From Xenorhabdus griffiniae (GTDB taxonomy: Bacteria > Pseudomonadota > Gammaproteobacteria > Enterobacterales > Enterobacteriaceae): a stretch of DNA of 64,000 nucleotides. The position numbers and the translations under genes were made by a program. The stretch is from NCBI RefSeq assembly GCF_001028135.1, contig NZ_LDNM01000012.1, forward strand, positions 1-64,000, written 5' to 3'. Shown here one piece after another: positions 1 to 64,000 of this stretch. Below the pieces are notes generated by a model. That model was given only the letters and a program-made list of their open reading frames with translations, was not told the DNA's origin and did no database searches. Positions within the stretch are counted from its first letter, which is position 1; the number at the start of each line of letters is the position of its first letter.

Positions 1-707
1 CTCTTTACTCGAAGCAACCTGTTTATTTTTGACTAAAAAACATTCGTGATCTTGCCCTGGGGTTGGTATAGTTGTTTCGATAATTAATATAAGTATATTG
101 TCACATTATTGTGTTAATTCATGGTGTTCTAAATTTAGGACTTGCATTCACATAATTAGCACAGCACTCATGACCTATGTCACAAAAAAGAAAATTATTT
201 AATGCCATTTCATTCAATGCATATTATATTGAAGACGTATATTGACATGTTCTATTATATCAATATCCTCGTTTCTGGTAGTAGACGATTTTAATAATTT
301 ATAGAAGCCACATTGGTCGCAACCATTGTGGTTTCGTTAATTATTATAATAAAAAAAATAATTCATAAAAATAGTTATCCAATTTTCGCATCTGGTTAGA
401 TGTCTTATTTAAATAACCCTATAAAATTACGAGTCACGCTCATGCTCATGCTCATGCTCATGCTCATGCTCATGCTCATGCTCATGCTCATGCTCATGCT
501 CATGCTCATGCTCATGCTCTGAATATGAGATTTGATGTATTGCAATTAGAAAAGGTAATTTAACCAAAGAATTTAGTGTGTTTTTAAAACTTATACCTAA
601 CGGGTTTAACTTAAATGTTAAGTTTACTTTTTTCGTTATTGAATTAATAATGAAAGTAGTTAAATTAGAGCGCATTTAATGTGTTATAAAATGGATTAGA
701 GAAAGCA
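1..707. other. AT-rich leader region with no convincing gene
   Basis: No convincing coding region is seen before the gene that starts at 708. The stretch is very AT-rich. It holds a hairpin at 308-331 (10-bp arms with one mismatch, followed by TTT), which could be the terminator of a gene to the left, and a 13-copy hexanucleotide repeat at 438-515. A minus-strand open frame at 427-675 exists only because the hexamer has no stop in that frame; it shows no ribosome binding site and reads as a Glu-His run. Confidence 0.5.
438..515. repeat. Hexanucleotide tandem repeat (GCTCAT)13
   Basis: Thirteen uninterrupted copies of GCTCAT fill 78 bp, followed by a partial copy. On the minus strand the unit reads GAG-CAT, giving an alternating Glu-His tract in the frame 675 to 427. 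The array lies about 190 bp upstream of the small gene at 708. Perfect microsatellites of this length can change copy number by slipped-strand mispairing; a six-base unit keeps frame but alters spacing. It differs in sequence from the hexamer array at 4352-4436 in the same island. Confidence 0.95.
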
Positions 708-1130
708 ATGAACGACACTGATGAAATCGATAACAGCAAGAAAAATAAAAAATATGCTAATTATTTTATTCCTTACAAAACTACGTATGATTTACGTTTA
801 AGTAAAAGGGAACCAAATTTAATAAACATACTTATGCAGATTCAAGGTTATGAATATGGCTTTTTTACCGTATTAGGTGTCCGCCCATTATCTCAACGAA
901 GTGACAGAAAAAACAGTGCTATCTATGTAGTCAGGTGTCGGTGTGGTAAATATGCCGTCAGGACATTAAAAGCAATCAAAAATCCTGGCAACGTTAATGA
1001 TATGTGTGAACATTGCCACCACCTATTTAATCTCAGGCGTAAAGAAATTTTTCGCACGACAGGAAAAGATGTGGATTTGTCAGAACTAACAGGAATTCAA
1101 GATAAAAACCCTTTAGAAATTAAAGAATAA
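708..1130 (+). CDS. Hypothetical protein with a zinc-ribbon-like Cys cluster
   Basis: A 140-residue protein that I do not recognise. An AGAAAG stretch before the ATG is a plausible ribosome binding site. The N-terminal third is rich in Lys, Asn and Tyr. Around residues 85-105 a CRCG element is followed by CEHCHH, four Cys plus His spaced like a small zinc ribbon, so DNA, RNA or protein binding is possible. The codon use is AT-rich, as in the surrounding island. The next 800 bp have no convincing gene, so it appears to be an isolated cargo gene. The function is unknown; the zinc site is inference from residue spacing. Confidence 0.6.
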   Translation: MNDTDEIDNSKKNKKYANYFIPYKTTYDLRLSKREPNLINILMQIQGYEYGFFTVLGVRPLSQRSDRKNSAIYVVRCRCGKYAVRTLKAIKNPGNVNDMCEHCHHLFNLRRKEIFRTTGKDVDLSELTGIQDKNPLEIKE

Positions 1131-1928
1131 GGAAACAGTGCCGCACCTTGGAATTGAATGTTCGGGGTACACCTTATTCTATACGTGAGAGCAGCCCATA
1201 TACCGTCTCAGTCATTAAACTGCAAGCGGTATTTCTGCATTTAAATATTGTTCCCGATTTCATTACGCCATAAGCCAATCGTAAGAGTTTACGCATCACT
1301 GCACACATTCTGACTTCTCCCCTTTATGGCGTACTGACATCGTATGTCGGTAAACGGTTGGTTTTGCACTGCCACAGTGTCTTTCGTACTCAACACTGCT
1401 ATGAAAGTCAGGAAATTGACGAAGTGACTGGCCAACGCCTGTCCAAACTCAGGAACAACCTTACCCTGATGTGTTTAAGCTGCTTCCTACCTAATTAATA
1501 TATGGTTGGTGAATGGCTATATCTTCCGTGTTCCTTTCACTGTATGTGCACCCTATGCACCGTCACATTTTCACAAAATAAAATTCATTTGTTGTCAATA
1601 TGTTTCTTTTTCTTTATGTGTTGTTGTTCTTTTGTTCATTGAATTGGGGGTTAGTACAAATTAGTGTGGCTACCAATCAATGGTATTGTTGTGCGCATGT
1701 TGCGCAAATGTTTATTTTTAAGTCATTGGCTGATGTGATGGTCGTTATTGGGAAGACGGATCCTGGCAGCATTATTTGTATCCACATATCAATACGTTAT
1801 TTGGTGGGTGAAGTTTGTTTCAAGTCATGATTCAAACATCTAAATATGTTCTTTGGTGTCGTACCAATAATGAGTTTTTATTGAAAATTAAGGTGTTATT
1901 TCTGAAATAGGAAAGGAAGAGAAGGAAG
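1131..1928. other. Gene-poor stretch with a decayed open frame
   Basis: No intact gene is convincing here. At about 1276-1497 a plus-strand frame stays open for about 74 codons without a start codon and ends in TAA; it looks like the tail of a decayed gene (it reads ...LRNNLTLMCLSCFLPN), whose family I cannot name. A further plus-strand open frame at 1600-1830 lacks a ribosome binding site and has no recognisable motif. The stretch sits between the zinc-ribbon-like gene and the oxygenase/aminotransferase gene and probably records earlier insertions or deletions. Confidence 0.4.
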
Positions 1929-3098
1929 ATGAATGCACAAAATCAAATTTTAACATTACCAGAAAATCTTGGAGTGGCGATATTAACTGGAGGAGGACTT
2001 TGGGATGATTGGTTGGATATTAACGCACTGAACAAACTAGTGAATCATCCATTGCTTAATGCAATGCGCGAAGAAAGAATTACATTATCCGGAATGCGTT
2101 ATTTCCTGATCCAGCACTATCACTATTCTTGTCATTTCACCCGTTTTTTATGTGCGTTGATAAACCATCTGGATAACCTCGACGATATTCACTATTTAAT
2201 GGAAAATCTGCTTGAAGAAATGGGCGTCAACGATGACAGAAAAATTACCCATGCTGAGTTATTTCAACGCTCATTAGCGGCAGTAGGTGCTCGCGCTTGC
2301 GCGATTACGGCACTGTCGGAAACCACCTTTTTTGTTTCGTCAGTATTGAATTATTGTCGTTCAGGAGCAGTAGCTGATGGTTTAGCTGCGCTCTGTCTGG
2401 GAGCTGAAACGATTGTTCCTTTGATTTATAAACCCGTACTGCACGCGCTAACTTGTCTCGACATTAAGGAGCAGGGACTAGAGTTTTTCCGGCTGCATAT
2501 TGAAGAGGATGAAGAGCATGCAATCACTATGATGCATATTCTCCGTGAGTTGACTGAAAATAATCCTGAGCTGACGCAGCGTGTTAAGGATGTCGGACGT
2601 AACACGATATTGCTTCGTTGCAAAATGTTTGATGCTGTCTATAAGAATATTCAAGACGAAATTATTTCTGGCTCTGATGACTACTGTGTCTTTGAAAAGT
2701 ATGAGTCAAATGTACGAAGCTATTGTCGAAACTATCCAGCTATTTTTACTAAAGCGAGTAATGCGTTACTTACTGATCATAAAGGAAAACTATGGGTTGA
2801 TTTTCTATCAGGTGCGGGTTCACTGAATTATGGTCACAATAATCCGTTATTAAAAACACAGTTGCTTAATTATCTTGAGCAAGATGGCATAACACATTCT
2901 CTTGATTTATATACCAGCGCGAAACGCGAATTCATAGAAAATTTCAATCAACAAATCTTACAGCCACGCGGATTACGTTATCGTTTCCAGTTTACTGGCC
3001 CAACAGGCACCAACGCGGTGGAAGCAGCGATGAAAATCGCGCGTAAAGCTGCCGTCCAGTGCCTGAGTGACCAGTACCAAAGAGCCATCTTTCAGTAA
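1929..3098 (+). CDS. Heme-oxygenase-like diiron oxygenase fused to a truncated class III aminotransferase
   Basis: The start is well supported by the purine-rich stretch GGAAAGGAAGAGAAGGAAG directly before the ATG. Residues about 1-250 resemble the heme-oxygenase-like diiron oxygenase (HDO; also called iron-containing redox enzyme) fold: candidate metal ligands are the Glu in ENLLEEMG, the His in ITHAELF and the H-x3-D-x2-H element HIEEDEEH. After a short linker, residues about 260-373 match the N-terminus of EctB-type diaminobutyrate aminotransferases, with VDFLSGAGSLNYGHNNP and FTGPTGTNAVEAAMK. The match stops near nucleotide 3050; the last 14 or so codons are antisense to a phage primase, and the PLP-binding lysine region is missing. 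The HDO half could still be active; the transferase half should be dead. HDO enzymes act on amino- or fatty-acid substrates in natural-product pathways, so a lost biosynthetic locus is plausible. The substrate is unknown. Confidence 0.75.
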   Translation: MNAQNQILTLPENLGVAILTGGGLWDDWLDINALNKLVNHPLLNAMREERITLSGMRYFLIQHYHYSCHFTRFLCALINHLDNLDDIHYLMENLLEEMGVNDDRKITHAELFQRSLAAVGARACAITALSETTFFVSSVLNYCRSGAVADGLAALCLGAETIVPLIYKPVLHALTCLDIKEQGLEFFRLHIEEDEEHAITMMHILRELTENNPELTQRVKDVGRNTILLRCKMFDAVYKNIQDEIISGSDDYCVFEKYESNVRSYCRNYPAIFTKASNALLTDHKGKLWVDFLSGAGSLNYGHNNPLLKTQLLNYLEQDGITHSLDLYTSAKREFIENFNQQILQPRGLRYRFQFTGPTGTNAVEAAMKIARKAAVQCLSDQYQRAIFQ

Positions 3099-3536
3099 TT
3101 GCTGATCGGGGCATGGCAGCCCCTTGTTAGTCAGATAGTCGGATTGTCCGAAAGTAGTTTGAGCCACCAGCTTTTTAACTTTTTCGGCTATCAAAGGAGC
3201 CTCTGATTTCAGAGCCTCCTTTCTGGCAGGCTTGGGTTCTGGCAAAGGGAGGGCCAGCGCATCAGAAACAGCCTTTACCGCCTCAATGATCGTTATCCCT
3301 TTAGCCCTCATCAGTAAATCAAAGCCATCACCATGATTCGGGTTATCACACTGGCGACAATGCCAGTCACCGTTCCCGTGGTCATCCATGAAGTGAAAGC
3401 GGTCAGAGCCTCCACATATCGGGCAAGCACCATGCTTACCCTTTGCCGGAACATCTACCCCACAGGCAGACAGCAATCCTTGCCACTGCCCTTGCGCGGC
3501 TGCTTTTACCGTGCGAATATCAATATGGCTTACCAT
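2973..3536 (-). pseudogene. P4-type primase, 3'-truncated
   Basis: The first about 162 residues match the N-terminus of phage P4 alpha-type DNA primases: a zinc ribbon with GACPICGGSDRFHF, then WHCRQC, and a conserved helical segment after GDGFDLLMRAKG. P4 alpha proteins usually exceed 750 residues and add a Toprim primase core and an SF3 helicase. Here homology ends at about nucleotide 3050, where the frame runs antisense through the broken aminotransferase and stops at 2973. The catalytic core is gone, so this is a remnant. It follows the 101-residue phage gene at 3530-3835 with a 7-nt overlap, as in a P4-like early operon. The junction marks a deletion or recombination end of the element. 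Confidence 0.8.
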
Positions 3537-3835
3537 TTTGGGAATCCCTCACGGTGATGGATTTCAAAATCCGCATACTGTGCTGTGTCATTCAGGGCTT
3601 CGGCGATCCTTGGCAGATACATCAGGGCTTCACCGATGCGGCGTAAATCGTCCCTTGCCTGACAATCAGCATAGTTTTCGTTGTCTGCTGACCAGAAAGC
3701 CATTTCCCCCATTGCAGACATCGCCGCCATCACTGCACTGTGTGCACCGTCTGAATGCTTGCGTAAGTCTTTCAGCTCCTTAGTGTCCATAGTGCTAAAG
3801 TTGTTGTGTACCAAGTGGTTATAGATATCAGACAT
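3530..3835 (-). CDS. Small phage-type protein, unknown function
   Basis: A 101-residue acidic, helical protein (MSDIYNHLVHNNFSTMDTKE...) in the early operon of the P4-like element. Its start follows the stop of the DUF4222-like gene by 2 bp and its end overlaps the primase start, so the three are probably translated from one message. I see no signal peptide, membrane segment or catalytic motif. Similar short proteins next to the primase are common in satellite prophages, but I cannot name the family. Confidence 0.65.
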   Translation of the reverse strand: MSDIYNHLVHNNFSTMDTKELKDLRKHSDGAHSAVMAAMSAMGEMAFWSADNENYADCQARDDLRRIGEALMYLPRIAEALNDTAQYADFEIHHREGFPKW

Positions 3836-3837
3836 AA

Positions 3838-4008
3838 TCAGGCTCTCCCTGCGTAGGTGTGTTCTTTAGTGAAACGGCTTAATGGCATGGTGATCGGGCT
3901 TTGATAACCCTCACGGACAAACGTCACGCGGTTAAAGGCGACTGACAACACCTGAACGGTATCCCCGTTCTTATGGGTGTAGTAGTCATGGGGGGAAGGG
4001 TTAGGCAT
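3838..4008 (-). CDS. DUF4222-like phage protein
   Basis: A 56-residue protein, MPNPSPHDYYTHKNGDTV..., too short for many gene callers. It has the look of the DUF4222 family of prophage proteins: a basic N-terminus, a VQVLSVAFNRVTFVREGY core and a conserved IT-MPLSRF end. The ATG overlaps the tail of the Icd-like gene by 8 nt and the stop lies 2 bp before the next gene, which supports a tightly packed operon. The function of the family is unknown. Confidence 0.65.
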   Translation of the reverse strand: MPNPSPHDYYTHKNGDTVQVLSVAFNRVTFVREGYQSPITMPLSRFTKEHTYAGRA

Positions 4009-4249
4009 GGTTCACCCCCTGAACGGTAGACATATCGCTACGGTTGAAAGGGGTATCGATACCGATATCCCATGCTTGACGGGAAACAAATATCAGTGAG
4101 GAAATGCCAGCCAGTAAACGGGCTTCTCCTTCGCTACCTGCCAGTACCGTAATCAGGCGCACAGGGTGAAGATCCACCAGCCGCTGAGTGCCAGATGCAA
4201 TTAGGAATGTAAATTTAAGGCGAGTTTGGTTATGCTGTGGGGTATCCAT
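4001..4249 (-). CDS. Host cell division inhibitor Icd-like protein
   Basis: An 82-residue protein if the ATG at 4249 is used. I chose this start because AAAGGAGG lies about 8 bp upstream; the frame stays open to a GTG at 4348 with no ribosome binding site. The core KFTFLIASGTQRLVDLHPVR followed by an alanine/arginine-rich stretch and an ending near VNHA resembles the Icd-like proteins of P1/P4-type phages, named for inhibition of host division. It heads the leftward early operon of the element. The gene is divergent from the small plus-strand gene at 4451, and most of the space between them is a hexamer repeat. The Icd label is by resemblance; biochemical function is not shown. Confidence 0.6.
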   Translation of the reverse strand: MDTPQHNQTRLKFTFLIASGTQRLVDLHPVRLITVLAGSEGEARLLAGISSLIFVSRQAWDIGIDTPFNRSDMSTVQGVNHA

Positions 4250-4350
4250 AGCGTAAGCCTCCTTTACGTTATTGGTTAGACGCCTCGATAGTGTTAGTAG
4301 CACTTCGGGGCGTTGTTGTTTTACATCTGATACAAATGTGTTGTACACTG

Positions 4351-5274
4351 TCAGACACAGACACAGACACAGACACAGACACAGACACAGACACAGACAC
4401 AGACACAGACACAGACACAGACACAGACACAGACACCTCGAGTATTACATATGTCAAACACAAATTTACCGAGAGGCAATAAACAAATTGCGTTCAGAGT
4501 TGAGCCACAATTGGAACAAGCTATGAGAGAAGCGATGAAGATTGATGGTGATGAATCTATATCTGCATGGATAAAAAGAATTATCCGCAAAGAGTTGCAA
4601 TCTCGCGGTATTGAGCAATAACCAACCAATGGACAATAAGTCCGGTAGTTAACCTCGTCAAAATTATTGACTTGGTTGACTGATCCTCTAAAAGAGGGCA
4701 AGTTAACTGATTGATTTATTTCATGACGCAAATATGCGTGATCCCAAAGGGTAGCATTCGCCGTGCTATCCTTTTCTTTTTGTACCTGACTAACTGTCAG
4801 TCGCAAATTCTGTGAGTAAATATCATTTACGCTCAAAGTTATTTGCGAGTAACTAAGAGTTACGCCCAAAGTCCGATTTTCGGGCATTGGATTTTGCATC
4901 GACGAAATTCGTCGGGACAAATGGTCACCAGTTTGCACACCGATATTATCGGCGCTCAAATTACAAGCAGACTGCAAATATGCCGTCTGCTTACTTTTCA
5001 AGCTATCATTGTAACCCATTGATTTATTCGAGGCCGTCACTTTGACCGCCGGAAACATTCCAGTATTTCCAGTTCCCAAAGTGAGGATGAATGGAAGCAT
5101 CAAAGAGTTACTTGGGTGTGCGAAAATATTCTCATACCCATCGGCTAAAATTTCAGCCGATGATTGAGCGAAACTTTTCGCTGAATGGTACTGAGCAAAA
5201 TATTTTGCCGAGGTCATTGGTTCAGTGACCCCGAAGCCAGCCAGTAGGGAATCATTCACTTGGTAGGTATTCAT
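4351..5274 (-). CDS. Unknown phage-island protein; C-terminal part doubtful
   Basis: The frame starts at an ATG overlapping the stop of the antirepressor gene by one base, which suggests translational coupling and supports the start. It runs 307 residues. The first about 150 residues (MNTYQVNDSLLAGFGVTEPM...) look protein-like and contain AKYFAQ, AKSFAQ and AEILAD elements whose codons coincide with DNA palindromes. The last third is antisense to a terminator, to the small plus-strand gene and to the hexamer repeat, and ends in a Val-Cys run. I do not recognise the family. The real product may be shorter, or the DNA may act mainly as structured RNA. Confidence 0.4.
   Translation of the reverse strand: MNTYQVNDSLLAGFGVTEPMTSAKYFAQYHSAKSFAQSSAEILADGYENIFAHPSNSLMLPFILTLGTGNTGMFPAVKVTASNKSMGYNDSLKSKQTAYLQSACNLSADNIGVQTGDHLSRRISSMQNPMPENRTLGVTLSYSQITLSVNDIYSQNLRLTVSQVQKEKDSTANATLWDHAYLRHEINQSVNLPSFRGSVNQVNNFDEVNYRTYCPLVGYCSIPRDCNSLRIILFIHADIDSSPSIFIASLIACSNCGSTLNAICLLPLGKFVFDICNTRGVCVCVCVCVCVCVCVCVCVCVCVCVCV
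4352..4436. repeat. Hexanucleotide tandem repeat (CAGACA)14 between divergent genes
   Basis: About 14 perfect copies of CAGACA cover 85 bp. They lie between the Icd-like gene (minus, start 4249) and the ribbon-helix-helix-like gene (plus, start 4451) and end only 14 bp before that ATG. No frame on either strand contains a stop, which creates artefactual Val-Cys, Ser-Val, Asp-Thr and His-Arg runs. A repeat in this position could set promoter spacing or leader length for both genes and vary by slippage. Confidence 0.95.
4451..4621 (+). CDS. Small ribbon-helix-helix-like phage protein
   Basis: A 56-residue open frame, MSNTNLPRGNKQIAFRVEPQ..., on the opposite strand to its neighbours. The layout is a short beta strand with alternating residues (KQIAFRVEP), then two predicted helices ending in SAWIKRIIRKELQSRG. 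This fits MetJ/Arc- or CopG-type ribbon-helix-helix proteins such as YlcI/YnfO-like phage proteins. A good Rho-independent terminator follows at 4746-4780, which supports real transcription. No strong ribosome binding site is visible; the upstream DNA is the CAGACA repeat. It may repress the divergent Icd-like operon, which is inference from its fold and position. Confidence 0.6.
   Translation: MSNTNLPRGNKQIAFRVEPQLEQAMREAMKIDGDESISAWIKRIIRKELQSRGIEQ
4657..5230. repeat. Dense run of short perfect hairpins
   Basis: Reading this stretch shows many close inverted repeats with loops of mostly 2-9 bases, about one every 20-50 bp. Examples: 4657-4671, 4685-4697, 4726-4739, 4786-4800, 4816-4830, 4849-4863, 4900-4914, 4940-4952, 4965-4992, 5036-5046, 5113-5140, 5139-5162, 5167-5182, 5195-5208 and 5212-5230. 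Stems are 4-8 bp and differ in sequence from one another, so this is a repeated shape, not a repeated sequence. It overlaps the unknown minus-strand frame. Confidence 0.6.
4746..4780 (+). terminator. Rho-independent terminator
   Basis: An 11-bp stem (AAAGGGTAGCA against TGCTATCCTTT, one G-U pair) with a 7-nt loop is followed by TTCTTTTT on the plus strand. It would end transcripts of the small gene at 4451-4621. It lies inside the minus-strand open frame 4351-5274, a sign that the C-terminal part of that frame may not be coding. Confidence 0.8.
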
Positions 5275-6098
5275 TAATTTGCCTCTACGCGCTGTGCTAG
5301 CCACTTTTGAGACAATCCTGTCAGCTTGTCCTTACGGGCGTGATAATCCATACCTAACTCAATCAGCGTGGTATTGGTCTGTTCCAGATAAGAAAGGTGC
5401 TCAAGCTGTAGCTCACTCATCGCATCACGAGGCTCACCAATAACACCATGCTGTTTCGCCCACTGTTTAGCTGTTAATCCAGCCAGAACAATACGGTTCA
5501 GCATATTTGATTCATTGGTGTAGTGGCGTGGTAGTGTCGTTTTACCTTGCTCTATACGTGCCAGTTCCAATGCTGAACACATGGGCTTAAAGTAGTTCGC
5601 TACTTTTAAACGTGATTTCAGCTCATTTCGTAGCTGTTTGGTTACTGCTGGGGCTACTTTGTGTAACGCTTCCTCACACTTGATAAAATACTGGCGGATT
5701 AAACGGCCTTGTTCGGTACGCTCAACCATGCCAAGTTCTTTGGCCATATTCAGAGATAGGAAATAATCTTTACTGCGTCTGTCACCCCCGCGCTTCGATC
5801 TCCATTGTTCGTTTTCTGCGCTTTGGTTCCCCCGTTTCGGGGAATCAAAGGTGAAAAAATCAACATCCTTAATAAAACTATATTCAGCAATACGCCCATC
5901 AATCCAAGTCGAAAAATCACGACCCACCCCTAATGCCTCATGTAATGATTTCGCACTTACACTATTCACTAATTGCCCGTTAATATTGCTTTGAATAATT
6001 GGCAACATCTCAGCAAAAGATAATTCGTTAATATCGTTCTGGCTGTTTTCAGAGTGAGCAAGTCCCTGACCATTTAAGGCCACCTTTTTAGATGTCAT
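5274..6098 (-). CDS. AntA/AntB antirepressor family protein
   Basis: A 274-residue phage regulator. Residues about 30-130 match the AntA/AntB domain: QLVNSVSAKSLHEALGVGRDF, then FSTWIDGRIAEYSFIKDVDF and the DYFLSLNMAKELGMVERTEQG signature, ending KCEEAL. The C-terminal half (about 150-274) is a helical region rich in Lys and Leu, like the KilA/antirepressor partner domains. Such proteins bind a phage repressor and relieve repression. It follows two AlpA-like genes and is coupled to the next frame by a 1-nt overlap. Its presence points to a control circuit borrowed from temperate phages. Confidence 0.85.
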   Translation of the reverse strand: MTSKKVALNGQGLAHSENSQNDINELSFAEMLPIIQSNINGQLVNSVSAKSLHEALGVGRDFSTWIDGRIAEYSFIKDVDFFTFDSPKRGNQSAENEQWRSKRGGDRRSKDYFLSLNMAKELGMVERTEQGRLIRQYFIKCEEALHKVAPAVTKQLRNELKSRLKVANYFKPMCSALELARIEQGKTTLPRHYTNESNMLNRIVLAGLTAKQWAKQHGVIGEPRDAMSELQLEHLSYLEQTNTTLIELGMDYHARKDKLTGLSQKWLAQRVEAN

Positions 6099-6116
6099 AT
6101 TTTTACCCTGTCTTAA

Positions 6117-6392
6117 TTAATTTGATTTTCGGCTATAGGGATTATTTACATTCTCTACTGTTGGTGGGTTACGTACCCACCATAATATATCGCTTAATAA
6201 CCATGCGCAGGAATTACGCCCAAAATGACAGCGAGGAGGAAATAAACCTAATCCCTCTAATTTATGGCAATGACTGCGAGATATACCGGATATTTTTTCT
6301 CGCTCCCTTTCTCTTATTCGCCTTTCACTTTCACCATAAGCGGAAAGAATATATTTCCGCTGTTCATCGGTAGGTAATATGAATTTTGACAT
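6117..6392 (-). CDS. AlpA-like transcriptional regulator (second copy)
   Basis: A 91-residue protein whose middle (ISRSHCHKLEGLGLFPPRCH...FGRNSCAWLLSDILWW) follows the AlpA pattern of a winged helix-turn-helix: S-R-S at the recognition helix, L...G.FP.....G, then a W-L-x-S-D/E wing. AlpA of P4-like islands activates excision genes. The match is looser than that of its neighbour at 6392-6607. The N-terminus carries a basic run (SERRIREREREK) that is unusual for the family. Start and stop touch its neighbours, so it is part of one operon. Confidence 0.65.
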   Translation of the reverse strand: MSKFILPTDEQRKYILSAYGESERRIREREREKISGISRSHCHKLEGLGLFPPRCHFGRNSCAWLLSDILWWVRNPPTVENVNNPYSRKSN

Positions 6393-6607
6393 TACATCAC
6401 CTCGCTGCGAGATTCAGCGATGCGTTGTGATATCCAGTCATCTATTTCTGACTCAATAAAAGCAACTGAACGAGTACCGATTTTGACTTGTTTAGGGAAT
6501 CGGTTATCTGCAATGAGTTTGTAGATCCATGCCTTGCCGTAACCGGTTCTACGCTGAACTTCGGGTAAGCGGATAAGATTTTCTTTAAGTGGTGTTATTG
6601 CTGGCAT
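6392..6607 (-). CDS. alpA: AlpA family DNA-binding regulator
   Basis: A typical AlpA-size protein of 71 residues: LIRLPEVQRRTGYGKAWIYK is the helix-turn-helix, followed by FPKQVKIGTRSVAFIESEID, the wing, and a DDWISQRI end. Members activate the integrase/excision genes of P4-like and CP4-57-like elements. It is first of the leftward operon (alpA, alpA-like, antirepressor). The ATG has a weak GAGTGC upstream. The symbol is used in the family sense only. Confidence 0.85.
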   Translation of the reverse strand: MPAITPLKENLIRLPEVQRRTGYGKAWIYKLIADNRFPKQVKIGTRSVAFIESEIDDWISQRIAESRSEVM

Positions 6608-6722
6608 ATTGCACTCCTGTTATCGAGTCCTTGATTTACCTTAGTGGACGTTTGTTGATGACAGGGAGAATATACAAAACTTATTTGGCGTTTTTCGTAA
6701 TATTACAAACTCAGATGTAATA

Positions 6723-7631
6723 TTACAGAACGATATTTTTTAACCAGCCTGATACCGTGTTTCCTGATGGTACGGTAAAACCTTTACTTTCAAGATCAAG
6801 CTTTATCTCACCATTATCAATATGGGAGCGTGGATTATTGGCGATATCCTCCCCATAATGAGCTGCTATTAGTGCATATATAAACTCTGCTTGTTTATTA
6901 GTCGTTTTAGATGATGCTTTTTTGCTGGCTGGCATACATATAGATACAAATTCATCTATATCCTCTTTTTTAATTGCAAAATATGCGTTTTCTGGCAATC
7001 CGATGCATGGAACAAAACTGTCATAAAGATTACCTTTAATCTCAACGTTTCTTATTTGCTCAAATCGCTCTATATGAGCCTTAAAGAATCCATTTTCTTC
7101 TTCGCTTTGAGACTGAGATAATTTCACCAATTCGATCATTTCTCGTTCAAAGTCTATTTTTTGGACAACCTGAAACTTTTTTTCACCATCTGCCAATATT
7201 ATTCCTTTAGTCTCATATAAAGATCTTTTGGGTTTCGGTAGCCCTTGCTCTTCACTGTATTTTTTTTCTGCCTCGTACTTAATAATTCCAATATGCAAAG
7301 CTGACCAGATGCCTTCAGTAAAAATTATTTTTTCACCAATTGGTGTTGCATGAATAATAGGTGTATCAGTCAACAGAGCTTCTTGACTAAGAAGATGAAT
7401 GTTTGATGTGATAGCTGTCTCTGGTTCGCTAAGTACATGGGACAATGTTTTACTCGTGATTTGCACTTCACGTATAAAGCAGCAAGAGTGAAAAAAGATT
7501 GATGGTTTCAACTCACCGTCAGCAATCAGGCGAGCTACGTCAGAAACACCGATATCATCATTAAGTGTTTTTCGTAAGTATTTTGCACATTCATTCAGGT
7601 TTAACCATTTTCTTTTCCCCAGTATATCCAA
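6723..7631 (-). CDS. Hypothetical prophage protein with HTH-like ends
   Basis: A 302-residue soluble protein. The N-terminus (KWLNLNECAKYLRKTLNDD...VSDVARLIADGELKPSI) looks like a DNA-binding helix-turn-helix that reads operon-like target DNA. The C-terminus (SKTTNKQAEFIYALIAAHYG...TVSGWLKNI) is a pattern seen in hypothetical proteins of enterobacterial integrative elements, also with an HTH flavour. There is no signal peptide or membrane segment. It lies between the integrase and alpA, where excision control or cargo genes normally sit. The function is unknown to me. Confidence 0.6.
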   Translation of the reverse strand: MDILGKRKWLNLNECAKYLRKTLNDDIGVSDVARLIADGELKPSIFFHSCCFIREVQITSKTLSHVLSEPETAITSNIHLLSQEALLTDTPIIHATPIGEKIIFTEGIWSALHIGIIKYEAEKKYSEEQGLPKPKRSLYETKGIILADGEKKFQVVQKIDFEREMIELVKLSQSQSEEENGFFKAHIERFEQIRNVEIKGNLYDSFVPCIGLPENAYFAIKKEDIDEFVSICMPASKKASSKTTNKQAEFIYALIAAHYGEDIANNPRSHIDNGEIKLDLESKGFTVPSGNTVSGWLKNIVL

Positions 7632-7829
7632 CTGCCAACCCCCATGATTTCCATGTCGTTATTTTGTTGTCTACTGAGGTTAATTTTACGTTTTAATCAT
7701 ATAGTTGCAAGTGTACAAAATCAGGTAGTTTTGTGGATAACTATTGAATGGTTTTTCCATTGTTGGCGTAATCAAAGAGCTTGGATGATTATATTTATTA
7801 ATATTTTAACTAGTCAGATCCCATGAGCA

Positions 7830-9044
7830 TCAAGCATGTTTCTTAAATTTACCGTGAATGACATTATCACCGTTCTCTAATGCTTCCATATAATCCGCAT
7901 ACCATTGCATCATTTCCCGGCGCCCCTCTAAATATTGGGCATGGTTATACGTGCCGCGAATAGAGTTCTTATCGACGTGGGCAAGTTGCGTTTCGATCCA
8001 CTCAGAGGGGTAATTTTGTTCGTGCAAAATAGTACTCATCGTGTGGCGGAATCCGTGGCTCGTTGCTTGTCCTGTGTAGCCAATTCGCCTAATTAATAAA
8101 TTTAATGCCATTTCACTCATAGGCTTATTTGCATCATTCCTGCCTTGAAAAACATACTTGCCTTGTCCTGTAATCGGTTTTAGCTGTTTTAAAATAGCAA
8201 TAGCTTGATTTGATAAGGGAACAATATGAGGACGGCGCATTTTCATTTTTACAGCAGGTATTTCCCATTGCGCTTTATCAAAATCAATTTCTGACCATTC
8301 AGCTTTACGCAATTCACCAGGACGGGCACCAATTATCATTTGTAATCGCATCCCCATTTTTACAATAAAACTTCCTGTATAGGCATTTAAGGATTTATAG
8401 AACTCAGGGATTTCATCAACAGTTAAAAATGAATAATGTTCTTTTTTATGTGGAGCAAAGGCAGACACTAAATCAGGTGCGGGATTATACTCAGCTCTTC
8501 CTGTCACTATTGCATATCGCCATACCTCCCCACAGCGTTGACGCACTTTTCTGAGTTTCTCAGTCGCCCCCCGATCATTCATTCGTGATAAAACAGACAT
8601 AAGCTCCATTGGCTTAATTTCAGCGATAGGTCTATTACCTATATAGGGGAAAACATCGTTTTCAAATGTTTCCATCATTTCTTTGGCATAAGAGACTGAC
8701 CATCTGTCTACACGTTTCTCATACCATTCACGCGTTATGTTTTCAAAGGTATTTTCTATCAAGTTTGCTGCGGATATCTTTGTAGATTTTCTTACGTCGC
8801 TGGGATTAATCCCATTAGCAACTAATTTCCTTGCTTCGTCACGTTTGGTTCTGGCCTCGGTGAGTGTTACTACCGGATAAACACCTAATGAAATCATTTT
8901 AGTTTTACCCGCGAATTGATAACGATAGCGCCAGCCTTTGGAGCCATTGGTATCAACCAATAAAGATAGCCCGTTACCATCCGCCAGCGTATAGGCTTTT
9001 TCTTTTGGTTTGGCTCGTTTGATTACCAAATCTGTTAGCTTCAT
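7830..9044 (-). CDS. int: P4-type tyrosine integrase
   Basis: A 404-residue site-specific recombinase. The N-terminal DUF4102 arm-binding domain (MKLTDLVIKRAKPKEKAYTL... to about residue 85) is typical of P4/CP4 integrases. A SAM-like core-binding domain follows, then the catalytic domain with Arg in ARPGELRKAEW, His-x-x-Arg in SHGFRHTMS, and Tyr in RGTYNHAQYL. All key residues are present and the length is normal, so it may still be active. The gene lies 174 bp from the tRNA-Arg 3' end, the usual arrangement for an element inserted in that tRNA. It can act only if the partner attachment site survives; I see none in this window. Confidence 0.95.
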   Translation of the reverse strand: MKLTDLVIKRAKPKEKAYTLADGNGLSLLVDTNGSKGWRYRYQFAGKTKMISLGVYPVVTLTEARTKRDEARKLVANGINPSDVRKSTKISAANLIENTFENITREWYEKRVDRWSVSYAKEMMETFENDVFPYIGNRPIAEIKPMELMSVLSRMNDRGATEKLRKVRQRCGEVWRYAIVTGRAEYNPAPDLVSAFAPHKKEHYSFLTVDEIPEFYKSLNAYTGSFIVKMGMRLQMIIGARPGELRKAEWSEIDFDKAQWEIPAVKMKMRRPHIVPLSNQAIAILKQLKPITGQGKYVFQGRNDANKPMSEMALNLLIRRIGYTGQATSHGFRHTMSTILHEQNYPSEWIETQLAHVDKNSIRGTYNHAQYLEGRREMMQWYADYMEALENGDNVIHGKFKKHA

Positions 9045-9218
9045 ATGTCACCAATATTGTATAGAAGAAATGTATAAGGAATCTCTATACAAAAAACTAT
9101 ACAACAAATTGTAGAGATTTAGGAAGACGGTTGTAGACTTCGAGAGATCAGAGTTTCTCGTTAGGGTTTGATTTTTCTGGAGGTTGTAGGTTTTAGTAGA
9201 CGTTGAGAGAGGTTCGTT

Positions 9219-9293
9219 TGGCGTCCCCTGCAGGAATCGAACCTGCAACTAGCCCTTAGGAGGGGCTTGTTATATCCGTTTAACTAAGGGGAC
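9219..9293 (-). tRNA. argW: tRNA-Arg(CCT)
   Basis: A complete cloverleaf can be drawn from 9293 down to an encoded CCA at 9219-9221: the acceptor stem GTCCCCT pairs with AGGGGAC, the anticodon loop holds CCT, and the T arm contains GGTTCGATTCC. The gene matches the sequence of enterobacterial argW, a well-known phage integration site. The 3' end faces the integrase, so the element probably used this end as its attB. The position next to mlaA marks the boundary between island and backbone. Confidence 0.95.
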
Positions 9294-9477
9294 AGCGGAG
9301 CGCAGTATACCTGTTTTTCTTGTCAGAGATAAGGCATAACGAACTGTTTGCCTATATAATCACCACTCTTTTTTATTACCATTAATGAAAGATTGGCAGT
9401 ATATTTTACATATTGGGTGCAATAGCTGGTATACAGCACGATAATTGATATCTAAAAATAATTATATGGAGAACAAT

Positions 9478-10230
9478 ATGAAGTATCGTCTGAGCGGGGT
9501 TGCTCTTACAGCCGTCTTACTTGTGGGATGTGCCAGTTCATCAAATACGATAGAGCAGGGGCGTTCTGATCCGCTGGAAGGGTTTAACCGTGTTATGTTC
9601 AACTTTAATTATGATGTTCTCGACCCATATGTACTGCGTCCTGTTGCTGTAGCCTGGCGTAATTATGTGCCGATGCCTGCACGAAATGGCATTGGTAATT
9701 TTATGAGCAACCTCGAAGAGCCAGCCAGTATGGTGAACAGTTTCTTGCGTGGTGATGTTCATGAAGGTGCAAAACACTTCAACCGTTTCTTTTTGAACAC
9801 CTTGTTGGGAATGGGAGGGCTTATTGATGTTGCTTCCATGGCAAACCCCAAACTGGCAAAAGAAGATCCGGTGCGTTTTGGTAGCACATTGGGATACTAT
9901 AACGTGGGGTATGGTCCGTATGCTGTTCTGCCCGGTTACGGTAGTTTTACATTGCGTGATGAAGGCGGTAACTTGGCGGATATGACTTATCCCATATTGA
10001 GTTATTTCACGGGTTGGATGTCGGTAGGCAAGTGGGTTTTCCAAGGTATAGAAACGCGTGCTCGCTTGCTGGATTCTGATGGCCTGTTAAAGAACTCTTC
10101 AGATCCTTATTTGATGATGCGCGATGCTTACTTCCAACGCCACGATTTCATGGCCAATGGCGGCATATTGGCGCCGGAAAAAAATCCTAATTCGGCAAGT
10201 ATTCAAGATGAATTGGATTCTATAGATTAG
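9478..10230 (+). CDS. mlaA: Outer-membrane lipid-asymmetry lipoprotein MlaA (VacJ)
   Basis: MlaA removes misplaced phospholipids from the outer leaflet of the outer membrane and hands them to periplasmic MlaC and the MlaFEDB transporter. The ATG at 9478 has GGAGAAC before it and starts a lipoprotein signal ending LLVGC, with the lipidated Cys at residue 18; an upstream in-frame ATG at 9445 would bury the signal. The body (DPLEGFNRVMFNFNYDVLDP, later NSFLRGD) is standard MlaA, 250 residues. It is convergent with fadL, as in E. coli, with a shared terminator. Confidence 0.95.
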   Translation: MKYRLSGVALTAVLLVGCASSSNTIEQGRSDPLEGFNRVMFNFNYDVLDPYVLRPVAVAWRNYVPMPARNGIGNFMSNLEEPASMVNSFLRGDVHEGAKHFNRFFLNTLLGMGGLIDVASMANPKLAKEDPVRFGSTLGYYNVGYGPYAVLPGYGSFTLRDEGGNLADMTYPILSYFTGWMSVGKWVFQGIETRARLLDSDGLLKNSSDPYLMMRDAYFQRHDFMANGGILAPEKNPNSASIQDELDSID

Positions 10231-10245
10231 TTCGGACTTATAATC

Positions 10246-10274
10246 AAAAAAGGATAGCGGGCGCTATCCTTTTT
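10246..10274. terminator. Bidirectional terminator between mlaA and fadL
   Basis: GGATAGC and GCTATCC form a 7-bp stem with a 4-nt loop, extended by an A-run on one side and a T-run on the other. It can serve both convergent genes. Confidence 0.85.
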
Positions 10275-10291
10275 GGGGTTACGGTATGTAG

Positions 10292-11650
10292 TTAGAACGT
10301 ATAGTTAAAGTTTATACCATACAACCATGCGGTTCCTTTGGAATCGAATTCATATGATGAATTGAAAGGAGCAGGTGCGTCCTCTTGCAATTTTTCGCTA
10401 ACATGTACTTTTTTACCACGCATATAGGAAACACCAACATCTACAGAAGCATCTTTATTGAATGCATAAGTGGTTCCTAAGCTAAACCAAAAACGATCTT
10501 GATCCGGAATGGAGATAGAACGATTTTTGGCGGGTACAGGGCTTTCATCAAAAGCGATACCGGTACGGAATGTCCAGTTATCGTCATAGTAGTAAGTTGT
10601 ACCTAGTGAGATACGATAAGCATCGCGGAAACCTTCGTGTTTGTGGAATAAGGTATTGCCGGAATCTTTATTTTTACCACGTAATTCTTTAAATTCGCTC
10701 CAGCCTGTATACAGGAAGCTATAGTGAATTGCCCATTGTGGTGCAACGCGGTTATAGCCTGAGAATTCCCACATATCCGGTAAATTCAGATCCAATGTTC
10801 CTTTGATGGTATTACCCCCAAGGCCATTTATGCCAGGAAATCCGAGCGCCGGGTTAGCAGGAATATTAGGCAGTTCATTGCTGTAATCGCCTTTTTTAAA
10901 CTTCACTTTAACTTTAGAACGGTAAGTTAAGCTATAACGATTATTTTCATCAAATTGGTACAAAAGGCCTGCATTCCAACCATAACCCCAATCTTTGCCT
11001 TCCAAACGGGCACCTTCAGTAGTTGAAGGGATGCTAGCCTTAGATTTTGGGTTAATTTTGTGAATCATTCCTGTTAATGCTGGCCCGACTTCGCCCATAT
11101 GACGAACAATTTCAGCATCGGCATAAATAGCATTAACACCTAAGCCAAAACTGAATTGATTATTAAATTTGTAAGCGCCACTCAGATTAAAGTTCACAGT
11201 CTTGAGCGATGTTTTTCCACCAATGGGACCAGCAGAATAATTATTACTGAAGTTGGTAGACAAGCCAAAGTTAGAAGTCGCAGAGGCGCCAATATACCAC
11301 TGATCATTAATTGGAGCGATAAAATGCAGGTTTGGGATCCATGCATGTGGTGCGATGTTTTTAGCATTTGTGCTCTGACGCGTAACAGGTGACTTCCCAG
11401 TAATATCAACATCTGGGTTGACATACACCAGACCACCAGAAAATGACGGGCGATCAAATAAGGTCATGGCCGCAGGGTTACGGCTGCCTACGGAAGCGTT
11501 GTCTGCAACAGCACCTGCCCCAGAAAATGCACGGCCTAGTCCTGATGATGAATATTCATTCAATTGAAAACCAGCAGCACTAGCGTTGGATGAGAGAATG
11601 GCAACCGCCACTGCTAATGCTGAACGTGTAAATAGGTTTTTCTGGTCCAT
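10292..11650 (-). CDS. fadL: Long-chain fatty acid outer-membrane transporter FadL
   Basis: FadL is a 14-strand beta barrel that admits long-chain fatty acids. I start at the ATG at 11650, with GAGG about 10 bp upstream; a TTG two codons earlier is less likely. Residues 1-25 are a signal peptide ending SSNASA. The mature N-terminus [21 protein letters not shown] matches the hatch of FadL, and the protein ends in Y-x-F, an outer-membrane C-terminus. Length 452 is normal. A FadR-like site lies at 11753-11767 upstream. Together with fadIJ nearby it allows use of host lipids. Confidence 0.95.
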
Positions 11651-11752
11651 AACCAAACCTCATTGTCTAATTATTATTAACATGCCACTCAAGTAGCTGA
11701 GAGCGCGGGATTGTAGAGTCGATTTGTCGCAATGACAACAATGACAATAATG

Positions 11753-11767
11753 ACAAATCAGACCAGT
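11753..11767 (-). promoter_or_regulatory. FadR-like operator upstream of fadL
   Basis: On the minus strand this reads ACTGGTCTGATTTGT, one base away from the core of the FadR consensus ANCTGGTCNGACNNGTT. It sits about 105 bp before the fadL start. FadR represses fadL in E. coli. Directly left of it (11731-11757) are three near-identical 9-bp units, AATGACAAC/AATGACAAT/AATGACAAA. The remaining intergenic DNA up to 12019 is AT-rich with no gene seen. Confidence 0.6.
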
Positions 11768-12019
11768 GCACGAAGTATAGGCTTGATAATAGAATATGTT
11801 GCAAGAATGTTTTCTAAATACAACTAAAATGATTCTTAAATTGGGACTTACTTAACAAAAAACAGACAACTTACGTTAATGAAGTGTAAACGGGTTTCTG
11901 TTGACGTGGTCAGATCAATAAACAGTGAGATAAATGGCTTTAAACAGCGTAAGTGCTGGTTATCGGTAGTCAGGAAAACGTAGAATTATCAGCAAGTTTT
12001 TTAGCCGGAGTAACTTTAA

Positions 12020-12316
12020 ATGTCTGATGCGATTAACCGCTGTAATGCCGAAGAGACGGCAGCTTGCTGCTGTGTTGATGTGGGAACCGTTATTGATAAT
12101 GAAGACTGCACCGCTTCTTATCAGTGTATTTTTGCGAGTGAACAAGACGCCGAAATCATGCTTAATATGTTGATCAAAAAGGCAAAATCAGTGGAATCTG
12201 ATCCCTGTGTTATACGCCATAGTATCGAAGCGGTTGACGGTGGAATGCAATTATCTGTGGACTTTACCTTTAGCTGCCAAGCGGAAGCCCTCATCTTTCA
12301 GTTAGGCTTGCGTTAA
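12020..12316 (+). CDS. yfcZ: YfcZ/YiiS family protein
   Basis: A 98-residue protein of the DUF406 (YfcZ/YiiS) family: an N-terminal Cys-rich segment (EETAACCCVDVGTVIDNEDC), an A-S-x-x-DAE...ML helix and a final VDFTFSCQAEALIFQLGLR. The role is unknown. The position between fadL and fadI is conserved in enterobacteria. GGAG stands 8 bp before the ATG. Confidence 0.9.
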   Translation: MSDAINRCNAEETAACCCVDVGTVIDNEDCTASYQCIFASEQDAEIMLNMLIKKAKSVESDPCVIRHSIEAVDGGMQLSVDFTFSCQAEALIFQLGLR

Positions 12317-12528
12317 TTCACTCTGAACAATGGTTTTCTCATTGTTTTGTCATGCCAATCAGTGAGAAAATCACTTGTAATCGATTGTAAATCATTGCCT
12401 TCTCTTTGTACTCCTGTCGCACATTCTTCGTTTAAGTTGTATAAATTATAATAATTTAAAGTTGAGATTGTTCTCATTTTTCGTTTATTCCTATTTGCTA
12501 TTTTCCAACATTGCGTTAACAATGCATC

Positions 12529-12545
12529 ATCAGGTCTGACCTCTT
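12529..12545 (+). promoter_or_regulatory. FadR-like operator upstream of fadIJ
   Basis: ATCAGGTCTGACCTCTT matches the FadR consensus ANCTGGTCNGACNNGTT at all but two fixed positions and is a near palindrome around GGTCTGACC. It lies 62 bp before the fadI start, consistent with repression of the anaerobic beta-oxidation operon in the absence of acyl-CoA. The 290-bp gap between yfcZ and fadI is otherwise AT-rich. Confidence 0.6.
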
Positions 12546-12606
12546 ATGGGGTGAGTAAATATTTTTAATCAATTGATTTAGTTAATAATAATGATTAGGA
12601 GTTGCT

Positions 12607-13917
12607 ATGGGTCGTTCTTCAACAAAAGTAATACCGCAAAAGGAACGTGTCGCTATTGTCAGCGGGTTGCGCATTCCTTTTGCGAAACAGGCAACTTTCT
12701 ACCACGGTATTCCGGCTGTTGACTTAGGAAAGGCTGTTGTAAGCGAGCTGGTCATTAGGAGCGGTTTGTCGCCTGAGAAGATCGACCAATTGGTTTTTGG
12801 ACAGGTGGTTCAAATGCCGGAAGCACCGAATATTGCAAGGGAGATTGTTTTGGGGGCAGGCTTAAGTGTAAATACTGATGCCTATAGTGTTTCCCGCGCC
12901 TGTGCGACGAGTTTTCAGGCAATTGCAAATGTGGCTGAAAGTATTATGGCAGGGACAGTCAATATAGGGATCGCCGGAGGTGCGGATTCTTCATCCGTTT
13001 TGCCCATCGGAGTGACTAAGTCACTGGCGCGCACGTTAGTTGATATGAACAAAGCCAAGAGCCTCTCTCAACGATTCAAATTACTCAGCCGATTGAAACT
13101 CCGTGATTTATTGCCTGTATCCCCAGCCGTTGCTGAATATTCTACAGGGTTGAGAATGGGGGATACCGCTGAACAGATGGCAAAAACGTATCATATCAGT
13201 CGTGAAGATCAGGATGCACTTGCGCATCGCTCCCACGTATTAGCCGCTAAAGCCTGGGAGCAAGGGCTTTTGCAAAAGGAAATGATATCGGCATATTTCC
13301 CGCCATACAGTAAGACATTGGCAGAAGATAACAATATCAGAAAAAACTCCACCTTAGCTTCTTATGCCAAATTGCGCCCGGCTTTTGATCGTAAATATGG
13401 CACAGTTACCGCAGCAAACAGTACACCATTGACTGATGGTGCAGCGGCAGTAATGTTAATGCGTGAATCGGTTGCCAAAGAACTCGGTATGGTTCCATTG
13501 GGGTATTTACGCAGTTATGCATTTTCTGCCATTGATGTTTGGCAGGACATGTTACTGGGACCGTCCTATGCAACCCCGCTGGCACTGGATCGTGCGGGTA
13601 TCACCCTGAATGAGCTTACTCTTATCGACATGCATGAAGCATTTGCTGCCCAAACATTAACGAATTTAAACATGTTTGCCAGTGAGAAATTTGCCCGTGA
13701 AAAGTTAGGGCGTTCTCAGGCAATAGGTGAAGTGGATATGGATAAATTCAATGTATTGGGTGGATCAATTGCTTATGGGCATCCCTTCGCGGCGACAGGC
13801 GCCAGAATGGTTACCCAGACGTTGAATGAATTGCATCGCCGTGGTGGTGGTCTTGGGTTAACAACAGCTTGTGCCGCGGGTGGTTTGGGTGCAGCAATGG
13901 TATTGGAGGTAGAATAA
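12607..13917 (+). CDS. fadI: Acetyl-CoA acyltransferase FadI (thiolase)
   Basis: FadI is the beta subunit of the second, anaerobic fatty-acid oxidation complex and cleaves 3-ketoacyl-CoA. The nucleophile is Cys99 (VSRACATSF); the C-terminal motifs [10 protein letters not shown] and [10 protein letters not shown] carry the catalytic His and second Cys. At 436 residues it equals the E. coli protein. TAGGAG precedes the ATG. Its stop overlaps the fadJ start (TAATG), giving coupled translation of the two subunits. Confidence 0.97.
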
Positions 13918-16091
13918 TGGCTCAGGCTGAAAAAGAAACGGTTATGTCAGCAGCAATGCAACCGGAGCAATCAGTATTCCGTTTTTCTGTCAGGGACGAC
14001 AAGGTGGGAATTATCACCATTGATGTACCCGGAGAGAAAGTCAACACACTGAAAGCTGAATTTGTTGAACAGTTCCTGATCATGTTTGAAAAAGCGCAAC
14101 AAGTTTCAAACTTGAAAGGGCTAGTTATTGTATCCGGCAAGGCAGATACCTTCATTGCTGGTGCTGATATTAGCATGATAGCTCACTGCCAATCTCAGGA
14201 AGAAGCGACAGCATTGGCTGAAAAAGGTCAAAAACTGTTTGCGCAGATTGCCAGTTATCCTTTACCGATTGTGGCCGCGATCCATGGCGCGTGTTTAGGT
14301 GGTGGGCTGGAGTTGGCATTGGCTTGTCATGCGCGAATCTGTTCTTTGGATGAGAAAACCCGTCTTGGTTTGCCGGAAGTTCAGCTTGGGTTATTACCCG
14401 GTTCAGGCGGAACGCAAAGATTGCCTCGTTTGATTGGTGTCAGTGCTGCGTTAGACATCATATTGACCGGCCGTCAGCTCAAGGCAAAACAGGCGCAACG
14501 GCTGGGCGTTGTGGATGACGCCGTTCCTTTAGATATCTTGCTGGATGTTGCTGTGCAGTATGTTAAAAAAGGCATCGTGAAACGTAAGCCATTGGTATGG
14601 TCACAGCGCATACTGGCAAGTGCATTAGGCAGGCCGTTGTTATTCCAGATGGTTCATAAAAAAACGCGAGAAAAAACTCGTGGCCATTATCCCGCACCAG
14701 AAAAAATCATCAATGTGATTCGTGCCGGCCTGGAAAAAGGCTCTGAGAAAGGTTTTCAGCTTGAAGCCAGGGCGTTTGGTGAACTGGCGATGACACAAGA
14801 ATCAGAAGCATTGCGGAGTCTGTTTTTTGCTTCTACAACGTTGAAGAATGAAACTGGCTCTTCAGAACCGCCCGCCGAAATCAGACATGTGGGGATTTTG
14901 GGGGGCGGCCTGATGGGGGGCGGTATTGCCAATGTGACCGTGACGCGAGGGAATTTGCCTGCTCGCATTAAAGATATTAATGAAAAAGGCATTAATCAGG
15001 CCTTGAAATATACCTGGGATCTCCTTTCTAAGCGGGTAAAACAGCGTCGTTTGCAATCAAGTGAGCGTTCTCGTCAGATGTCTCTATTGACAGGAACAAC
15101 CGATTACAGTGGGTTTAAGCAAGCTGATATTGTGGTTGAAGCGGTATTTGAAGATTTAGTCCTGAAACGCAAAATGGTTGCAGAGATTGAAGAGAATACA
15201 AAACCCGAAACCATTTTTGCGTCTAACACTTCTTCATTGCCAATCCATAAGATCGCTGAAACGGCGACTCGGCCAGCGCAGGTGATCGGTCTTCACTATT
15301 TCAGTCCGGTAGACAAAATGCCGCTGGTGGAAGTCATTCCACATGAGGGAACGAGTGAAAAAACGATCGCAACGACCGTAGCGTTAGCCAAGAAACAGGG
15401 AAAAACAGCGATTGTAGTCGGGGATAAAGCGGGTTTTTATGTGAACCGAATTCTAACACCTTACATTAATGAGGCAGGTTATTGTTTATTGGAAGGTGAA
15501 CCGGTTGAACATATCGATAATGCTTTGCTGAATTTTGGTTTTCCTATTGGTCCCATCAATCTGCTGGATGAAGTTGGCATCGATGTGGGTACTAAAATCA
15601 TCCCTGTTTTAGTAGAAGAATTAGGCAGTCGATTTGCGGCACCGGAGATTTTGGCTGCAATTTTGCAAGATGACCGAAAGGGCAGGAAGAATGGCCGCGG
15701 TTTCTATTTATATACGAGTAGAAAATTATATACGAGTAGAAAAAAATCCAAAGAAGTGGATGCTTCGATTTATTCCTTATTAAAGATCAAACCCGCGATA
15801 AAGATGTTGCCTGCTGACATTGCCCAGCGTTGTGTGATGCTCATGCTCAATGAAGCCGTGCGTTGTTTGGATGAGGGGATTATCAGAAGTCCACGTGATG
15901 GTGATATTGGTGCTGTATTTGGCATTGGGTTCCCACCGTTCCTGGGCGGGCCATTCCGTTATATTGATAAGCTTGGCAGTGACAAAGTTGTAGAAATTTT
16001 ACGTCGTCTGGAGACGCAATATGGCGAAAGATTTACGCCCTGTGAGGGTTTAATTCGGATGGCAGAACAGAAAAAGAAATTTCACGTATAG
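13917..16091 (+). CDS. fadJ: Fatty-acid oxidation complex alpha subunit FadJ
   Basis: FadJ carries enoyl-CoA hydratase (residues about 20-210, with [14 protein letters not shown] and the oxyanion [12 protein letters not shown]) and 3-hydroxyacyl-CoA dehydrogenase ([10 protein letters not shown] nucleotide-binding loop near residue 325; [15 protein letters not shown]). I place the start at the ATG that overlaps the fadI stop, giving 724 residues; E. coli FadJ has about 714. A perfect 18-bp direct repeat at 15708-15743 duplicates LYTSRK in the surface stretch after NGRGFYLY, part of the length difference. The frame is intact, so the enzyme should be active. A terminator follows at 16121. Confidence 0.97.
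15708..15743 (+). repeat. In-frame 18-bp tandem duplication inside fadJ
   Basis: Two perfect copies of TTATATACGAGTAGAAAA lie head to tail. They add six residues (LYTSRK) without changing frame. Position: a loop between the two C-terminal dehydrogenase segments. Confidence 0.95.
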
Positions 16092-16120
16092 CTTGAATTT
16101 TATTGGTTAAAACAGTCAGG

Positions 16121-16150
16121 TCGGCTCTTGTCATTAAGGGCCGATTTTTT
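16121..16150 (+). terminator. Rho-independent terminator after fadJ
   Basis: TCGGCTCTT pairs with AAGGGCCGA (9 bp, one G-U pair) across a 6-nt loop and is followed by six T. Confidence 0.85.
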
Positions 16151-16240
16151 ATAGGAAATAATTAATTGTTTATTCATGGTTTGAAAAGCTAAAGTGTGGG
16201 TTATTTTGAGACAGATTCACAATTAACTTAACGGTGGATT

Positions 16241-16723
16241 ATGTACGTTTTTATTATGCGTCATGGTGATGCTGCTTTGAATGCCATCAGTGATGCAGCG
16301 CGGGAACTGACCTCCAGAGGATATCAAGAATCACAGCAAATGGCTCATGGGCTTTCGCAACAATCGCCTGACATAGACTGTGTTCTGGTCAGTCCTTATA
16401 TCCGGGCAGAACAAACATTGAAGGCGGTACGAGAAAACCTGGTGCTTCCCGACAATGAAGAAATACTGGCTGAGTTAACGCCATCGGGAGATGTAATGTT
16501 GGTTGCCAGCTACTTGCACGTTTTGTCAACGCAAGGGTATCAATCTGTATTGATAGTTTCTCATTTACCGTTGGTCGGCTATTTGGTGTCTGAGCTTTGT
16601 CCGGGGCAAACTCCGCCGATGTTTGCGACATCCAGCATTGCTTGTGTCGAGTTGGATCACCAAACGGAAAAAGGGTGTCTGTTATGGCAAACATCCCCTG
16701 CACAATTAGCGGCGAAATCCTGA
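16241..16723 (+). CDS. sixA: Phosphohistidine phosphatase SixA
   Basis: SixA removes phosphate from histidine of phosphorelay and phosphotransferase-system proteins. It has the RHG signature at residues 7-9 (MYVFIMRHGD), a second conserved Arg in SPYIRAEQT and the catalytic His in VSHLPLVGYL. Length 160 matches the family. It lies between fadJ and smrB as in E. coli and is transcribed alone. Confidence 0.95.
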   Translation: MYVFIMRHGDAALNAISDAARELTSRGYQESQQMAHGLSQQSPDIDCVLVSPYIRAEQTLKAVRENLVLPDNEEILAELTPSGDVMLVASYLHVLSTQGYQSVLIVSHLPLVGYLVSELCPGQTPPMFATSSIACVELDHQTEKGCLLWQTSPAQLAAKS

Positions 16724-16769
16724 CCAGACACCTTAATTCTTAGGCAATTTAATTAAAGAGAAAAACAAG

Positions 16770-17312
16770 TTAGCGCTGCGTAAATTCATCCATCTCTACC
16801 AAAATGAGTAACGCAGCGCTCCCTCCCCACGTTTTGGGCGCTTGATGGAAGGCAATAATATCAGGATGTTGGGCAAGCCATAGCGGGGCTTGTTGTTTGA
16901 GAATATGTTTACCATGTCCATGCATAACGCAGGCACAATAGACATGCTCTCGACGGCAGGCAGCGATTAATGCCCCCATTTCTTGTTTGGCCTGTAACTG
17001 AGTCAGCCCATGTAAATCCAGAAACAGTTCAGGGGAATAATCGCCACGTCGCAATTTCTTTAATTCATAATGGCTGGCACCTTCCCGAATGTAGCGGGTC
17101 GGGCCTTCCATATCCAAATTTGGCTGGAATTCATCGGAAAAATAATAACTGGCATCAGCTTGCTCTTGCTTCAAGCGTTCAGGGGCAATACGGTTAATTT
17201 TTTTTCTCTTCGGGGGATGGGAAACCGTATCTTGTGCAATGCGCCGGGTTCCCGTGACAGACGACCTGAATAGGCTGATGTCTTCTGTGTTTAATTGATA
17301 TTTTTTCTTCAT
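16770..17312 (-). CDS. smrB: Ribosome rescue factor/endonuclease SmrB
   Basis: SmrB is recruited to collided ribosomes and cleaves the mRNA between them. The C-terminal Smr domain shows [12 protein letters not shown] (near residue 97) and [11 protein letters not shown], then [12 protein letters not shown] at the end. Length 180 is normal. The gene is convergent with sixA. In E. coli it faces prmB directly; here the hut cluster lies in between. Confidence 0.95.
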
Positions 17313-17440
17313 TACACGTTCATTTACTCACAACTTTTAGCAAGTGTACCTGATTTTTTGTGATTTTTCCTGATAGTTATCATTTAAAGTAACAACATGT
17401 TCACAAAATAATTTGACAATGATGTCTGGTTATAAAATAA

Positions 17441-17453
17441 ATGTATATACAAC
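17441..17453 (+). promoter_or_regulatory. Candidate HutC operator upstream of hutI
   Basis: ATGTATATACAAC contains the 10-bp palindrome TGTATATACA and is repeated without change at 20758-20770 before hutU. It lies 42 bp before the hutI start, close to a TTGACA at 17413-17418. HutC of the GntR family binds TGTATATACA-like palindromes in other bacteria, and hutC is in this cluster. Confidence 0.75.
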
Positions 17454-17494
17454 ATGAGTTCTGATACAAACAACAAAAATAACAGGATAGTACA

Positions 17495-18763
17495 ATGTCG
17501 ATTGAACTAAGAGACACTGATGTCATATGGCGCAATGCCAAACTTGCCACAATGGATCCTGCAATTAAAGACATGGCTGGTGAAAGCAATTATGGCATGT
17601 TAGAGCAGCATGACCTTATTGTGCGGGGCGAAAAAATCTTAGCGATTGTGCCGACAGATAGCGTACCCGCCAACCAATGTAAGGTCATTGACGCAGAGCA
17701 GCGCCTGATCACCCCTGGCTTAATCGATTGCCACACTCACTTAGTTTTTGGCGGTAATAGAGCCTCTGAGTGGGAACAGCGCCTGAATGGGGTTTCTTAT
17801 GAAGAAATGAGTGCCAAAGGGGGAGGGATTAATTCGACAGTGAATGCCACCCGCAACAGTTCAGCTCAACAGTTGGAAAGTGTCTCCCAGAAACGTCTCA
17901 ATGCACTGATGGCCGAAGGCGTGACAACGATTGAGATGAAATCCGGTTATGGGCTGGATCTGATAAATGAAGAGAAACAGTTAAATGTCGTGCGGGCATT
18001 GGCACAGAAAAATCCCATCGAAATTAGCCCGACATTACTTTCTGCCCATGCCGTCCCACCTGAATATAAACATGATCCTGATGCCTATATTGATTTAGTG
18101 TGTGGCTCCATCCTGCCTACTCTTTGGCAAAAACAGTTATTCGAAGCTGTAGATGTATTTTGTGAAACGGTTGGTTTCAATCTGGAACAGACCAAACGCC
18201 TTTTTGCAACCGCAAAGCGCCTGAATATCCCCGTAAAAGGTCATGTTGAGCAACTTTCCAATTTGGGCGGAAGTGAACTGGTTGCTGAATATCAAGGTTT
18301 ATCAGTGGATCACATTGAGCATTTGGATGAAAAAGGAATTGAGGCTCTCAGTCGTAGTGGAACCGTGGCTGTGTTACTGCCGGGGGCATTTTACTTCCTG
18401 AGAGAAACTCAACGTCCACCGATTGCATTATTGCGCCAATATGGCGTTCCAATGGCTATTTCGACAGATTTTAATCCCGGCACGAGTCCTTTTGCCTCTT
18501 TGCGCCTGATGATGAATATGGCTTGTGTACAATTTGGTTTGACACCGGAAGAAGTATGGCAGGGAGTCACCATTCACGCCGCCAGCGCACTGGGACGAGC
18601 AGAGAGTCATGGTCAACTTACGGCAGGTTTTATAGCGGACTTTGTCGTTTGGGATGCCCGGGATCCGGTGGATATCTTATATGAACTGGGACATAACCCG
18701 TTGGTTTATCGTATTTATCATGGTGAAATGACGCATCGTGATGACTTAAATGGCTTTAATTAA
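17495..18763 (+). CDS. hutI: Imidazolonepropionase HutI
   Basis: HutI hydrolyses 4-imidazolone-5-propanoate to N-formimino-glutamate, the third step of histidine breakdown. It is an amidohydrolase: the metal-binding [10 protein letters not shown] is near residue 77, with [14 protein letters not shown] and [11 protein letters not shown] later. Length 422 is slightly longer than the usual 405. It is first of hutIGC. A candidate operator lies 42 bp upstream. Confidence 0.96.
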
Positions 18764-18782
18764 TGGTGGTGAGGGAAAAAAT

Positions 18783-19742
18783 ATGAATTTATGGCATCCA
18801 GCATCAGAAAATAGTTGGCAGGGGCGTAATGATCTTGCAGAAGCCAATAATGCCTTACGGATATTCCAGACAATAAAGCAGCCCACCAGTTTCTCCCCAG
18901 CTGAATTTCCTCACCACATTGCGCTATTGGGATTTGAATGCGATGAAGGTGTTAAGCTGAATCAGGGGCGTCCGGGAGCAAAACTGGGAGCAGAATATCT
19001 GCGCCAATCGCTGGCAAATCTGGCGAGCTATGACGGCCATGATAGGTTAGTGGATTTGGGAAATATTCGCGCTGATTCAGGCGAACTGAGTGAAGCCCAG
19101 CAGGCGCTCAGTGATGCTGTCTATGAATGCCAGCAGCATAATATGAAAACGCTGATTTTTGGTGGTGGGCATGAAACGGCTTTTGCACATGGGATGGGAA
19201 TTTACCGAGCGTTCCCGGAGCAGCGTGTTGGTATCATCAATTTTGATGCCCACTTGGATCTGAGAAATTCGCTGCAGCCTACATCAGGCACTCCATTTCG
19301 GCAACTTGCGCATTACTGCCAGCAACACCAGCGTCCATTTAATTACAGTTGTGTTGGCGCCAGCCTGGCATCAAATACCCAGGCATTACTGGATGAAGCC
19401 AATCATCTTGATGTCACGATTATTTGGGATACCCACTGTGTTGAATCCCTGTTGGATAAGGTACAGCAGCAATTACAAGATATCATTAATCAGGTTGATA
19501 TCATTTATATGACTATCGACTTGGATGTGCTGCCAATTTGGCAAATGCCGGCCGTTTCTGCGCCAGCGGCATTGGGAGTTCCGCTGGCGCGTTTATTGCC
19601 ATTGGTTCAACTCATCTGTCAGAGCAAAAAATTGCAGGCCGTGGATTTAGTGGAGCTAAACCCTTTGTATGATATTCAGGGAATGGGGGGGAAAGCGGCG
19701 GCTCGCCTTGCCTGGCAGTTGGTGCACTGGTGGAATAACTAA
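18783..19742 (+). CDS. hutG: Formimidoylglutamase HutG
   Basis: HutG splits N-formimino-glutamate into glutamate and formamide, the last step of the pathway. It is an arginase-fold enzyme: GGGHETAFAHG, NFDAHLDLR and TIDLDVLP hold the residues that bind two Mn ions. I use the ATG at 18783, preceded by GTGAGGG; the frame opens earlier inside hutI. Length 319. It is 19 bp after hutI. Confidence 0.95.
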   Translation: MNLWHPASENSWQGRNDLAEANNALRIFQTIKQPTSFSPAEFPHHIALLGFECDEGVKLNQGRPGAKLGAEYLRQSLANLASYDGHDRLVDLGNIRADSGELSEAQQALSDAVYECQQHNMKTLIFGGGHETAFAHGMGIYRAFPEQRVGIINFDAHLDLRNSLQPTSGTPFRQLAHYCQQHQRPFNYSCVGASLASNTQALLDEANHLDVTIIWDTHCVESLLDKVQQQLQDIINQVDIIYMTIDLDVLPIWQMPAVSAPAALGVPLARLLPLVQLICQSKKLQAVDLVELNPLYDIQGMGGKAAARLAWQLVHWWNN

Positions 19743-19778
19743 CGGGTGGGGATCGTAAAAAGTGAGAAGGAAGGGACA

Positions 19779-20510
19779 GTGACAGACGATTTACCATATA
19801 CCTATGCCAAACCGGTGCCCCTGTATGCAAAGGTCAAACAAGCGATTATTGAAAAGATCTATACAGGGAAATGGAAACCGCATGATCGGGTTCCTTCGGA
19901 AGCGGAATTAGTCAAACAATTTAGCTGTAGTCGTATGACGGCTAATCGGGCATTGAGGGAGTTAACGGCAGAAGGTTTCCTGTTTCGTTTGCAGGGGGTG
20001 GGATCGTTTGTCTCTGAGCCAAAAGGACAATCTGCGTTATTTGAAATTCACAGTATTGCAGATGAAATTGCTTCCCGCTCTAACCGACATAGTTGCAAGG
20101 TGCTGAAACTCGCTGAAGTGACCGCCAATATCACTCAGGCTGTGGAATTCAGTATTGCAGCCGGGGCACCGCTCTACCATTCCATCATTTTGCATTATGA
20201 AAATGAGATACCTGTGCAAATTGAAGATCGCTATGTCAATGTTCAGGCGGCACCGGAATATTTGCGGCAAGATTTTCGGCAACAAACCGCCCATGATTAT
20301 TTATCTCAGGTAGCGCCATTAACCGAAGGGGAGCATATTGTTGAAGCTGTGGCGGGAGATGCCCTTTCTTGTCGGTTATTACAAATTGAAGCCAGCACAC
20401 CTTGTTTATTAATTAGCCGCCGAACCTGGTCGAAAACGTTTATTGTTTCCAGTGCCAGATTATTGTTTCCTGGTCATCGATATAAATTAAAAGGGCGGTT
20501 TAATTCATAG
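19779..20510 (+). CDS. hutC: Histidine utilisation repressor HutC (GntR family)
   Basis: HutC represses hut genes until urocanate binds. The N-terminal winged helix (residues about 10-75) includes VPSEAELVKQFSCSRMTANR and the typical LTAEGFLFRLQGVGSFV wing; the rest is a UTRA ligand domain. I choose the GTG at 19779, with AAGGAAGGG upstream, over a GTG at 19746; this gives 243 residues. It closes the hutIGC operon, so the repressor is probably self-regulated through the operator at 17441. Confidence 0.93.
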   Translation: MTDDLPYTYAKPVPLYAKVKQAIIEKIYTGKWKPHDRVPSEAELVKQFSCSRMTANRALRELTAEGFLFRLQGVGSFVSEPKGQSALFEIHSIADEIASRSNRHSCKVLKLAEVTANITQAVEFSIAAGAPLYHSIILHYENEIPVQIEDRYVNVQAAPEYLRQDFRQQTAHDYLSQVAPLTEGEHIVEAVAGDALSCRLLQIEASTPCLLISRRTWSKTFIVSSARLLFPGHRYKLKGRFNS

Positions 20511-20541
20511 TCTTCCTGTAAGTTATAAAAAATTACGCTAC

Positions 20542-20579
20542 AAAAACCTCTTTTTTCTTATTGGGAGGGAGAGGTTTTT
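20542..20579 (+). terminator. Terminator after hutC
   Basis: AAAAACCTC pairs with GAGGTTTTT (9 bp) across a 20-nt loop. The gap 20511-20815 otherwise holds AT-rich DNA and the hutU operator. Confidence 0.65.
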
Positions 20580-20757
20580 CATTAATCATTGTGACAATAA
20601 TGTAAAATCAATGTGATATTAAACACAAAACCAGTAAAAATATCTCCCCGTTTATGACGAAATAAATCAATATCATTTTGTTGATTTTTATCACAAATAG
20701 TGTTGTGTCCCGCATCATCAACTTTATCTTCGTCACATTTTTGCCTATTGAATATAC

Positions 20758-20770
20758 ATGTATATACAAC
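20758..20770 (+). promoter_or_regulatory. Candidate HutC operator upstream of hutU
   Basis: A second exact copy of ATGTATATACAAC, 45 bp before the hutU start codon. With the copy at 17441 it would let one repressor control both hut transcription units. Confidence 0.75.
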
Positions 20771-20815
20771 TATAAAATTAACAAAATTCACAAAAATGAA
20801 ATAGGAAAAAAAACC

Positions 20816-22510
20816 GTGACGACGCAAAATAATAAATTCAGCAACGTAACCATCCGCTCTCCCAGAGGGCCACAACTCACAGCAAAAAGCTGGCTAACCG
20901 AAGCACCACTTCGTATGCTCATGAATAATCTTGATCCCGATGTGGCGGAAAATCCCTGCGAATTGGTGGTTTATGGTGGCATTGGCCGTGCCGCCAGAAA
21001 CTGGGAATGCTATGAAAAAATCGTTGAAACCTTAAAAAATCTGGACAATGACGAAACCCTGTTGGTGCAATCAGGTAAACCGGTGGGGGTGTTTAAAACA
21101 CATGAAAATGCCCCGCGTGTATTAATTGCCAACTCGAATTTGGTGCCCCATTGGGCAACATGGGAACATTTTAACGAACTGGATGCCAAAGGGCTGGCTA
21201 TGTATGGTCAGATGACCGCCGGTAGCTGGATTTACATTGGAAGCCAGGGCATTGTACAGGGAACTTACGAAACGTTTGTCGAAGCAGGCCGCCAACACTA
21301 CAACGGCAACTTGACCGGCCGCTGGATATTGACGGCAGGCCTGGGGGGGATGGGAGGAGCACAGCCACTGGCTGCAACATTGGCTGGTGCCTCTTCATTA
21401 ACCATAGAGTGCCAACAAAGCCGCCTTGATTTTCGTTTGCGTACCAAATATGTGGATGAACAGGCCGTTGATCTGGATGATGCTTTGGCACGTATTGAGC
21501 GTTATACCCGGGAAGGTAAAGCAATCTCAATCGCATTATGTGGTAATGCTTCAGAAATCTTACCTGAGTTAGTACGCCGTGGTGTACGTCCTGATATGGT
21601 GACAGACCAAACCAGCTCCCATGATCCATTACATGGTTATTTGCCAGCTGGTTGGACATGGGACGAATATTGTCGTCGTGCTGAAAGTGAGCCAGAAGTG
21701 GTGATCCGGGCGGCAAAAGCGTCAATGGCCGCACATGTTGAAGCCATGCTGGCTTTCCAGAAACAAGGTGTGCCTACCTTCGATTATGGCAATAATATCC
21801 GCCAAATGGCGAAAGAATCGGGTGTTGAAAACGCCTTTGATTTTCCCGGATTTGTTCCTGCTTACATTCGCCCTCTGTTCTGTCGCGGTATCGGACCTTT
21901 CCGTTGGGCGGCACTTTCCGGTGATCCTGAGGATATTTATAAAACCGATGCCAAGGTAAAAGAGCTGCTGCCGAATGATGACCATTTACACCGCTGGCTA
22001 GATATGGCGAGAGCGCGCATCAGTTTTCAGGGCTTGCCTGCCCGTATTTGTTGGGTGGGATTGGGCGATCGCGCCAAATTAGGCTTGGCATTCAATGAAA
22101 TGGTTCGCCGTGGGGAGCTTTCTGCACCAATCGTCATTGGTCGTGACCATCTGGATTCCGGCTCGGTCGCCAGCCCTAATCGTGAAACTGAAGCCATGCA
22201 AGATGGTTCTGACGCAGTGTCTGACTGGCCATTGCTGAATGCCTTACTGAATACTGCCAGTGGTGCGACGTGGGTTTCCTTGCATCATGGCGGTGGCGTT
22301 GGTATGGGATTCTCTCAGCATTCCGGCATGGTCATTGTTTGTGATGGAACGGATGAAGCGGCTGCACGTATTGCCCGCGTCTTACACAATGATCCGGCAA
22401 CCGGCGTTATGCGCCATGCGGATGCGGGCTATGAATTGGCTATCCAGTGTGCGAAAGAACAGGAACTAAACCTGCCAATGTTAAACCTGCCAGTGGCTGA
22501 TGCAAAATAA
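20816..22510 (+). CDS. hutU: Urocanate hydratase HutU
   Basis: HutU adds water to urocanate using NAD as an electrophile, the second step of the pathway. I use the GTG at 20816, with AGGAAAA upstream, giving 564 residues; the frame extends upstream but the extra part does not look like protein. Motifs: [29 protein letters not shown], the conserved Cys region [17 protein letters not shown], and [15 protein letters not shown]. hutH follows by 14 bp, forming a hutUH operon. Confidence 0.97.
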
Positions 22511-22524
22511 GGAGCGTTGTTAAA

Positions 22525-24057
22525 ATGAAAAACATTACTATTCATCCGGGAAAAATGACACTTGAAGAACTACGTCATGTTTATCAGCACCCTGTTCAGA
22601 TTCGTCTGGACGAACAGTGCGTTCCGGCCATTGAGAGCAGTGTCGCTTGTGTGAATCGCATTATCAGTGAAAATAAAACCGCGTATGGTATCAATACCGG
22701 TTTTGGCTTGCTGGCGAATACCCGTATTGCAGAGCAGGATTTAGAAGAGTTGCAGCGTTCTATCGTGTTGTCACATGCGGCGGGCGTGGGTGAGCCTCTG
22801 CCGGATGAAATTGTCCGATTGATTATGGTGTTGAAAATTAATAGCCTTGCCCGTGGTTATTCCGGCATTCGTCCGGCCGTGATTCAGGGATTGATTGCCC
22901 TGGTCAACGCTGAAGTGTATCCCTGTATTCCAGGCAAAGGTTCAGTAGGGGCTTCCGGTGATCTGGCACCATTAGCGCATATGAGCTTGTTATTGTTGGG
23001 AGAAGGTCAGGCCCGTTATCGTGGCGAATGGCTCCCGGCAAAAGTGGCACTGGAAAAAGCAGGACTTGAGCCGATGTGTCTTGTCGCAAAAGAAGGATTG
23101 GCACTGCTCAACGGTACACAAGTTTCGACCGCCTTTGCCTTAAAAGGGCTATTTGCCGCCGACGATTTACTCGCCTCAGCGATTGTTTGCGGCACCTTGT
23201 CTGTTGAAGCCGCTCTTGGCTCCCGTAAACCTTTTGATGCTCGTATTCATGAAGTCCGTGGACAGAAAGGTCAGATTGATGTGGCCGCCCTTTACCGTCT
23301 GGTATTGGAAGAACAAAGTGAGATTTCTGCCTCTCATCAAAACTGCCCGAAAGTTCAGGATCCTTATTCGTTGCGTTGCCAGCCACAGGTGATGGGGGCC
23401 TGTTTAACCCAAATCCGCCATGCGGCTGATGTCATTATGGTTGAAGCCAATGCCGTTTCTGATAATCCCCTGGTCTTTACCGAAGAAGATGAGGTGATTT
23501 CTGGTGGTAATTTCCACGCTGAACCGGTTGCTATGGCAGCGGATAATCTGGCTATTGCTTTGGCAGAAATCGGTTCATTGTCAGAACGCCGCATTGCTTT
23601 GCTGATGGATAGCAATATGTCGCAGTTACCGCCATTCTTGGTCGAAAACAGCGGAGTTAACTCCGGTTTCATGATTGCGCAGGTGACGGCGGCGGCGCTG
23701 GCAAGTGAGAACAAGGCACTGGCACATCCTTCGAGTGTCGATAGTCTGCCAACGTCTGCCAATCAAGAAGATCACGTTTCAATGGCACCTGCCGCAGGCC
23801 GTCGCTTATGGGAAATGGCAGATAATGTGCGCGGTATTTTAGCGATAGAATGGTTGACGGCTTGCCAGGGCATAGATTTTCGTCATGGTTTGGAAAGTAG
23901 TCAGATATTGGAAAAAGCCCGCCATATTCTCCGCGATAAAGTTGCACATTATGATAAAGACCGCTTTTTCGCCCCGGATATTGATGTAGCAATCCAGTTG
24001 TTGGCCGAGCAGCAACTTTCTGCCTTGTTGCCTGCCGGAAGTATCTTAGAAAATTAA
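22525..24057 (+). CDS. hutH: Histidine ammonia-lyase HutH
   Basis: HutH removes ammonia from histidine to give urocanate, using the MIO cofactor made from an internal Ala-Ser-Gly. The triad is at about residues 143-145 in [25 protein letters not shown] and NPLV...[14 protein letters not shown] are further conserved segments. Length 510 is typical. AAGGAGCG precedes the ATG. A palindromic terminator-like stem at 24073 separates it from the permease. Confidence 0.98.
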
Positions 24058-24072
24058 GTAAAAACACATCGT

Positions 24073-24099
24073 ATAAGGCCGGATTTTATCCGGCCTTAT
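24073..24099. terminator. Hairpin between hutH and the permease gene
   Basis: ATAAGGCCGGA and TCCGGCCTTAT form a perfect 11-bp stem with a 5-nt loop. There is no clear T-run, so it may be a weak terminator or mRNA stabiliser. Confidence 0.55.
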
Positions 24100-24149
24100 C
24101 GTAGTATTTATCTTTTCCAATCTAATAATAAAAGACACAAGGATAAATC

Positions 24150-25508
24150 ATGCAAAGCATCTCACAACTCAAGCGAGGGTTGAGCGTTCGCCACATTCGA
24201 TTTATGGCACTGGGTTCGGCAATTGGTACAGGTCTTTTCTATGGTTCGGCAGGTGCCATTAAAGCCGCAGGGCCAGCGGTATTGCTGGCTTATGCAATGG
24301 GTGGTGCCGCCGTTTTTATGGTCATGCGGGCTTTGGGGGAAATGGCGGTTCATCGCTCTGCACCAGGCTCTTTCTCTTACTATGCCACTCATTACTTAGG
24401 GCCATTGGCGGGTTTTCTGACCGGATGGACTTATGTCTTTGAAATGCTGGTTGTTTGTCTTGCTGATGTCACCGCATTTGGTATCTACATGAAGCTCTGG
24501 TTTCCCCATGTTGACCAGTGGATTTGGGTACTTGGCATTGTCTTTTTTATTGGTGCCATCAACCTGTGTAATGTCAAAGTATTTGGTGAAATGGAGTTTT
24601 GGCTGTCTATCATCAAGGTTGTTGCAATTATCGCTATGATCGTCGGCGGTTTTGCCATCATGATGTATGGGTTTGGTCAGGAGTCTGAGCATGCCACAGG
24701 CCTGTCGAACTTATGGGATCATGGCGGATTTATGCCAAACGGCCTCGCGGGAGTCATTGCTTCGCTCACCGTCGTTATGTTTGCTTTTGGTGGTATTGAA
24801 GTCATCGGCATTACTGCCAGTGAAGCTAAAAACCCGGAAAAATCCATTCCGCGTGCAATTAATGCGGTTCCGTTGCGTATCTTACTGTTCTATGTCCTTA
24901 CCCTGTTTGTTTTGATGTGCATTTATCCGTGGAATCAAGTGGGACAAAATGGCAGCCCGTTTGTCCAGATATTTTCCAGTCTGGGCATTGATTCCGCCGC
25001 CAATATTTTAAATGTTGTCGTCATTACCGCCGCCATTTCCGCGATTAACAGTGATATTTTTGGCGCAGGACGGATGATGTATGGCATGGCACAGGAAAAA
25101 CAGGCACCGGCCTCGTTTACTCAACTGACTAAAAGCGGTGTACCGTGGGTTACAGTGCTGGTGATGTCAGGGATCTTGCTGGTGGGCGTGCTTTTAAATT
25201 ATTTATTGCCGGAAAAAATTTTCATCATCATTGCGTCTATTGCAACATTTGCAACCGTCTGGGTATGGCTGATGATTTTGCTGTCACAATATATCATGCG
25301 TCGAAAAATGCCGGCAGAAGAGACCAGACAGCTTAAATTCCCCGTGCCTTTCTGGCCTGTCGCACCCGCTTTGACTATTGCTTTTATGGCCTTTGTTATT
25401 GCGGTATTAGGTTATTTCCCCAATACCCGCATCGCCTTGTACGTTGGGATAGTATGGATAGCATTATTGACCATAAGCTATTACCTATGGGTGAAAAAGA
25501 ATAAATAA
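24150..25508 (+). CDS. ProY/HutT-like amino-acid permease, probably for histidine
   Basis: A 452-residue inner-membrane permease of the APC superfamily (AAT family) with about 12 membrane segments. The N-terminus ([20 protein letters not shown], then [16 protein letters not shown]) is close to E. coli ProY, and [14 protein letters not shown] and [16 protein letters not shown] are family hallmarks. In other bacteria HutT permeases of this kind accompany hut genes, and the gene follows hutUH by 92 bp, so histidine or urocanate uptake is likely. The substrate is inferred from context. Confidence 0.9.
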
Positions 25509-25529
25509 TCACCAGATAACCTAAACATG

Positions 25530-25554
25530 CCACCCTGCCTGTGTAGGGTGGTTT
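25530..25554 (+). terminator. Terminator after the hut permease
   Basis: CCACCCT and AGGGTGG form a 7-bp stem with an 8-nt loop followed by TTT. Confidence 0.65.
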
Positions 25555-25674
25555 CGTATTATCACTCTCCTTTTCAATTCCTAAGATAATTCATCTGTTC
25601 AGAAAGCTGATTTGTGTCCGGGAACGTGGCAAACTAACGAGTTGATATATCTTTTTGTTGTTTGGAGGTGTTTT

Positions 25675-26610
25675 TTGGATAAGATTTTAGTCGATGAGGC
25701 TGTTGCAGAGCTGCGTACCATTTTAGATATGTTGCGTTGGTCTACCAGCCGTTTTAGCGAATCGGATATCTATTGTGGACATACGGCATGTAATCCGTGG
25801 GATGAGGCTCTGCAATTAGTTCTCCCCTCATTGCGTTTGCCTATGGATGTTCCTGATTCAATGCTGGCTTCCCGCCTGACATCAACAGAGCGCCAACGCA
25901 TCGTGGAACTTGTCTTGCGTCGTATTAATGAACGTGTTCCTGTTGCTTATTTGATAAATCGCGCTTGGTTCTGTGGTCATGAATTTTATGTCGATGAGCG
26001 AGTTTTGATTCCACGTTCACTGATTAGAGATGTGATTGAAAACCATTTTGAAGGATTTATCTCACGTCAGCCATCGACAATTTTGGATCTTTGCACAGGA
26101 AGCGGTTGTATTGCAATTGCTTGTGCCCATGCTTTCCCGGAAGCCGAAGTTGATGCTGTTGATATTTCTCCTGATGCTTTGGAAGTTGCAGAAATAAATA
26201 TAGAGAATCATAAGCTTTCTCACCGTGTCATCCCGATTCGTTCAAATCTATTTCATGATATACCATCGATGAAATACGACATCATTGTGACTAATCCTCC
26301 TTATGTCGATGAAGAAGATATGAGTGATTTTCCTCAGGAATACGATCATGAACCTGAATTAGCCATGACTGCAGGTATTGACGGGTTGGATTTGGTTCGT
26401 CGTATTCTGGCAACTGCCCCGGATTTTCTTTCAGAAGAGGGAATACTGGTATGTGAAGTAGGTAACAGTATGGTACACCTGATTGAGCAATACCCGGAAG
26501 TACCCTTCAAATGGCTGACATTCGAACATGATTATGGTGATGGTGTTTTCGTACTGACTCGTCAGCAGCTTGTTGAATATCACGAATATTTCCAGCCATT
26601 CAAAGACTGA
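25675..26610 (+). CDS. prmB: Ribosomal protein L3 glutamine methyltransferase PrmB
   Basis: PrmB methylates a glutamine of ribosomal protein L3 using S-adenosylmethionine. I choose the TTG at 25675: GGAGG lies six bases before it and the protein then begins [14 protein letters not shown], as in E. coli PrmB. Length 311. The SAM site [14 protein letters not shown] and the catalytic NPPY ([14 protein letters not shown]) are intact. In E. coli it precedes aroC; here a dispersed repeat lies in between. Confidence 0.96.
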
Positions 26611-26663
26611 TATTTTTTTCATTCATCTAATGGTTAAAACGGCTATTTCATATAAATTGTATC

Positions 26664-26768
26664 TATACCAGTCCAACTTCAGGATGCGTGTTATATTTCC
26701 CCGCACAGCGGGGAAATATAAGGCTTCGCGTTGTCTTGCGGATTATAACTTGATGTTTATCGCGTATA
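26664..26768. repeat. ERIC-like dispersed palindromic repeat, copy 1
   Basis: A 105-bp element between prmB and aroC. It starts TATACCAGTCCAACTTCAGG, has a central palindrome (ATATTTCCCCGC...GCGGGGAAATAT) and ends with a degenerate inverted version of its start (CTTGATG...GTATA). A closely similar full copy lies at 39823-39927 and a partial one at 29933-29967. The TATACC...AACTTCAAG end resembles the ends of ERIC/IRU repeats of enterobacteria. It carries no gene. The rest of 26611-26926 shows no gene. Confidence 0.85.
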
Positions 26769-26926
26769 TATCCAGTGGATTTCGAGTCGTAGCTGGCAAT
26801 ATTGTTGCTCGAAAAAGTAAGGATAAAAGGCAAATAAAATTACTGAAATAAGATAGGTTTTAATCATTGGGTGAGTTATTGTTATTCGATCTCATTGGTA
26901 ACGCAAATAATGATGGCAGGGTAGGA

Positions 26927-28012
26927 ATGGCAGGAAATAGTATTGGGCAGTTTTTTCGTGTCACCACATTTGGTGAATCTCACGGGATCGCACTGGGATG
27001 CATTGTCGATGGTGTTCCACCGGGCATTGCTATCACAGAAGCTGACTTACAAATCGACCTGGACAGGCGTCGTCCGGGAACGTCCCGTTATACGACACAA
27101 CGTCGTGAACCCGATCAAGTTCGCATTCTTTCCGGTGTTTTTAACGGCGTGACAACAGGCACCAGCATTGGTCTGATGATTGAGAACACCGATCAGCGTT
27201 CACAAGATTACAGTGCAATTAACGATGTTTTCCGTCCGGGCCATGCTGACTATACCTACGAACAGAAATACGGGTTGCGTGATTACCGTGGCGGGGGGCG
27301 TTCATCTGCCCGTGAAACCGCCATGCGCGTTGCAGCAGGGGCAATTGCTAAAAAATATCTGTTGGAAAAACACGGCATTCTTATTCGTGCTTGCCTCACT
27401 CAGATGGGCGATATTCATTGTGAACTGAAAGATTGGGAGCAGGTTGAACAGAACCCTTTTTTCTGTCCGGATGCAAGTAAGCTAACTCAGCTTGATGAAT
27501 TACTCCGCACATTGAAAAAAGAGGGGAATTCTATCGGTGCGAAAGTCAGTGTAATTGCTGAAAACGTACCGGCCGGATTGGGAGAGCCGGTTTTTGACCG
27601 TTTGGATGCAGACATCGCTCATGCTTTGATGAGCATTAACGCGGTCAAAGGTGTTGAAATTGGTGATGGTTTCGGTGTGATCAATTTACGTGGCAGCGAA
27701 AACCGCGATGAAATGACGACGCAGGGGTTTACCAGTAATCATGCTGGCGGCATTTTAGGCGGAATTAGCAGTAGTCAGCCAATTATTGCACATATCGCGT
27801 TGAAACCGACATCCAGCATTATGGTGCCAGGCAGGACTATCAATCGTCAGGGAGAGGAAGTGGATATGGTAACTCGTGGCCGCCACGATCCTTGTGTTGG
27901 TATTCGTGCCGTACCTATTGCAGAAGCCATGATGGCGATTGTGCTGATGGATCACTTACTGCGCCAGCGGGCACAGTGTGCCGATGTAATACCATCGCTT
28001 CCGCGCTGGTAA
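26927..28012 (+). CDS. aroC: Chorismate synthase AroC
   Basis: AroC makes chorismate from 5-enolpyruvylshikimate-3-phosphate with reduced FMN. The ATG at 26927 has AGGGTAGGA upstream and yields 361 residues, exactly the E. coli length; the frame opens earlier without protein character. Signatures: [33 protein letters not shown] and [19 protein letters not shown]. In E. coli mepA follows; here yfcA does. Confidence 0.98.
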
Positions 28013-28098
28013 TTCGGGAAGAGACGCCTGATATCCACTTCGGCTGGTGCTGAAAGGTATCATGAGAATAGGCAAGCAGTTTTCTGGTGAAATGCATA

Positions 28099-28899
28099 AT
28101 GGAATGGTCATTATTGGGACCGGAAATTTACGGTTTTCTCTTTTTGGTTGCGATGGTGGCGGGGTTTATCGATTCTATTGCAGGAGGCGGTGGATTATTA
28201 ACCATTCCTGCGTTGCTATCGATGGGGGTTTCTCCTGTCCAGGCACTGGCAACAAGTAAGTTACAGGCTATAGGCAGCTCTTTCTCTGCCAGCCTTTATT
28301 TTATCCGCCGTGGTGTAGTGGATTTGCGTTCCCAGCGTTTTGCTATCTTCATGACGATAATTGGCGCGATGTTGGGAGCTTTGCTGGTTCAATTTGTGTC
28401 ACCGGATTTTCTGCGTTATTTATTGCCGGCATTAGTGATTATTATCGGCCTTTATTTCCTCTTAGTACCGAATATTGGAGCAGAAGATAGGCAACGTCGT
28501 CTTGGCCCAATGGCATTTGGTTGCCTTGCCGGATGTGGTATTGGCTTCTACGATGGCGTGTTTGGGCCGGGAACAGGATCGTTTTTCGCACTCTCTTATG
28601 TCATGCTTTGTGGCTACAATTTGGCGAAAGCGACGGCCCATGCCAAGGTACTGAACTTGGCATCTAACATCGGAGCCTTGGGATTCTTTGTGCTTGGTGG
28701 ACAGATCTTATGGCTGGCGGGCGTTGTGATGTTGGTAGGCCAGATAATCGGCGCGCGATTAGGGGCGAGTTTGGTGTTGAGCAAAGGGAAGAAACTCATT
28801 CGTCCACTGTTGGTGACAATTTCCTTTTTGATGAGCATCAAACTTCTTTATGATCAGCACGGAGATACCATCCGTTCTTGGCTGGCATTTTATTTTTGA
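28099..28899 (+). CDS. yfcA: TauE/SafE family membrane transporter YfcA
   Basis: A 266-residue inner-membrane protein with about eight membrane segments and the family motif GFIDSIAGGGGLLTIPAL near the N-terminus, and GFYDGVFGPGTGSFFAL in the second half. TauE/SafE proteins export sulfite or sulfonates; the substrate of YfcA is not known. The start could be the ATG at 28099 or a GTG four codons upstream. It is followed closely by epmC and yfcL. Confidence 0.92.
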   Translation: MEWSLLGPEIYGFLFLVAMVAGFIDSIAGGGGLLTIPALLSMGVSPVQALATSKLQAIGSSFSASLYFIRRGVVDLRSQRFAIFMTIIGAMLGALLVQFVSPDFLRYLLPALVIIIGLYFLLVPNIGAEDRQRRLGPMAFGCLAGCGIGFYDGVFGPGTGSFFALSYVMLCGYNLAKATAHAKVLNLASNIGALGFFVLGGQILWLAGVVMLVGQIIGARLGASLVLSKGKKLIRPLLVTISFLMSIKLLYDQHGDTIRSWLAFYF

Positions 28900-28920
28900 T
28901 TTAGGATCTGGCATTAATAC

Positions 28921-29472
28921 ATGACCGCACATCATTATCAACAACTGATTGAAATTTTTGATAATTGCTTTAGCAATGACTATAACACCCGTCTGATAAA
29001 AGGTGATGGTGAGCCGATTTATCGGCCTGTAGATGATGAAGTTAACTATAACCGGATAGTGTTTGCCCACGGTTTTTACGCCAGTGGATTACATGAAATT
29101 TCTCATTGGTGCATTGCGGGTGAAGAGCGTCGCAAACTGATCGATTTTGGTTACTGGTACTGCCCTGATGGGCGTGACGCCCAAACGCAGGAGAAGTTTG
29201 AAAAGGTGGAGATTAAACCACAATCGCTGGAGTGGCTATTCTGTGTAGCGGCGGGATTTCCCTTTAATGTCAGTTGTGACAACCTTGAAGGCGATTTTGA
29301 GCCGGATCGCCTTACTTTTCAGCGGAAAGTGCATGCGCAAGTCATGCAATACCTTGAAAATGGGATACCAGCACGAGCTGCACGCTTTATTCAGGGTCTG
29401 CAATCGTTTTACAATACGCCACCATTAAAAGCAGGGCATTTTCCTTACCCGGAAGATCTCTTTGCTAACTGA
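28921..29472 (+). CDS. epmC: Elongation factor P hydroxylase EpmC
   Basis: EpmC hydroxylates the lysyl-lysine modification of elongation factor P, the last step after EpmA and EpmB. The 183-residue protein has the metal-binding region YASGLHEISHWCIAGEERR and the DFGYWYCPDGRD segment that mark the family. It overlaps the yfcL frame but ends 19 bp before the yfcL ATG I chose. The order yfcA-epmC-yfcL is as in E. coli. Confidence 0.95.
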   Translation: MTAHHYQQLIEIFDNCFSNDYNTRLIKGDGEPIYRPVDDEVNYNRIVFAHGFYASGLHEISHWCIAGEERRKLIDFGYWYCPDGRDAQTQEKFEKVEIKPQSLEWLFCVAAGFPFNVSCDNLEGDFEPDRLTFQRKVHAQVMQYLENGIPARAARFIQGLQSFYNTPPLKAGHFPYPEDLFAN

Positions 29473-29491
29473 AATTGATTTTGAGGAAAAA

Positions 29492-29770
29492 ATGATGCTC
29501 GCAGAGTTTGAAACACGTATTCTGGCGCAAATTGATGATAGGGTTGAACATGCCAGTGATGATGACTTATTTGCTGGTGGTTACCTCCGCGGGCACCTGA
29601 CATTAGCTGTTGCTGAATTAGAGGAAGAAGGCGCGAATACGATTGAACAGCTCCATCAACGTGTTGAAGAAAGCATCTACAAAGCCATTAAAGTGGGAGA
29701 ACTGACTCCCCCTGATCAGGTTTTGGTTTTGGCAACTTGGCAAAAACTGCTGGATGGCGCAAAAGACTAA
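29492..29770 (+). CDS. yfcL: YfcL family protein
   Basis: A 92-residue acidic helical protein of unknown function. ATGATG at 29492 follows GAGG at a good distance and gives MMLAEFETRILAQID, aligned with the start of E. coli YfcL; DRVEHASDDDLFAGGYLRGH is the family signature. It ends the yfcA-epmC-yfcL run, with a terminator at 29798. Confidence 0.92.
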   Translation: MMLAEFETRILAQIDDRVEHASDDDLFAGGYLRGHLTLAVAELEEEGANTIEQLHQRVEESIYKAIKVGELTPPDQVLVLATWQKLLDGAKD

Positions 29771-29797
29771 TTACTTGATATAGAAATAACTTTATTT

Positions 29798-29826
29798 AGG
29801 GCTATGCATATAGCCCTTTATTTTTT
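29798..29826 (+). terminator. Terminator after yfcL
   Basis: AGGGCTAT and ATAGCCCT form an 8-bp stem with a 4-nt loop followed by a T-rich run. Confidence 0.85.
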
Positions 29827-29932
29827 GCTTGAATTGAGTAACTCTCCATCTTCAATGACAAAAATATTCGTAATGCATCTCAATAATGAGAGTAAAGAGT
29901 GATAATTAAATCTTTATTGATCGTTTTATCGT

Positions 29933-29967
29933 AAATATAACGCGCATCTTGAAGTTGGATGGGTATA
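29933..29967 (-). repeat. Partial copy of the ERIC-like repeat
   Basis: Read on the minus strand, 35 bp match the left end of the elements at 26664 and 39823 (TATACCCATCCAACTTCAAG, then ATGCGCGTTATATTT) with few differences. The central GC palindrome and right end are absent. It lies in the gap between yfcL and mnmC, which also holds an 11-bp stem (30034-30064, one G-U pair) 17 bp past the mnmC stop and no gene. Confidence 0.8.
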
Positions 29968-30080
29968 TATATCAAAAAATATCAACTTTAAATGAGGAGC
30001 TACCCAATAAAATAGTGGCTCGAACCGGAGCTTGCATCAGACATAATTTTTCCATGCCTGATGCAACAGAATAAACGGCT

Positions 30081-32129
30081 TCAAGGTTTTTCTGTTCTTA
30101 CTGCTTTGCCGCGTAATAGCTTCCTAACCCAAAAGCGATTTGGGTGTGAAGCCGCTAATGTCTCGTCATCAAGCGGCAGAGGTTCACCGAAAATTTGGCT
30201 GGCTAATAATTCTGCACTTAACGGAGCGGAACATAATCCCCGTGAACCCAACGCACCAAGAATAAATAAGTCTGGGTAACAAGGAGATTCTTCAATCATT
30301 TTATTAGTGTTTATTTGCAGAGATAAATTTGCATATTTATCCATAAGTTCACTGAAAGCAGGAACATTCCCGACCATTGGCATATGATCTCGAATGACAC
30401 AGCGGATACCCTGGCGAGACTTCTCTTCTGAAATGTCAACTTCCTGTGGCCAATCAACATCCGGGAAACATTTTAATAAACGATCTCGGTTTTCTTGTTG
30501 CTCGATAGAAGAATACAGTGTATCCAACTGATTACGTTGATAACTGGCACCGATACAGTGATATTGGTTATTAGGATTAACAGGCGTCATGTAGCCATCG
30601 TAACACAGTACACTTTTCAATTGGCTCAGGCTATCTGTAGTTGGAATATGGCTAACTTGACCGCGAACAGCGGTTACAGGGAGTTTTTTAGTCTGTTCAA
30701 ATTGTGGCAGACAGTGACCATTGGCAATAATGACAACGTTGTGATCCTTGCATTGCAGGTTTTCCTTATGTTCAATCTGCAATTGCCAGCCATTTTCACT
30801 CTGAATGAGCTGAGTTATTTTATGATTAACATAAACCTGCATTCCACGTTGTTCAGCCAGTTTAATTACTGCTTGAGTCAGTTGTGCGGGGTATAACCAA
30901 CCTCCTTGTGGATAGTGAATGCCATCATAATTCACATCTATTCCACTGGCATGGCTTAATTGGTTACGGTTCATACCGAGGGCTATTTCTTCTGGCCACG
31001 TTGTCCGTAGCATTTTGCTAATTTTCTTCGCGCTTTTTTCATCATAAGCTAGTTGGCTGACACCACACCATTGATGGTCAAACGATACATTTTCGTCAAT
31101 TAATTGATCGTACTGACGGCGGGCAAAAGTAAATGCTGATGTAAAGAAGCGTTCTAATGGATCGTCATTACCATTCAGTAAGGGATAAATGGCTCCTTGT
31201 TGATTGCCGGATGCATTTTGGGCCGGTTGTGCATCTTGGCAATATAGTGTGACTTTGGCACCACGGCGCACTAGGGCAAGTGCAGTAAGTGCGCTGGCAA
31301 TACCCCCACCAATGATGGCAATATCATCGGTACAGGTAGCGGCTTTGCGAGAAAACCAGGGTTCATAAGGTAAGTGAAGTGAGCCACCTGATGACGATAG
31401 CGTACCGGTCAACATCTCTCTTTTACGCCCAAAACCTTTAACCTTAGTGACATTAAAGCCTGCGGCTTGCAATCCTCGGCGGACTATTCCGGCGGAGGTA
31501 AAGGTGGCAAACGTACCCTCAGGACGACAAAATTTTGCCATTGCAGCGAACAACTGTTCACTCCACATTTGTGGATTTTTTGCTGGCGCAAAACCATCTA
31601 AAAACCAGGCATCCACTTTCTCTGTCAGGCCTGAACTGATTTTCGGTAATAGATCATTTACATCCCCAAACCAAAGATCCAGAGTGATAGCGCCATTATC
31701 GAGAATTAATCTATGGCAGCCCGCCAGTGCCAAGGGCCATTGTTGGCATAATTGCGCAGAAAATGCCTTAAATTCTGGCCAACGCCGGTGTGCTGTTTTC
31801 AGGTCAGATGGTTTTAATGGGTATTTTTCAAAACTGATATAATGCAGCCGTTTTAATGCAGATTCAGGATATTGTTGTTTAAAATGGGAGAAAGCTCGCC
31901 AAAGTGTCAGGAAATTCAATCCAGTACCGAATCCCGTTTCTGCAATAACACATTCTGGACGGGAGTGTGTATTAAAACGTTGAGGAAAATGATTACCTTT
32001 CAAAAATACATATAATGTTTCTTCCAAGCCATCTTGATTTGAAAAATAAACATCATCAAACTGCTCTGAAATGGGGGTGCCCTGCTCATTCCAGCTTAGG
32101 GTTGCGTTGCTGATAGCGCTGCTTTTCAC
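30081..32129 (-). CDS. mnmC: Bifunctional tRNA modification enzyme MnmC
   Basis: MnmC finishes mnm5s2U34 in tRNA wobble positions: the C-terminal FAD oxidase removes the carboxymethyl group and the N-terminal domain methylates the amine. Residues 1-245 are the SAM methyltransferase ([35 protein letters not shown]). The FAD part starts near residue 272 with [17 protein letters not shown] and has [16 protein letters not shown] close to the end. Length 682 is normal. It is divergent from fabB, as in E. coli. Confidence 0.97.
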
Positions 32130-32247
32130 AATAATGCCTGTACTGTTGATAACAATAATAGGTGGATTTTAACGGTCTTCGTTTAGTTGCACCACCCATG
32201 ACAAAGCTTTAACGTTGAGTCAAGATCAATTTTTCTTTGAATTTTTA

Positions 32248-32264
32248 ACCTGATCGGACTTGTT
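32248..32264 (+). promoter_or_regulatory. FadR-like activator site upstream of fabB
   Basis: ACCTGATCGGACTTGTT differs from the FadR consensus ANCTGGTCNGACNNGTT at one fixed position (G to A). It is 70 bp before the fabB start. FadR activates fabB in E. coli from a similar place, next to a FabR palindrome, which is also present here. Confidence 0.7.
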
Positions 32265-32265
32265 C

Positions 32266-32283
32266 AGCTTACAAGTGTAAGCT
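32266..32283 (+). promoter_or_regulatory. FabR-like palindrome upstream of fabB
   Basis: AGCTTACAAGTGTAAGCT has perfect 7-bp arms around AAGT and directly follows the FadR-like site. FabR represses fabA and fabB through a palindrome of this kind in E. coli; the identity here is inferred from position and shape. Confidence 0.6.
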
Positions 32284-32333
32284 AAAGTGCAGGTGAATAA
32301 ATCCCGCAGGTAAACATATTGATGAGGTAAGTA

Positions 32334-33548
32334 ATGAAACGTGCAGTAATCACCGGTCTGGGTATTGTTTCCAGTATTGGTAATAACCAGAAAGAGGTGT
32401 TGGGATCTCTGAAAGAGGGCCGTTCCGGGATAACTTTCTCAGAAAAATTTAAAGAAATGGGCATGCGCAGCCATGTTTGGGGAAATGTAAAACTGGATAC
32501 TGCTGGTTTGATTGACCGCAAAACTTTACGTTTCATGAGTGACGCATCGATTTATGCTTATCTGGCAATGGATGAGGCAATTAAAGATTCCGGCCTGTCC
32601 GATGAACAAGTTTCTAACCTGCGTACTGGATTAGTTGTCGGTTCAGGAGGAGGCTCTCCCTATAACCAAGTCGCAGGTTCAGATGGTATGCGTGCCCGTG
32701 GATTGCGTGGCGTTGGGCCTTATATGGTCACACGGGCAATGGCTTCCGGTGTATCAGCGTGTTTGGCAACACCGTTTAAGATCAAGGGAGTCAACTACTC
32801 CATCAGTTCTGCCTGTTCAACCTCTGCACATTGCATCGGCCATGCCGTTGAATTAATCCAACTCGGTAAGCAGGATATTATTTTTGCCGGCGGTGGTGAA
32901 GAATTAAGCTGGGAAATGGCTTGTGAATTTGATGCAATGGGGGCACTGTCCACTAAATATAATGAAACACCGGAACAAGCCTCCCGTACTTATGATCAAA
33001 ACCGCGATGGTTTCGTGATCGCGGGTGGTGGCGGTATTGTGGTTGTTGAAGAATTAGAGCACGCCTTAGCCCGTGGTGCGCATATTTATGCTGAAATTAT
33101 CGGTTACGGGGCAAATTCAGATGGCGCAGATATGGTCGCTCCTTCTGGAGAAGGCGCTGTGCGTTGTATGAAGATAGCATTAGATGGTGTTGAGGGTGGA
33201 ATCGATTACATCAATACCCACGGAACTTCGACACCAGTTGGTGATTTGAAAGAGTTGGAAGCCATTAGAGAGGTTTTTGGTGACAATACACCTGCCATTT
33301 CCGCCACTAAAGCGATGACAGGGCATTCATTGGGTGCAGCAGGTGCCCATGAAGCGATTTATAGCCTGTTGATGTTGGAGCATGGCATTATTGCACCAAG
33401 CATTAATATTGAAGACCTGGATGAAAAAGCACAGGGCATGAATATTATTACTGAACCCACCAAACGCGAGCTAAGGACAGTGATGTCCAATAGCTTCGGG
33501 TTCGGTGGTACAAATGCATCCCTGGTGATGCGCAAGTATTCAAACTGA
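32334..33548 (+). CDS. fabB: Beta-ketoacyl-ACP synthase I FabB
   Basis: FabB condenses malonyl-ACP with acyl chains and is needed for unsaturated fatty acids. The nucleophile is Cys161 ([10 protein letters not shown]); the two catalytic His are in [11 protein letters not shown] and [14 protein letters not shown]; the end shows [13 protein letters not shown]. Length 404 as in E. coli. The ATG has GAGG upstream. FadR- and FabR-like sites precede it. Confidence 0.98.
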
Positions 33549-33570
33549 TTTTTTAAGTAATAAAAAATTT

Positions 33571-33608
33571 ATAGCCAATCCATTGATTATGTGGATTGGC
33601 TATTTTTA
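33571..33608. terminator. Bidirectional terminator between fabB and tctA
   Basis: ATAGCCAATCCA and TGGATTGGCTAT form a perfect 12-bp stem with a 9-nt loop; T-runs occur on both sides, serving the convergent genes. Confidence 0.85.
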
Positions 33609-35117
33609 TTAAGGCGCCGCTATTTTATGGCGGCGTTTATTAATGATGCGCAGAATGGGCGGAATAACAATGACCAATACCGCCAGAATCAGCAAAACTT
33701 GTGTGATAGTACTACTCCATAAGATCTCAAAATCTCCATTGCTGATTGAGAGTGCCCGTCGTAGGTTTTGTTCCAGCATTTCGCCTAAGACGAAACCTAA
33801 AATCAGTGGTGACATTGGGAAATTCATTTTTCGCAGTATATAGCCGAAAACACCTAACCCGACCATCAACATAAGGTCAAAAGTGGTACTGTGGATGGCG
33901 TATACGCCAACTGCGGAAACGATGGCTATTGAAGGAACCAAAAACCACATTGGGATACTCAACATACGGGTAAATAGCCCAATCATCGGGATGTTCATGA
34001 TCAGTAACAAAATATTGGCGATCAACAAAGCAGCAATAAGCCCCCAGACAATATCAGGTTGCTCGGTGAACATGGTAGGACCGGGAGTGATGTTATAAAG
34101 TGTCAAAGCGCCCAGCATCACAGCGGTTGTACCTGAACCGGGGACACCGAGAGTCAGCATAGGAATAAATGAACCACAGGCTGATGCGTTATTGGCGGCC
34201 TCCGGTGCAGCGACACCGCGGATATCACCTTTACCAAATGAATCACTGTTACCACTGATCCGTTTTTCTGTCATGTAGGTTATTGCACTGGCGATTGTCG
34301 CCCCTGCACCGGGTAATATTCCCACAAAAAAGCCAATCACTGATGAGCGTAAGGTTGGTCCTGCACACGCTGCCGCTTCTTTCCGATTGAATAGCAAACG
34401 CCCTGTCTGGCGAATGACTTTTTGCCCCGCAGAAGTACTCTCCAGCATCAATAAAATTTCACTGACGGAAAATAGCCCAATGACGACAACAATAAATTGA
34501 ATACCATCGGAGAGGTGCACGTTATTAAAGGTGAAACGATAAACGCCGGTATTAGCATCAACGCCCACGGTTGCTAAGGCCAAACCGATTAAGGCGGCAA
34601 GGAGTGATTTTATGGGATTTTGACTCATCATGCTGCCGAGGCAAGCAATGGCAAATACCATGAGTGCAAAGTACTCAGCAGGCCCGAATGCTAAAGACCA
34701 CTGTGCTAAAAGTGGAGCAAATAAAATGATACCCATGATAGCCAAAAGTGAACCACAAAACGAACTCACAGCAGAGATAGAGAGTGCAACCCCCGCGCGT
34801 CCCTGTTTTGCCATCGGGTAACCATCAAGCGTTGTCATAATGGCAGCGGCATCTCCCGGTACATTCAGTAATATTGAAGAGATACGGCCGCCATACTCAC
34901 AACCAATGTAGACAGTTGCTAATAAAATCAGGGCAGATTCAGCGGGTAATTTTAACGCAAAAGCCAATGGCAGCAGGATCGCCACCCCATTTATGGGACC
35001 AAGACCAGGCAGTAACCCAACAACAGTCCCGATAAAACAGCCGACTAATGCAATGACCAGGTTTTTAGGTACTAATGCGACTTCAAAACCATGGAGCAGA
35101 TATATCCAAGTATCCAT
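33609..35117 (-). CDS. tctA: Tripartite tricarboxylate transporter large subunit TctA
   Basis: The large membrane subunit (502 residues, about 12 membrane segments) of a TctABC system that imports citrate or related tricarboxylates by ion symport. The family signatures LLPGLGPINGVAILLPL near residue 40 and GILPGAGATIASAITYMTEK in the second half are present, with a proline/glycine-rich SFIPMLTLGVPGSG between. It is last in the minus-strand order tctC-tctB-tctA, as in Salmonella. Confidence 0.95.
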   Translation of the reverse strand: MDTWIYLLHGFEVALVPKNLVIALVGCFIGTVVGLLPGLGPINGVAILLPLAFALKLPAESALILLATVYIGCEYGGRISSILLNVPGDAAAIMTTLDGYPMAKQGRAGVALSISAVSSFCGSLLAIMGIILFAPLLAQWSLAFGPAEYFALMVFAIACLGSMMSQNPIKSLLAALIGLALATVGVDANTGVYRFTFNNVHLSDGIQFIVVVIGLFSVSEILLMLESTSAGQKVIRQTGRLLFNRKEAAACAGPTLRSSVIGFFVGILPGAGATIASAITYMTEKRISGNSDSFGKGDIRGVAAPEAANNASACGSFIPMLTLGVPGSGTTAVMLGALTLYNITPGPTMFTEQPDIVWGLIAALLIANILLLIMNIPMIGLFTRMLSIPMWFLVPSIAIVSAVGVYAIHSTTFDLMLMVGLGVFGYILRKMNFPMSPLILGFVLGEMLEQNLRRALSISNGDFEILWSSTITQVLLILAVLVIVIPPILRIINKRRHKIAAP

Positions 35118-35127
35118 TGTTGTCTCC

Positions 35128-35559
35128 TTAGCTGAACCAACTGCCGACGGGCAGGGTGACCTCTAACAAACGGTCAAAGGCAAAAAAGAGCGAAATACCG
35201 AGAAATACACCAGAAAAAATCGCTGTAAGGAGCGTGGCGTTAAAGAGTCGTGCCACACTGATAGTCAATAACGTGGTTGCGAGTGGAAAACCCAACCACT
35301 CAAATGACCATGCATAAATGGCTAGTGTGGCAATTAATAAAACTAAGCGACGTAACACGTGTGGTGTCGGCCAGCAAACAGGGTCAGGTTTTTTAAACAG
35401 CAACAGTAACGCACAGAGTGCCATCAATGAAATAATAGCAATTGGAAATGGACGAGGACCCAGAGGTTCATAGCTATATTCACTATGGATACCCCATCCA
35501 GTCACCAACCCGATTCCACATAGCACCAGCCATACAGTAGCAAAGATACGATCGCTCAT
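35128..35559 (-). CDS. tctB: Tripartite tricarboxylate transporter small subunit TctB
   Basis: The small membrane subunit: 143 residues with four predicted membrane segments, for example IFATVWLVLCGIGLVTGWG and LVLLIATLAIYAWSF. The sequence is poorly conserved in this family; the call rests on size, membrane layout and position 10 bp before tctA and 13 bp after tctC. Confidence 0.92.
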   Translation of the reverse strand: MSDRIFATVWLVLCGIGLVTGWGIHSEYSYEPLGPRPFPIAIISLMALCALLLLFKKPDPVCWPTPHVLRRLVLLIATLAIYAWSFEWLGFPLATTLLTISVARLFNATLLTAIFSGVFLGISLFFAFDRLLEVTLPVGSWFS

Positions 35560-35572
35560 GATGCTATCCCTG

Positions 35573-36547
35573 TTATTTTGCTAAACCAAAGGATTTGGCC
35601 ATTTCATGGTATTGAATAACTTGTTTTTTCACATAGTCATCCAGCTCTTTGCCCGTCATATTAAATTCAAATAACCCGCGCAGTTCACGTTGTTTTTTGA
35701 ATTCGTCAGTTTGTTGGAGTTTTTTAAAGGTATCTACCCACCATTGATATTGTTCATCAGAAACTTTGGGTCCCATATAAAAACCGCGAATAATTGGCCA
35801 AACAAGGTCATAACCCTGTTCTTTTGCTGTTGGAATTTTTGCTAGATCGCCGTCTAAGCGTTTATCGGCATAAACAGCAAGTATGCGAATTTTATCGCCA
35901 CTAAGATAAGGTAACGTTTCACTGAGATCACCGGATACGACTTGGATATGATTACCCAACAGGGCAGTGATAGGTTCACCGCCACCTTCAAACGCGACAT
36001 AGCGCATTTTGCGGGGATCAACCCCCACCTTTTTGGCCAGTAATGCGGTTTTCATCCAGTCTTGACTACCGATGGAAGCACCTGCGCCAAACACAATACT
36101 ATCAGGCGCTTTTTTAAACGCCGCCAGCAAATCTGTCAGCGTCTTGTAAGGCGAGTCATTGCGTACAGCAATCATGCCGTAGTCTGTGCCGACACTGGCG
36201 AGCCAGCGTACATCATTGACGTTGTAGCGACCAAATTTGCCTTGTGCAAGATTCAATAAGGAACCGCCGGAAAAGGCAACGACAGTACCGGGTTCCGCAG
36301 GCCGTTGAGCAATAATGGCATTATAAGCAACCGCGCCGACACCGCCGGGCATAAATGTCACCCGCATGGGAGAATCGATAGTTTTAGTTTCTAACAGTGA
36401 AATTTGGATGAGTTTGCAGGTTAAATCAAAGCCTCCGCCAGGTTTGGCGGGTGCAATACATTCGGTTCTATTGGGAGCAGGAGTTGCAAAAGCGCAGGCA
36501 CAAATAAACAGGCTTGCAGCGGTTAATAATGTTTTAAAAGTTCTCAT
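35573..36547 (-). CDS. tctC: Tricarboxylate-binding periplasmic protein TctC
   Basis: The periplasmic binding protein of the Tct system (Bug family). Residues 1-22 are a signal peptide (FKTLLTAASLFICACAFATP). ECIAPAKPGGGFDLTC is the typical N-terminal ligand loop and FMPGGVGAVAYN the second; the end EMAKSFGLAK is family-like. Length 324. It starts the leftward operon and is divergent from tctD, so the 284-bp gap 36548-36831 should hold both promoters; I see no repeat there clear enough to call a TctD site. Confidence 0.95.
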   Translation of the reverse strand: MRTFKTLLTAASLFICACAFATPAPNRTECIAPAKPGGGFDLTCKLIQISLLETKTIDSPMRVTFMPGGVGAVAYNAIIAQRPAEPGTVVAFSGGSLLNLAQGKFGRYNVNDVRWLASVGTDYGMIAVRNDSPYKTLTDLLAAFKKAPDSIVFGAGASIGSQDWMKTALLAKKVGVDPRKMRYVAFEGGGEPITALLGNHIQVVSGDLSETLPYLSGDKIRILAVYADKRLDGDLAKIPTAKEQGYDLVWPIIRGFYMGPKVSDEQYQWWVDTFKKLQQTDEFKKQRELRGLFEFNMTGKELDDYVKKQVIQYHEMAKSFGLAK

Positions 36548-36831
36548 TTTTATTCCTCACATAGCACCAGTAAAGGAGATGAATGACAAATTTCTGGTGC
36601 ATGTTCATTTATAGAAATGAAACCTTTCAATTACCTTTCATTAACAACAAAAGTTGTCTGGATGTGATTTCAATCGCTTAATTTGCGTAGTGTTTTACAT
36701 GATTTTGTTAATTAATTGTTTGCATTCATGTTTTTTGTTAACCCCTAAGCAATTGCTAAATCTTAATATTGCAATTATGTGATATCTCCGCTTTATTTCT
36801 CTGGTTAATTTTTGACAATAGGTATTATTCA

Positions 36832-37497
36832 ATGCGGCTATTATTGGTTGAAGATCACTCAGAATTATCACATTGGTTACAGAAGGCATTGAATAATGCT
36901 GGGTTTGTGGTGGATCTGGCGCAAGATGGTATTGTGGCAGATCAGCTTTTGCAGACTGAAAATTATGCGTTGTTGATTCTGGATGTGGCCTTACCCAGAT
37001 TAGATGGTTTGTCTCTGTTATCACGGCTGCGTAAGCGTGGTCAAAACTTACCCGTGTTGTTATTGACGGCTAAAACAGAGGTTACGGATCGTGTGAAAGG
37101 ATTGAATTCCGGTGCCGATGATTACCTGACTAAGCCTTTTGATTTTCAGGAATTGGAAGCCCGTATTCGTGCATTGTTACGCCGTAGTTCAGCTATACCA
37201 CAAGAAGCACAGAAATTTGGTTCATTAGCTTATGAAGGCGAAGGGTATTTTGTACTGAACAATGTACTGCTGGCACTGACACCCAGAGAATTGTCTGTTT
37301 TAACAACACTATTTTATCGTCGGGGGCGTCCGGTCTCTAAACAGCAACTGTTTGAGCAAGTGTTTTCTCTATCGGATGAGGCAAATCCACAAAGCATAGA
37401 GCTATATGTTCATCGGTTGCGGAAAAAATTAATCGACAGTGATGTAGAAATCAGGACATTACGTGGATTGGGATATCGATTGGAGCGGCTGGCATAA
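36832..37497 (+). CDS. tctD: Response regulator TctD
   Basis: An OmpR-family response regulator (221 residues) that in Salmonella controls tctCBA. The receiver domain has the acidic pair (VEDH), the phospho-acceptor Asp in LLILDVALPRLDGL and Lys in LTKPFDFQEL; the C-terminal winged helix includes LTPRELSVLTTLFYRRGRP and SIELYVHRLRKKL. I use the ATG at 36832 (MRLLLVEDHSEL), not an upstream ATG. Its stop overlaps the tctE start. Confidence 0.94.
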   Translation: MRLLLVEDHSELSHWLQKALNNAGFVVDLAQDGIVADQLLQTENYALLILDVALPRLDGLSLLSRLRKRGQNLPVLLLTAKTEVTDRVKGLNSGADDYLTKPFDFQELEARIRALLRRSSAIPQEAQKFGSLAYEGEGYFVLNNVLLALTPRELSVLTTLFYRRGRPVSKQQLFEQVFSLSDEANPQSIELYVHRLRKKLIDSDVEIRTLRGLGYRLERLA

Positions 37498-38930
37498 TGA
37501 AGTATCTGAAAGTACCGCGATCGTTATTCCACCAATTATTGCTGTTTCTGGGCGTCCCTTTACTATTATTGGGTTGTGTTTCTGTTTATAGCCAGTATAT
37601 CGGTGTGAAAAATGCGGCTATGCTGGCTTATGACAGAACACTGCTTGCTTCAGCAAGAACAGTCGCTGAACGTTTGACTGTCAGAGAGCAAAATTTGCTC
37701 GTTGATGTACCTTATGTTGTTTTGGACAGTTTCGAACGCAATACAAATGATCGCCTGTACTATCAGGTCATATCGCCGAAAGGCAAGACGATTTCCGGTT
37801 ATGACGACCTCCCGCGAATACCGCAGAACGTCCAGCGTTCACCCTTGTATACGGCACTGGCTTATTTTTATGATGCGGAATATCAGGGGCAGCCTATACG
37901 AGTAGTGGGGTTATACCAACCCGTCAATGAAGGCAACATAATGGGGATGGCATTGATATTGGTGGCGGAAACTGTATCTTCCCGCCAATATATGGCTCAA
38001 CAGTTACTGCTGTCTTCGCTGGTTAATCAGGGGACGGTCGTATTGTTGACATTACTCCTTGCTTACATTCTGCTCAGGCTCCTGCTGAAACCGTTGCGGA
38101 AGCTTTCAGGCATTATGAGCCTCCGTTCTGCTAATGATCTAACACCATTACCAAATATTTTACCGTGGTCCGAACTTGTTCCCTTACTGCACTCGCTTAA
38201 CCGATATATTGGGCGGTTGGGTTTAATGGTTGAACGCCAGGAGCGATTCAGTGCGGATGCTTCTCATCAACTGAGAACCCCTTTAGCGGTATTGAAAACA
38301 CAAGTTGCGGTAGCACGTGGCAACCCGGCTTCAGAACAGCGGGATAGCATACTGACGGCAATTGATAAGAGTTTGGATAATATGATCTTGCTGACTGATC
38401 GTCTGCTGCAACTTTCACAACTTAGAGTGCATGAAAAAGAGGCAATACAAAATTATCAGCCGGTCAATATCGTGGCGCTGTTGCAACAAGTCTGCTTTTC
38501 TCGCTTACAGCAGGCAGAAAGCAAAAACATTGACTTAGGTTACGAAGGGGAAGATGCCTTAGGGATCAGAGGCGATCCGCTATTGTTAGCCGAAATGTGC
38601 GCTAACTTGCTGGACAATGCCATCAAATATACCCCGCAAATGGGAGTGGTAACGGGAAGGGTGAGTATAATGCCAGATAAAAAACACGCTTGCCTTGAGA
38701 TCGATGATTCAGGGTCGGGTATCGCCCAGGAAGATATTCATCAATCGCTAATGGCATTTAACCGTTTGGACAACGCCGCCGGGCTGGAGGGGGCAGGATT
38801 AGGGCTGACTATTGTTAAAGAAATTTGCCAGTATCACCGTGCCACTCTCCAGCTTTTACCCAGTGAGGTATTGGGGGGATTATTGGTAAGAATTGTGTTC
38901 AGGCTTTCTGCGTGTGAGCGGGATGCGTAA
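37497..38930 (+). CDS. tctE: Sensor histidine kinase TctE
   Basis: The sensor partner of TctD: 477 residues with membrane segments near residues 10-30 and 165-195, a periplasmic sensor part between, a short HAMP-like stretch and the kinase core. The phospho-accepting His is in SADASHQLRTPLAVLK, the N box in LLDNAIKYTP and the G boxes in DDSGSGIAQED and GLGLTIVKEI. It overlaps tctD by one base. The 3' end overlaps the convergent EamA gene by 51 bp. Confidence 0.94.
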   Translation: MKYLKVPRSLFHQLLLFLGVPLLLLGCVSVYSQYIGVKNAAMLAYDRTLLASARTVAERLTVREQNLLVDVPYVVLDSFERNTNDRLYYQVISPKGKTISGYDDLPRIPQNVQRSPLYTALAYFYDAEYQGQPIRVVGLYQPVNEGNIMGMALILVAETVSSRQYMAQQLLLSSLVNQGTVVLLTLLLAYILLRLLLKPLRKLSGIMSLRSANDLTPLPNILPWSELVPLLHSLNRYIGRLGLMVERQERFSADASHQLRTPLAVLKTQVAVARGNPASEQRDSILTAIDKSLDNMILLTDRLLQLSQLRVHEKEAIQNYQPVNIVALLQQVCFSRLQQAESKNIDLGYEGEDALGIRGDPLLLAEMCANLLDNAIKYTPQMGVVTGRVSIMPDKKHACLEIDDSGSGIAQEDIHQSLMAFNRLDNAAGLEGAGLGLTIVKEICQYHRATLQLLPSEVLGGLLVRIVFRLSACERDA

Positions 38931-39782
38931 CTGTTGCGCAAGTATCACACCCGCTAACACAATGCCACCCCCAATTAAGTGGTAACTGTGCATTTCCTCA
39001 TGAAGAGCCACGATAGCAATGATGGCAGTAAATACAGGTGCCAGGTTCATAAAAATAGACGTCATATCTGCGCCAATGCGGGTGACACCTTGTATCCACA
39101 AATAGGGCGCAAGAATGGAAGCGGGAATGCCAGCAAACAGAACAAGGGAAAGATTATCGGCTGTTAACTGAACATTGTCCGTTATCATAAAATTAGGCAG
39201 AAGCAATAAAACGCCAAACCCAATTTGTACATAGAGTGATTGCCAGTTGGGTAATGGAATTGCCCAGCGTTTGGTTAAAACCCCATATAAGGCATAAGAA
39301 GCGGCGGCAATAAACATCATCACTTCCCCAATCCCCAGGCCATGTTGCAATAATGAAGCGGGTTCCCCTTTGCTGACCAGCCACACAAGGCCAAACAGAG
39401 ATAACACGGTGCCGAGAGTGATACCAACAGTGGGGGTAACCCGTAAGGCAAAGATACTGATAATGACGGTTAATAAAGGTATCAAGGAAGTGAAAATGCC
39501 GATGATTGTCGCGCTGACGGTGTGAGCGGCATAATAGGCCAGGCTTTGGTTAAGTACCATACCCAGAGAACCCAAAATCAGTAGCTTCCACCAATATTGG
39601 ACAACGATTTTCCGCTGCTTTAGGGCTGGCAATAAGAGAAAAGGCGTCAGGGCCAGAAAGGCAATAAACCAGCGGTAGAAAGAAATTGCAGCAGGTTCAA
39701 TCAGGGTGGCAGCCGCTTTGCTGACAACGGCATTGACTGACCAGATCAACACCGCGACGAGGGGGAATAATAAGTTCTTCAT
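38880..39782 (-). CDS. EamA/DMT-family transporter
   Basis: A 300-residue inner-membrane protein with ten predicted membrane segments in two EamA repeats (about 5-135 and 150-285), of the drug/metabolite transporter type, for example FPLVAVLIWSVNAVVSKAAA at the start and GGGIVLAGVILAQQLR at the end. Members export amino acids or other metabolites; the substrate is unknown. It is convergent with tctE and ends inside it. It starts about 40 bp from the ERIC-like copy at 39823. Confidence 0.88.
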   Translation of the reverse strand: MKNLLFPLVAVLIWSVNAVVSKAAATLIEPAAISFYRWFIAFLALTPFLLLPALKQRKIVVQYWWKLLILGSLGMVLNQSLAYYAAHTVSATIIGIFTSLIPLLTVIISIFALRVTPTVGITLGTVLSLFGLVWLVSKGEPASLLQHGLGIGEVMMFIAAASYALYGVLTKRWAIPLPNWQSLYVQIGFGVLLLLPNFMITDNVQLTADNLSLVLFAGIPASILAPYLWIQGVTRIGADMTSIFMNLAPVFTAIIAIVALHEEMHSYHLIGGGIVLAGVILAQQLRIPLTRRKPEHNSYQ

Positions 39783-39822
39783 TGAGTGAAATTATTCATG
39801 TAAGTAAATCGTTTAGTGAGTC

Positions 39823-39927
39823 TATACCAATCCAACTTCAAGATGCGTGTTATATTTTCCCGCTGCGCGGGGAAATATAAGGCCTCGCGTCGTCTTGCGG
39901 ATTGCGACCTGAAGTTCATCGAGTATA
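39823..39927. repeat. ERIC-like dispersed palindromic repeat, copy 2
   Basis: 105 bp closely matching the element at 26664-26768 (TATACCAATCCAACTTCAAG start, ATATTTTCCCGC/GCGGGGAAATAT centre, GAGTATA end). It stands between the EamA gene and the 17-bp array before pdxB. Confidence 0.88.
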
Positions 39928-39934
39928 AGGGCAT

Positions 39935-40011
39935 ATAGGTTTTCTGTGAATATAGCTTTTCTGTGAATATAGGTTTTCTGTGAATATAGGTTTTCTGTGA
40001 ATATAGGTTTT
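39935..40011. repeat. 17-bp tandem repeat upstream of pdxB
   Basis: Four copies of ATAGGTTTTCTGTGAAT (the second with one G-to-C change) plus a 9-bp partial copy run head to tail from 39935 to 40011. The array starts 7 bp after the ERIC-like element and ends about 58 bp before the pdxB start, so it lies in the probable promoter or leader. It is too short and lacks spacers, so it is not a CRISPR. Confidence 0.93.
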
Positions 40012-40069
40012 ATGCAGATAAAATGGCAGAATAGTGGATCACGCCCATTTAAGCCATTGGATGAGAAAA

Positions 40070-41197
40070 GTGAAAATCTTAGTTGATGAAAATATGCCTT
40101 ATGCTGAACAGCTCTTCCAGCAATTAGGTGAAGTGCAGGCAATTCCAGGACGCCCGGTGCCTGAAGGAATTTTGGAACATGCCGATGCCTTTATGGTTCG
40201 ATCTGTCACTAAAGTCAATGAATCGTTGTTGCAAGGCAGTTCGGTGAAATTTGTCGGAACTGCCACTGCGGGAATGGATCATGTTGATCAGCAATGGTTA
40301 TCTCAGGCAGGGATTGGTTTTTCCGCCGCCCCTGGATGTAACGCTATTGCCGTGGTTGAGTATGTCTTCTCGGCATTGATGCTATTGGCTGAACGAGATC
40401 AATTTCAGCTGAAAGACAAGACTGTCGGTATAGTCGGTGTTGGTAATGTCGGGGGGCGTTTAGCTGATCGACTGGCGGCTTTGGGCGTGAAGACGTTACT
40501 GTGCGATCCTCCTCGGGCAGATCGGGGTGATGAAGGGGCGTTTTGGCCGTTAGAAAAATTGGTGCAAGAAGCGGATATTCTGACTTTCCATACACCACTT
40601 AATCACTCTGGCCCATACCAGACGTATCATTTGGCTGATGCAGAATTACTTTCTGCATTACCGGATAACCGTATTTTAATTAATGCCAGCCGTGGCGAGG
40701 TGGTTGATAATCAAGCGTTACTTTCCGCGCTGCAAAATGGCAAAAAGTTACGCACAGTGCTTGATGTTTGGGAGCCAGAGCCTAACCTTTCTCTACCCCT
40801 GTTAGCGTTAGTGGATATTGCGACTCCACATATTGCTGGTTATACCCTGGAAGGCAAAGCACGGGGTACAACTCAGGTTTTTGAGGCCTATTGTGAGTTC
40901 CTGGGGCAACCTCGCAAGACAGCGTTGGCTGATCTGTTGCCGACACCTGATTTCAGTCAGGTCACAGTACGGGGGGATGTGACACAAAGTCTCCTCAAGC
41001 GTTTGATGCATTTAGTGTATGATGTGCGCCGTGATGATGCACCTTTACGTCAGGTTGCGGATCAACAAGGTGCTTTTGATCGATTACGCAAATACTATCC
41101 AGAACGGCGGGAATGGTCTTCCCTGACCGTGCATTGTGACTCAGAAGAGAGTGCTCAATTACTGTCCAAAATTGGATTTAACGCAAAAGTCATTTAA
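40070..41197 (+). CDS. pdxB: Erythronate-4-phosphate dehydrogenase PdxB
   Basis: PdxB oxidises 4-phosphoerythronate on the route to pyridoxal phosphate. The GTG at 40070 (then [19 protein letters not shown]) matches the family start and gives 375 residues, with GGATGAG before it; an ATG three codons upstream is the alternative. The nucleotide-binding [16 protein letters not shown] and the catalytic Arg ([10 protein letters not shown]), Glu (WEPEP) and His (TPHIAGY) are intact. usg, truA and others follow in the conserved order. Confidence 0.95.
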
Positions 41198-41251
41198 TAC
41201 AGGCAGGAATCCCTGTCTGTCAGCAAAATAAAAGAAGTGGAGAAAACCAAC

Positions 41252-42262
41252 ATGTCAGAAGGTTGGAGTATTGCGCTTTTGGGTGCAACGGGCGCAGTAG
41301 GTGAAGCGATATTGGCGTTATTACAGGAACGTCAATTTCCGGTTGGTGAACTGCATCTTCTTGCCAGTGAGCAAAGTGCTGGAAAGATCCAGCGTTTTAA
41401 CGGAAAAAACATCACAGTTCGTGATGTGGCAGAATTTGACTGGTCACAGGTACAACTCGCCTTTTTTGCCGCTACGATGGAAATAACGGCACAACATATT
41501 GAAAAAGCAACAGAATCTGGCTGTCTGGTGATTGATAGTAGCGGCTTATTTACAGCAGAACCCGATGTGCCTCTGGTTGTTCCTGGCGTTAACCCGTACG
41601 CATTGGCTGAATATCGTAACCGTAATATCATTGCGGTGGCAGATAGCTCAACAAGTCAGGTTCTGACAGCCATCAAACCATTAATCGATGCGGCAGGCAT
41701 TGCCCGTTTACATTTGACCAACATATTGCCAGTTTCTGTTCATGGTAAAGCCGCTATTGATGAACTGGCAGGTCAGAGTGCCCGCTTATTGAATGGCATT
41801 CCACCAGATGAAGGCTATTTCAGCAAACAACTGGCTTTCAATTTACTGCCTTTGCTGCCAGATGCAGAAGGTGTGGTGCGTGAAGAGTGCCGTATTGTCG
41901 ATCAGGTTCGCAAGGTATTGCAGGATGAAGGATTGCCGGTTTCTGTCAGTTGCGTCCAATCCTCCGTTTTTTATGGCATTGCGCAAATGGTGAGTGTGGA
42001 AACACTGCGTCCGATTGGTATCGAAGAAGCTCGTGGTGAGTTTGAGCGCTTTGAAGAAATTCGGGTTTCAGAAGAGGGGGATTACCCGACGCCGGTAACG
42101 GATGCTTCGGGCAGCGATAGTTTGAGCATAGGTTGTCTGCGCAATGATTATGGTCTGCCAGAGATGCTGCAATTCTGGTCAGTTGCCGATAATATCCGTT
42201 TCGGCGGTGCCTTGATGGCGGTTGAAATCGCCGAGAAACTGATGCAGGAGCAATTTTACTGA
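41252..42262 (+). CDS. usg: Aspartate-semialdehyde dehydrogenase-like protein Usg
   Basis: Usg is a homologue of aspartate-semialdehyde dehydrogenase with no known reaction. The ATG at 41252 ([20 protein letters not shown]) matches E. coli Usg and gives 336 residues; an ATG five codons upstream is less likely. The NAD-fold is kept, but the stretch that holds the active-site Cys in the true dehydrogenase (NCTT) reads DSSTS here, so the catalytic Cys is missing, as in other Usg proteins. The stop overlaps the truA start (TGATG). Confidence 0.93.
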
Positions 42263-43101
42263 TGTCTGATACAGAGCTGAGTCAGTCTGTGCCAGAGGCA
42301 AAAAAAGTAAAAATTGCACTGGGGATTGAATATGACGGCAGTCGATATTATGGTTGGCAGCGTCAGCAAGAAGTGAAAAGCGTGCAGGAGTGTCTGGAAA
42401 AAGCCCTGTCGAAAGTCTCGAATGAGCCGATTTCAGTTTTTTGTGCGGGCAGAACGGATGCGGGAGTACACGCAACTGGGCAGGTTGTGCATTTTGAAAC
42501 CTCAGCCCAACGTAAAGATGCAGCCTGGACAATGGGGGTCAATACCCATTTGCCACCGGATATTGCAGTACGTTGGGTTAAAACGGTGGATGATGAGTTC
42601 CATGCCCGTTTCAGTGCTACCGCTCGTCGTTATCGCTATGTGATTTTCAACCATCGTTATCGTCCGGCGGTATTGGAGCACGGCGTCACGCATTTTCATT
42701 ATCCATTGGATGAGAAAAAAATGCATGAAGCGGCACAAAGCTTGTTGGGCGAAAATGATTTTACCTCTTTCCGGGCAGTGCAGTGCCAATCCAATTCACC
42801 GTGGCGCAATATGATGCATATTAACGTGAGTCGGCACGGGCACTATATTGTCGTGGACATTAAGGCGAATGCTTTCGTGCATCACATGGTACGCAATATC
42901 GTTGGCAGCTTGCTGGAGATTGGTTGTGGTCACCAGGATATTGGCTGGATGGCTGAATTATTGGCACTGAAAGACAGGACAAAAGCGGCCGCCACTGCCA
43001 AGGCTGAAGGCTTATATTTAGTCGCTGTGGATTATCCTGAGCGTTTTGGTTTACCTGAACCCATCATGGGACCCCTGTTTCTGGCAAATCATTTAATCTG
43101 A
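42262..43101 (+). CDS. truA: tRNA pseudouridine synthase A TruA
   Basis: TruA makes pseudouridine at positions 38-40 of tRNA anticodon stems. The catalytic Asp is in [19 protein letters not shown] (near residue 66). [18 protein letters not shown] and [17 protein letters not shown] are further hallmarks. Length 279, with a slightly extended N-terminus compared with E. coli (270). Confidence 0.97.
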
Positions 43102-43147
43102 CATTTTCGAATAGTGGCAGGGATGTTCGGTCATCACGAGGAATATT

Positions 43148-43846
43148 ATGGAGTTTTTGACTCATTTTGTTGATTTTGCGAAATTCATTGTCGATTTTAT
43201 TTTACACATTGATGCCCATTTAGCTGAATTGGTGGCCCTTTATGGTGATTGGGTTTATGGCATCCTATTTCTGATTATATTTTGTGAAACAGGTTTAGTG
43301 GTCACGCCATTTTTGCCCGGGGATTCCTTGCTGTTCGTGGCTGGCGCACTCTCGGCATTAGATTCCAATGATCTGAATGTACACATCATGGTGGCTTTGA
43401 TGCTGACGGCCGCGATTATTGGTGACGCTATAAACTATACCATTGGCAGAGTTTTTGGTGAGAAATTATTTACCAACCCAAATTCAAAGATTTTTCGCCG
43501 TAGTTATTTAGATAAAACCCATGAATTTTATGAAAAACATGGCGGAAAAGCCATAATCTTGGCTCGGTTTGTGCCAATTATTAGAACGTTTGCCCCGTTC
43601 GTTGCCGGAATGGGGAAAATGTCTTACCGCCACTTTGCTGCTTATAATGTCATCGGTGCATTTATCTGGGTGCTATTATTCACTTATGCCGGTTATTTAT
43701 TTGGTGATATGCCCGTTATACAGCAAAATCTGAAATTATTGATTGTTGCTATTATTTTTATTTCTATTCTGCCAGGCATCATAGAAATTTGGCGTCATCG
43801 TCGCGCTGCATCGAAAAAAGCAACAGGCAGTGCAGTAGATAAATAG
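43148..43846 (+). CDS. dedA: DedA family membrane protein
   Basis: A 232-residue inner-membrane protein of the DedA (SNARE-associated/VTT) family, linked to membrane potential and recycling of lipid carriers. [24 protein letters not shown] and [20 protein letters not shown] carry the conserved Glu and Arg residues. Several membrane segments; a re-entrant loop is expected. ATG preceded by GAGGAA. The location before accD is conserved. Confidence 0.93.
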
Positions 43847-43974
43847 ACGATAGATAAATCGACAACCGTAAACAGGTTTGAGCAGTTTTTTATCCACACT
43901 GCAATGGCATTGTGGTTTAATGGCACGTAAAACAAAAGCTGGCAGCAGCCAGATTCAGACGGAAAGGTTCATTA

Positions 43975-44922
43975 ATGAGCTGGATTGAAAAGATTCTAAA
44001 CAAAAGCAAAATCATACAAACTCGTAAGGCAAGTATCCCTGAAGGAGTTTGGACAAAATGCGACAGTTGCAGTCAAGTACTTTATCGTGCTGAATTAGAG
44101 CGTAACCTTGAAGTGTGTCCAAAATGTGGCCACCACATGCGCATTTCAGCCCGTAAGCGATTGCATTCATTTTTGGATGAAGGCACTGGCACAGAATTAG
44201 GCAGTGAACTGGAACCGAAAGATATCCTGAAATTCCGCGATACCAAAAAATACAAAGATCGCTTAGTCGCTGCCCAGAAGCAGACGCAAGAAAAAGATGC
44301 AATTATCGTCATGAAAGGTAAGCTGCATGATATGCCCGTTGTGGCTGGTGCGTTTGAGTTCAATTTTATGGCCGGTTCAATGGGTTCTGTGGTTGGTGCG
44401 CGTTTTGTGCGTGCCGTTGAACAGGCGCTGGAAGACAACTGTCCATTTGTCTGTTTTACCACCAGTGGTGGCGCTCGTATGCAGGAAGCATTGATGTCAC
44501 TGATGCAGATGGCAAAAACCAGTGCGGCGCTGGCAAAAATGCAACATCGTGGTTTGCCTTATATCTGTGTGTTGACCCACCCGACAATGGGGGGGGTAAC
44601 GGCAAGTCTGGGGATGCTGGGTGATATCAATATCGCTGAACCTAAGGCATTGGTTGGCTTTGCTGGTCCTCGTGTCATCGAGCAGACAGTGCGTGAAAAA
44701 TTGCCGGAAGGTTTCCAGCGCAGTGAATTCCTGCTGGAGAAAGGTGCGATTGATATGATCGTACGTCGTCCAGAGATGCGCGATAAAGTTGCCAGCCTGC
44801 TTGCCATGTTGACCCACAAACCTCATCCGGGCACAAAAGCAGAGCCAGTAGAAGCAATCGTTGTTGATTCTGCTGATGTCGAAGCTGATATAAACATCAC
44901 TCCTAATAAAGAAGATGTCTGA
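43975..44922 (+). CDS. accD: Acetyl-CoA carboxylase carboxyltransferase beta subunit AccD
   Basis: AccD, with AccA, transfers the carboxyl group from biotin to acetyl-CoA, the first committed step of fatty-acid synthesis. An N-terminal zinc finger has CDSC (near residue 27) and CPKC; the crotonase-like body includes [19 protein letters not shown] and [16 protein letters not shown]. Length 315. The stop overlaps the folC start by 8 bp. Confidence 0.97.
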
Positions 44923-46213
44923 TATTTCACAAATTCCTCAAGCCACGTCGTCACTCATGACGTGGCTTTCCTATCTGGAAAACCTGCATACCAAAGCCAT
45001 TGATATGGGGCTTGAACGTGTGGGTAAACTGGGCCGCCAGTTAGGTTTATTGAAACCGGCTCCAAAAGTTATCACGGTATCAGGCACCAATGGCAAGGGA
45101 ACCACCTGCCATGCCCTGGAATCTGTTTTTCTGGCCGCGGGGCTTAACGTCGGCGTGTACAGTTCCCCGCATTTAGTACGCTACACCGAAAGGGTGCGTA
45201 TTCAGGGGAAAGAACCCGCAGAACAAGATTTCTGCCGTGTATTTGCCGCGATTGAAGCGCAGCGTGGCGACATCTCATTAACCTATTTTGAATATGGCAC
45301 ATTGGCAGCCTTACAGCTTTTTGAAGAAGCTGCTCTTGATGTTGTGATTTTGGAAGTCGGGCTGGGTGGTCGTTTGGATGCCACCAATATTGTTGATGCC
45401 GATATTGCCGCAATCACCAGTATTGCACTGGATCATACGGATTGGTTGGGAGCCGATCGTGAACACATTGGCCGTGAAAAAGCGGGCATTTTCCGCCGTG
45501 GACATTTTGCGGTGGTGGGTGAACCTGAGATGCCTCACTCAATTGCTGAAGTTGCGGATGAATTGGGGGCTAAACTCTTTCGCCGTGGCGTTGACTGGCA
45601 TTTCTCACAGCAAGAAAATAGCTGGAACTGGCGAAGCGATAAGCAACAATTCAATGAGTTACCTTTACCGAATTTGCCGTTAGCAAATGCTGCAACTGCA
45701 ATGGGGGTGATCGATTGCTTGTTGCAGCAGGATGACAAAGTCAGCCGGGCCATTGATGAACAAGCAATCCATGCAGGGCTAAGAAATGCGCAATTACCGG
45801 GGCGTTTCCAAATTGTCAGGGAAAATCCGCTGGTCATTTTGGATGTGGCTCATAATCCACATGCTGCGGGCTATCTGGTGCAAAAACTGGCAGAATGGAC
45901 TCGTTCTCCAGACAGTAAGATCCGGGGTGTGGTTGGCATGTTGGGAGATAAAGACATAGCAGGGACACTTGCCTGTCTTTCTCAACAAATTGATGAATGG
46001 TATTGCGCATCATTGCATGAACTGAGGGGAGCAGAAGCCGATGTACTGGCTGGACATCTTGTGCAGGCGAGGACATTCCCCGAAGTAAAAACAGCCTGGC
46101 AGCAGGCAATGAACGATGCATCAGTGCAAGATATTATCGTGGTTTGTGGCTCTTTCCACACTGTTGCACATGTCATGGAAGCACTGGAGGAGGGCAAGGA
46201 AAGTGGCCAGTAA
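44915..46213 (+). CDS. folC: Bifunctional folylpolyglutamate/dihydrofolate synthase FolC
   Basis: FolC adds glutamate to dihydropteroate and then to folate. The ATP loop [15 protein letters not shown] is near residue 55, then [22 protein letters not shown] and [12 protein letters not shown]. Length 432. It overlaps accD at the 5' end and dedD at the 3' end, so the three are translated as one chain. Confidence 0.97.
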
Positions 46214-46889
46214 ATTCCAAAATCGCTTGGTTGGCACCATTGTTCTCGTTGCATTGGGTGTCATTGTCCTGCCTATGATTTTTGATGGCGATAAGAAATA
46301 TAACGAAGATCAATTTGCTTCAATTCCTTTGGTGCCAAAACCGGGTGATGAAGAGGATATTGACGCGATCCCACCCTTGACACAAAACATGCCGTCTACA
46401 CCGCCTGAGGGTGCTGCGGAAGCAATGCAATCACAGGAGCAAGAGCCAGATATAGATATGTTGTCCCGTCTATCGCCTTCAGAGCCAATAACAGCACCTC
46501 CTGTCACGCAAGATCCTAAAACAGGGGGGCAACCTGAGTCATCTTCTCAACAGAAAGTGGCAACTAAACCACAGGTTAAACCGGAACCTCGTATTGAAAG
46601 CCAGCCAGAAACCAAACCTAAACCGAAGCCAACCGAGCAAGCCCCTCAGGCAACGGCATATGTTGTTCAGCTTGGCGCGTTAAAAAATGCGGGCAAGGTT
46701 GACGAAATAGTGGCAAGGCTGCGTCTTTCCGGGCATCAGGTATATACAGTGCCTTCTTCTCCGGCACAGGGACAGTTAACCCGGATCTATGTCGGGCCGA
46801 ATGCATCAAGGCAGGCACTGGAATCTATTTTGTCCGAATTAAGAGAACTTACGGGATTACAAGGGCAGATCAAAAATTATAAGCCATAA
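46203..46889 (+). CDS. dedD: SPOR-domain cell division protein DedD
   Basis: DedD is a bitopic division protein that binds denuded septal peptidoglycan. The GTG at 46203 has GGAGGAGGG upstream and overlaps folC by 11 bp; it gives 228 residues. A single membrane segment (VGTIVLVALGVIVLPMIF) is followed by a long Pro/Gln/Glu-rich linker (about 45-150) and a C-terminal SPOR domain (AYVVQLGALKNAGKVDEIVA). Matches E. coli DedD in layout. Confidence 0.93.
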   Translation: MASKFQNRLVGTIVLVALGVIVLPMIFDGDKKYNEDQFASIPLVPKPGDEEDIDAIPPLTQNMPSTPPEGAAEAMQSQEQEPDIDMLSRLSPSEPITAPPVTQDPKTGGQPESSSQQKVATKPQVKPEPRIESQPETKPKPKPTEQAPQATAYVVQLGALKNAGKVDEIVARLRLSGHQVYTVPSSPAQGQLTRIYVGPNASRQALESILSELRELTGLQGQIKNYKP

Positions 46890-46959
46890 TCTGATTGGCA
46901 CAGCAAATGCGGTTTGTTTACCTGCCGGAAATTATTTTCAGTAGCGTGATGAATCTACT

Positions 46960-46975
46960 ACGCAAACGTTTTCGT
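46960..46975 (+). promoter_or_regulatory. PurR box upstream of cvpA-purF
   Basis: ACGCAAACGTTTTCGT matches the palindromic PurR consensus ACGCAAACGTTTGCGT at 15 of 16 positions and lies 56 bp before cvpA, as in E. coli. PurR represses purine genes when hypoxanthine or guanine is present. Confidence 0.9.
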
Positions 46976-47030
46976 TTTCTGTTAGAATGCGCCCGACCTG
47001 AATGTCGGGGGCCTGTTTTTGGATTAAAAT

Positions 47031-47519
47031 ATGGTCTGGATTGATTATACGATCATTGCCATCATTGGTTTCTCGGCACTGGTTAGCTTGATTCGGGGTT
47101 TTGTTCGCGAAGCGCTCTCCCTGATGACGTGGGGCTGTGCTTTCTTTGTTGCAAGCCACTTCTATACTTATTTGGCGGCTTATTTTACCCGCCTTGAGGA
47201 TGAACTGGTGCGCAATGGGATAGCGATTGCTATCTTATTTATTGCAACACTGATTATTGGCGCGGTAGTAAACTATGTCATTGGTTCACTTGTTCAGCGA
47301 ACGGGCCTGTCAGGCACTGATCGGGTCCTGGGGATCTGCTTTGGCGCCTTGCGTGGTGTCTTGGTGGTGTCTGCCATTCTGTTTATTGCAGACTCTTTCA
47401 CGCCACTGCCCAAAAGCCAGGATTGGCAACAATCACAACTGATCCCACAGTTTAGTCAAATTATCAGGTGGTTTTTTGACTACCTACAAAGTGCGTCGAG
47501 TTTCCTGCCGGAGAGATAA
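47031..47519 (+). CDS. cvpA: Colicin V production protein CvpA
   Basis: A 162-residue inner-membrane protein with four predicted segments and the family start [20 protein letters not shown], then [11 protein letters not shown]. It is needed for colicin V production and for tolerance of bile in some bacteria; its molecular role is not settled. Co-transcribed with purF under a PurR box. Confidence 0.95.
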
Positions 47520-47551
47520 CGCTCTCCGCTTGGCTGATGAGGAAAGGCTAC

Positions 47552-49069
47552 ATGTGCGGTATTGTCGGTATCGTCGGTTTTACACCGGTTAACCAGTCGA
47601 TTTATGATGCATTGACGGTGCTTCAGCACCGTGGACAAGATGCAGCAGGTATTGCAACTATTGATGGTAACAATGAGTTTCGTTTACGTAAGGCTAATGG
47701 TTTGGTCAAAGATGTGTTTGAAACACGGCACATGTTACGTTTACAGGGAACCGTCGGCATTGGACATGTCCGTTATCCTACGGCGGGCAGTTCCAGTGCA
47801 TCTGAAGCGCAGCCCTTTTATGTGAATTCTCCTTTTGGTATCACGTTGGCACATAACGGCAATCTGACAAACGCACATGAATTGAAAAAAATGCTGTTTG
47901 AAAATGCCCGCCGTCATGTCAACACCACCTCAGATTCTGAAATTCTACTGAATATTTTTGCCAATGAATTAGCCCAGTTTCCCCATTTCCCCTTAGCGCC
48001 TGATGATATTTTCTCGGCAGTCGCAAAAATGCACAAAAAAATTCGTGGCGCTTATGCTTGTGTTGCCATGATTATCGGGCATGGAGTGGTGGCTTTTCGT
48101 GATCCACATGGCATTCGTCCTCTGGTGCTGGGAAAGAAAACACTGGAAGAGGGTCGCCATGAATACATGGTGGCATCGGAAAGTGTGGCGCTGGATACAT
48201 TGGGTTTTGAGTTCCTGCGTGATGTGGCTTCCGGGGAAGCGATTTATATCACTGAAAACGGGCAACTGTTTACTCGCCAGTGTGCAGAAAATCCGTCATT
48301 AACACCTTGTTTGTTCGAATTTGTCTATTTCGCTCGCCCGGATTCCTTTATTGACAAGATTTCGGTCTATAACGCCCGGTTGCGGATGGGACGGACATTA
48401 GGGGAAAAAATTGCCCGTGAATGGGAAGATTTACAGATTGATGTCGTTATTCCCGTACCGGAAACCTCTTGTGATATCGCCCTGGAAATCGCCCATATTC
48501 TGGATAAACCCTATCGTCAGGGATTTGTCAAAAACCGTTATGTAGGGCGTACCTTTATCATGCCTGGTCAGCAGGAGCGTCGTAAATCCGTTCGTCGTAA
48601 ACTGAATGCTAATCGCGCTGAATTCCGGGGTAAAAATGTTTTGCTGGTGGATGATTCCATCGTCCGTGGAACCACGTCTGAACAGATTGTTGAACTGGCG
48701 CGTGAAGCGGGCGCTAAGAAAGTCTATTTTGCTTCGGCGGCACCGGAAGTTCGCTTCCCGAATGTTTATGGTATTGATATGCCGAATGCCAATGAACTGA
48801 TTGCTCACGGCCGGGAAGTGGATGAAATTCGTCAGATCATTGGGGCCGATGCCCTGATATACCAAAACCTCCACGATCTTGTCCAGGCTGTCCGGGAAGA
48901 AAACCCGGATATTGAAAAATTCGAATGCTCCGTATTCGATGGTATCTATGTCACGAAAGACATTGACCAGTGTTACCTCGACTATCTGGAAAACCTGCGC
49001 AAAGATGATGCCATGAAAGTGCGTGGCCAGAGCGAAATAGAGGATCTGGAAATATATAATGAAGGATAA
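47552..49069 (+). CDS. purF: Amidophosphoribosyltransferase PurF
   Basis: PurF makes phosphoribosylamine from PRPP and glutamine, the first step of purine synthesis. The ATG at 47552 ([10 protein letters not shown]) exposes the catalytic Cys2 after Met removal; an upstream start would hide it. Length 505, as in E. coli. The PRPP-binding [19 protein letters not shown] and the glutaminase segment GHVRYPTAG are present. Confidence 0.98.
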
Positions 49070-49114
49070 TATTGTTATTATCATGCAGTTATAGCCAGAA
49101 TCTCAGAGGAAAAC

Positions 49115-49705
49115 ATGAAAAAATTGATTGTCGGGCTGACCGGCGCGAGTGGTGCGATTTATGGTGTCAGGTTGCTGCAAGTTTTGCGGCCAATAGAAGG
49201 CATTGAAACGCATTTAGTGATCAGTCCATCAGCCCGGCAGACTCTGGCATTGGAGACGGACTATACGTTGCGGGATGTACAGACTTTGGCCGACGTTGTA
49301 CATGACAATCGTGATATTGCCGCCTCCATTTCCTCTGGCTCTTTTAAGACATTGGGGATGGTGATTTTGCCTTGCTCCATAAAAACCCTATCAGGAATTG
49401 TGCATAGTTACACTGACGGCTTAATTACCCGTGCCGCAGATGTTGTTTTGAAAGAGAAGCGCAAGCTAGTGCTGGGGGTGAGGGAAACGCCCTTGCACTT
49501 GGGGCACCTGAGATTAATGACGCAGGCTGCGGAAATTGGGGCGGTGATCATGCCACCGGTTCCGGCATTTTATCATCGTCCTGAACATATTCAGGGTATC
49601 ATCGACCAGACGGTTAACCGTGTGCTTGATCAATTTGATATTGACTTGCCAGAAGATCTGTTTAGCCGTTGGCAGGGCGTTAAGCCCATTGGATATGGCA
49701 TGTAA
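49115..49705 (+). CDS. ubiX: Flavin prenyltransferase UbiX
   Basis: UbiX makes the prenylated FMN cofactor for UbiD decarboxylase in ubiquinone synthesis. MKKLIVGLTGASGAIYGVRL binds the flavin; SSGSFKTLGMVILPCSIKTL and MPPVPAFYHRPEHI are conserved. Length 196. GAGGAAA lies before the ATG. It is convergent with yfcH, with a shared hairpin at 49715. Confidence 0.96.
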   Translation: MKKLIVGLTGASGAIYGVRLLQVLRPIEGIETHLVISPSARQTLALETDYTLRDVQTLADVVHDNRDIAASISSGSFKTLGMVILPCSIKTLSGIVHSYTDGLITRAADVVLKEKRKLVLGVRETPLHLGHLRLMTQAAEIGAVIMPPVPAFYHRPEHIQGIIDQTVNRVLDQFDIDLPEDLFSRWQGVKPIGYGM

Positions 49706-49714
49706 GTTGAGTCA

Positions 49715-49747
49715 ATATGCTGTTGTGAAGAGACCACAACAGCATAT
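49715..49747. terminator. Terminator hairpin between ubiX and yfcH
   Basis: ATATGCTGTTGTG and CACAACAGCATAT form a perfect 13-bp stem with a 7-nt loop between convergent genes. T-runs are weak. Confidence 0.7.
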
Positions 49748-49769
49748 CGTTTATTGCCTGATATTTTGT

Positions 49770-50690
49770 TCAGGCTACACCAGCGTTGTCCTTTTCCTCT
49801 ATTACATCTTGTAAGGCTTCTTCCAGTTGAAAATAACGGAAACCAAATCCGGCTTCTTCCAGTCTTTTGGGAATGGCTTGTTGACCCCCTAAGACTAACT
49901 CAGCGGCTTCTCCCATCATGACTTTTAACACAAAGGCAGGAATGCGCATAAAAGCAGGACGATGTAATACCGTTGCGAGTGTGGCACTAAACAGCTCATT
50001 ATGAACAGGGTAAGGAGATGTCATATTAAAGGGACCATAGAGATCAGGTGATACCAGCAGGTAATAAAGGCCATTGACCATGTCGTCAATGTGTATCCAC
50101 GGCATATACTGCTTGCCAGTGCCGATTGCTCCCCCTAAACCTAGCCGGAACAGTGGCAACATTTTTTGCAGAGCGCCCCCTTTGGGAGCCAAGACAATGC
50201 CTGTACGCAGCAAACAGACACGGGTTTTATCACTTTGAGCCTGTAGGGCAAGCTGCTCCCACCGTTCACAAAGCTGATGGGCAAATTCATTGTGAGGAAG
50301 ATCGTTTTCGGTAACGACTGATTGTCCCTGATCGCCATAATAGCCAACGGCTGAACCGGAAATAAAGACAGATGGCGGAGATTCACTGGCCTTGATTAGC
50401 TTGCTCAATTGTTCCGTGAGCTGCCAGCGGCTTTGACACAGTTTCTCTTTTTGTTTTGGTGTCCATCGTTTATTGATAATAGACTCGCCAGCAAGATTGA
50501 TAACAGCATCAAAGCCATTGAGATGGTGTTGGTCATTTAACGTTGTCCAACATTCAACGCGATCAGAAAACAGAGAATACACCTTTTGTGGTGAACGACT
50601 CAAAATGGTGATGGAATGGGAGAGCGACATCAACTGGCAGGTCAAGCGATGACCAATTAACCCTGTGCCCCCCGTAATTAAGATACGCAT
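49770..50690 (-). CDS. yfcH: TIGR01777 family NAD(P)-binding epimerase YfcH
   Basis: A 306-residue extended short-chain dehydrogenase with [20 protein letters not shown] at the start and [10 protein letters not shown] holding the Tyr. The ATG at 50690 follows AGGGGG; the frame opens 11 codons earlier. The C-terminal DUF1731 part ([20 protein letters not shown]) is typical. The substrate is unknown. Located next to yfcG as in E. coli. Confidence 0.92.
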
Positions 50691-50838
50691 AGCCACCCCC
50701 TGTAACAAAAGATCATTGTACATTGGACTATAACAAGGGATGACTTAATCGGCAGCGAAATATGCTGCTATCTGTTACCACTATCAAGTTTTATGGTGCA
50801 AAATCTCGCCATCAGATGAATTTATTACATATCTGGAG

Positions 50839-51459
50839 TTAAGCTTCCTTATAGGCTGCTTGTGTCGCAGGACGCCGGCTTATCTTATCCAGCCATTGAG
50901 CAACCGCCGGATAATCCTGTAGGTCGATTTTTTGGTATTCATGGCATTTCGCCCACGGATAAGTGGCAATATCTGCGATACTATATTCGTCTCCGCCGAG
51001 ATAAGCCGTTTTTTCCAGTTGGGTGTTTAACACCTTGTATAAACGTTTTGATTCTTCCACATAGCGATTAATGGCATAGGGGACAACTTCTGGCGCGTAG
51101 CGGTTGAAATGGTGATTTTGACCGAGCATTGGGCCAAAGCCGGCAACTTGCCAAAACAGCCATTGCAATTGTTCGGTACGTTCACGCAACTCTTTGCTTA
51201 ATAGCCGGCCTGTTTTATTTGCCAGATAAAGTAAAATGGCCCCTGATTCAAAGATAGCGACAGGCTCTCCCCCATCGGCGGGTTGATGATCGACAATAGC
51301 CGGGATCTTATTATTGGGTGAAATGGTGAGAAATTCAGGTTTGAACTGTTCGCCAGTGCTGATATTGATGGGGTAGATAGTGTAAGGAATGCCGGCTTCT
51401 TCAAGAAAAAGGGTGATTTTGTAGCCATTTGGGGTTGGAGCATAGTATAGATCTATCAT
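50839..51459 (-). CDS. yfcG: Glutathione S-transferase-like disulfide reductase YfcG
   Basis: A Nu-class GST homologue with disulfide-bond reductase activity in E. coli. MIDLYYAPTPNGYKITLFLE is the thioredoxin-like N-terminus; ISPNNKIPAIVDH and FESGAILLYLANKTG bind glutathione. The protein has 206 residues, about nine fewer than E. coli YfcG, with the end trimmed after RRPATQAAYKEA. ATG preceded by GGAGG. Confidence 0.94.
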   Translation of the reverse strand: MIDLYYAPTPNGYKITLFLEEAGIPYTIYPINISTGEQFKPEFLTISPNNKIPAIVDHQPADGGEPVAIFESGAILLYLANKTGRLLSKELRERTEQLQWLFWQVAGFGPMLGQNHHFNRYAPEVVPYAINRYVEESKRLYKVLNTQLEKTAYLGGDEYSIADIATYPWAKCHEYQKIDLQDYPAVAQWLDKISRRPATQAAYKEA

Positions 51460-51583
51460 ATAACCTCCAGCGATAATAACTTTCTGAAAAATGTAACGAT
51501 GTTACCTTAACATCGTTTGTTTATAAATGTTATAAACTTACTGCAAAAAGTAACAGGCAACTGATTGATAAAGGGTTTTTAGA

Positions 51584-52102
51584 ATGATGCAAGAAAAATC
51601 AGCAAATATTGAATGGATTGACATCGTTAATGAAGGCAATGAAGTCATTGCACAATCGTCTCGCCAACAGATGAGAGCGCAGAACTTGAGGCATCGTGCG
51701 ACTTATATTGTCGTGCATGATGGTATGGGCAAAATTCTGATTCAGCATCGTACAGAAACGAAAGACTTTTATCCGGGAAAATTAGATGCCACGGCGGGAG
51801 GGGTTGTTATGGCGGGAGAAACGTTGCTTGAGGCTGCCCGCCGGGAGGCAGAGGAGGAGCTGGGGATTGCCGGTGTTCCTTTTGCCGAACATGGTGTTTT
51901 TTATTATGAAGAGGACATTTGTCGTATATGGGGTGGTTTGTTCAGTTGTGTTAGTCATGGGCCATTTGCATTGCAGGAAGCAGAAGTTGCCACTGTTTAC
52001 TGGCTGACGCCGGAAGAGATCACGGCCCGTTGTGATGAATTCACGCAGGATTCCTTGAAAGCGCTCTCCTTATGGTTAAAGCGTAACCATCAAGTAGAGT
52101 AG
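51584..52102 (+). CDS. yfcD: NUDIX hydrolase YfcD
   Basis: A 172-residue NUDIX hydrolase. The NUDIX box runs through [20 protein letters not shown] then ELGI, with all key Glu residues. The start [19 protein letters not shown] and [11 protein letters not shown] place it with YfcD/isopentenyl-isomerase-like members; the substrate is unknown. Two adjacent ATG codons could start. It is the last backbone gene before the NRPS operon and is convergent with it. Confidence 0.92.
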
Positions 52103-52170
52103 TTTTCACTATCATTGAGAATTATTTGTTACGGAAATGAGGGTATTTCGTTGATATTAAATCCTAATTT

Positions 52171-52211
52171 AAACAAGGAGTATGTATATTTATAATACAT
52201 ACTCCTTGTTT
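52171..52211. terminator. Strong bidirectional terminator between yfcD and the NRPS operon
   Basis: AAACAAGGAGTATGTAT and its exact complement form a 17-bp perfect stem with a 7-nt loop. T-runs lie on both outer sides. It separates two convergent transcription units. Confidence 0.88.
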
Positions 52212-52262
52212 TATAAAATTTAATGATTGAACCTTATCTTTAATATTGATAAATGATGCTCT

Positions 52263-55200
52263 TTAAATTTGTAATTCAGCTATGGCCGATGCTAACCCTT
52301 GAACGAAAGGCTGACGCATAATGGTGATGTGATCACCAGATAACGTCTCGGAGATAACTTCCCCGGTTACCCGCGTTTTCCATCCATCAATAATGCTTTC
52401 GGCAGAGATATGTTGTTCTTCATACTCCTGGTTATCGCTGGCCAGAAACAGGTGGAGTCTCCCTGAATAGCGTTCCTGCGGTTGATAAGTCGCCAAAGAT
52501 TGGGTCTTGAAGACATGTAAATAAGCAGCGATTTCCTTAGATTCAAGTTGAGGAGGTAAGAGTTCCTCTTCAATTAAACGAAGTCGCAAGTTATCGAATT
52601 GCTCTTCTTCTGTCATGAATTGGAATTGTTCTTCAGTAAAGTTTTCCTCTGCCCCCGCCAATGCAGCAAGCACATTGCCAAACTCGGCCAGCCAGCGGCT
52701 ATTGGACCATTCTGATTCGCGCCTTTGGGTTAAACCCTCTGGCGGGGATTCACTATCGACTAAAGCCAGTAAGCCAATGCTTTCACCCTGTTGGACGAGT
52801 TGGCGGGCCATTTCGAATGCGAGCCAGCCTCCGAAAGAGTGCCCAGCTAAATAATAAGGGCCATTGGGTTGAACTTTCTTAAGAAAGTCGATCATAACGC
52901 TGGCCATTGCCTCAAGGCCGTTCACCTCAAGGTATGATGGAGGATCGCTGCGTCCATCTAACTCAGGTGATTGCATACCCCAAACGGAATAAGCCCCTTC
53001 CAATGCTGTGGCCAATTCCCGCAAATAGAGCACATGTCCTCCGGCACCGGGCGCAAAGAACAGCGGTGTTGCTTTGATGTTCCGTGACAGGCTGACCATA
53101 GAACCAACATGGATATTATCGTGATCTTCAATGGCCCGGGCTTGTTCTTTGATAGTGGTAAACGACATCAGGCTCGCCATCATATTCTGCTGAAGCCCTA
53201 GTTTTTCTATTGCTAAGGCGCTGGCTTTCAAAATAAGCAGTGAATGGCCTCCTAACTCAAAGAAATGGTCATGACGGCTGACACGCTCTAAACCAAGCAG
53301 ATCCTGCCAAATCTGAGCCAGGGTTATTTCAACCTCACCTTGAGGGGCCTCATAATTACGCGCTACGATGGCAGATTGATCGGGAGCAGGAAATGCCTGA
53401 CGGTCGATTTTACCATTAGCGGTAAGCGGGAAAGCGTCAAGAATGACAAATGCACTGGGTAGCATAAACTCGGCAAGTTGTTGAGCAAGCTGCTGACGCA
53501 GTTCACCGGGAACCAAGTTTGCACCGGATTCAGGCTGAACATAGGCGATAAGACGTTTATCATCATGGGTTATTTCTCTAACCAAAACAATGGCTTCCTG
53601 AACTCCCTGACATTGCGCCAGCCGAGTTTCAATTTCCCCCGGTTCAATGCGGAAACCCCGGATCTTGACCTGAAAATCATTGCGCCCCAGATATTCAATC
53701 GCGCCATCGGGCAGCCAGCGGCCCAGATCGCCGGTTTTATACATACGGGCATCGGGCTGTTCACTAAACGGATCTGCCACAAATTTCTCTGCGGTTAAAT
53801 CCGGGCGATTGAGATAACCCCGCGCCACCCCTGCGCCACCGATATGGATCTCACCACTGACGCCAATAGGCACCGGCCGCCCGTGCGGATCAAGAATATA
53901 AATACGGCTATTGGGCAGCGGATAACCAATCGGGATAACGTCCGTCATTTCAGGCGAATCTTGACCGTTATCAGTGAGGGTTAAGGTGGTGGCAATCACC
54001 GTGGTTTCGGTAGGGCCATAAGAGTTAATCCAGCGGCAGGATTGGGTTTCTGGTATAGACTGCCAACTCAGCAAATGACGCAGTTCCGCTTTTTCACCAC
54101 CGACGATAACGGTGTGCAGGTATTGGCCGAAACCACTGTGCCCCGCCATCATTTCCTGTACCCAGTGATGCCAGAAGGCGGTGGGCATATCCATAATAGT
54201 GATTTTCTGCTCATTTAGCAGATCGACAAATTCTGCATCCGGTACACGGATATGGGCAGGGCGCAGAACCAGAGTGGCACCGGCGGCCAGAGTAGGGAAA
54301 ATATCGGATACCGAAGTATCAAAGGCGATGGTCGCAAATTGCAGGATACGATCCCCTAATTGTGGCTCGCTGGTCTGGTGCTGCGCATGGATAAAGTTCA
54401 CCACATTGCGGTGCTCCAGCATCACGCCTTTGGGCTGTCCGGTGGAGCCGGAGGTATAGATGATGTAGGCCAGATGGTGCGGTTGAAGCTGAACATCAGG
54501 ATTATGAACCGGCTGGTTTGCCACGTGATTTCGGTGGCTTTCATCATCCAGCAACCAGACGGGCATGTCTGATATTGGCAGCAGTCCCTGCAAATGTTGT
54601 TGGGTCAGCAATAACACCGGCTGGCTGTCCGACAGCTGATAAGCCAGGCGTTCGGCCGGGTATTCCGGGTCGAGCGGCACATAACCGGCCCCCGCTTTAA
54701 GGATAGCGTACAGGCCGATAATCAAATCCAGACTGCGGTCAACACAGATAGCGATGCGATCATCAGGGCGCACGCCAGAAGCGATCAGCTGGTGAGCCAG
54801 TTGGTTAGCGTGGCGGTTTAGCTCTGCATAACTCAGTTCGCTCTCACCAAATACCAACGCAAGCGCATCCGGTGTGCGTGCTGCCTGTTGTTCAAACAGT
54901 TGGTGAATTAAGGCGTCTTGCGGATAGGTGACTACGGTATCGTTAAAGGTTTCCAGTAGTTGAGTACGTTCGGCCAGTGGCAGGATGTCGATAGCGTGGA
55001 TAGGTTGCTCCGGCGCATATTGCAGTGCGGCCACAATCCCGTCTAACGCTGTCTTCATATAGGCATTAATACGCACTGGATTAATTTGCTGGCTGCATTG
55101 GGTAGTCAGCGCAAATCCATCATCAAAATCATCGACATCCAGCGACAAGGGGTAGTTACTGCGCTCTTCACTGTCCAGCTCCTGAATACCGTCCCAGGCC

Positions 55201-58200
55201 GGTGAACCGGATTGCTCCTCGTTACGCGGGCTGTGGCGGAAATTAAGCAGGCTGTTAAACAGCGGCAATGAGGCTGGCACACCGCTGCACCGCTGGGCAA
55301 TCGCCAATGGGGTCTGTTCATGATCCAGCAATTCACTCAGGCGCTGGTAGGTTTCCTGTACCGCCTGTTTTACGGTACGAGCCTGTAATTGAATACGGAC
55401 TGGCAGGGTATTGATAAACATCCCCAGCACCTGAGGGGCACCTATACCGCCCTGTAATCGGCCCAACAGAACAGTACCGAATACCACATCTTCACGGCCA
55501 CAGCATTGTGCCAATACCTGTGCCCAGGCCACATGGAACAGTACAGCCGGACTGATACCCAACTGGCGGGTGCAATCCCGGAGCTGTTGTGCCAGTTCAT
55601 CATCTAACGTGACGATATCTTCCACGATTTTAGCGTGCTTATCGCGGCTGTTCCCCTGCACATCCAATAACCCGAACGGCAGAGTCGGTGCTTCCACGTC
55701 GCCCAGTAACTGCTGGAAATAAGCCTGATGCACTTCAATCGGCACCTGACGGGTCTGGGCAATAAAATTGCGGTAAGGCAACGGGGCAGGCAGAGACGCT
55801 TCTTCACCCAGGATCAGCGCCTGCACTTCGCTGAAAATAATTTCCAGTGACAGATGGTCACAGACCAGATGGTGGTGCAACAGACTCAGCCACCACTGAT
55901 CGGTGTCAGGCTCCTGAGCGATATAGGCGGCCAGTAATGGTGCCTGCGTAATATCTAACCGTATGCTGTCCGGATCGGTCAGACGCCGGAGCTGGCTTTC
56001 AGCACTTTCTCCTGCGGATAACGTCAGCTCTGTGATCGGCAGGGGCGCATGACGGCAGACCACCTGCACGGGGAGCGGAAGCTCCTGCCAGTGGAAGGCA
56101 CTGCGTTGAATATCGTGCCGGTCAATTACCCGCTGCAACGCCTGCAAGAAACTCTCCAGCCGTGTCCGGCTGTCAAAGTGCATCAGGATATTTTCAAGGT
56201 AAGTGTCACCGGTTTCTGCCAGTAAATGGTGGAACAGAATGCCTTCCTGCAAGGGGCCAAGCGGGTAAATATCCTGAATATTGGCGACACCGCCCGGGAC
56301 ACGGTCAACAATCTGGTCAATTTGGGGCTGGGTTAAGGTTACCAGCGGCAGCATAGCCGGCGTAATACGCTGGCTGTCTTCGCGGATCAGGTTAGGCGGA
56401 ATAGCTATTGCCTGCGCATCTTGCTCACTCTTCTGATGTAAGCGGGCGCTCATGGCTGCCAGCGTGGGGGCCGCGAAGACCGCGCTGACCGCCAGAGACA
56501 GCCCTTGCTGGCGTAACTGTTCGATCAGGCTGACCACCAGCAGGGAATGGCCGCCCAGTTCGAAGAAATTGTCATGGCGTCCGACCTGTTCCAGTTCCAG
56601 AATCGATTGCCAGACGGCCGCCAGTTTCTGTTCGGTTTCGCCCTGTGGTGCTTCATATTCACGGCTGACGATAGCGTGCCGATCCGGTGCCGGCAGGGCG
56701 TTACGATCCAGTTTACCGTTGGCAGACAGCGGGAAGGCATCCAGCATCACAAAGGCAGCAGGCAGCATATATTCCATCAGGCGGGTACGGAGTTGTTCAC
56801 GCAAATCGGCCGGTTTTAATGTGATGCCGGTTTTGGGGATCACATAGGCAATTAAGCGCTTGTCACCGGTTGCTTCTTCACGGGCGATCACCACGGCATC
56901 GCGGACGCCCTCGCAAGCCACCAGTTGGGTTTCAATTTCCCTCGGTTCAATGCGGAAGCCCCGGATCTTGACCTGAAAATCATTGCGCCCTAAATATTCA
57001 ATCGCGCCATCGGGTAGCCAGCGCCCCAGATCGCCGGTCTTGTACATACGGGCATCGGGCTGTGTGCTAAACGGATCCGCCACAAATTTCTCTGCGGTTA
57101 AATCGGGGCGATTGAGGTAACCCCGCGCCACCCCTGCGCCACCGATATGGATCTCACCACTGACGCCAATAGGCACCGGTCGGTCGTGCGGATCCAGAAT
57201 ATAAATACGGCTATTGGGCAGCGGATAACCAATCGGGATAACGTCCGTCAATTCAGGTGAATCTTGACCGTTATCAGTGAGGGTCAAGGTGGTGGCAATC
57301 ACCGTGGTTTCGGTAGGGCCATAAGAGTTAATCCAGCGGCAGGATTGGGTTTCCGGATGAGACAGCCAGCTAATCAAATGGCGGTACTCCGCTTTTTCAC
57401 CGCCCACAATAAGGGTATGCAGAGATGGGCTGAAACCACTGCGCCCTGCCATCATCTCCTGTACCCACAAGTGCCAGAAGGCCGTTGGCATATCCATAAT
57501 GGTGATTTGCTGTTCACGCAGGAAGGTGACAAAAGTCATATCCGGTACACGGATATGGGGCGGCCGCAGAACCAGAGTGGCACCGGATGCGAGGGTGGGG
57601 AAAATATCGGATACCGAAGTATCAAAGGCAATGGTCGCAAATTGCAGGATACGATCCCCCGCCTGGGGTTCGCTGGTCTGGTGCTGGGCATGGATAAAGC
57701 TCACCACATTGCGGTGCTCCAGCATCACGCCTTTGGGCTGTCCGGTGGAGCCGGAAGTATAGATAATATAGGCCAGATGGTGCGGTTGAAGCTGAACATC
57801 AGGATTATGAACCGGCTGTTTTGCCACGTGATCCCGGTGGGCTTCATCATCCAGCAACCAGACGGGGATGTCTGATACTGGCAACAGTCCCTGCAAATGT
57901 TGTTGGGTCAGCAATAACACCGGCTGGCTATCCGACAGTTGATATGCCAGGCGTTCGACGGGGTATTCCGGGTCGAGCGGCACATAGCCGGCTCCCGCTT
58001 TAAGGATCGCGTACAAACCAATAATCAAATCCAGACTACGATCAACACAGATTGCCACGCGATCATCGGGGCGTACGCCAGAAGCGATCAGCTGGTGAGC
58101 CAGTTGGTTAGCGTGGCGATTCAGTGCCGCATAACTCAGTTCATTCTCATCAAAGACCAATGCAATTGCATCCGGTGTGCGTGCTGCCTGTTGTTCAAAC

Positions 58201-61200
58201 AGTTGGTGGATTAGGGTGTCTTGCGGATAGGTGACTACGTTATCGTTAAAGGTTTCCAGTAACTGAGTGCGCTCAGTTAGTGACAGGATGTCGATTGACT
58301 CAATGGCTTGTTCAGGCGCATATTGCAACGCGGCTACAATCCCTTCTAACGCTGTCTTCATATAGGCATTAATGCGCACCGGATTAATTTGCGGGCTGCA
58401 TTGTGCGGTGAGTGCAAATCCGTCATCAAAATCGTCCACATCCAGTGATAAGGGGTAGTTACTGCGCTCTTCACCCTCGATCTCGTCAATACCTTCCCAG
58501 GCCATTGCAGCCACTTGTTCATCTTCGCGTGGGCTATGACGAAAATTAAGCAGACTGTTAAACAGTGGCAATGGTGCCTGAATACCACTGCAACGTTGGG
58601 CAACCGCCAGAGGTGCCTGCTCATGTTCCAGTAGTGCGGTTAACTGCTGATAAGTTTCTTGTACTGCCTGCTTGACGGTACGTGCCTGTAACTTAACGCG
58701 AATAGGTAAGGTATTAATAAACATCCCCAGCACTTCGGCGGCACCCATCCCGCCCTGTAACCGTCCCAACAGAACAGTACCAAATACGACATCATTCCGA
58801 CCACTGCATCGCGCCAGCACCTGTGCCCAGGCCACATGAAACAGTACGGCCGCACTCATCCCCAATTGACGGGCGCAATTACGGAGATTTTGGGCCAGCT
58901 GGCTATCCAGCGTGAGAACGTTTTCCACTATCTCATTGAGACCGCCACCTTGAACGTCAAGCAACCCGAACGGCAGAGTAGGTTCTTCCACATCACCCAA
59001 TAATTCGCGGAAGTAGTTCTGATGAACCTCCAAAGGTACATTGCGGATCTGCGCGATAAAGTTTCGGTAAGGCAGTGGTGTAAGTAACTCTTCACTGTCC
59101 CCCAAAAGCAGGGTTTGTATTTCACTGAATATCATATCCAGTGATATGTGATCACACACTAAGTGGTGATACAACAAGGAGAGTAGCCATTGATCGGAGG
59201 CGGGATCTTTGGCTATATGAGCAGCTAACAGAGGTGCTTTAGTCATATCCATCCGTATTGCACGGGGATCGGTGAGGCGGCGTAGCTGGGTTTCTGGGGC
59301 TTCCTCTGCCGATAGTGTGAGTTCAATCATTGGCAATGGTGCATGGCGATAGACGATTTGTACTGGTTTAAGAAGCGCTTTCCAGTAAACGGCGCTGCGC
59401 AGAATATCGTGCCGGTCAATTACCCGCTGCAACGCCTGCAAGAAACTCTCCAGCCGTGTCCGGCTGTCGAAAATCATCAAATGGTTGTCCAGATAGAGAT
59501 CACCTTCCGTTTCCAGCAAATGGTGGAACAGAATACCTTCCTGCAAGGGTCCCAGTGGATAAATGTCCTGGACGTTGGAGATACCGCCTGTTACATGGGA
59601 AACAATCTGATCTATCTGGTCTTGGGTCAATGCCACCAGCGGCAGCATATCTGGCGTAATGACGGAACTGTCTTCTCTAATCAGGTTAGGCGGTACGTCC
59701 TGTAGGGGGATAGCCTGAGTGTTATTGTGACGGATTAGGGCGCTCATGGCCGCCAGGGTAGGAGCAGAGAAGACCGCGTTGACATCCAAAGACAGGTCGT
59801 GAAGACGAAGTTGCTCTATCAAATTGACCACGAGCAGGGAATGCCCGCCCAGCTCAAAGAAATTGTCTTGTCGCCCAACGTGTTCCACATGCAACAGGGA
59901 TTGCCAGATTGCGGCCAGTGTTTGTTCAGCTTCGCCTTGTGGCACTTCATATTCACGGCTGACAATAGCGCTCCGATCTGGCACCGGCAGGGCGTTGCGA
60001 TCCAGTTTGCCGTTGGCGGACAGCGGGAAGGTATCCAGCATCACAAAGGCAGCGGGCAGCATATGCTCCATCAATCGGGTGCTTAGTTGCTTGCGTAATT
60101 CAGCCGGACTGAGTGTCATACCGGTTTCCGGGATCACATAGGCGATTAAACGCTTATACCCCGTTTCTTCTTCACGGGCGATCACCACGGCATCGCGGAC
60201 GCCGTCGCAAGCCACCAGTTGGGTTTCAATTTCCCCCGGTTCAATGCGGAAGCCCCGGATCTTGACCTGAAAATCATTGCGCCCCAGATATTCAATCGCG
60301 CCATCGGGTAGCCAGCGGCCCAGATCGCCGGTTTTATACATACGGGCATCGGGCTGTGTGCTAAACGGATCCGCCACAAATTTCTCTGTGGTTAAATCCG
60401 GGCGATTGAGATAACCCCGCGCCACCCCTGTGCCACCGATATGGATCTCACCACTGACGCCAATAGGCACCGGTTGCCCTTGGGTATCCAGAATATAAAT
60501 ACGGCTATTGGGCAGCGGATAACCAATCGGGATAACACCGTTGAGATGCAGTGGACTTTGGTGATCCAATTTCAGGGTGGTGGCAATTACCGTGGTTTCG
60601 GTAGGACCATAAGAGTTAATCCAGCGGCAGGATTGGGTCTCCTGATGAGACAGCCAGTTGATTAAATGGCGGTGCTCCGCTTTTTCACCGCCCACAATAA
60701 CGGTATGCAGAGATGGGCTGAAACCGCTGCGACCTGCCATCATCTCCTGTACCCACAGGTGCCAGAAGGCCGTCGGCATATCCATAATGGTGATTTGCTG
60801 TTCACGCAGGAAGGTGACAAAAGTCATATCCGGTATCCGGATATGGGCAGGACGCAGAACCAGAGTGGCACCGGATGCGAGGGTGGGGAAAATATCGGAT
60901 ACCGAAGTATCAAAGGCGATGGTCGCAAATTGCAGGATACGATCCCCCGACTGGGGTTCGCTGGTCTGGTGCTGGGCATGGATAAAGTTTACCACATTGC
61001 GGTGCTCCAGCATCACGCCTTTGGGCTGTCCGGTGGAGCCGGAGGTATAGATGATGTAGGCCAGATGGTGCGGTTGAAGTTCCATCGAATTGGGGTCAGG
61101 ATTATGAACCGGCTGGTTTGCCACGTGATTTCGGTGGGTTTCATCATCCAGCAACCAGACGGGGATGTCTGATACTGGCAACAGTCCCTGCAAATGTTGT

Positions 61201-63065
61201 TGGGTCAGCAATAACACCGGCTGGCTATCCGACAGTTGATAAGCCAGGCGTTCGGCGGGGTATTCCGGGTCGAGCGGCACATAGCCGGCCCCCGCTTTAA
61301 GGATAGCGTACAGGCCGATAATCAAATCCAGACTGCGGTCAACACAGATAGCGATGCGATCATCAGGGCGCACGCCAGAAGCGATCAGCTGGTGAGCCAG
61401 TTGGTTAGCGTGTCGGTTTAACCCTGCATAACTCAGTTCACTCTCGCCAAACACTAACGCGGTGGCGTCAGGGGTTTGTTCCACCTGTTGTTCAAACAGT
61501 TGGTGGATCAATAACGTTTGTGGATATGGGAAGGCCGTATCATTGAAATCATCTAACACTTGAGTGCGTTGGTATGGTTGCAATAGGGGTAAACTTTCCA
61601 CTGGTTGCGAATCATCTTTAACCATCGCGGTCAGCAGGGTTTGCAGGTAACTGGCGATGCGTTCAACGCTGGCAGGGTCAAACAGATCACTGGAATATTC
61701 CAGGCCACCCACTAAGCCCTTTTCGGTATCATTTATCGAGAGAGACAGATCGAAATGCGCACTGCTTTCGGTTAGATTGATTTCACTAATGGTGATATCC
61801 GGCAAGGTGATATTCTGCTGTCCAGGGGTATTATCCACTGACATCATCACCTGAAAAATCGGGCTATGACTGAGGCTGCGTGGTGGTTTTAGTATTTCTA
61901 CCAACTGTTCGAATGGCAGATCTTGATGGGCGTAGGCATTCAGTGCATGAGCCTTAACCCTGGCGAGCAGAGCGCTGACTGTTGGATTGTCATTTATTTG
62001 AATGCGCAGAGCCAGCGTGTTAACAAAAAAGCCAATCAGCGGCTCTAATTCGCTATATTGCCGGTTAGCGACCGGGGTGCCAATCACCAGATCTTTCTGC
62101 CCGCTCAGACGGGAAAGCAAAGTTGCCCATCCCGCCATCAGGGTCATGAATAATGTTGTGCCGTGGCGCTGGCTAAGGTTTCTTAATCCGGCACTTAATT
62201 CCGGTGACAGAGTAATATCAACATACCCTCCGGCATAACTCTGTTGCTCTGGGCGTGGCCCGTCTGTCGGTAGTTCCAAAAGTGCAGGCGCACCCTGTAA
62301 CGCATCGCGCCAGAAATTCACCTGTTTTTCCAATATTTCTCCCTGTAGCCACTCTCTTTGCCACAGGGCATAGTCAGCATATTGGAGTGTCAACGCGGGC
62401 AGGGGATCATCCCGCCCTTCGCTGAATGCATGATAAAGCGTGGAAAGTTCGTGCATCAGGATGTTAAGGGACCAACCATCGGAAATAATATGATGCTGGG
62501 TTAATAGCAGGATATGTTCATTTTCAGCCCGCCGCAGCAAGCGCCCTCTGATGAGGGGGCCTTGTGCAAAGTCAAATGGCTGGCTGGTTTCACGCTGGAT
62601 TATCTCTTCGATGGTAGTTTGTTGCTCTTGCGCAGGCAGATGGCTGAGATCTTCCACGGCCAAAGAGAAGCCGCTCTCTGGTTTACCGATAATTTGCAGG
62701 GTCTGGCCTTCAGCCATCTTGATACCCTTGGCTCTCCTGATCGTTGTACGCAGAATTTCATGCCGAGCAACAATTCGGTCTAATGCTGCTTGCAGGGCCT
62801 CTAAATTCAGAAACCCTTGCAGACGCAGACCCCCCGGCATGTGATATGCCGTTTGGGCGGCGGGATCTAACTGCGCCAGAAGCCATAAGCGTTGCTGTGC
62901 CCAGGAGAGGGGAAGCGCTTGCTGATCCGCGTTTCTCGGGATAATGTGCCTTTTTTCTCCGATCTGCTTTTTTTCCCCAATCTGGTTGTTTTCAATGCGT
63001 TCTTTAATTTTTTTCTGGAGTACCGCTTGTCTTAATTCAAGCAGGCTTAGTTCTTTGTGACTCAT
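52263..63065 (-). CDS. paxC: Three-module nonribosomal peptide synthetase with terminal thioesterase, PaxC-like
   Basis: A 3,600-residue NRPS with layout C-A-T, C-A-T, C-A-T-TE. C1 has the condensation motif HHIISDG (near residue 195). C2 and C3 begin IYPLGPLQEGILFHHLL and carry HHLLETEGD and HHLLAETGD (near residues 1182 and 2283), the HH[I/L]x4GD signature of dual condensation/epimerisation domains, with HHLVCDH as second His motif. The A domains read the same ten-residue code by alignment to GrsA: D-T-S-D-I-G-S-V-I-K. The acidic pocket suits a basic residue such as lysine. T domains show FFELGGHSLL (near 1068, 2168, 3268); the TE has GHSFGG near 3410 and GDHITI. The stop of the preceding NRPS is 4 bp upstream. 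Three modules for one basic residue plus TE fit PaxC, which with PaxA and PaxB makes lysine-rich PAX lipopeptides in Xenorhabdus; the gene name is inferred. Confidence 0.85.
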   Translation of the reverse strand: MSHKELSLLELRQAVLQKKIKERIENNQIGEKKQIGEKRHIIPRNADQQALPLSWAQQRLWLLAQLDPAAQTAYHMPGGLRLQGFLNLEALQAALDRIVARHEILRTTIRRAKGIKMAEGQTLQIIGKPESGFSLAVEDLSHLPAQEQQTTIEEIIQRETSQPFDFAQGPLIRGRLLRRAENEHILLLTQHHIISDGWSLNILMHELSTLYHAFSEGRDDPLPALTLQYADYALWQREWLQGEILEKQVNFWRDALQGAPALLELPTDGPRPEQQSYAGGYVDITLSPELSAGLRNLSQRHGTTLFMTLMAGWATLLSRLSGQKDLVIGTPVANRQYSELEPLIGFFVNTLALRIQINDNPTVSALLARVKAHALNAYAHQDLPFEQLVEILKPPRSLSHSPIFQVMMSVDNTPGQQNITLPDITISEINLTESSAHFDLSLSINDTEKGLVGGLEYSSDLFDPASVERIASYLQTLLTAMVKDDSQPVESLPLLQPYQRTQVLDDFNDTAFPYPQTLLIHQLFEQQVEQTPDATALVFGESELSYAGLNRHANQLAHQLIASGVRPDDRIAICVDRSLDLIIGLYAILKAGAGYVPLDPEYPAERLAYQLSDSQPVLLLTQQHLQGLLPVSDIPVWLLDDETHRNHVANQPVHNPDPNSMELQPHHLAYIIYTSGSTGQPKGVMLEHRNVVNFIHAQHQTSEPQSGDRILQFATIAFDTSVSDIFPTLASGATLVLRPAHIRIPDMTFVTFLREQQITIMDMPTAFWHLWVQEMMAGRSGFSPSLHTVIVGGEKAEHRHLINWLSHQETQSCRWINSYGPTETTVIATTLKLDHQSPLHLNGVIPIGYPLPNSRIYILDTQGQPVPIGVSGEIHIGGTGVARGYLNRPDLTTEKFVADPFSTQPDARMYKTGDLGRWLPDGAIEYLGRNDFQVKIRGFRIEPGEIETQLVACDGVRDAVVIAREEETGYKRLIAYVIPETGMTLSPAELRKQLSTRLMEHMLPAAFVMLDTFPLSANGKLDRNALPVPDRSAIVSREYEVPQGEAEQTLAAIWQSLLHVEHVGRQDNFFELGGHSLLVVNLIEQLRLHDLSLDVNAVFSAPTLAAMSALIRHNNTQAIPLQDVPPNLIREDSSVITPDMLPLVALTQDQIDQIVSHVTGGISNVQDIYPLGPLQEGILFHHLLETEGDLYLDNHLMIFDSRTRLESFLQALQRVIDRHDILRSAVYWKALLKPVQIVYRHAPLPMIELTLSAEEAPETQLRRLTDPRAIRMDMTKAPLLAAHIAKDPASDQWLLSLLYHHLVCDHISLDMIFSEIQTLLLGDSEELLTPLPYRNFIAQIRNVPLEVHQNYFRELLGDVEEPTLPFGLLDVQGGGLNEIVENVLTLDSQLAQNLRNCARQLGMSAAVLFHVAWAQVLARCSGRNDVVFGTVLLGRLQGGMGAAEVLGMFINTLPIRVKLQARTVKQAVQETYQQLTALLEHEQAPLAVAQRCSGIQAPLPLFNSLLNFRHSPREDEQVAAMAWEGIDEIEGEERSNYPLSLDVDDFDDGFALTAQCSPQINPVRINAYMKTALEGIVAALQYAPEQAIESIDILSLTERTQLLETFNDNVVTYPQDTLIHQLFEQQAARTPDAIALVFDENELSYAALNRHANQLAHQLIASGVRPDDRVAICVDRSLDLIIGLYAILKAGAGYVPLDPEYPVERLAYQLSDSQPVLLLTQQHLQGLLPVSDIPVWLLDDEAHRDHVAKQPVHNPDVQLQPHHLAYIIYTSGSTGQPKGVMLEHRNVVSFIHAQHQTSEPQAGDRILQFATIAFDTSVSDIFPTLASGATLVLRPPHIRVPDMTFVTFLREQQITIMDMPTAFWHLWVQEMMAGRSGFSPSLHTLIVGGEKAEYRHLISWLSHPETQSCRWINSYGPTETTVIATTLTLTDNGQDSPELTDVIPIGYPLPNSRIYILDPHDRPVPIGVSGEIHIGGAGVARGYLNRPDLTAEKFVADPFSTQPDARMYKTGDLGRWLPDGAIEYLGRNDFQVKIRGFRIEPREIETQLVACEGVRDAVVIAREEATGDKRLIAYVIPKTGITLKPADLREQLRTRLMEYMLPAAFVMLDAFPLSANGKLDRNALPAPDRHAIVSREYEAPQGETEQKLAAVWQSILELEQVGRHDNFFELGGHSLLVVSLIEQLRQQGLSLAVSAVFAAPTLAAMSARLHQKSEQDAQAIAIPPNLIREDSQRITPAMLPLVTLTQPQIDQIVDRVPGGVANIQDIYPLGPLQEGILFHHLLAETGDTYLENILMHFDSRTRLESFLQALQRVIDRHDIQRSAFHWQELPLPVQVVCRHAPLPITELTLSAGESAESQLRRLTDPDSIRLDITQAPLLAAYIAQEPDTDQWWLSLLHHHLVCDHLSLEIIFSEVQALILGEEASLPAPLPYRNFIAQTRQVPIEVHQAYFQQLLGDVEAPTLPFGLLDVQGNSRDKHAKIVEDIVTLDDELAQQLRDCTRQLGISPAVLFHVAWAQVLAQCCGREDVVFGTVLLGRLQGGIGAPQVLGMFINTLPVRIQLQARTVKQAVQETYQRLSELLDHEQTPLAIAQRCSGVPASLPLFNSLLNFRHSPRNEEQSGSPAWDGIQELDSEERSNYPLSLDVDDFDDGFALTTQCSQQINPVRINAYMKTALDGIVAALQYAPEQPIHAIDILPLAERTQLLETFNDTVVTYPQDALIHQLFEQQAARTPDALALVFGESELSYAELNRHANQLAHQLIASGVRPDDRIAICVDRSLDLIIGLYAILKAGAGYVPLDPEYPAERLAYQLSDSQPVLLLTQQHLQGLLPISDMPVWLLDDESHRNHVANQPVHNPDVQLQPHHLAYIIYTSGSTGQPKGVMLEHRNVVNFIHAQHQTSEPQLGDRILQFATIAFDTSVSDIFPTLAAGATLVLRPAHIRVPDAEFVDLLNEQKITIMDMPTAFWHHWVQEMMAGHSGFGQYLHTVIVGGEKAELRHLLSWQSIPETQSCRWINSYGPTETTVIATTLTLTDNGQDSPEMTDVIPIGYPLPNSRIYILDPHGRPVPIGVSGEIHIGGAGVARGYLNRPDLTAEKFVADPFSEQPDARMYKTGDLGRWLPDGAIEYLGRNDFQVKIRGFRIEPGEIETRLAQCQGVQEAIVLVREITHDDKRLIAYVQPESGANLVPGELRQQLAQQLAEFMLPSAFVILDAFPLTANGKIDRQAFPAPDQSAIVARNYEAPQGEVEITLAQIWQDLLGLERVSRHDHFFELGGHSLLILKASALAIEKLGLQQNMMASLMSFTTIKEQARAIEDHDNIHVGSMVSLSRNIKATPLFFAPGAGGHVLYLRELATALEGAYSVWGMQSPELDGRSDPPSYLEVNGLEAMASVMIDFLKKVQPNGPYYLAGHSFGGWLAFEMARQLVQQGESIGLLALVDSESPPEGLTQRRESEWSNSRWLAEFGNVLAALAGAEENFTEEQFQFMTEEEQFDNLRLRLIEEELLPPQLESKEIAAYLHVFKTQSLATYQPQERYSGRLHLFLASDNQEYEEQHISAESIIDGWKTRVTGEVISETLSGDHITIMRQPFVQGLASAIAELQI

Positions 63066-63069
63066 TTAA

Positions 63070-64000
63070 TTAATTATCTCCATTTAGCAGGGCACGCAGT
63101 TCATCTTCGGACAAGTTTTCTAATTCTTTTTGCAGCAATTCGATATCTTCTTGTGCGAAAAAGGTTTCGATCTGTCTTGATGCGATAAGCCCGGCGAGTT
63201 CAGAAAGTTCTGGATGGGTAAATATGTCTTGAATGGACACTTCAAGATGGAAGGCATCACGTAATCTTGCCATTAACTGAATGATTGATAGGGAATTTCC
63301 ACCCAGATCAAAGAAGCTGTCATGGCGTCCTATTTGTTCTAACCCCAATAAAGTCTGTAGGATAGCGGCAATTTGCTGTTCGATTTCACCCTGGGGTGCT
63401 TCGTATTCACGGCTGGCGATGGCTGAACGATCTGGCGCTGGCAGGGCTTTGCGATCTAATTTGCCGCTTCCGGTTAGCGGGAAGGCTTCCAGCACAATAA
63501 ATGCGCCAGGCACCATATAACTCGCCAGACGGTGATTCAGTTGTTCACGCAGCCTATTGGCATCTGGTGTGAAACCGGATTGTGGAATGACATAGGCCAC
63601 CAGACGTTTGTCGCCGGTTTCTTCTTCACGGGCGATGACCACGGCATCCCTGACGCCTTCACAGCTAGCCAGCTGTGCTTCAATTTCCCCCAGTTCAATG
63701 CGAAAGCCGCGTATCTTGATTTGAAAATCGTTGCGTCCCAGATATTCAATCATGCCGTTTGGCAACCAGCGTCCTAAGTCACCGGTTTTGTACATGCGCG
63801 CATTTGGCTGTGCGCTGAATGGATCGGCAACAAATTTCTCCGCAGTCATCTCCGGTTTATTCAGATAACCCCGTGCGACACCTGAACCAGCGATGTGAAT
63901 TTCACCACTGACACCAATAGGCACCGGTTGACCGAGGGTATCCAAAATATAGATACGGGTATTGGGCAATGGGCGACCAATCGGAATATTGTCATTAATA
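63070..64000 (-). CDS. Nonribosomal peptide synthetase, C-terminal part (PaxB-like), cut by window edge
   Basis: The frame is open to position 64000, so only the end of the protein is seen (about 309 residues). It holds the last third of an adenylation domain (PVPIGVSGEIHIAGSGVARG, YKTGDLGRWLPNG, GSGKLDRKALP with the Lys) and a carrier domain (FFDLGGNSLSIIQL). It ends in an acidic helix (DIELLQKELENLSEDELRAL), likely a docking element for the next synthetase. No epimerisation domain follows the carrier, and the next condensation domain lacks the dual signature, so the residue handed over should be L. The specificity pocket lies outside the window. Confidence 0.9.
   Translation of the reverse strand, partial: INDNIPIGRPLPNTRIYILDTLGQPVPIGVSGEIHIAGSGVARGYLNKPEMTAEKFVADPFSAQPNARMYKTGDLGRWLPNGMIEYLGRNDFQIKIRGFRIELGEIEAQLASCEGVRDAVVIAREEETGDKRLVAYVIPQSGFTPDANRLREQLNHRLASYMVPGAFIVLEAFPLTGSGKLDRKALPAPDRSAIASREYEAPQGEIEQQIAAILQTLLGLEQIGRHDSFFDLGGNSLSIIQLMARLRDAFHLEVSIQDIFTHPELSELAGLIASRQIETFFAQEDIELLQKELENLSEDELRALLNGDN

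What the first reader, a model, noticed from the sequence alone, without database searches (positions are those of the whole stretch)
1929..3098. Diiron oxygenase fused to an EctB-like aminotransferase, broken by a phage element
One polypeptide joins a heme-oxygenase-like diiron oxygenase (HIEEDEEH and further candidate ligands) to a class III aminotransferase of the EctB type. I do not recall this fusion as a described system. The enzymes of the HDO family often do unusual chemistry on amino acids, and the aminotransferase would supply or use an amino substrate. Here the transferase half is cut at about 3050, so this copy is a relic, but intact relatives could mark an undescribed pathway.
Basis: partly seen in the sequence, partly recalled or inferred. 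Interest (0 to 1): 0.7.

Follow-up and report, generated by a model that had tools for sequence, protein, structure and literature searches.

The report
Broken antibiotic-pathway enzyme, intact in relatives
This piece of a Xenorhabdus-like genome is the broken remains of a natural two-in-one enzyme (an iron oxygenase joined to an enzyme that makes an unusual amino acid), and intact versions in other bacteria sit in a conserved, apparently undescribed gene cluster that probably builds a small peptide antibiotic.

Summary
Window 1929-3098 is one 389-residue frame: a complete heme-oxygenase-like diiron (HDO) domain with all six expected metal ligands, then only the first ~120 residues of an EctB-type diaminobutyrate transaminase, cut near 3046 beside a truncated phage primase. 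The fusion is real: intact fusions occur in Photorhabdus (4 of 12 genomes searched) and on a 38-kb Pantoea agglomerans plasmid (two records). In two Photorhabdus loci read, the same chain also carries an ATP-grasp-like ligase. Pseudomonas fluorescens HKI0874 has the parts split differently (HDO-cupin; EctB-ligase). The five loci read share one operon: ATP-grasp-like ligase, PaaA/MccB-like ThiF, TauD oxygenase, GNAT, second ATP-grasp, PurD-like ligase, MFS exporter. Among 40 HDO loci, a close EctB occurs only in the four with this operon. Best reading: the fused enzyme makes L-2,4-diaminobutyrate and oxidises it, free or ligated, for a ligase-built small peptide. Product and HDO reaction are unknown. 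The window copy looks like a recent relic; the five other operon proteins searched for gave no orthologue in its genome. Kind: new variant of known HDO/ATP-grasp clusters (e.g. mangotoxin).

The parts
1929..3098 (+). 389-codon frame: HDO domain + N-terminal fragment of EctB-type aminotransferase; the last ~15 codons are not homologous to the relatives
1929..2678 (+). HDO domain, complete (residues 1-250); predicted all-helical heme-oxygenase-like fold
   Evidence: Pfam PF14518 at 57-219; AF2 pLDDT 90.8; Foldseek best CtCADD E 3.1e-8
2496..2519 (+). Helix motif H190-I-E-E-D194-E-E-H197 carrying three of the six predicted metal ligands (others E97, H108, E160)
   Evidence: alignment to CADD; counts over 32 HDO rows (window + 31 of the 40 loci): E97 32, H108 32, E160 32, H190 32, D194 31, H197 32
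2688..3050 (+). N-terminal fragment of the EctB-type transaminase (residues 254-374); the PLP lysine motif lies well beyond the break
   Evidence: TIGR02407 match 254-374; the lysine motif AKSxSGYG is at residue 515 of the intact Photorhabdus fusion L046
3046..3107 (.). Junction: homology to the fusion ends at 3046-3049; homology to phage primases begins between about 3050 and 3107, depending on the family matched
2973..3536 (-). Truncated phage primase, N-terminal part only (zinc ribbon)
   Evidence: PHROG 510, E 1.5e-28, profile 13-163 of 667; Pfam Zn_Ribbon_Prim
5274..9044 (-). Remainder of a P4-like element (label recalled): AntA/Ant (5274-6098), two AlpA-type genes (6117-6392, 6392-6607), a frame without PHROG match (6723-7631), tyrosine integrase (7830-9044), beside tRNA-Arg (9219-9293)

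Best explanation
The window holds a recent relic of a fused biosynthetic enzyme. In its intact relatives the C-terminal half is an EctB-type transaminase, expected to make L-2,4-diaminobutyrate (DABA) from aspartate semialdehyde and glutamate (inferred from family). The N-terminal half is a diiron HDO that would oxidise DABA, or a DABA-containing peptide, at the amine-bearing side chain (inferred; N-oxygenation or desaturation/C-C cleavage are the likeliest). The product passes to a circularly permuted ATP-grasp-like ligase, which in two Photorhabdus loci is part of the same chain, and a second ATP-grasp adds further residues. A PaaA/MccB-like ThiF enzyme activates a carboxylate, a TauD enzyme hydroxylates, a CapA/MslH-like protein may epimerise, a GNAT may protect the producer and an MFS pump exports the product (all inferred from family). 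The whole would make a small, non-ribosomal, ligase-built antimetabolite peptide. In this Xenorhabdus-like host the operon was lost and a P4-like phage remnant now abuts the cut gene. Shown: fusion, operon conservation, domain families, conserved ligands, truncation. Not shown: substrate, HDO reaction, product, activity.
For: Intact fusions: Pantoea plasmid, 666 aa; Photorhabdus triple-fusion frames of 1139 and 1174 aa and a 687-aa double fusion; 4 of 12 genomes of the Photorhabdus genus. The EctB halves of four relatives pass the TIGR02407 equivalog cut-off (606-624 bits vs 552.2). tblastn on 40 HDO loci: a close EctB (61-68%) in 4 of 40, and exactly those 4 carry the permuted ATP-grasp, ThiF, TauD, GNAT, ATP-grasp and PurD-like proteins. 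Rearranged fusions in P. fluorescens (HDO-cupin; EctB-ATP-grasp) tie the three activities together. The five fused HDOs form one clade, support 100/98. Nearest solved structures of P. thracensis operon proteins: ThiF to PaaA (E 9.6e-33), TauD to FrbJ (4.4e-34), CapA-like to 8gq9 (6.1e-18); of the L046 EctB half: DABA transaminase 9s1q (4.2e-136). NCBIfam's one family match for the CapA-like protein is MslH epimerase, far below its cut-off (86.7 vs 700 bits). Precedent: HDO + ATP-grasp in mangotoxin (PMC13185094).
Against: No product, substrate or activity is known. In P. fluorescens the HDO is fused to a cupin, not to EctB, so HDO and EctB need not act on the same molecule. The P. thracensis copy lacks four residues, including the Asp ligand, in the HDO helix, so the HDO may be dispensable or broken there. 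The PaaA-like ThiF suggests a ribosomal peptide, although no convincing precursor ORF was found. The permuted ATP-grasp is named on weak Pfam matches only (below curated cut-offs in P. thracensis and P. fluorescens, none at E 0.001 in L046). The full-fusion model was too poor to test channelling. The PurD-like member passes the real PurD cut-off (392.8 vs 288 bits) and could be a resistant copy rather than a pathway ligase.
Confidence: 0.58

Rival explanations
1. The HDO acts late, on a ligated peptide and perhaps on a residue other than DABA, as MboA does in mangotoxin; EctB merely supplies one building block and the fusion only fixes stoichiometry.
For: MboA oxidises an Arg residue within a tripeptide (PMC13185094, part 1 of 3 of the results). 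In P. fluorescens EctB is fused to the ligase while the HDO is separate.
Against: In the Photorhabdus, Pantoea and window copies the HDO is joined to EctB itself.
Confidence: 0.27
2. The operon makes a modified ribosomal peptide of the pantocin A / microcin C7 kind, built around the PaaA-like ThiF enzyme, with DABA chemistry as tailoring.
For: The ThiF protein's best solved relative is PaaA, E 9.6e-33, then MccB.
Against: A search for small ORFs in operon gaps and upstream found only matches of at most 15 aligned positions between genera, read as chance; the gaps inside the operon are 84 bases or less in the four loci measured. Two ATP-grasp-type ligases argue for ligase-built peptides.
Confidence: 0.1
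3. The operon is a form of a known cluster, such as that of pantocin B (an arginine-pathway inhibitor of P. agglomerans).
For: Same host species for one copy; pantocin B's cluster is likewise AT-rich (35.15% GC, 13 ORFs; PMC11350110 passages) and ours is 38.5% GC.
Against: The paper reports pantocin B only in Pantoea: Eh318 and two P. ananatis strains, whereas this operon lies in Photorhabdus, Pseudomonas and two other P. agglomerans strains. Its gene content (supplement) could not be read here. Pantocin B's methylsulfonyl group (recalled) has no obvious counterpart enzyme here.
Confidence: 0.05
4. The truncated window gene still works as a stand-alone HDO in a new role, rather than being a relic.
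For: The HDO domain is complete with all ligands, and substitution rates are those of intact copies (pN 0.157 against L046; intact pair L046-L048 0.190).
Against: Orthologues of the five partner proteins searched for were not found in its genome, and the gene abuts a decayed phage element. The same rates are expected if the loss is recent.
Confidence: 0.08

Closest known systems
Mangotoxin pathway (mboABCDEF; HDO acetylenase MboA with ATP-grasp ligases), PMC13185094
   Same: HDO encoded with stand-alone ligases that build a short antimetabolite peptide (abstract and part 1 of 3 of the results read)
   Different: MboA acts on arginine in a tripeptide; 'ectB', 'diaminobutyr', 'aminotransferase', 'fused' and 'ThiF' do not occur in that paper's main text
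SznF-type HDO-cupin N-oxygenases
   Same: HDO fold; the sister-branch protein of P. fluorescens HKI0874 and seven further relatives scanned are HDO-cupin proteins (L052, L054, L056, L057, L058, L060, L061)
   Different: In this clade no cupin was found and the C-terminal partner is EctB, with a ligase beyond it in two Photorhabdus loci
EctB, diaminobutyrate-2-oxoglutarate transaminase of ectoine synthesis
   Same: C-terminal half of intact relatives passes TIGR02407 and has the lysine motif
   Different: Fused to an HDO and placed in a ligase operon in which no ectoine synthase was seen
CADD / BesC / HrmI / FlcD
   Same: Best-known among the structure and sequence matches of the HDO domain
   Different: Only 16-20% identical; their reactions differ from one another, so none predicts this one
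PaaA (pantocin A) and MccB (microcin C7)
   Same: Best solved relatives of the operon's ThiF protein
   Different: No convincing precursor peptide gene found

Membership tests
Heme-oxygenase-like diiron oxidases/oxygenases (HDO) | HO-like helical fold | tested here: met
   AF2 pLDDT 90.8, pTM 0.88; Foldseek to CtCADD, HrmI, BesC, FlcD, UndA
Heme-oxygenase-like diiron oxidases/oxygenases (HDO) | 3 His / 3 carboxylate ligand set | tested here: met
   E97, H108, E160, H190, D194, H197 align with CADD's set (CADD ligand numbers recalled); of 32 rows (window + 31 of 40 loci) all keep five of them and 31 keep D194
Heme-oxygenase-like diiron oxidases/oxygenases (HDO) | Ligands converge on two metals; O2-dependent activity | not testable with these tools
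   Model coordinates not available; no assay
EctB diaminobutyrate transaminase | Passes curated equivalog cut-off (TIGR02407, 552.2 bits) | tested here: met
   Relatives L046, L043, L049, L048: 621, 617, 606, 624 bits. The window fragment alone gives 190.6 bits, not met because truncated
EctB diaminobutyrate transaminase | PLP lysine in AKSxSGYG motif (role recalled) | tested here: met
   Present in L046, L047, L048, L049 and the Pantoea protein; absent from the window copy, which ends before it
[quoted passage not shown]
   Met in the five relatives; not met in the window, where none lies beside the gene
SznF-type HDO-cupin | C-terminal cupin | tested here: not met
   No cupin match in the window protein or in the Photorhabdus EctB fusions scanned, L046 and L048
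Pantocin A / microcin C7-type RiPP | Precursor peptide gene | tested here: inconclusive
   No convincing small ORF shared between genera in operon gaps or upstream; a distant or very short gene is not excluded
Intact prophage inserted at tRNA-Arg | Duplicated tRNA end (att) at the far side | tested here: not met
   No exact repeat of the tRNA region longer than 12 bases on either strand of the window

The most novel reading that the evidence does not exclude
The HDO-EctB(-ATP-grasp) chain is a self-contained production line: it makes diaminobutyrate, performs a new HDO oxidation on it to create a reactive or otherwise unseen amino acid, and ligates it into a short antimetabolite peptide of an undescribed family shared horizontally by Photorhabdus, Pantoea and Pseudomonas, with a relic in a Xenorhabdus-like host.
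Probability: 0.35. Interest if true: 0.75.

Novelty: new variant of a known kind. Interest (0 to 1): 0.52.

Why it matters
HDOs do some of the least predictable chemistry known on amino acids, and their substrates are usually hard to guess. Here the fusion partner points to the likely substrate: the HDO is physically joined to the enzyme that should make it and, in two Photorhabdus loci, to the ligase that should use it. That makes one specific, cheap test possible (diaminobutyrate or its peptides with one protein and O2) and marks an apparently undescribed antibiotic-type operon present in three genera, with a relic in a fourth.

Tried and rejected
A fusion made by assembly error or chance is rejected, since the same joint occurs in independent genomes. 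A phage gene is rejected: a motif-limited scan of viral contigs gave no HDO relative, and the five matching phage records cover mainly the transaminase part, 12-44% of the query. A second copy, or the rest of the operon elsewhere in the own genome, was not found: the triple-fusion query found only the window fragment for the HDO, 25-36% matches to its transaminase part, and nothing for the permuted ATP-grasp part; ThiF gave three matches of 30-36% identity, taken as housekeeping relatives but not checked; TauD none (which the tool itself calls weak evidence); second ATP-grasp two matches of 24-30%; aldolase none. CapA-like, GNAT, PurD-like, MFS and amidase were not searched in the own genome. 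Genome surveys: in 295 family genomes and in 30 genomes of the window's genus only the window's match spans both halves; in 369 class genomes the HDO part matched 3, its own included.

The first ORF script picked antisense frames in several GC-rich loci and missed 8 of 40 HDOs; the counts used come from the tblastn repeat, in which all 40 match. There L084 also has a 23% EctB match, counted as distant and not as part of the operon. The ligand counts and the tree use 31 of the 40 loci; nine were left out as near-duplicates before the count (L064, L066, L068, L070, L072, L073, L074, L076, L077). The structure of the whole fusion is too poor to use. Papers: eight searches showed no paper on this fusion, judged from titles and abstract beginnings; passages were also seen of PMC13108848, PMC11350110, PMC4010436, PMC7744662 and PMC12250964. 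Most subscription journals and all supplements were not readable. PMC13185094 says that at least 25 HDO/ATP-grasp cluster types exist, shown in its supplement, so this operon may already be among them.

Full report
OBSERVATION. Window 1929-3098 is a single 389-residue frame. Its first ~245 residues are a complete Haem_oxygenas_2 (HDO) domain. Residues 254-374 match only positions 2-122 of the 412 of the EctB profile. The window lies at the start of a contig of a 4.18-Mb genome in 230 contigs. Its purF-type gene (window 47537-49069; named by eye) is 86% and 84% identical in DNA to two Xenorhabdus genomes (those of L058 and L061) and 81% to Photorhabdus thracensis, so the host is taken as Xenorhabdus or a close relative (inference).

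THE BREAK. DNA similarity to the intact relatives runs to 3046-3049. Downstream lies a P4-like element on the other strand: a truncated primase (homology begins between about 3050 and 3107, depending on the PHROG family), Ant, two AlpA-type genes and a tyrosine integrase beside tRNA-Arg. The primase lacks its C-terminal part and no exact repeat of the tRNA region longer than 12 bases was found, so deletion or rearrangement is likelier than insertion. The loss looks recent: substitution rates against Photorhabdus (pN 0.157, pS 0.783 for the HDO part, window vs L046) resemble those between intact copies (0.190 and 0.706, L046 vs L048).

RELATIVES. tblastn of the fragment against 72,556 plasmid records gave 359 records with a match, of which two cover at least 80% of it. 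Both are 38,088-base P. agglomerans plasmids at 61.5% identity. Their gene encodes one 666-residue HDO-EctB protein; one record's annotation starts inside it, near the end of the HDO half. A scan of one genome per species (84,980) with an HDO alignment gave 40 loci (the scan needs short motifs, so it is not exhaustive). tblastn of the Pantoea operon proteins on these 40 found an HDO in 40, a close EctB (61-68%) in 4, and the permuted ATP-grasp, ThiF, TauD, GNAT, ATP-grasp and PurD-like proteins in exactly the same 4. Those are Photorhabdus sp. CRCIA-P01 and P. namnaonensis (triple fusion HDO-EctB-ATP-grasp, frames of 1139 and 1174 aa), P. thracensis (HDO-EctB 687 aa, ligase separate) and P. 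fluorescens HKI0874 (HDO-cupin 410 aa, then EctB-ATP-grasp 912 aa).

ANATOMY OF THE OPERON. Pfam and NCBIfam were run mainly on the P. thracensis proteins; the other loci were compared by similarity. Order: HDO-EctB, circularly permuted ATP-grasp (weak Pfam matches only), ThiF, TauD, GNAT, CapA-like (not found in the P. fluorescens locus), ATP-grasp (NCBIfam matches include dapdiamide synthase DdaF and PylC, below cut-off), PurD-like (passes TIGR00877, 392.8 vs 288 bits), MFS, amidase. The amidase was seen in Pantoea and in two Photorhabdus loci; the stretches read for L047 and P. fluorescens end before its place. A class II aldolase follows on the other strand in Pantoea; degenerate aldolase pieces follow in two Photorhabdus genomes, and P. 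fluorescens HKI0874 has a 66% copy on a contig of another length. Nearest solved structures: ThiF to PaaA and MccB, TauD to FrbJ, CapA-like to 8gq9 (that this entry is MslH is recalled; NCBIfam's one match is the lasso-peptide epimerase MslH, 86.7 bits against a cut-off of 700), EctB to 9s1q. Operon gaps are 84 bases or less in the four loci measured, and small-ORF matches between genera span at most 15 aligned positions, against a ribosomal precursor inside the operon. The Pantoea operon is 38.5% GC with flanking plasmid parts at 48-51%, which suggests horizontal gain.

METAL SITE. The HDO model has pLDDT 90.8 and pTM 0.88; Foldseek's matches include CtCADD (best, E 3.1e-8), HrmI, BesC, FlcD and UndA. 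Alignment to CADD gives E97, H108, E160, H190, D194 and H197. Over 32 HDO rows (window and 31 of the 40 loci), five of these are kept in 32 of 32 and D194 in 31 of 32; the exception is P. thracensis, which lacks four residues of the motif. Distances could not be measured.

HISTORY. In a tree of 33 HDO domains the five EctB-fused ones form one clade (100/98). The window groups with the two triple-fusion Photorhabdus proteins (98/87). The sister pair (94/78) is the P. fluorescens HDO-cupin and a Pseudomonas HDO beside another ThiF. The eight cupin rows of the tree shown by Pfam make HDO-cupin a plausible earlier state, replaced by EctB once. This direction is inferred.

MECHANISM. Shown: fusion, operon linkage, families, conserved ligands, EctB halves above the equivalog cut-off, truncation of the window copy. 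Inferred: DABA is made by EctB; the HDO oxidises DABA or a DABA-containing peptide; the ATP-grasp enzymes build a short peptide; ThiF, TauD and the CapA-like protein tailor it; GNAT and MFS protect and export. The two orders, HDO before or after ligation, cannot be separated here. The mangotoxin pathway (PMC13185094; abstract and part 1 of 3 of its results read, plus a term search) is the closest documented logic.

NOVELTY. No paper seen in the listings describes the fusion (titles and abstract beginnings). The 2026 HDO review (PMC13108848, passages seen) has no occurrence of 'fusion', 'fused', 'aminotransferase' or 'diaminobutyr' in its main text. PMC13185094 mentions at least 25 HDO/ATP-grasp cluster types, so the kind is known; this variant appears undescribed.

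Noticed in passing
L048 10001-10753 (Photorhabdus thracensis): The HDO half lacks the four residues IEED inside the ligand helix, including the Asp ligand, although the rest of the operon has open frames: a natural variant or a second decaying copy.
   Followed up: partly
L038 (G064), Xenorhabdus-genus genomes G685/G686 and several Photorhabdus genomes: A stand-alone EctB-like enzyme (~50% identical). In L038 it lies beside a SidA/IucD-like monooxygenase (recognised by eye), a carrier-protein/cupin gene and an AMP-ligase, which looks like a different cluster; the neighbourhoods in the other genomes were not read.
   Followed up: no
L035, L037 (Photorhabdus-genus genomes G233, G138): Another HDO of this group, free or fused to an AMP-binding ligase (811 aa), in a cluster that by eye holds a DHQ-synthase-II-like gene, an aldolase and two flavin hydroxylases.
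   Followed up: no
L050 7571-11985 (Pseudomonas sp. HMWF021): The sister relative's partner in the tree, an HDO beside a ThiF-family protein and a DUF3182 protein, without EctB in the stretch read: possibly a simpler cousin pathway.
   Followed up: no
L083 9965-11565 (Aquabacterium): A related HDO directly beside a class II aldolase 52% identical to the Pantoea operon's aldolase, suggesting that the aldolase belongs to HDO pathways.
   Followed up: no
window 430-520 and 4350-4437: Long perfect six-base tandem repeats (GCTCAT and CAGACA types), one within the phage element; both runs read through as open frames.
   Followed up: no
window 52263-63969: A large non-ribosomal peptide synthetase (by eye; 3600 aa frame plus a 299 aa frame beside it), separate from this finding.
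   Followed up: no
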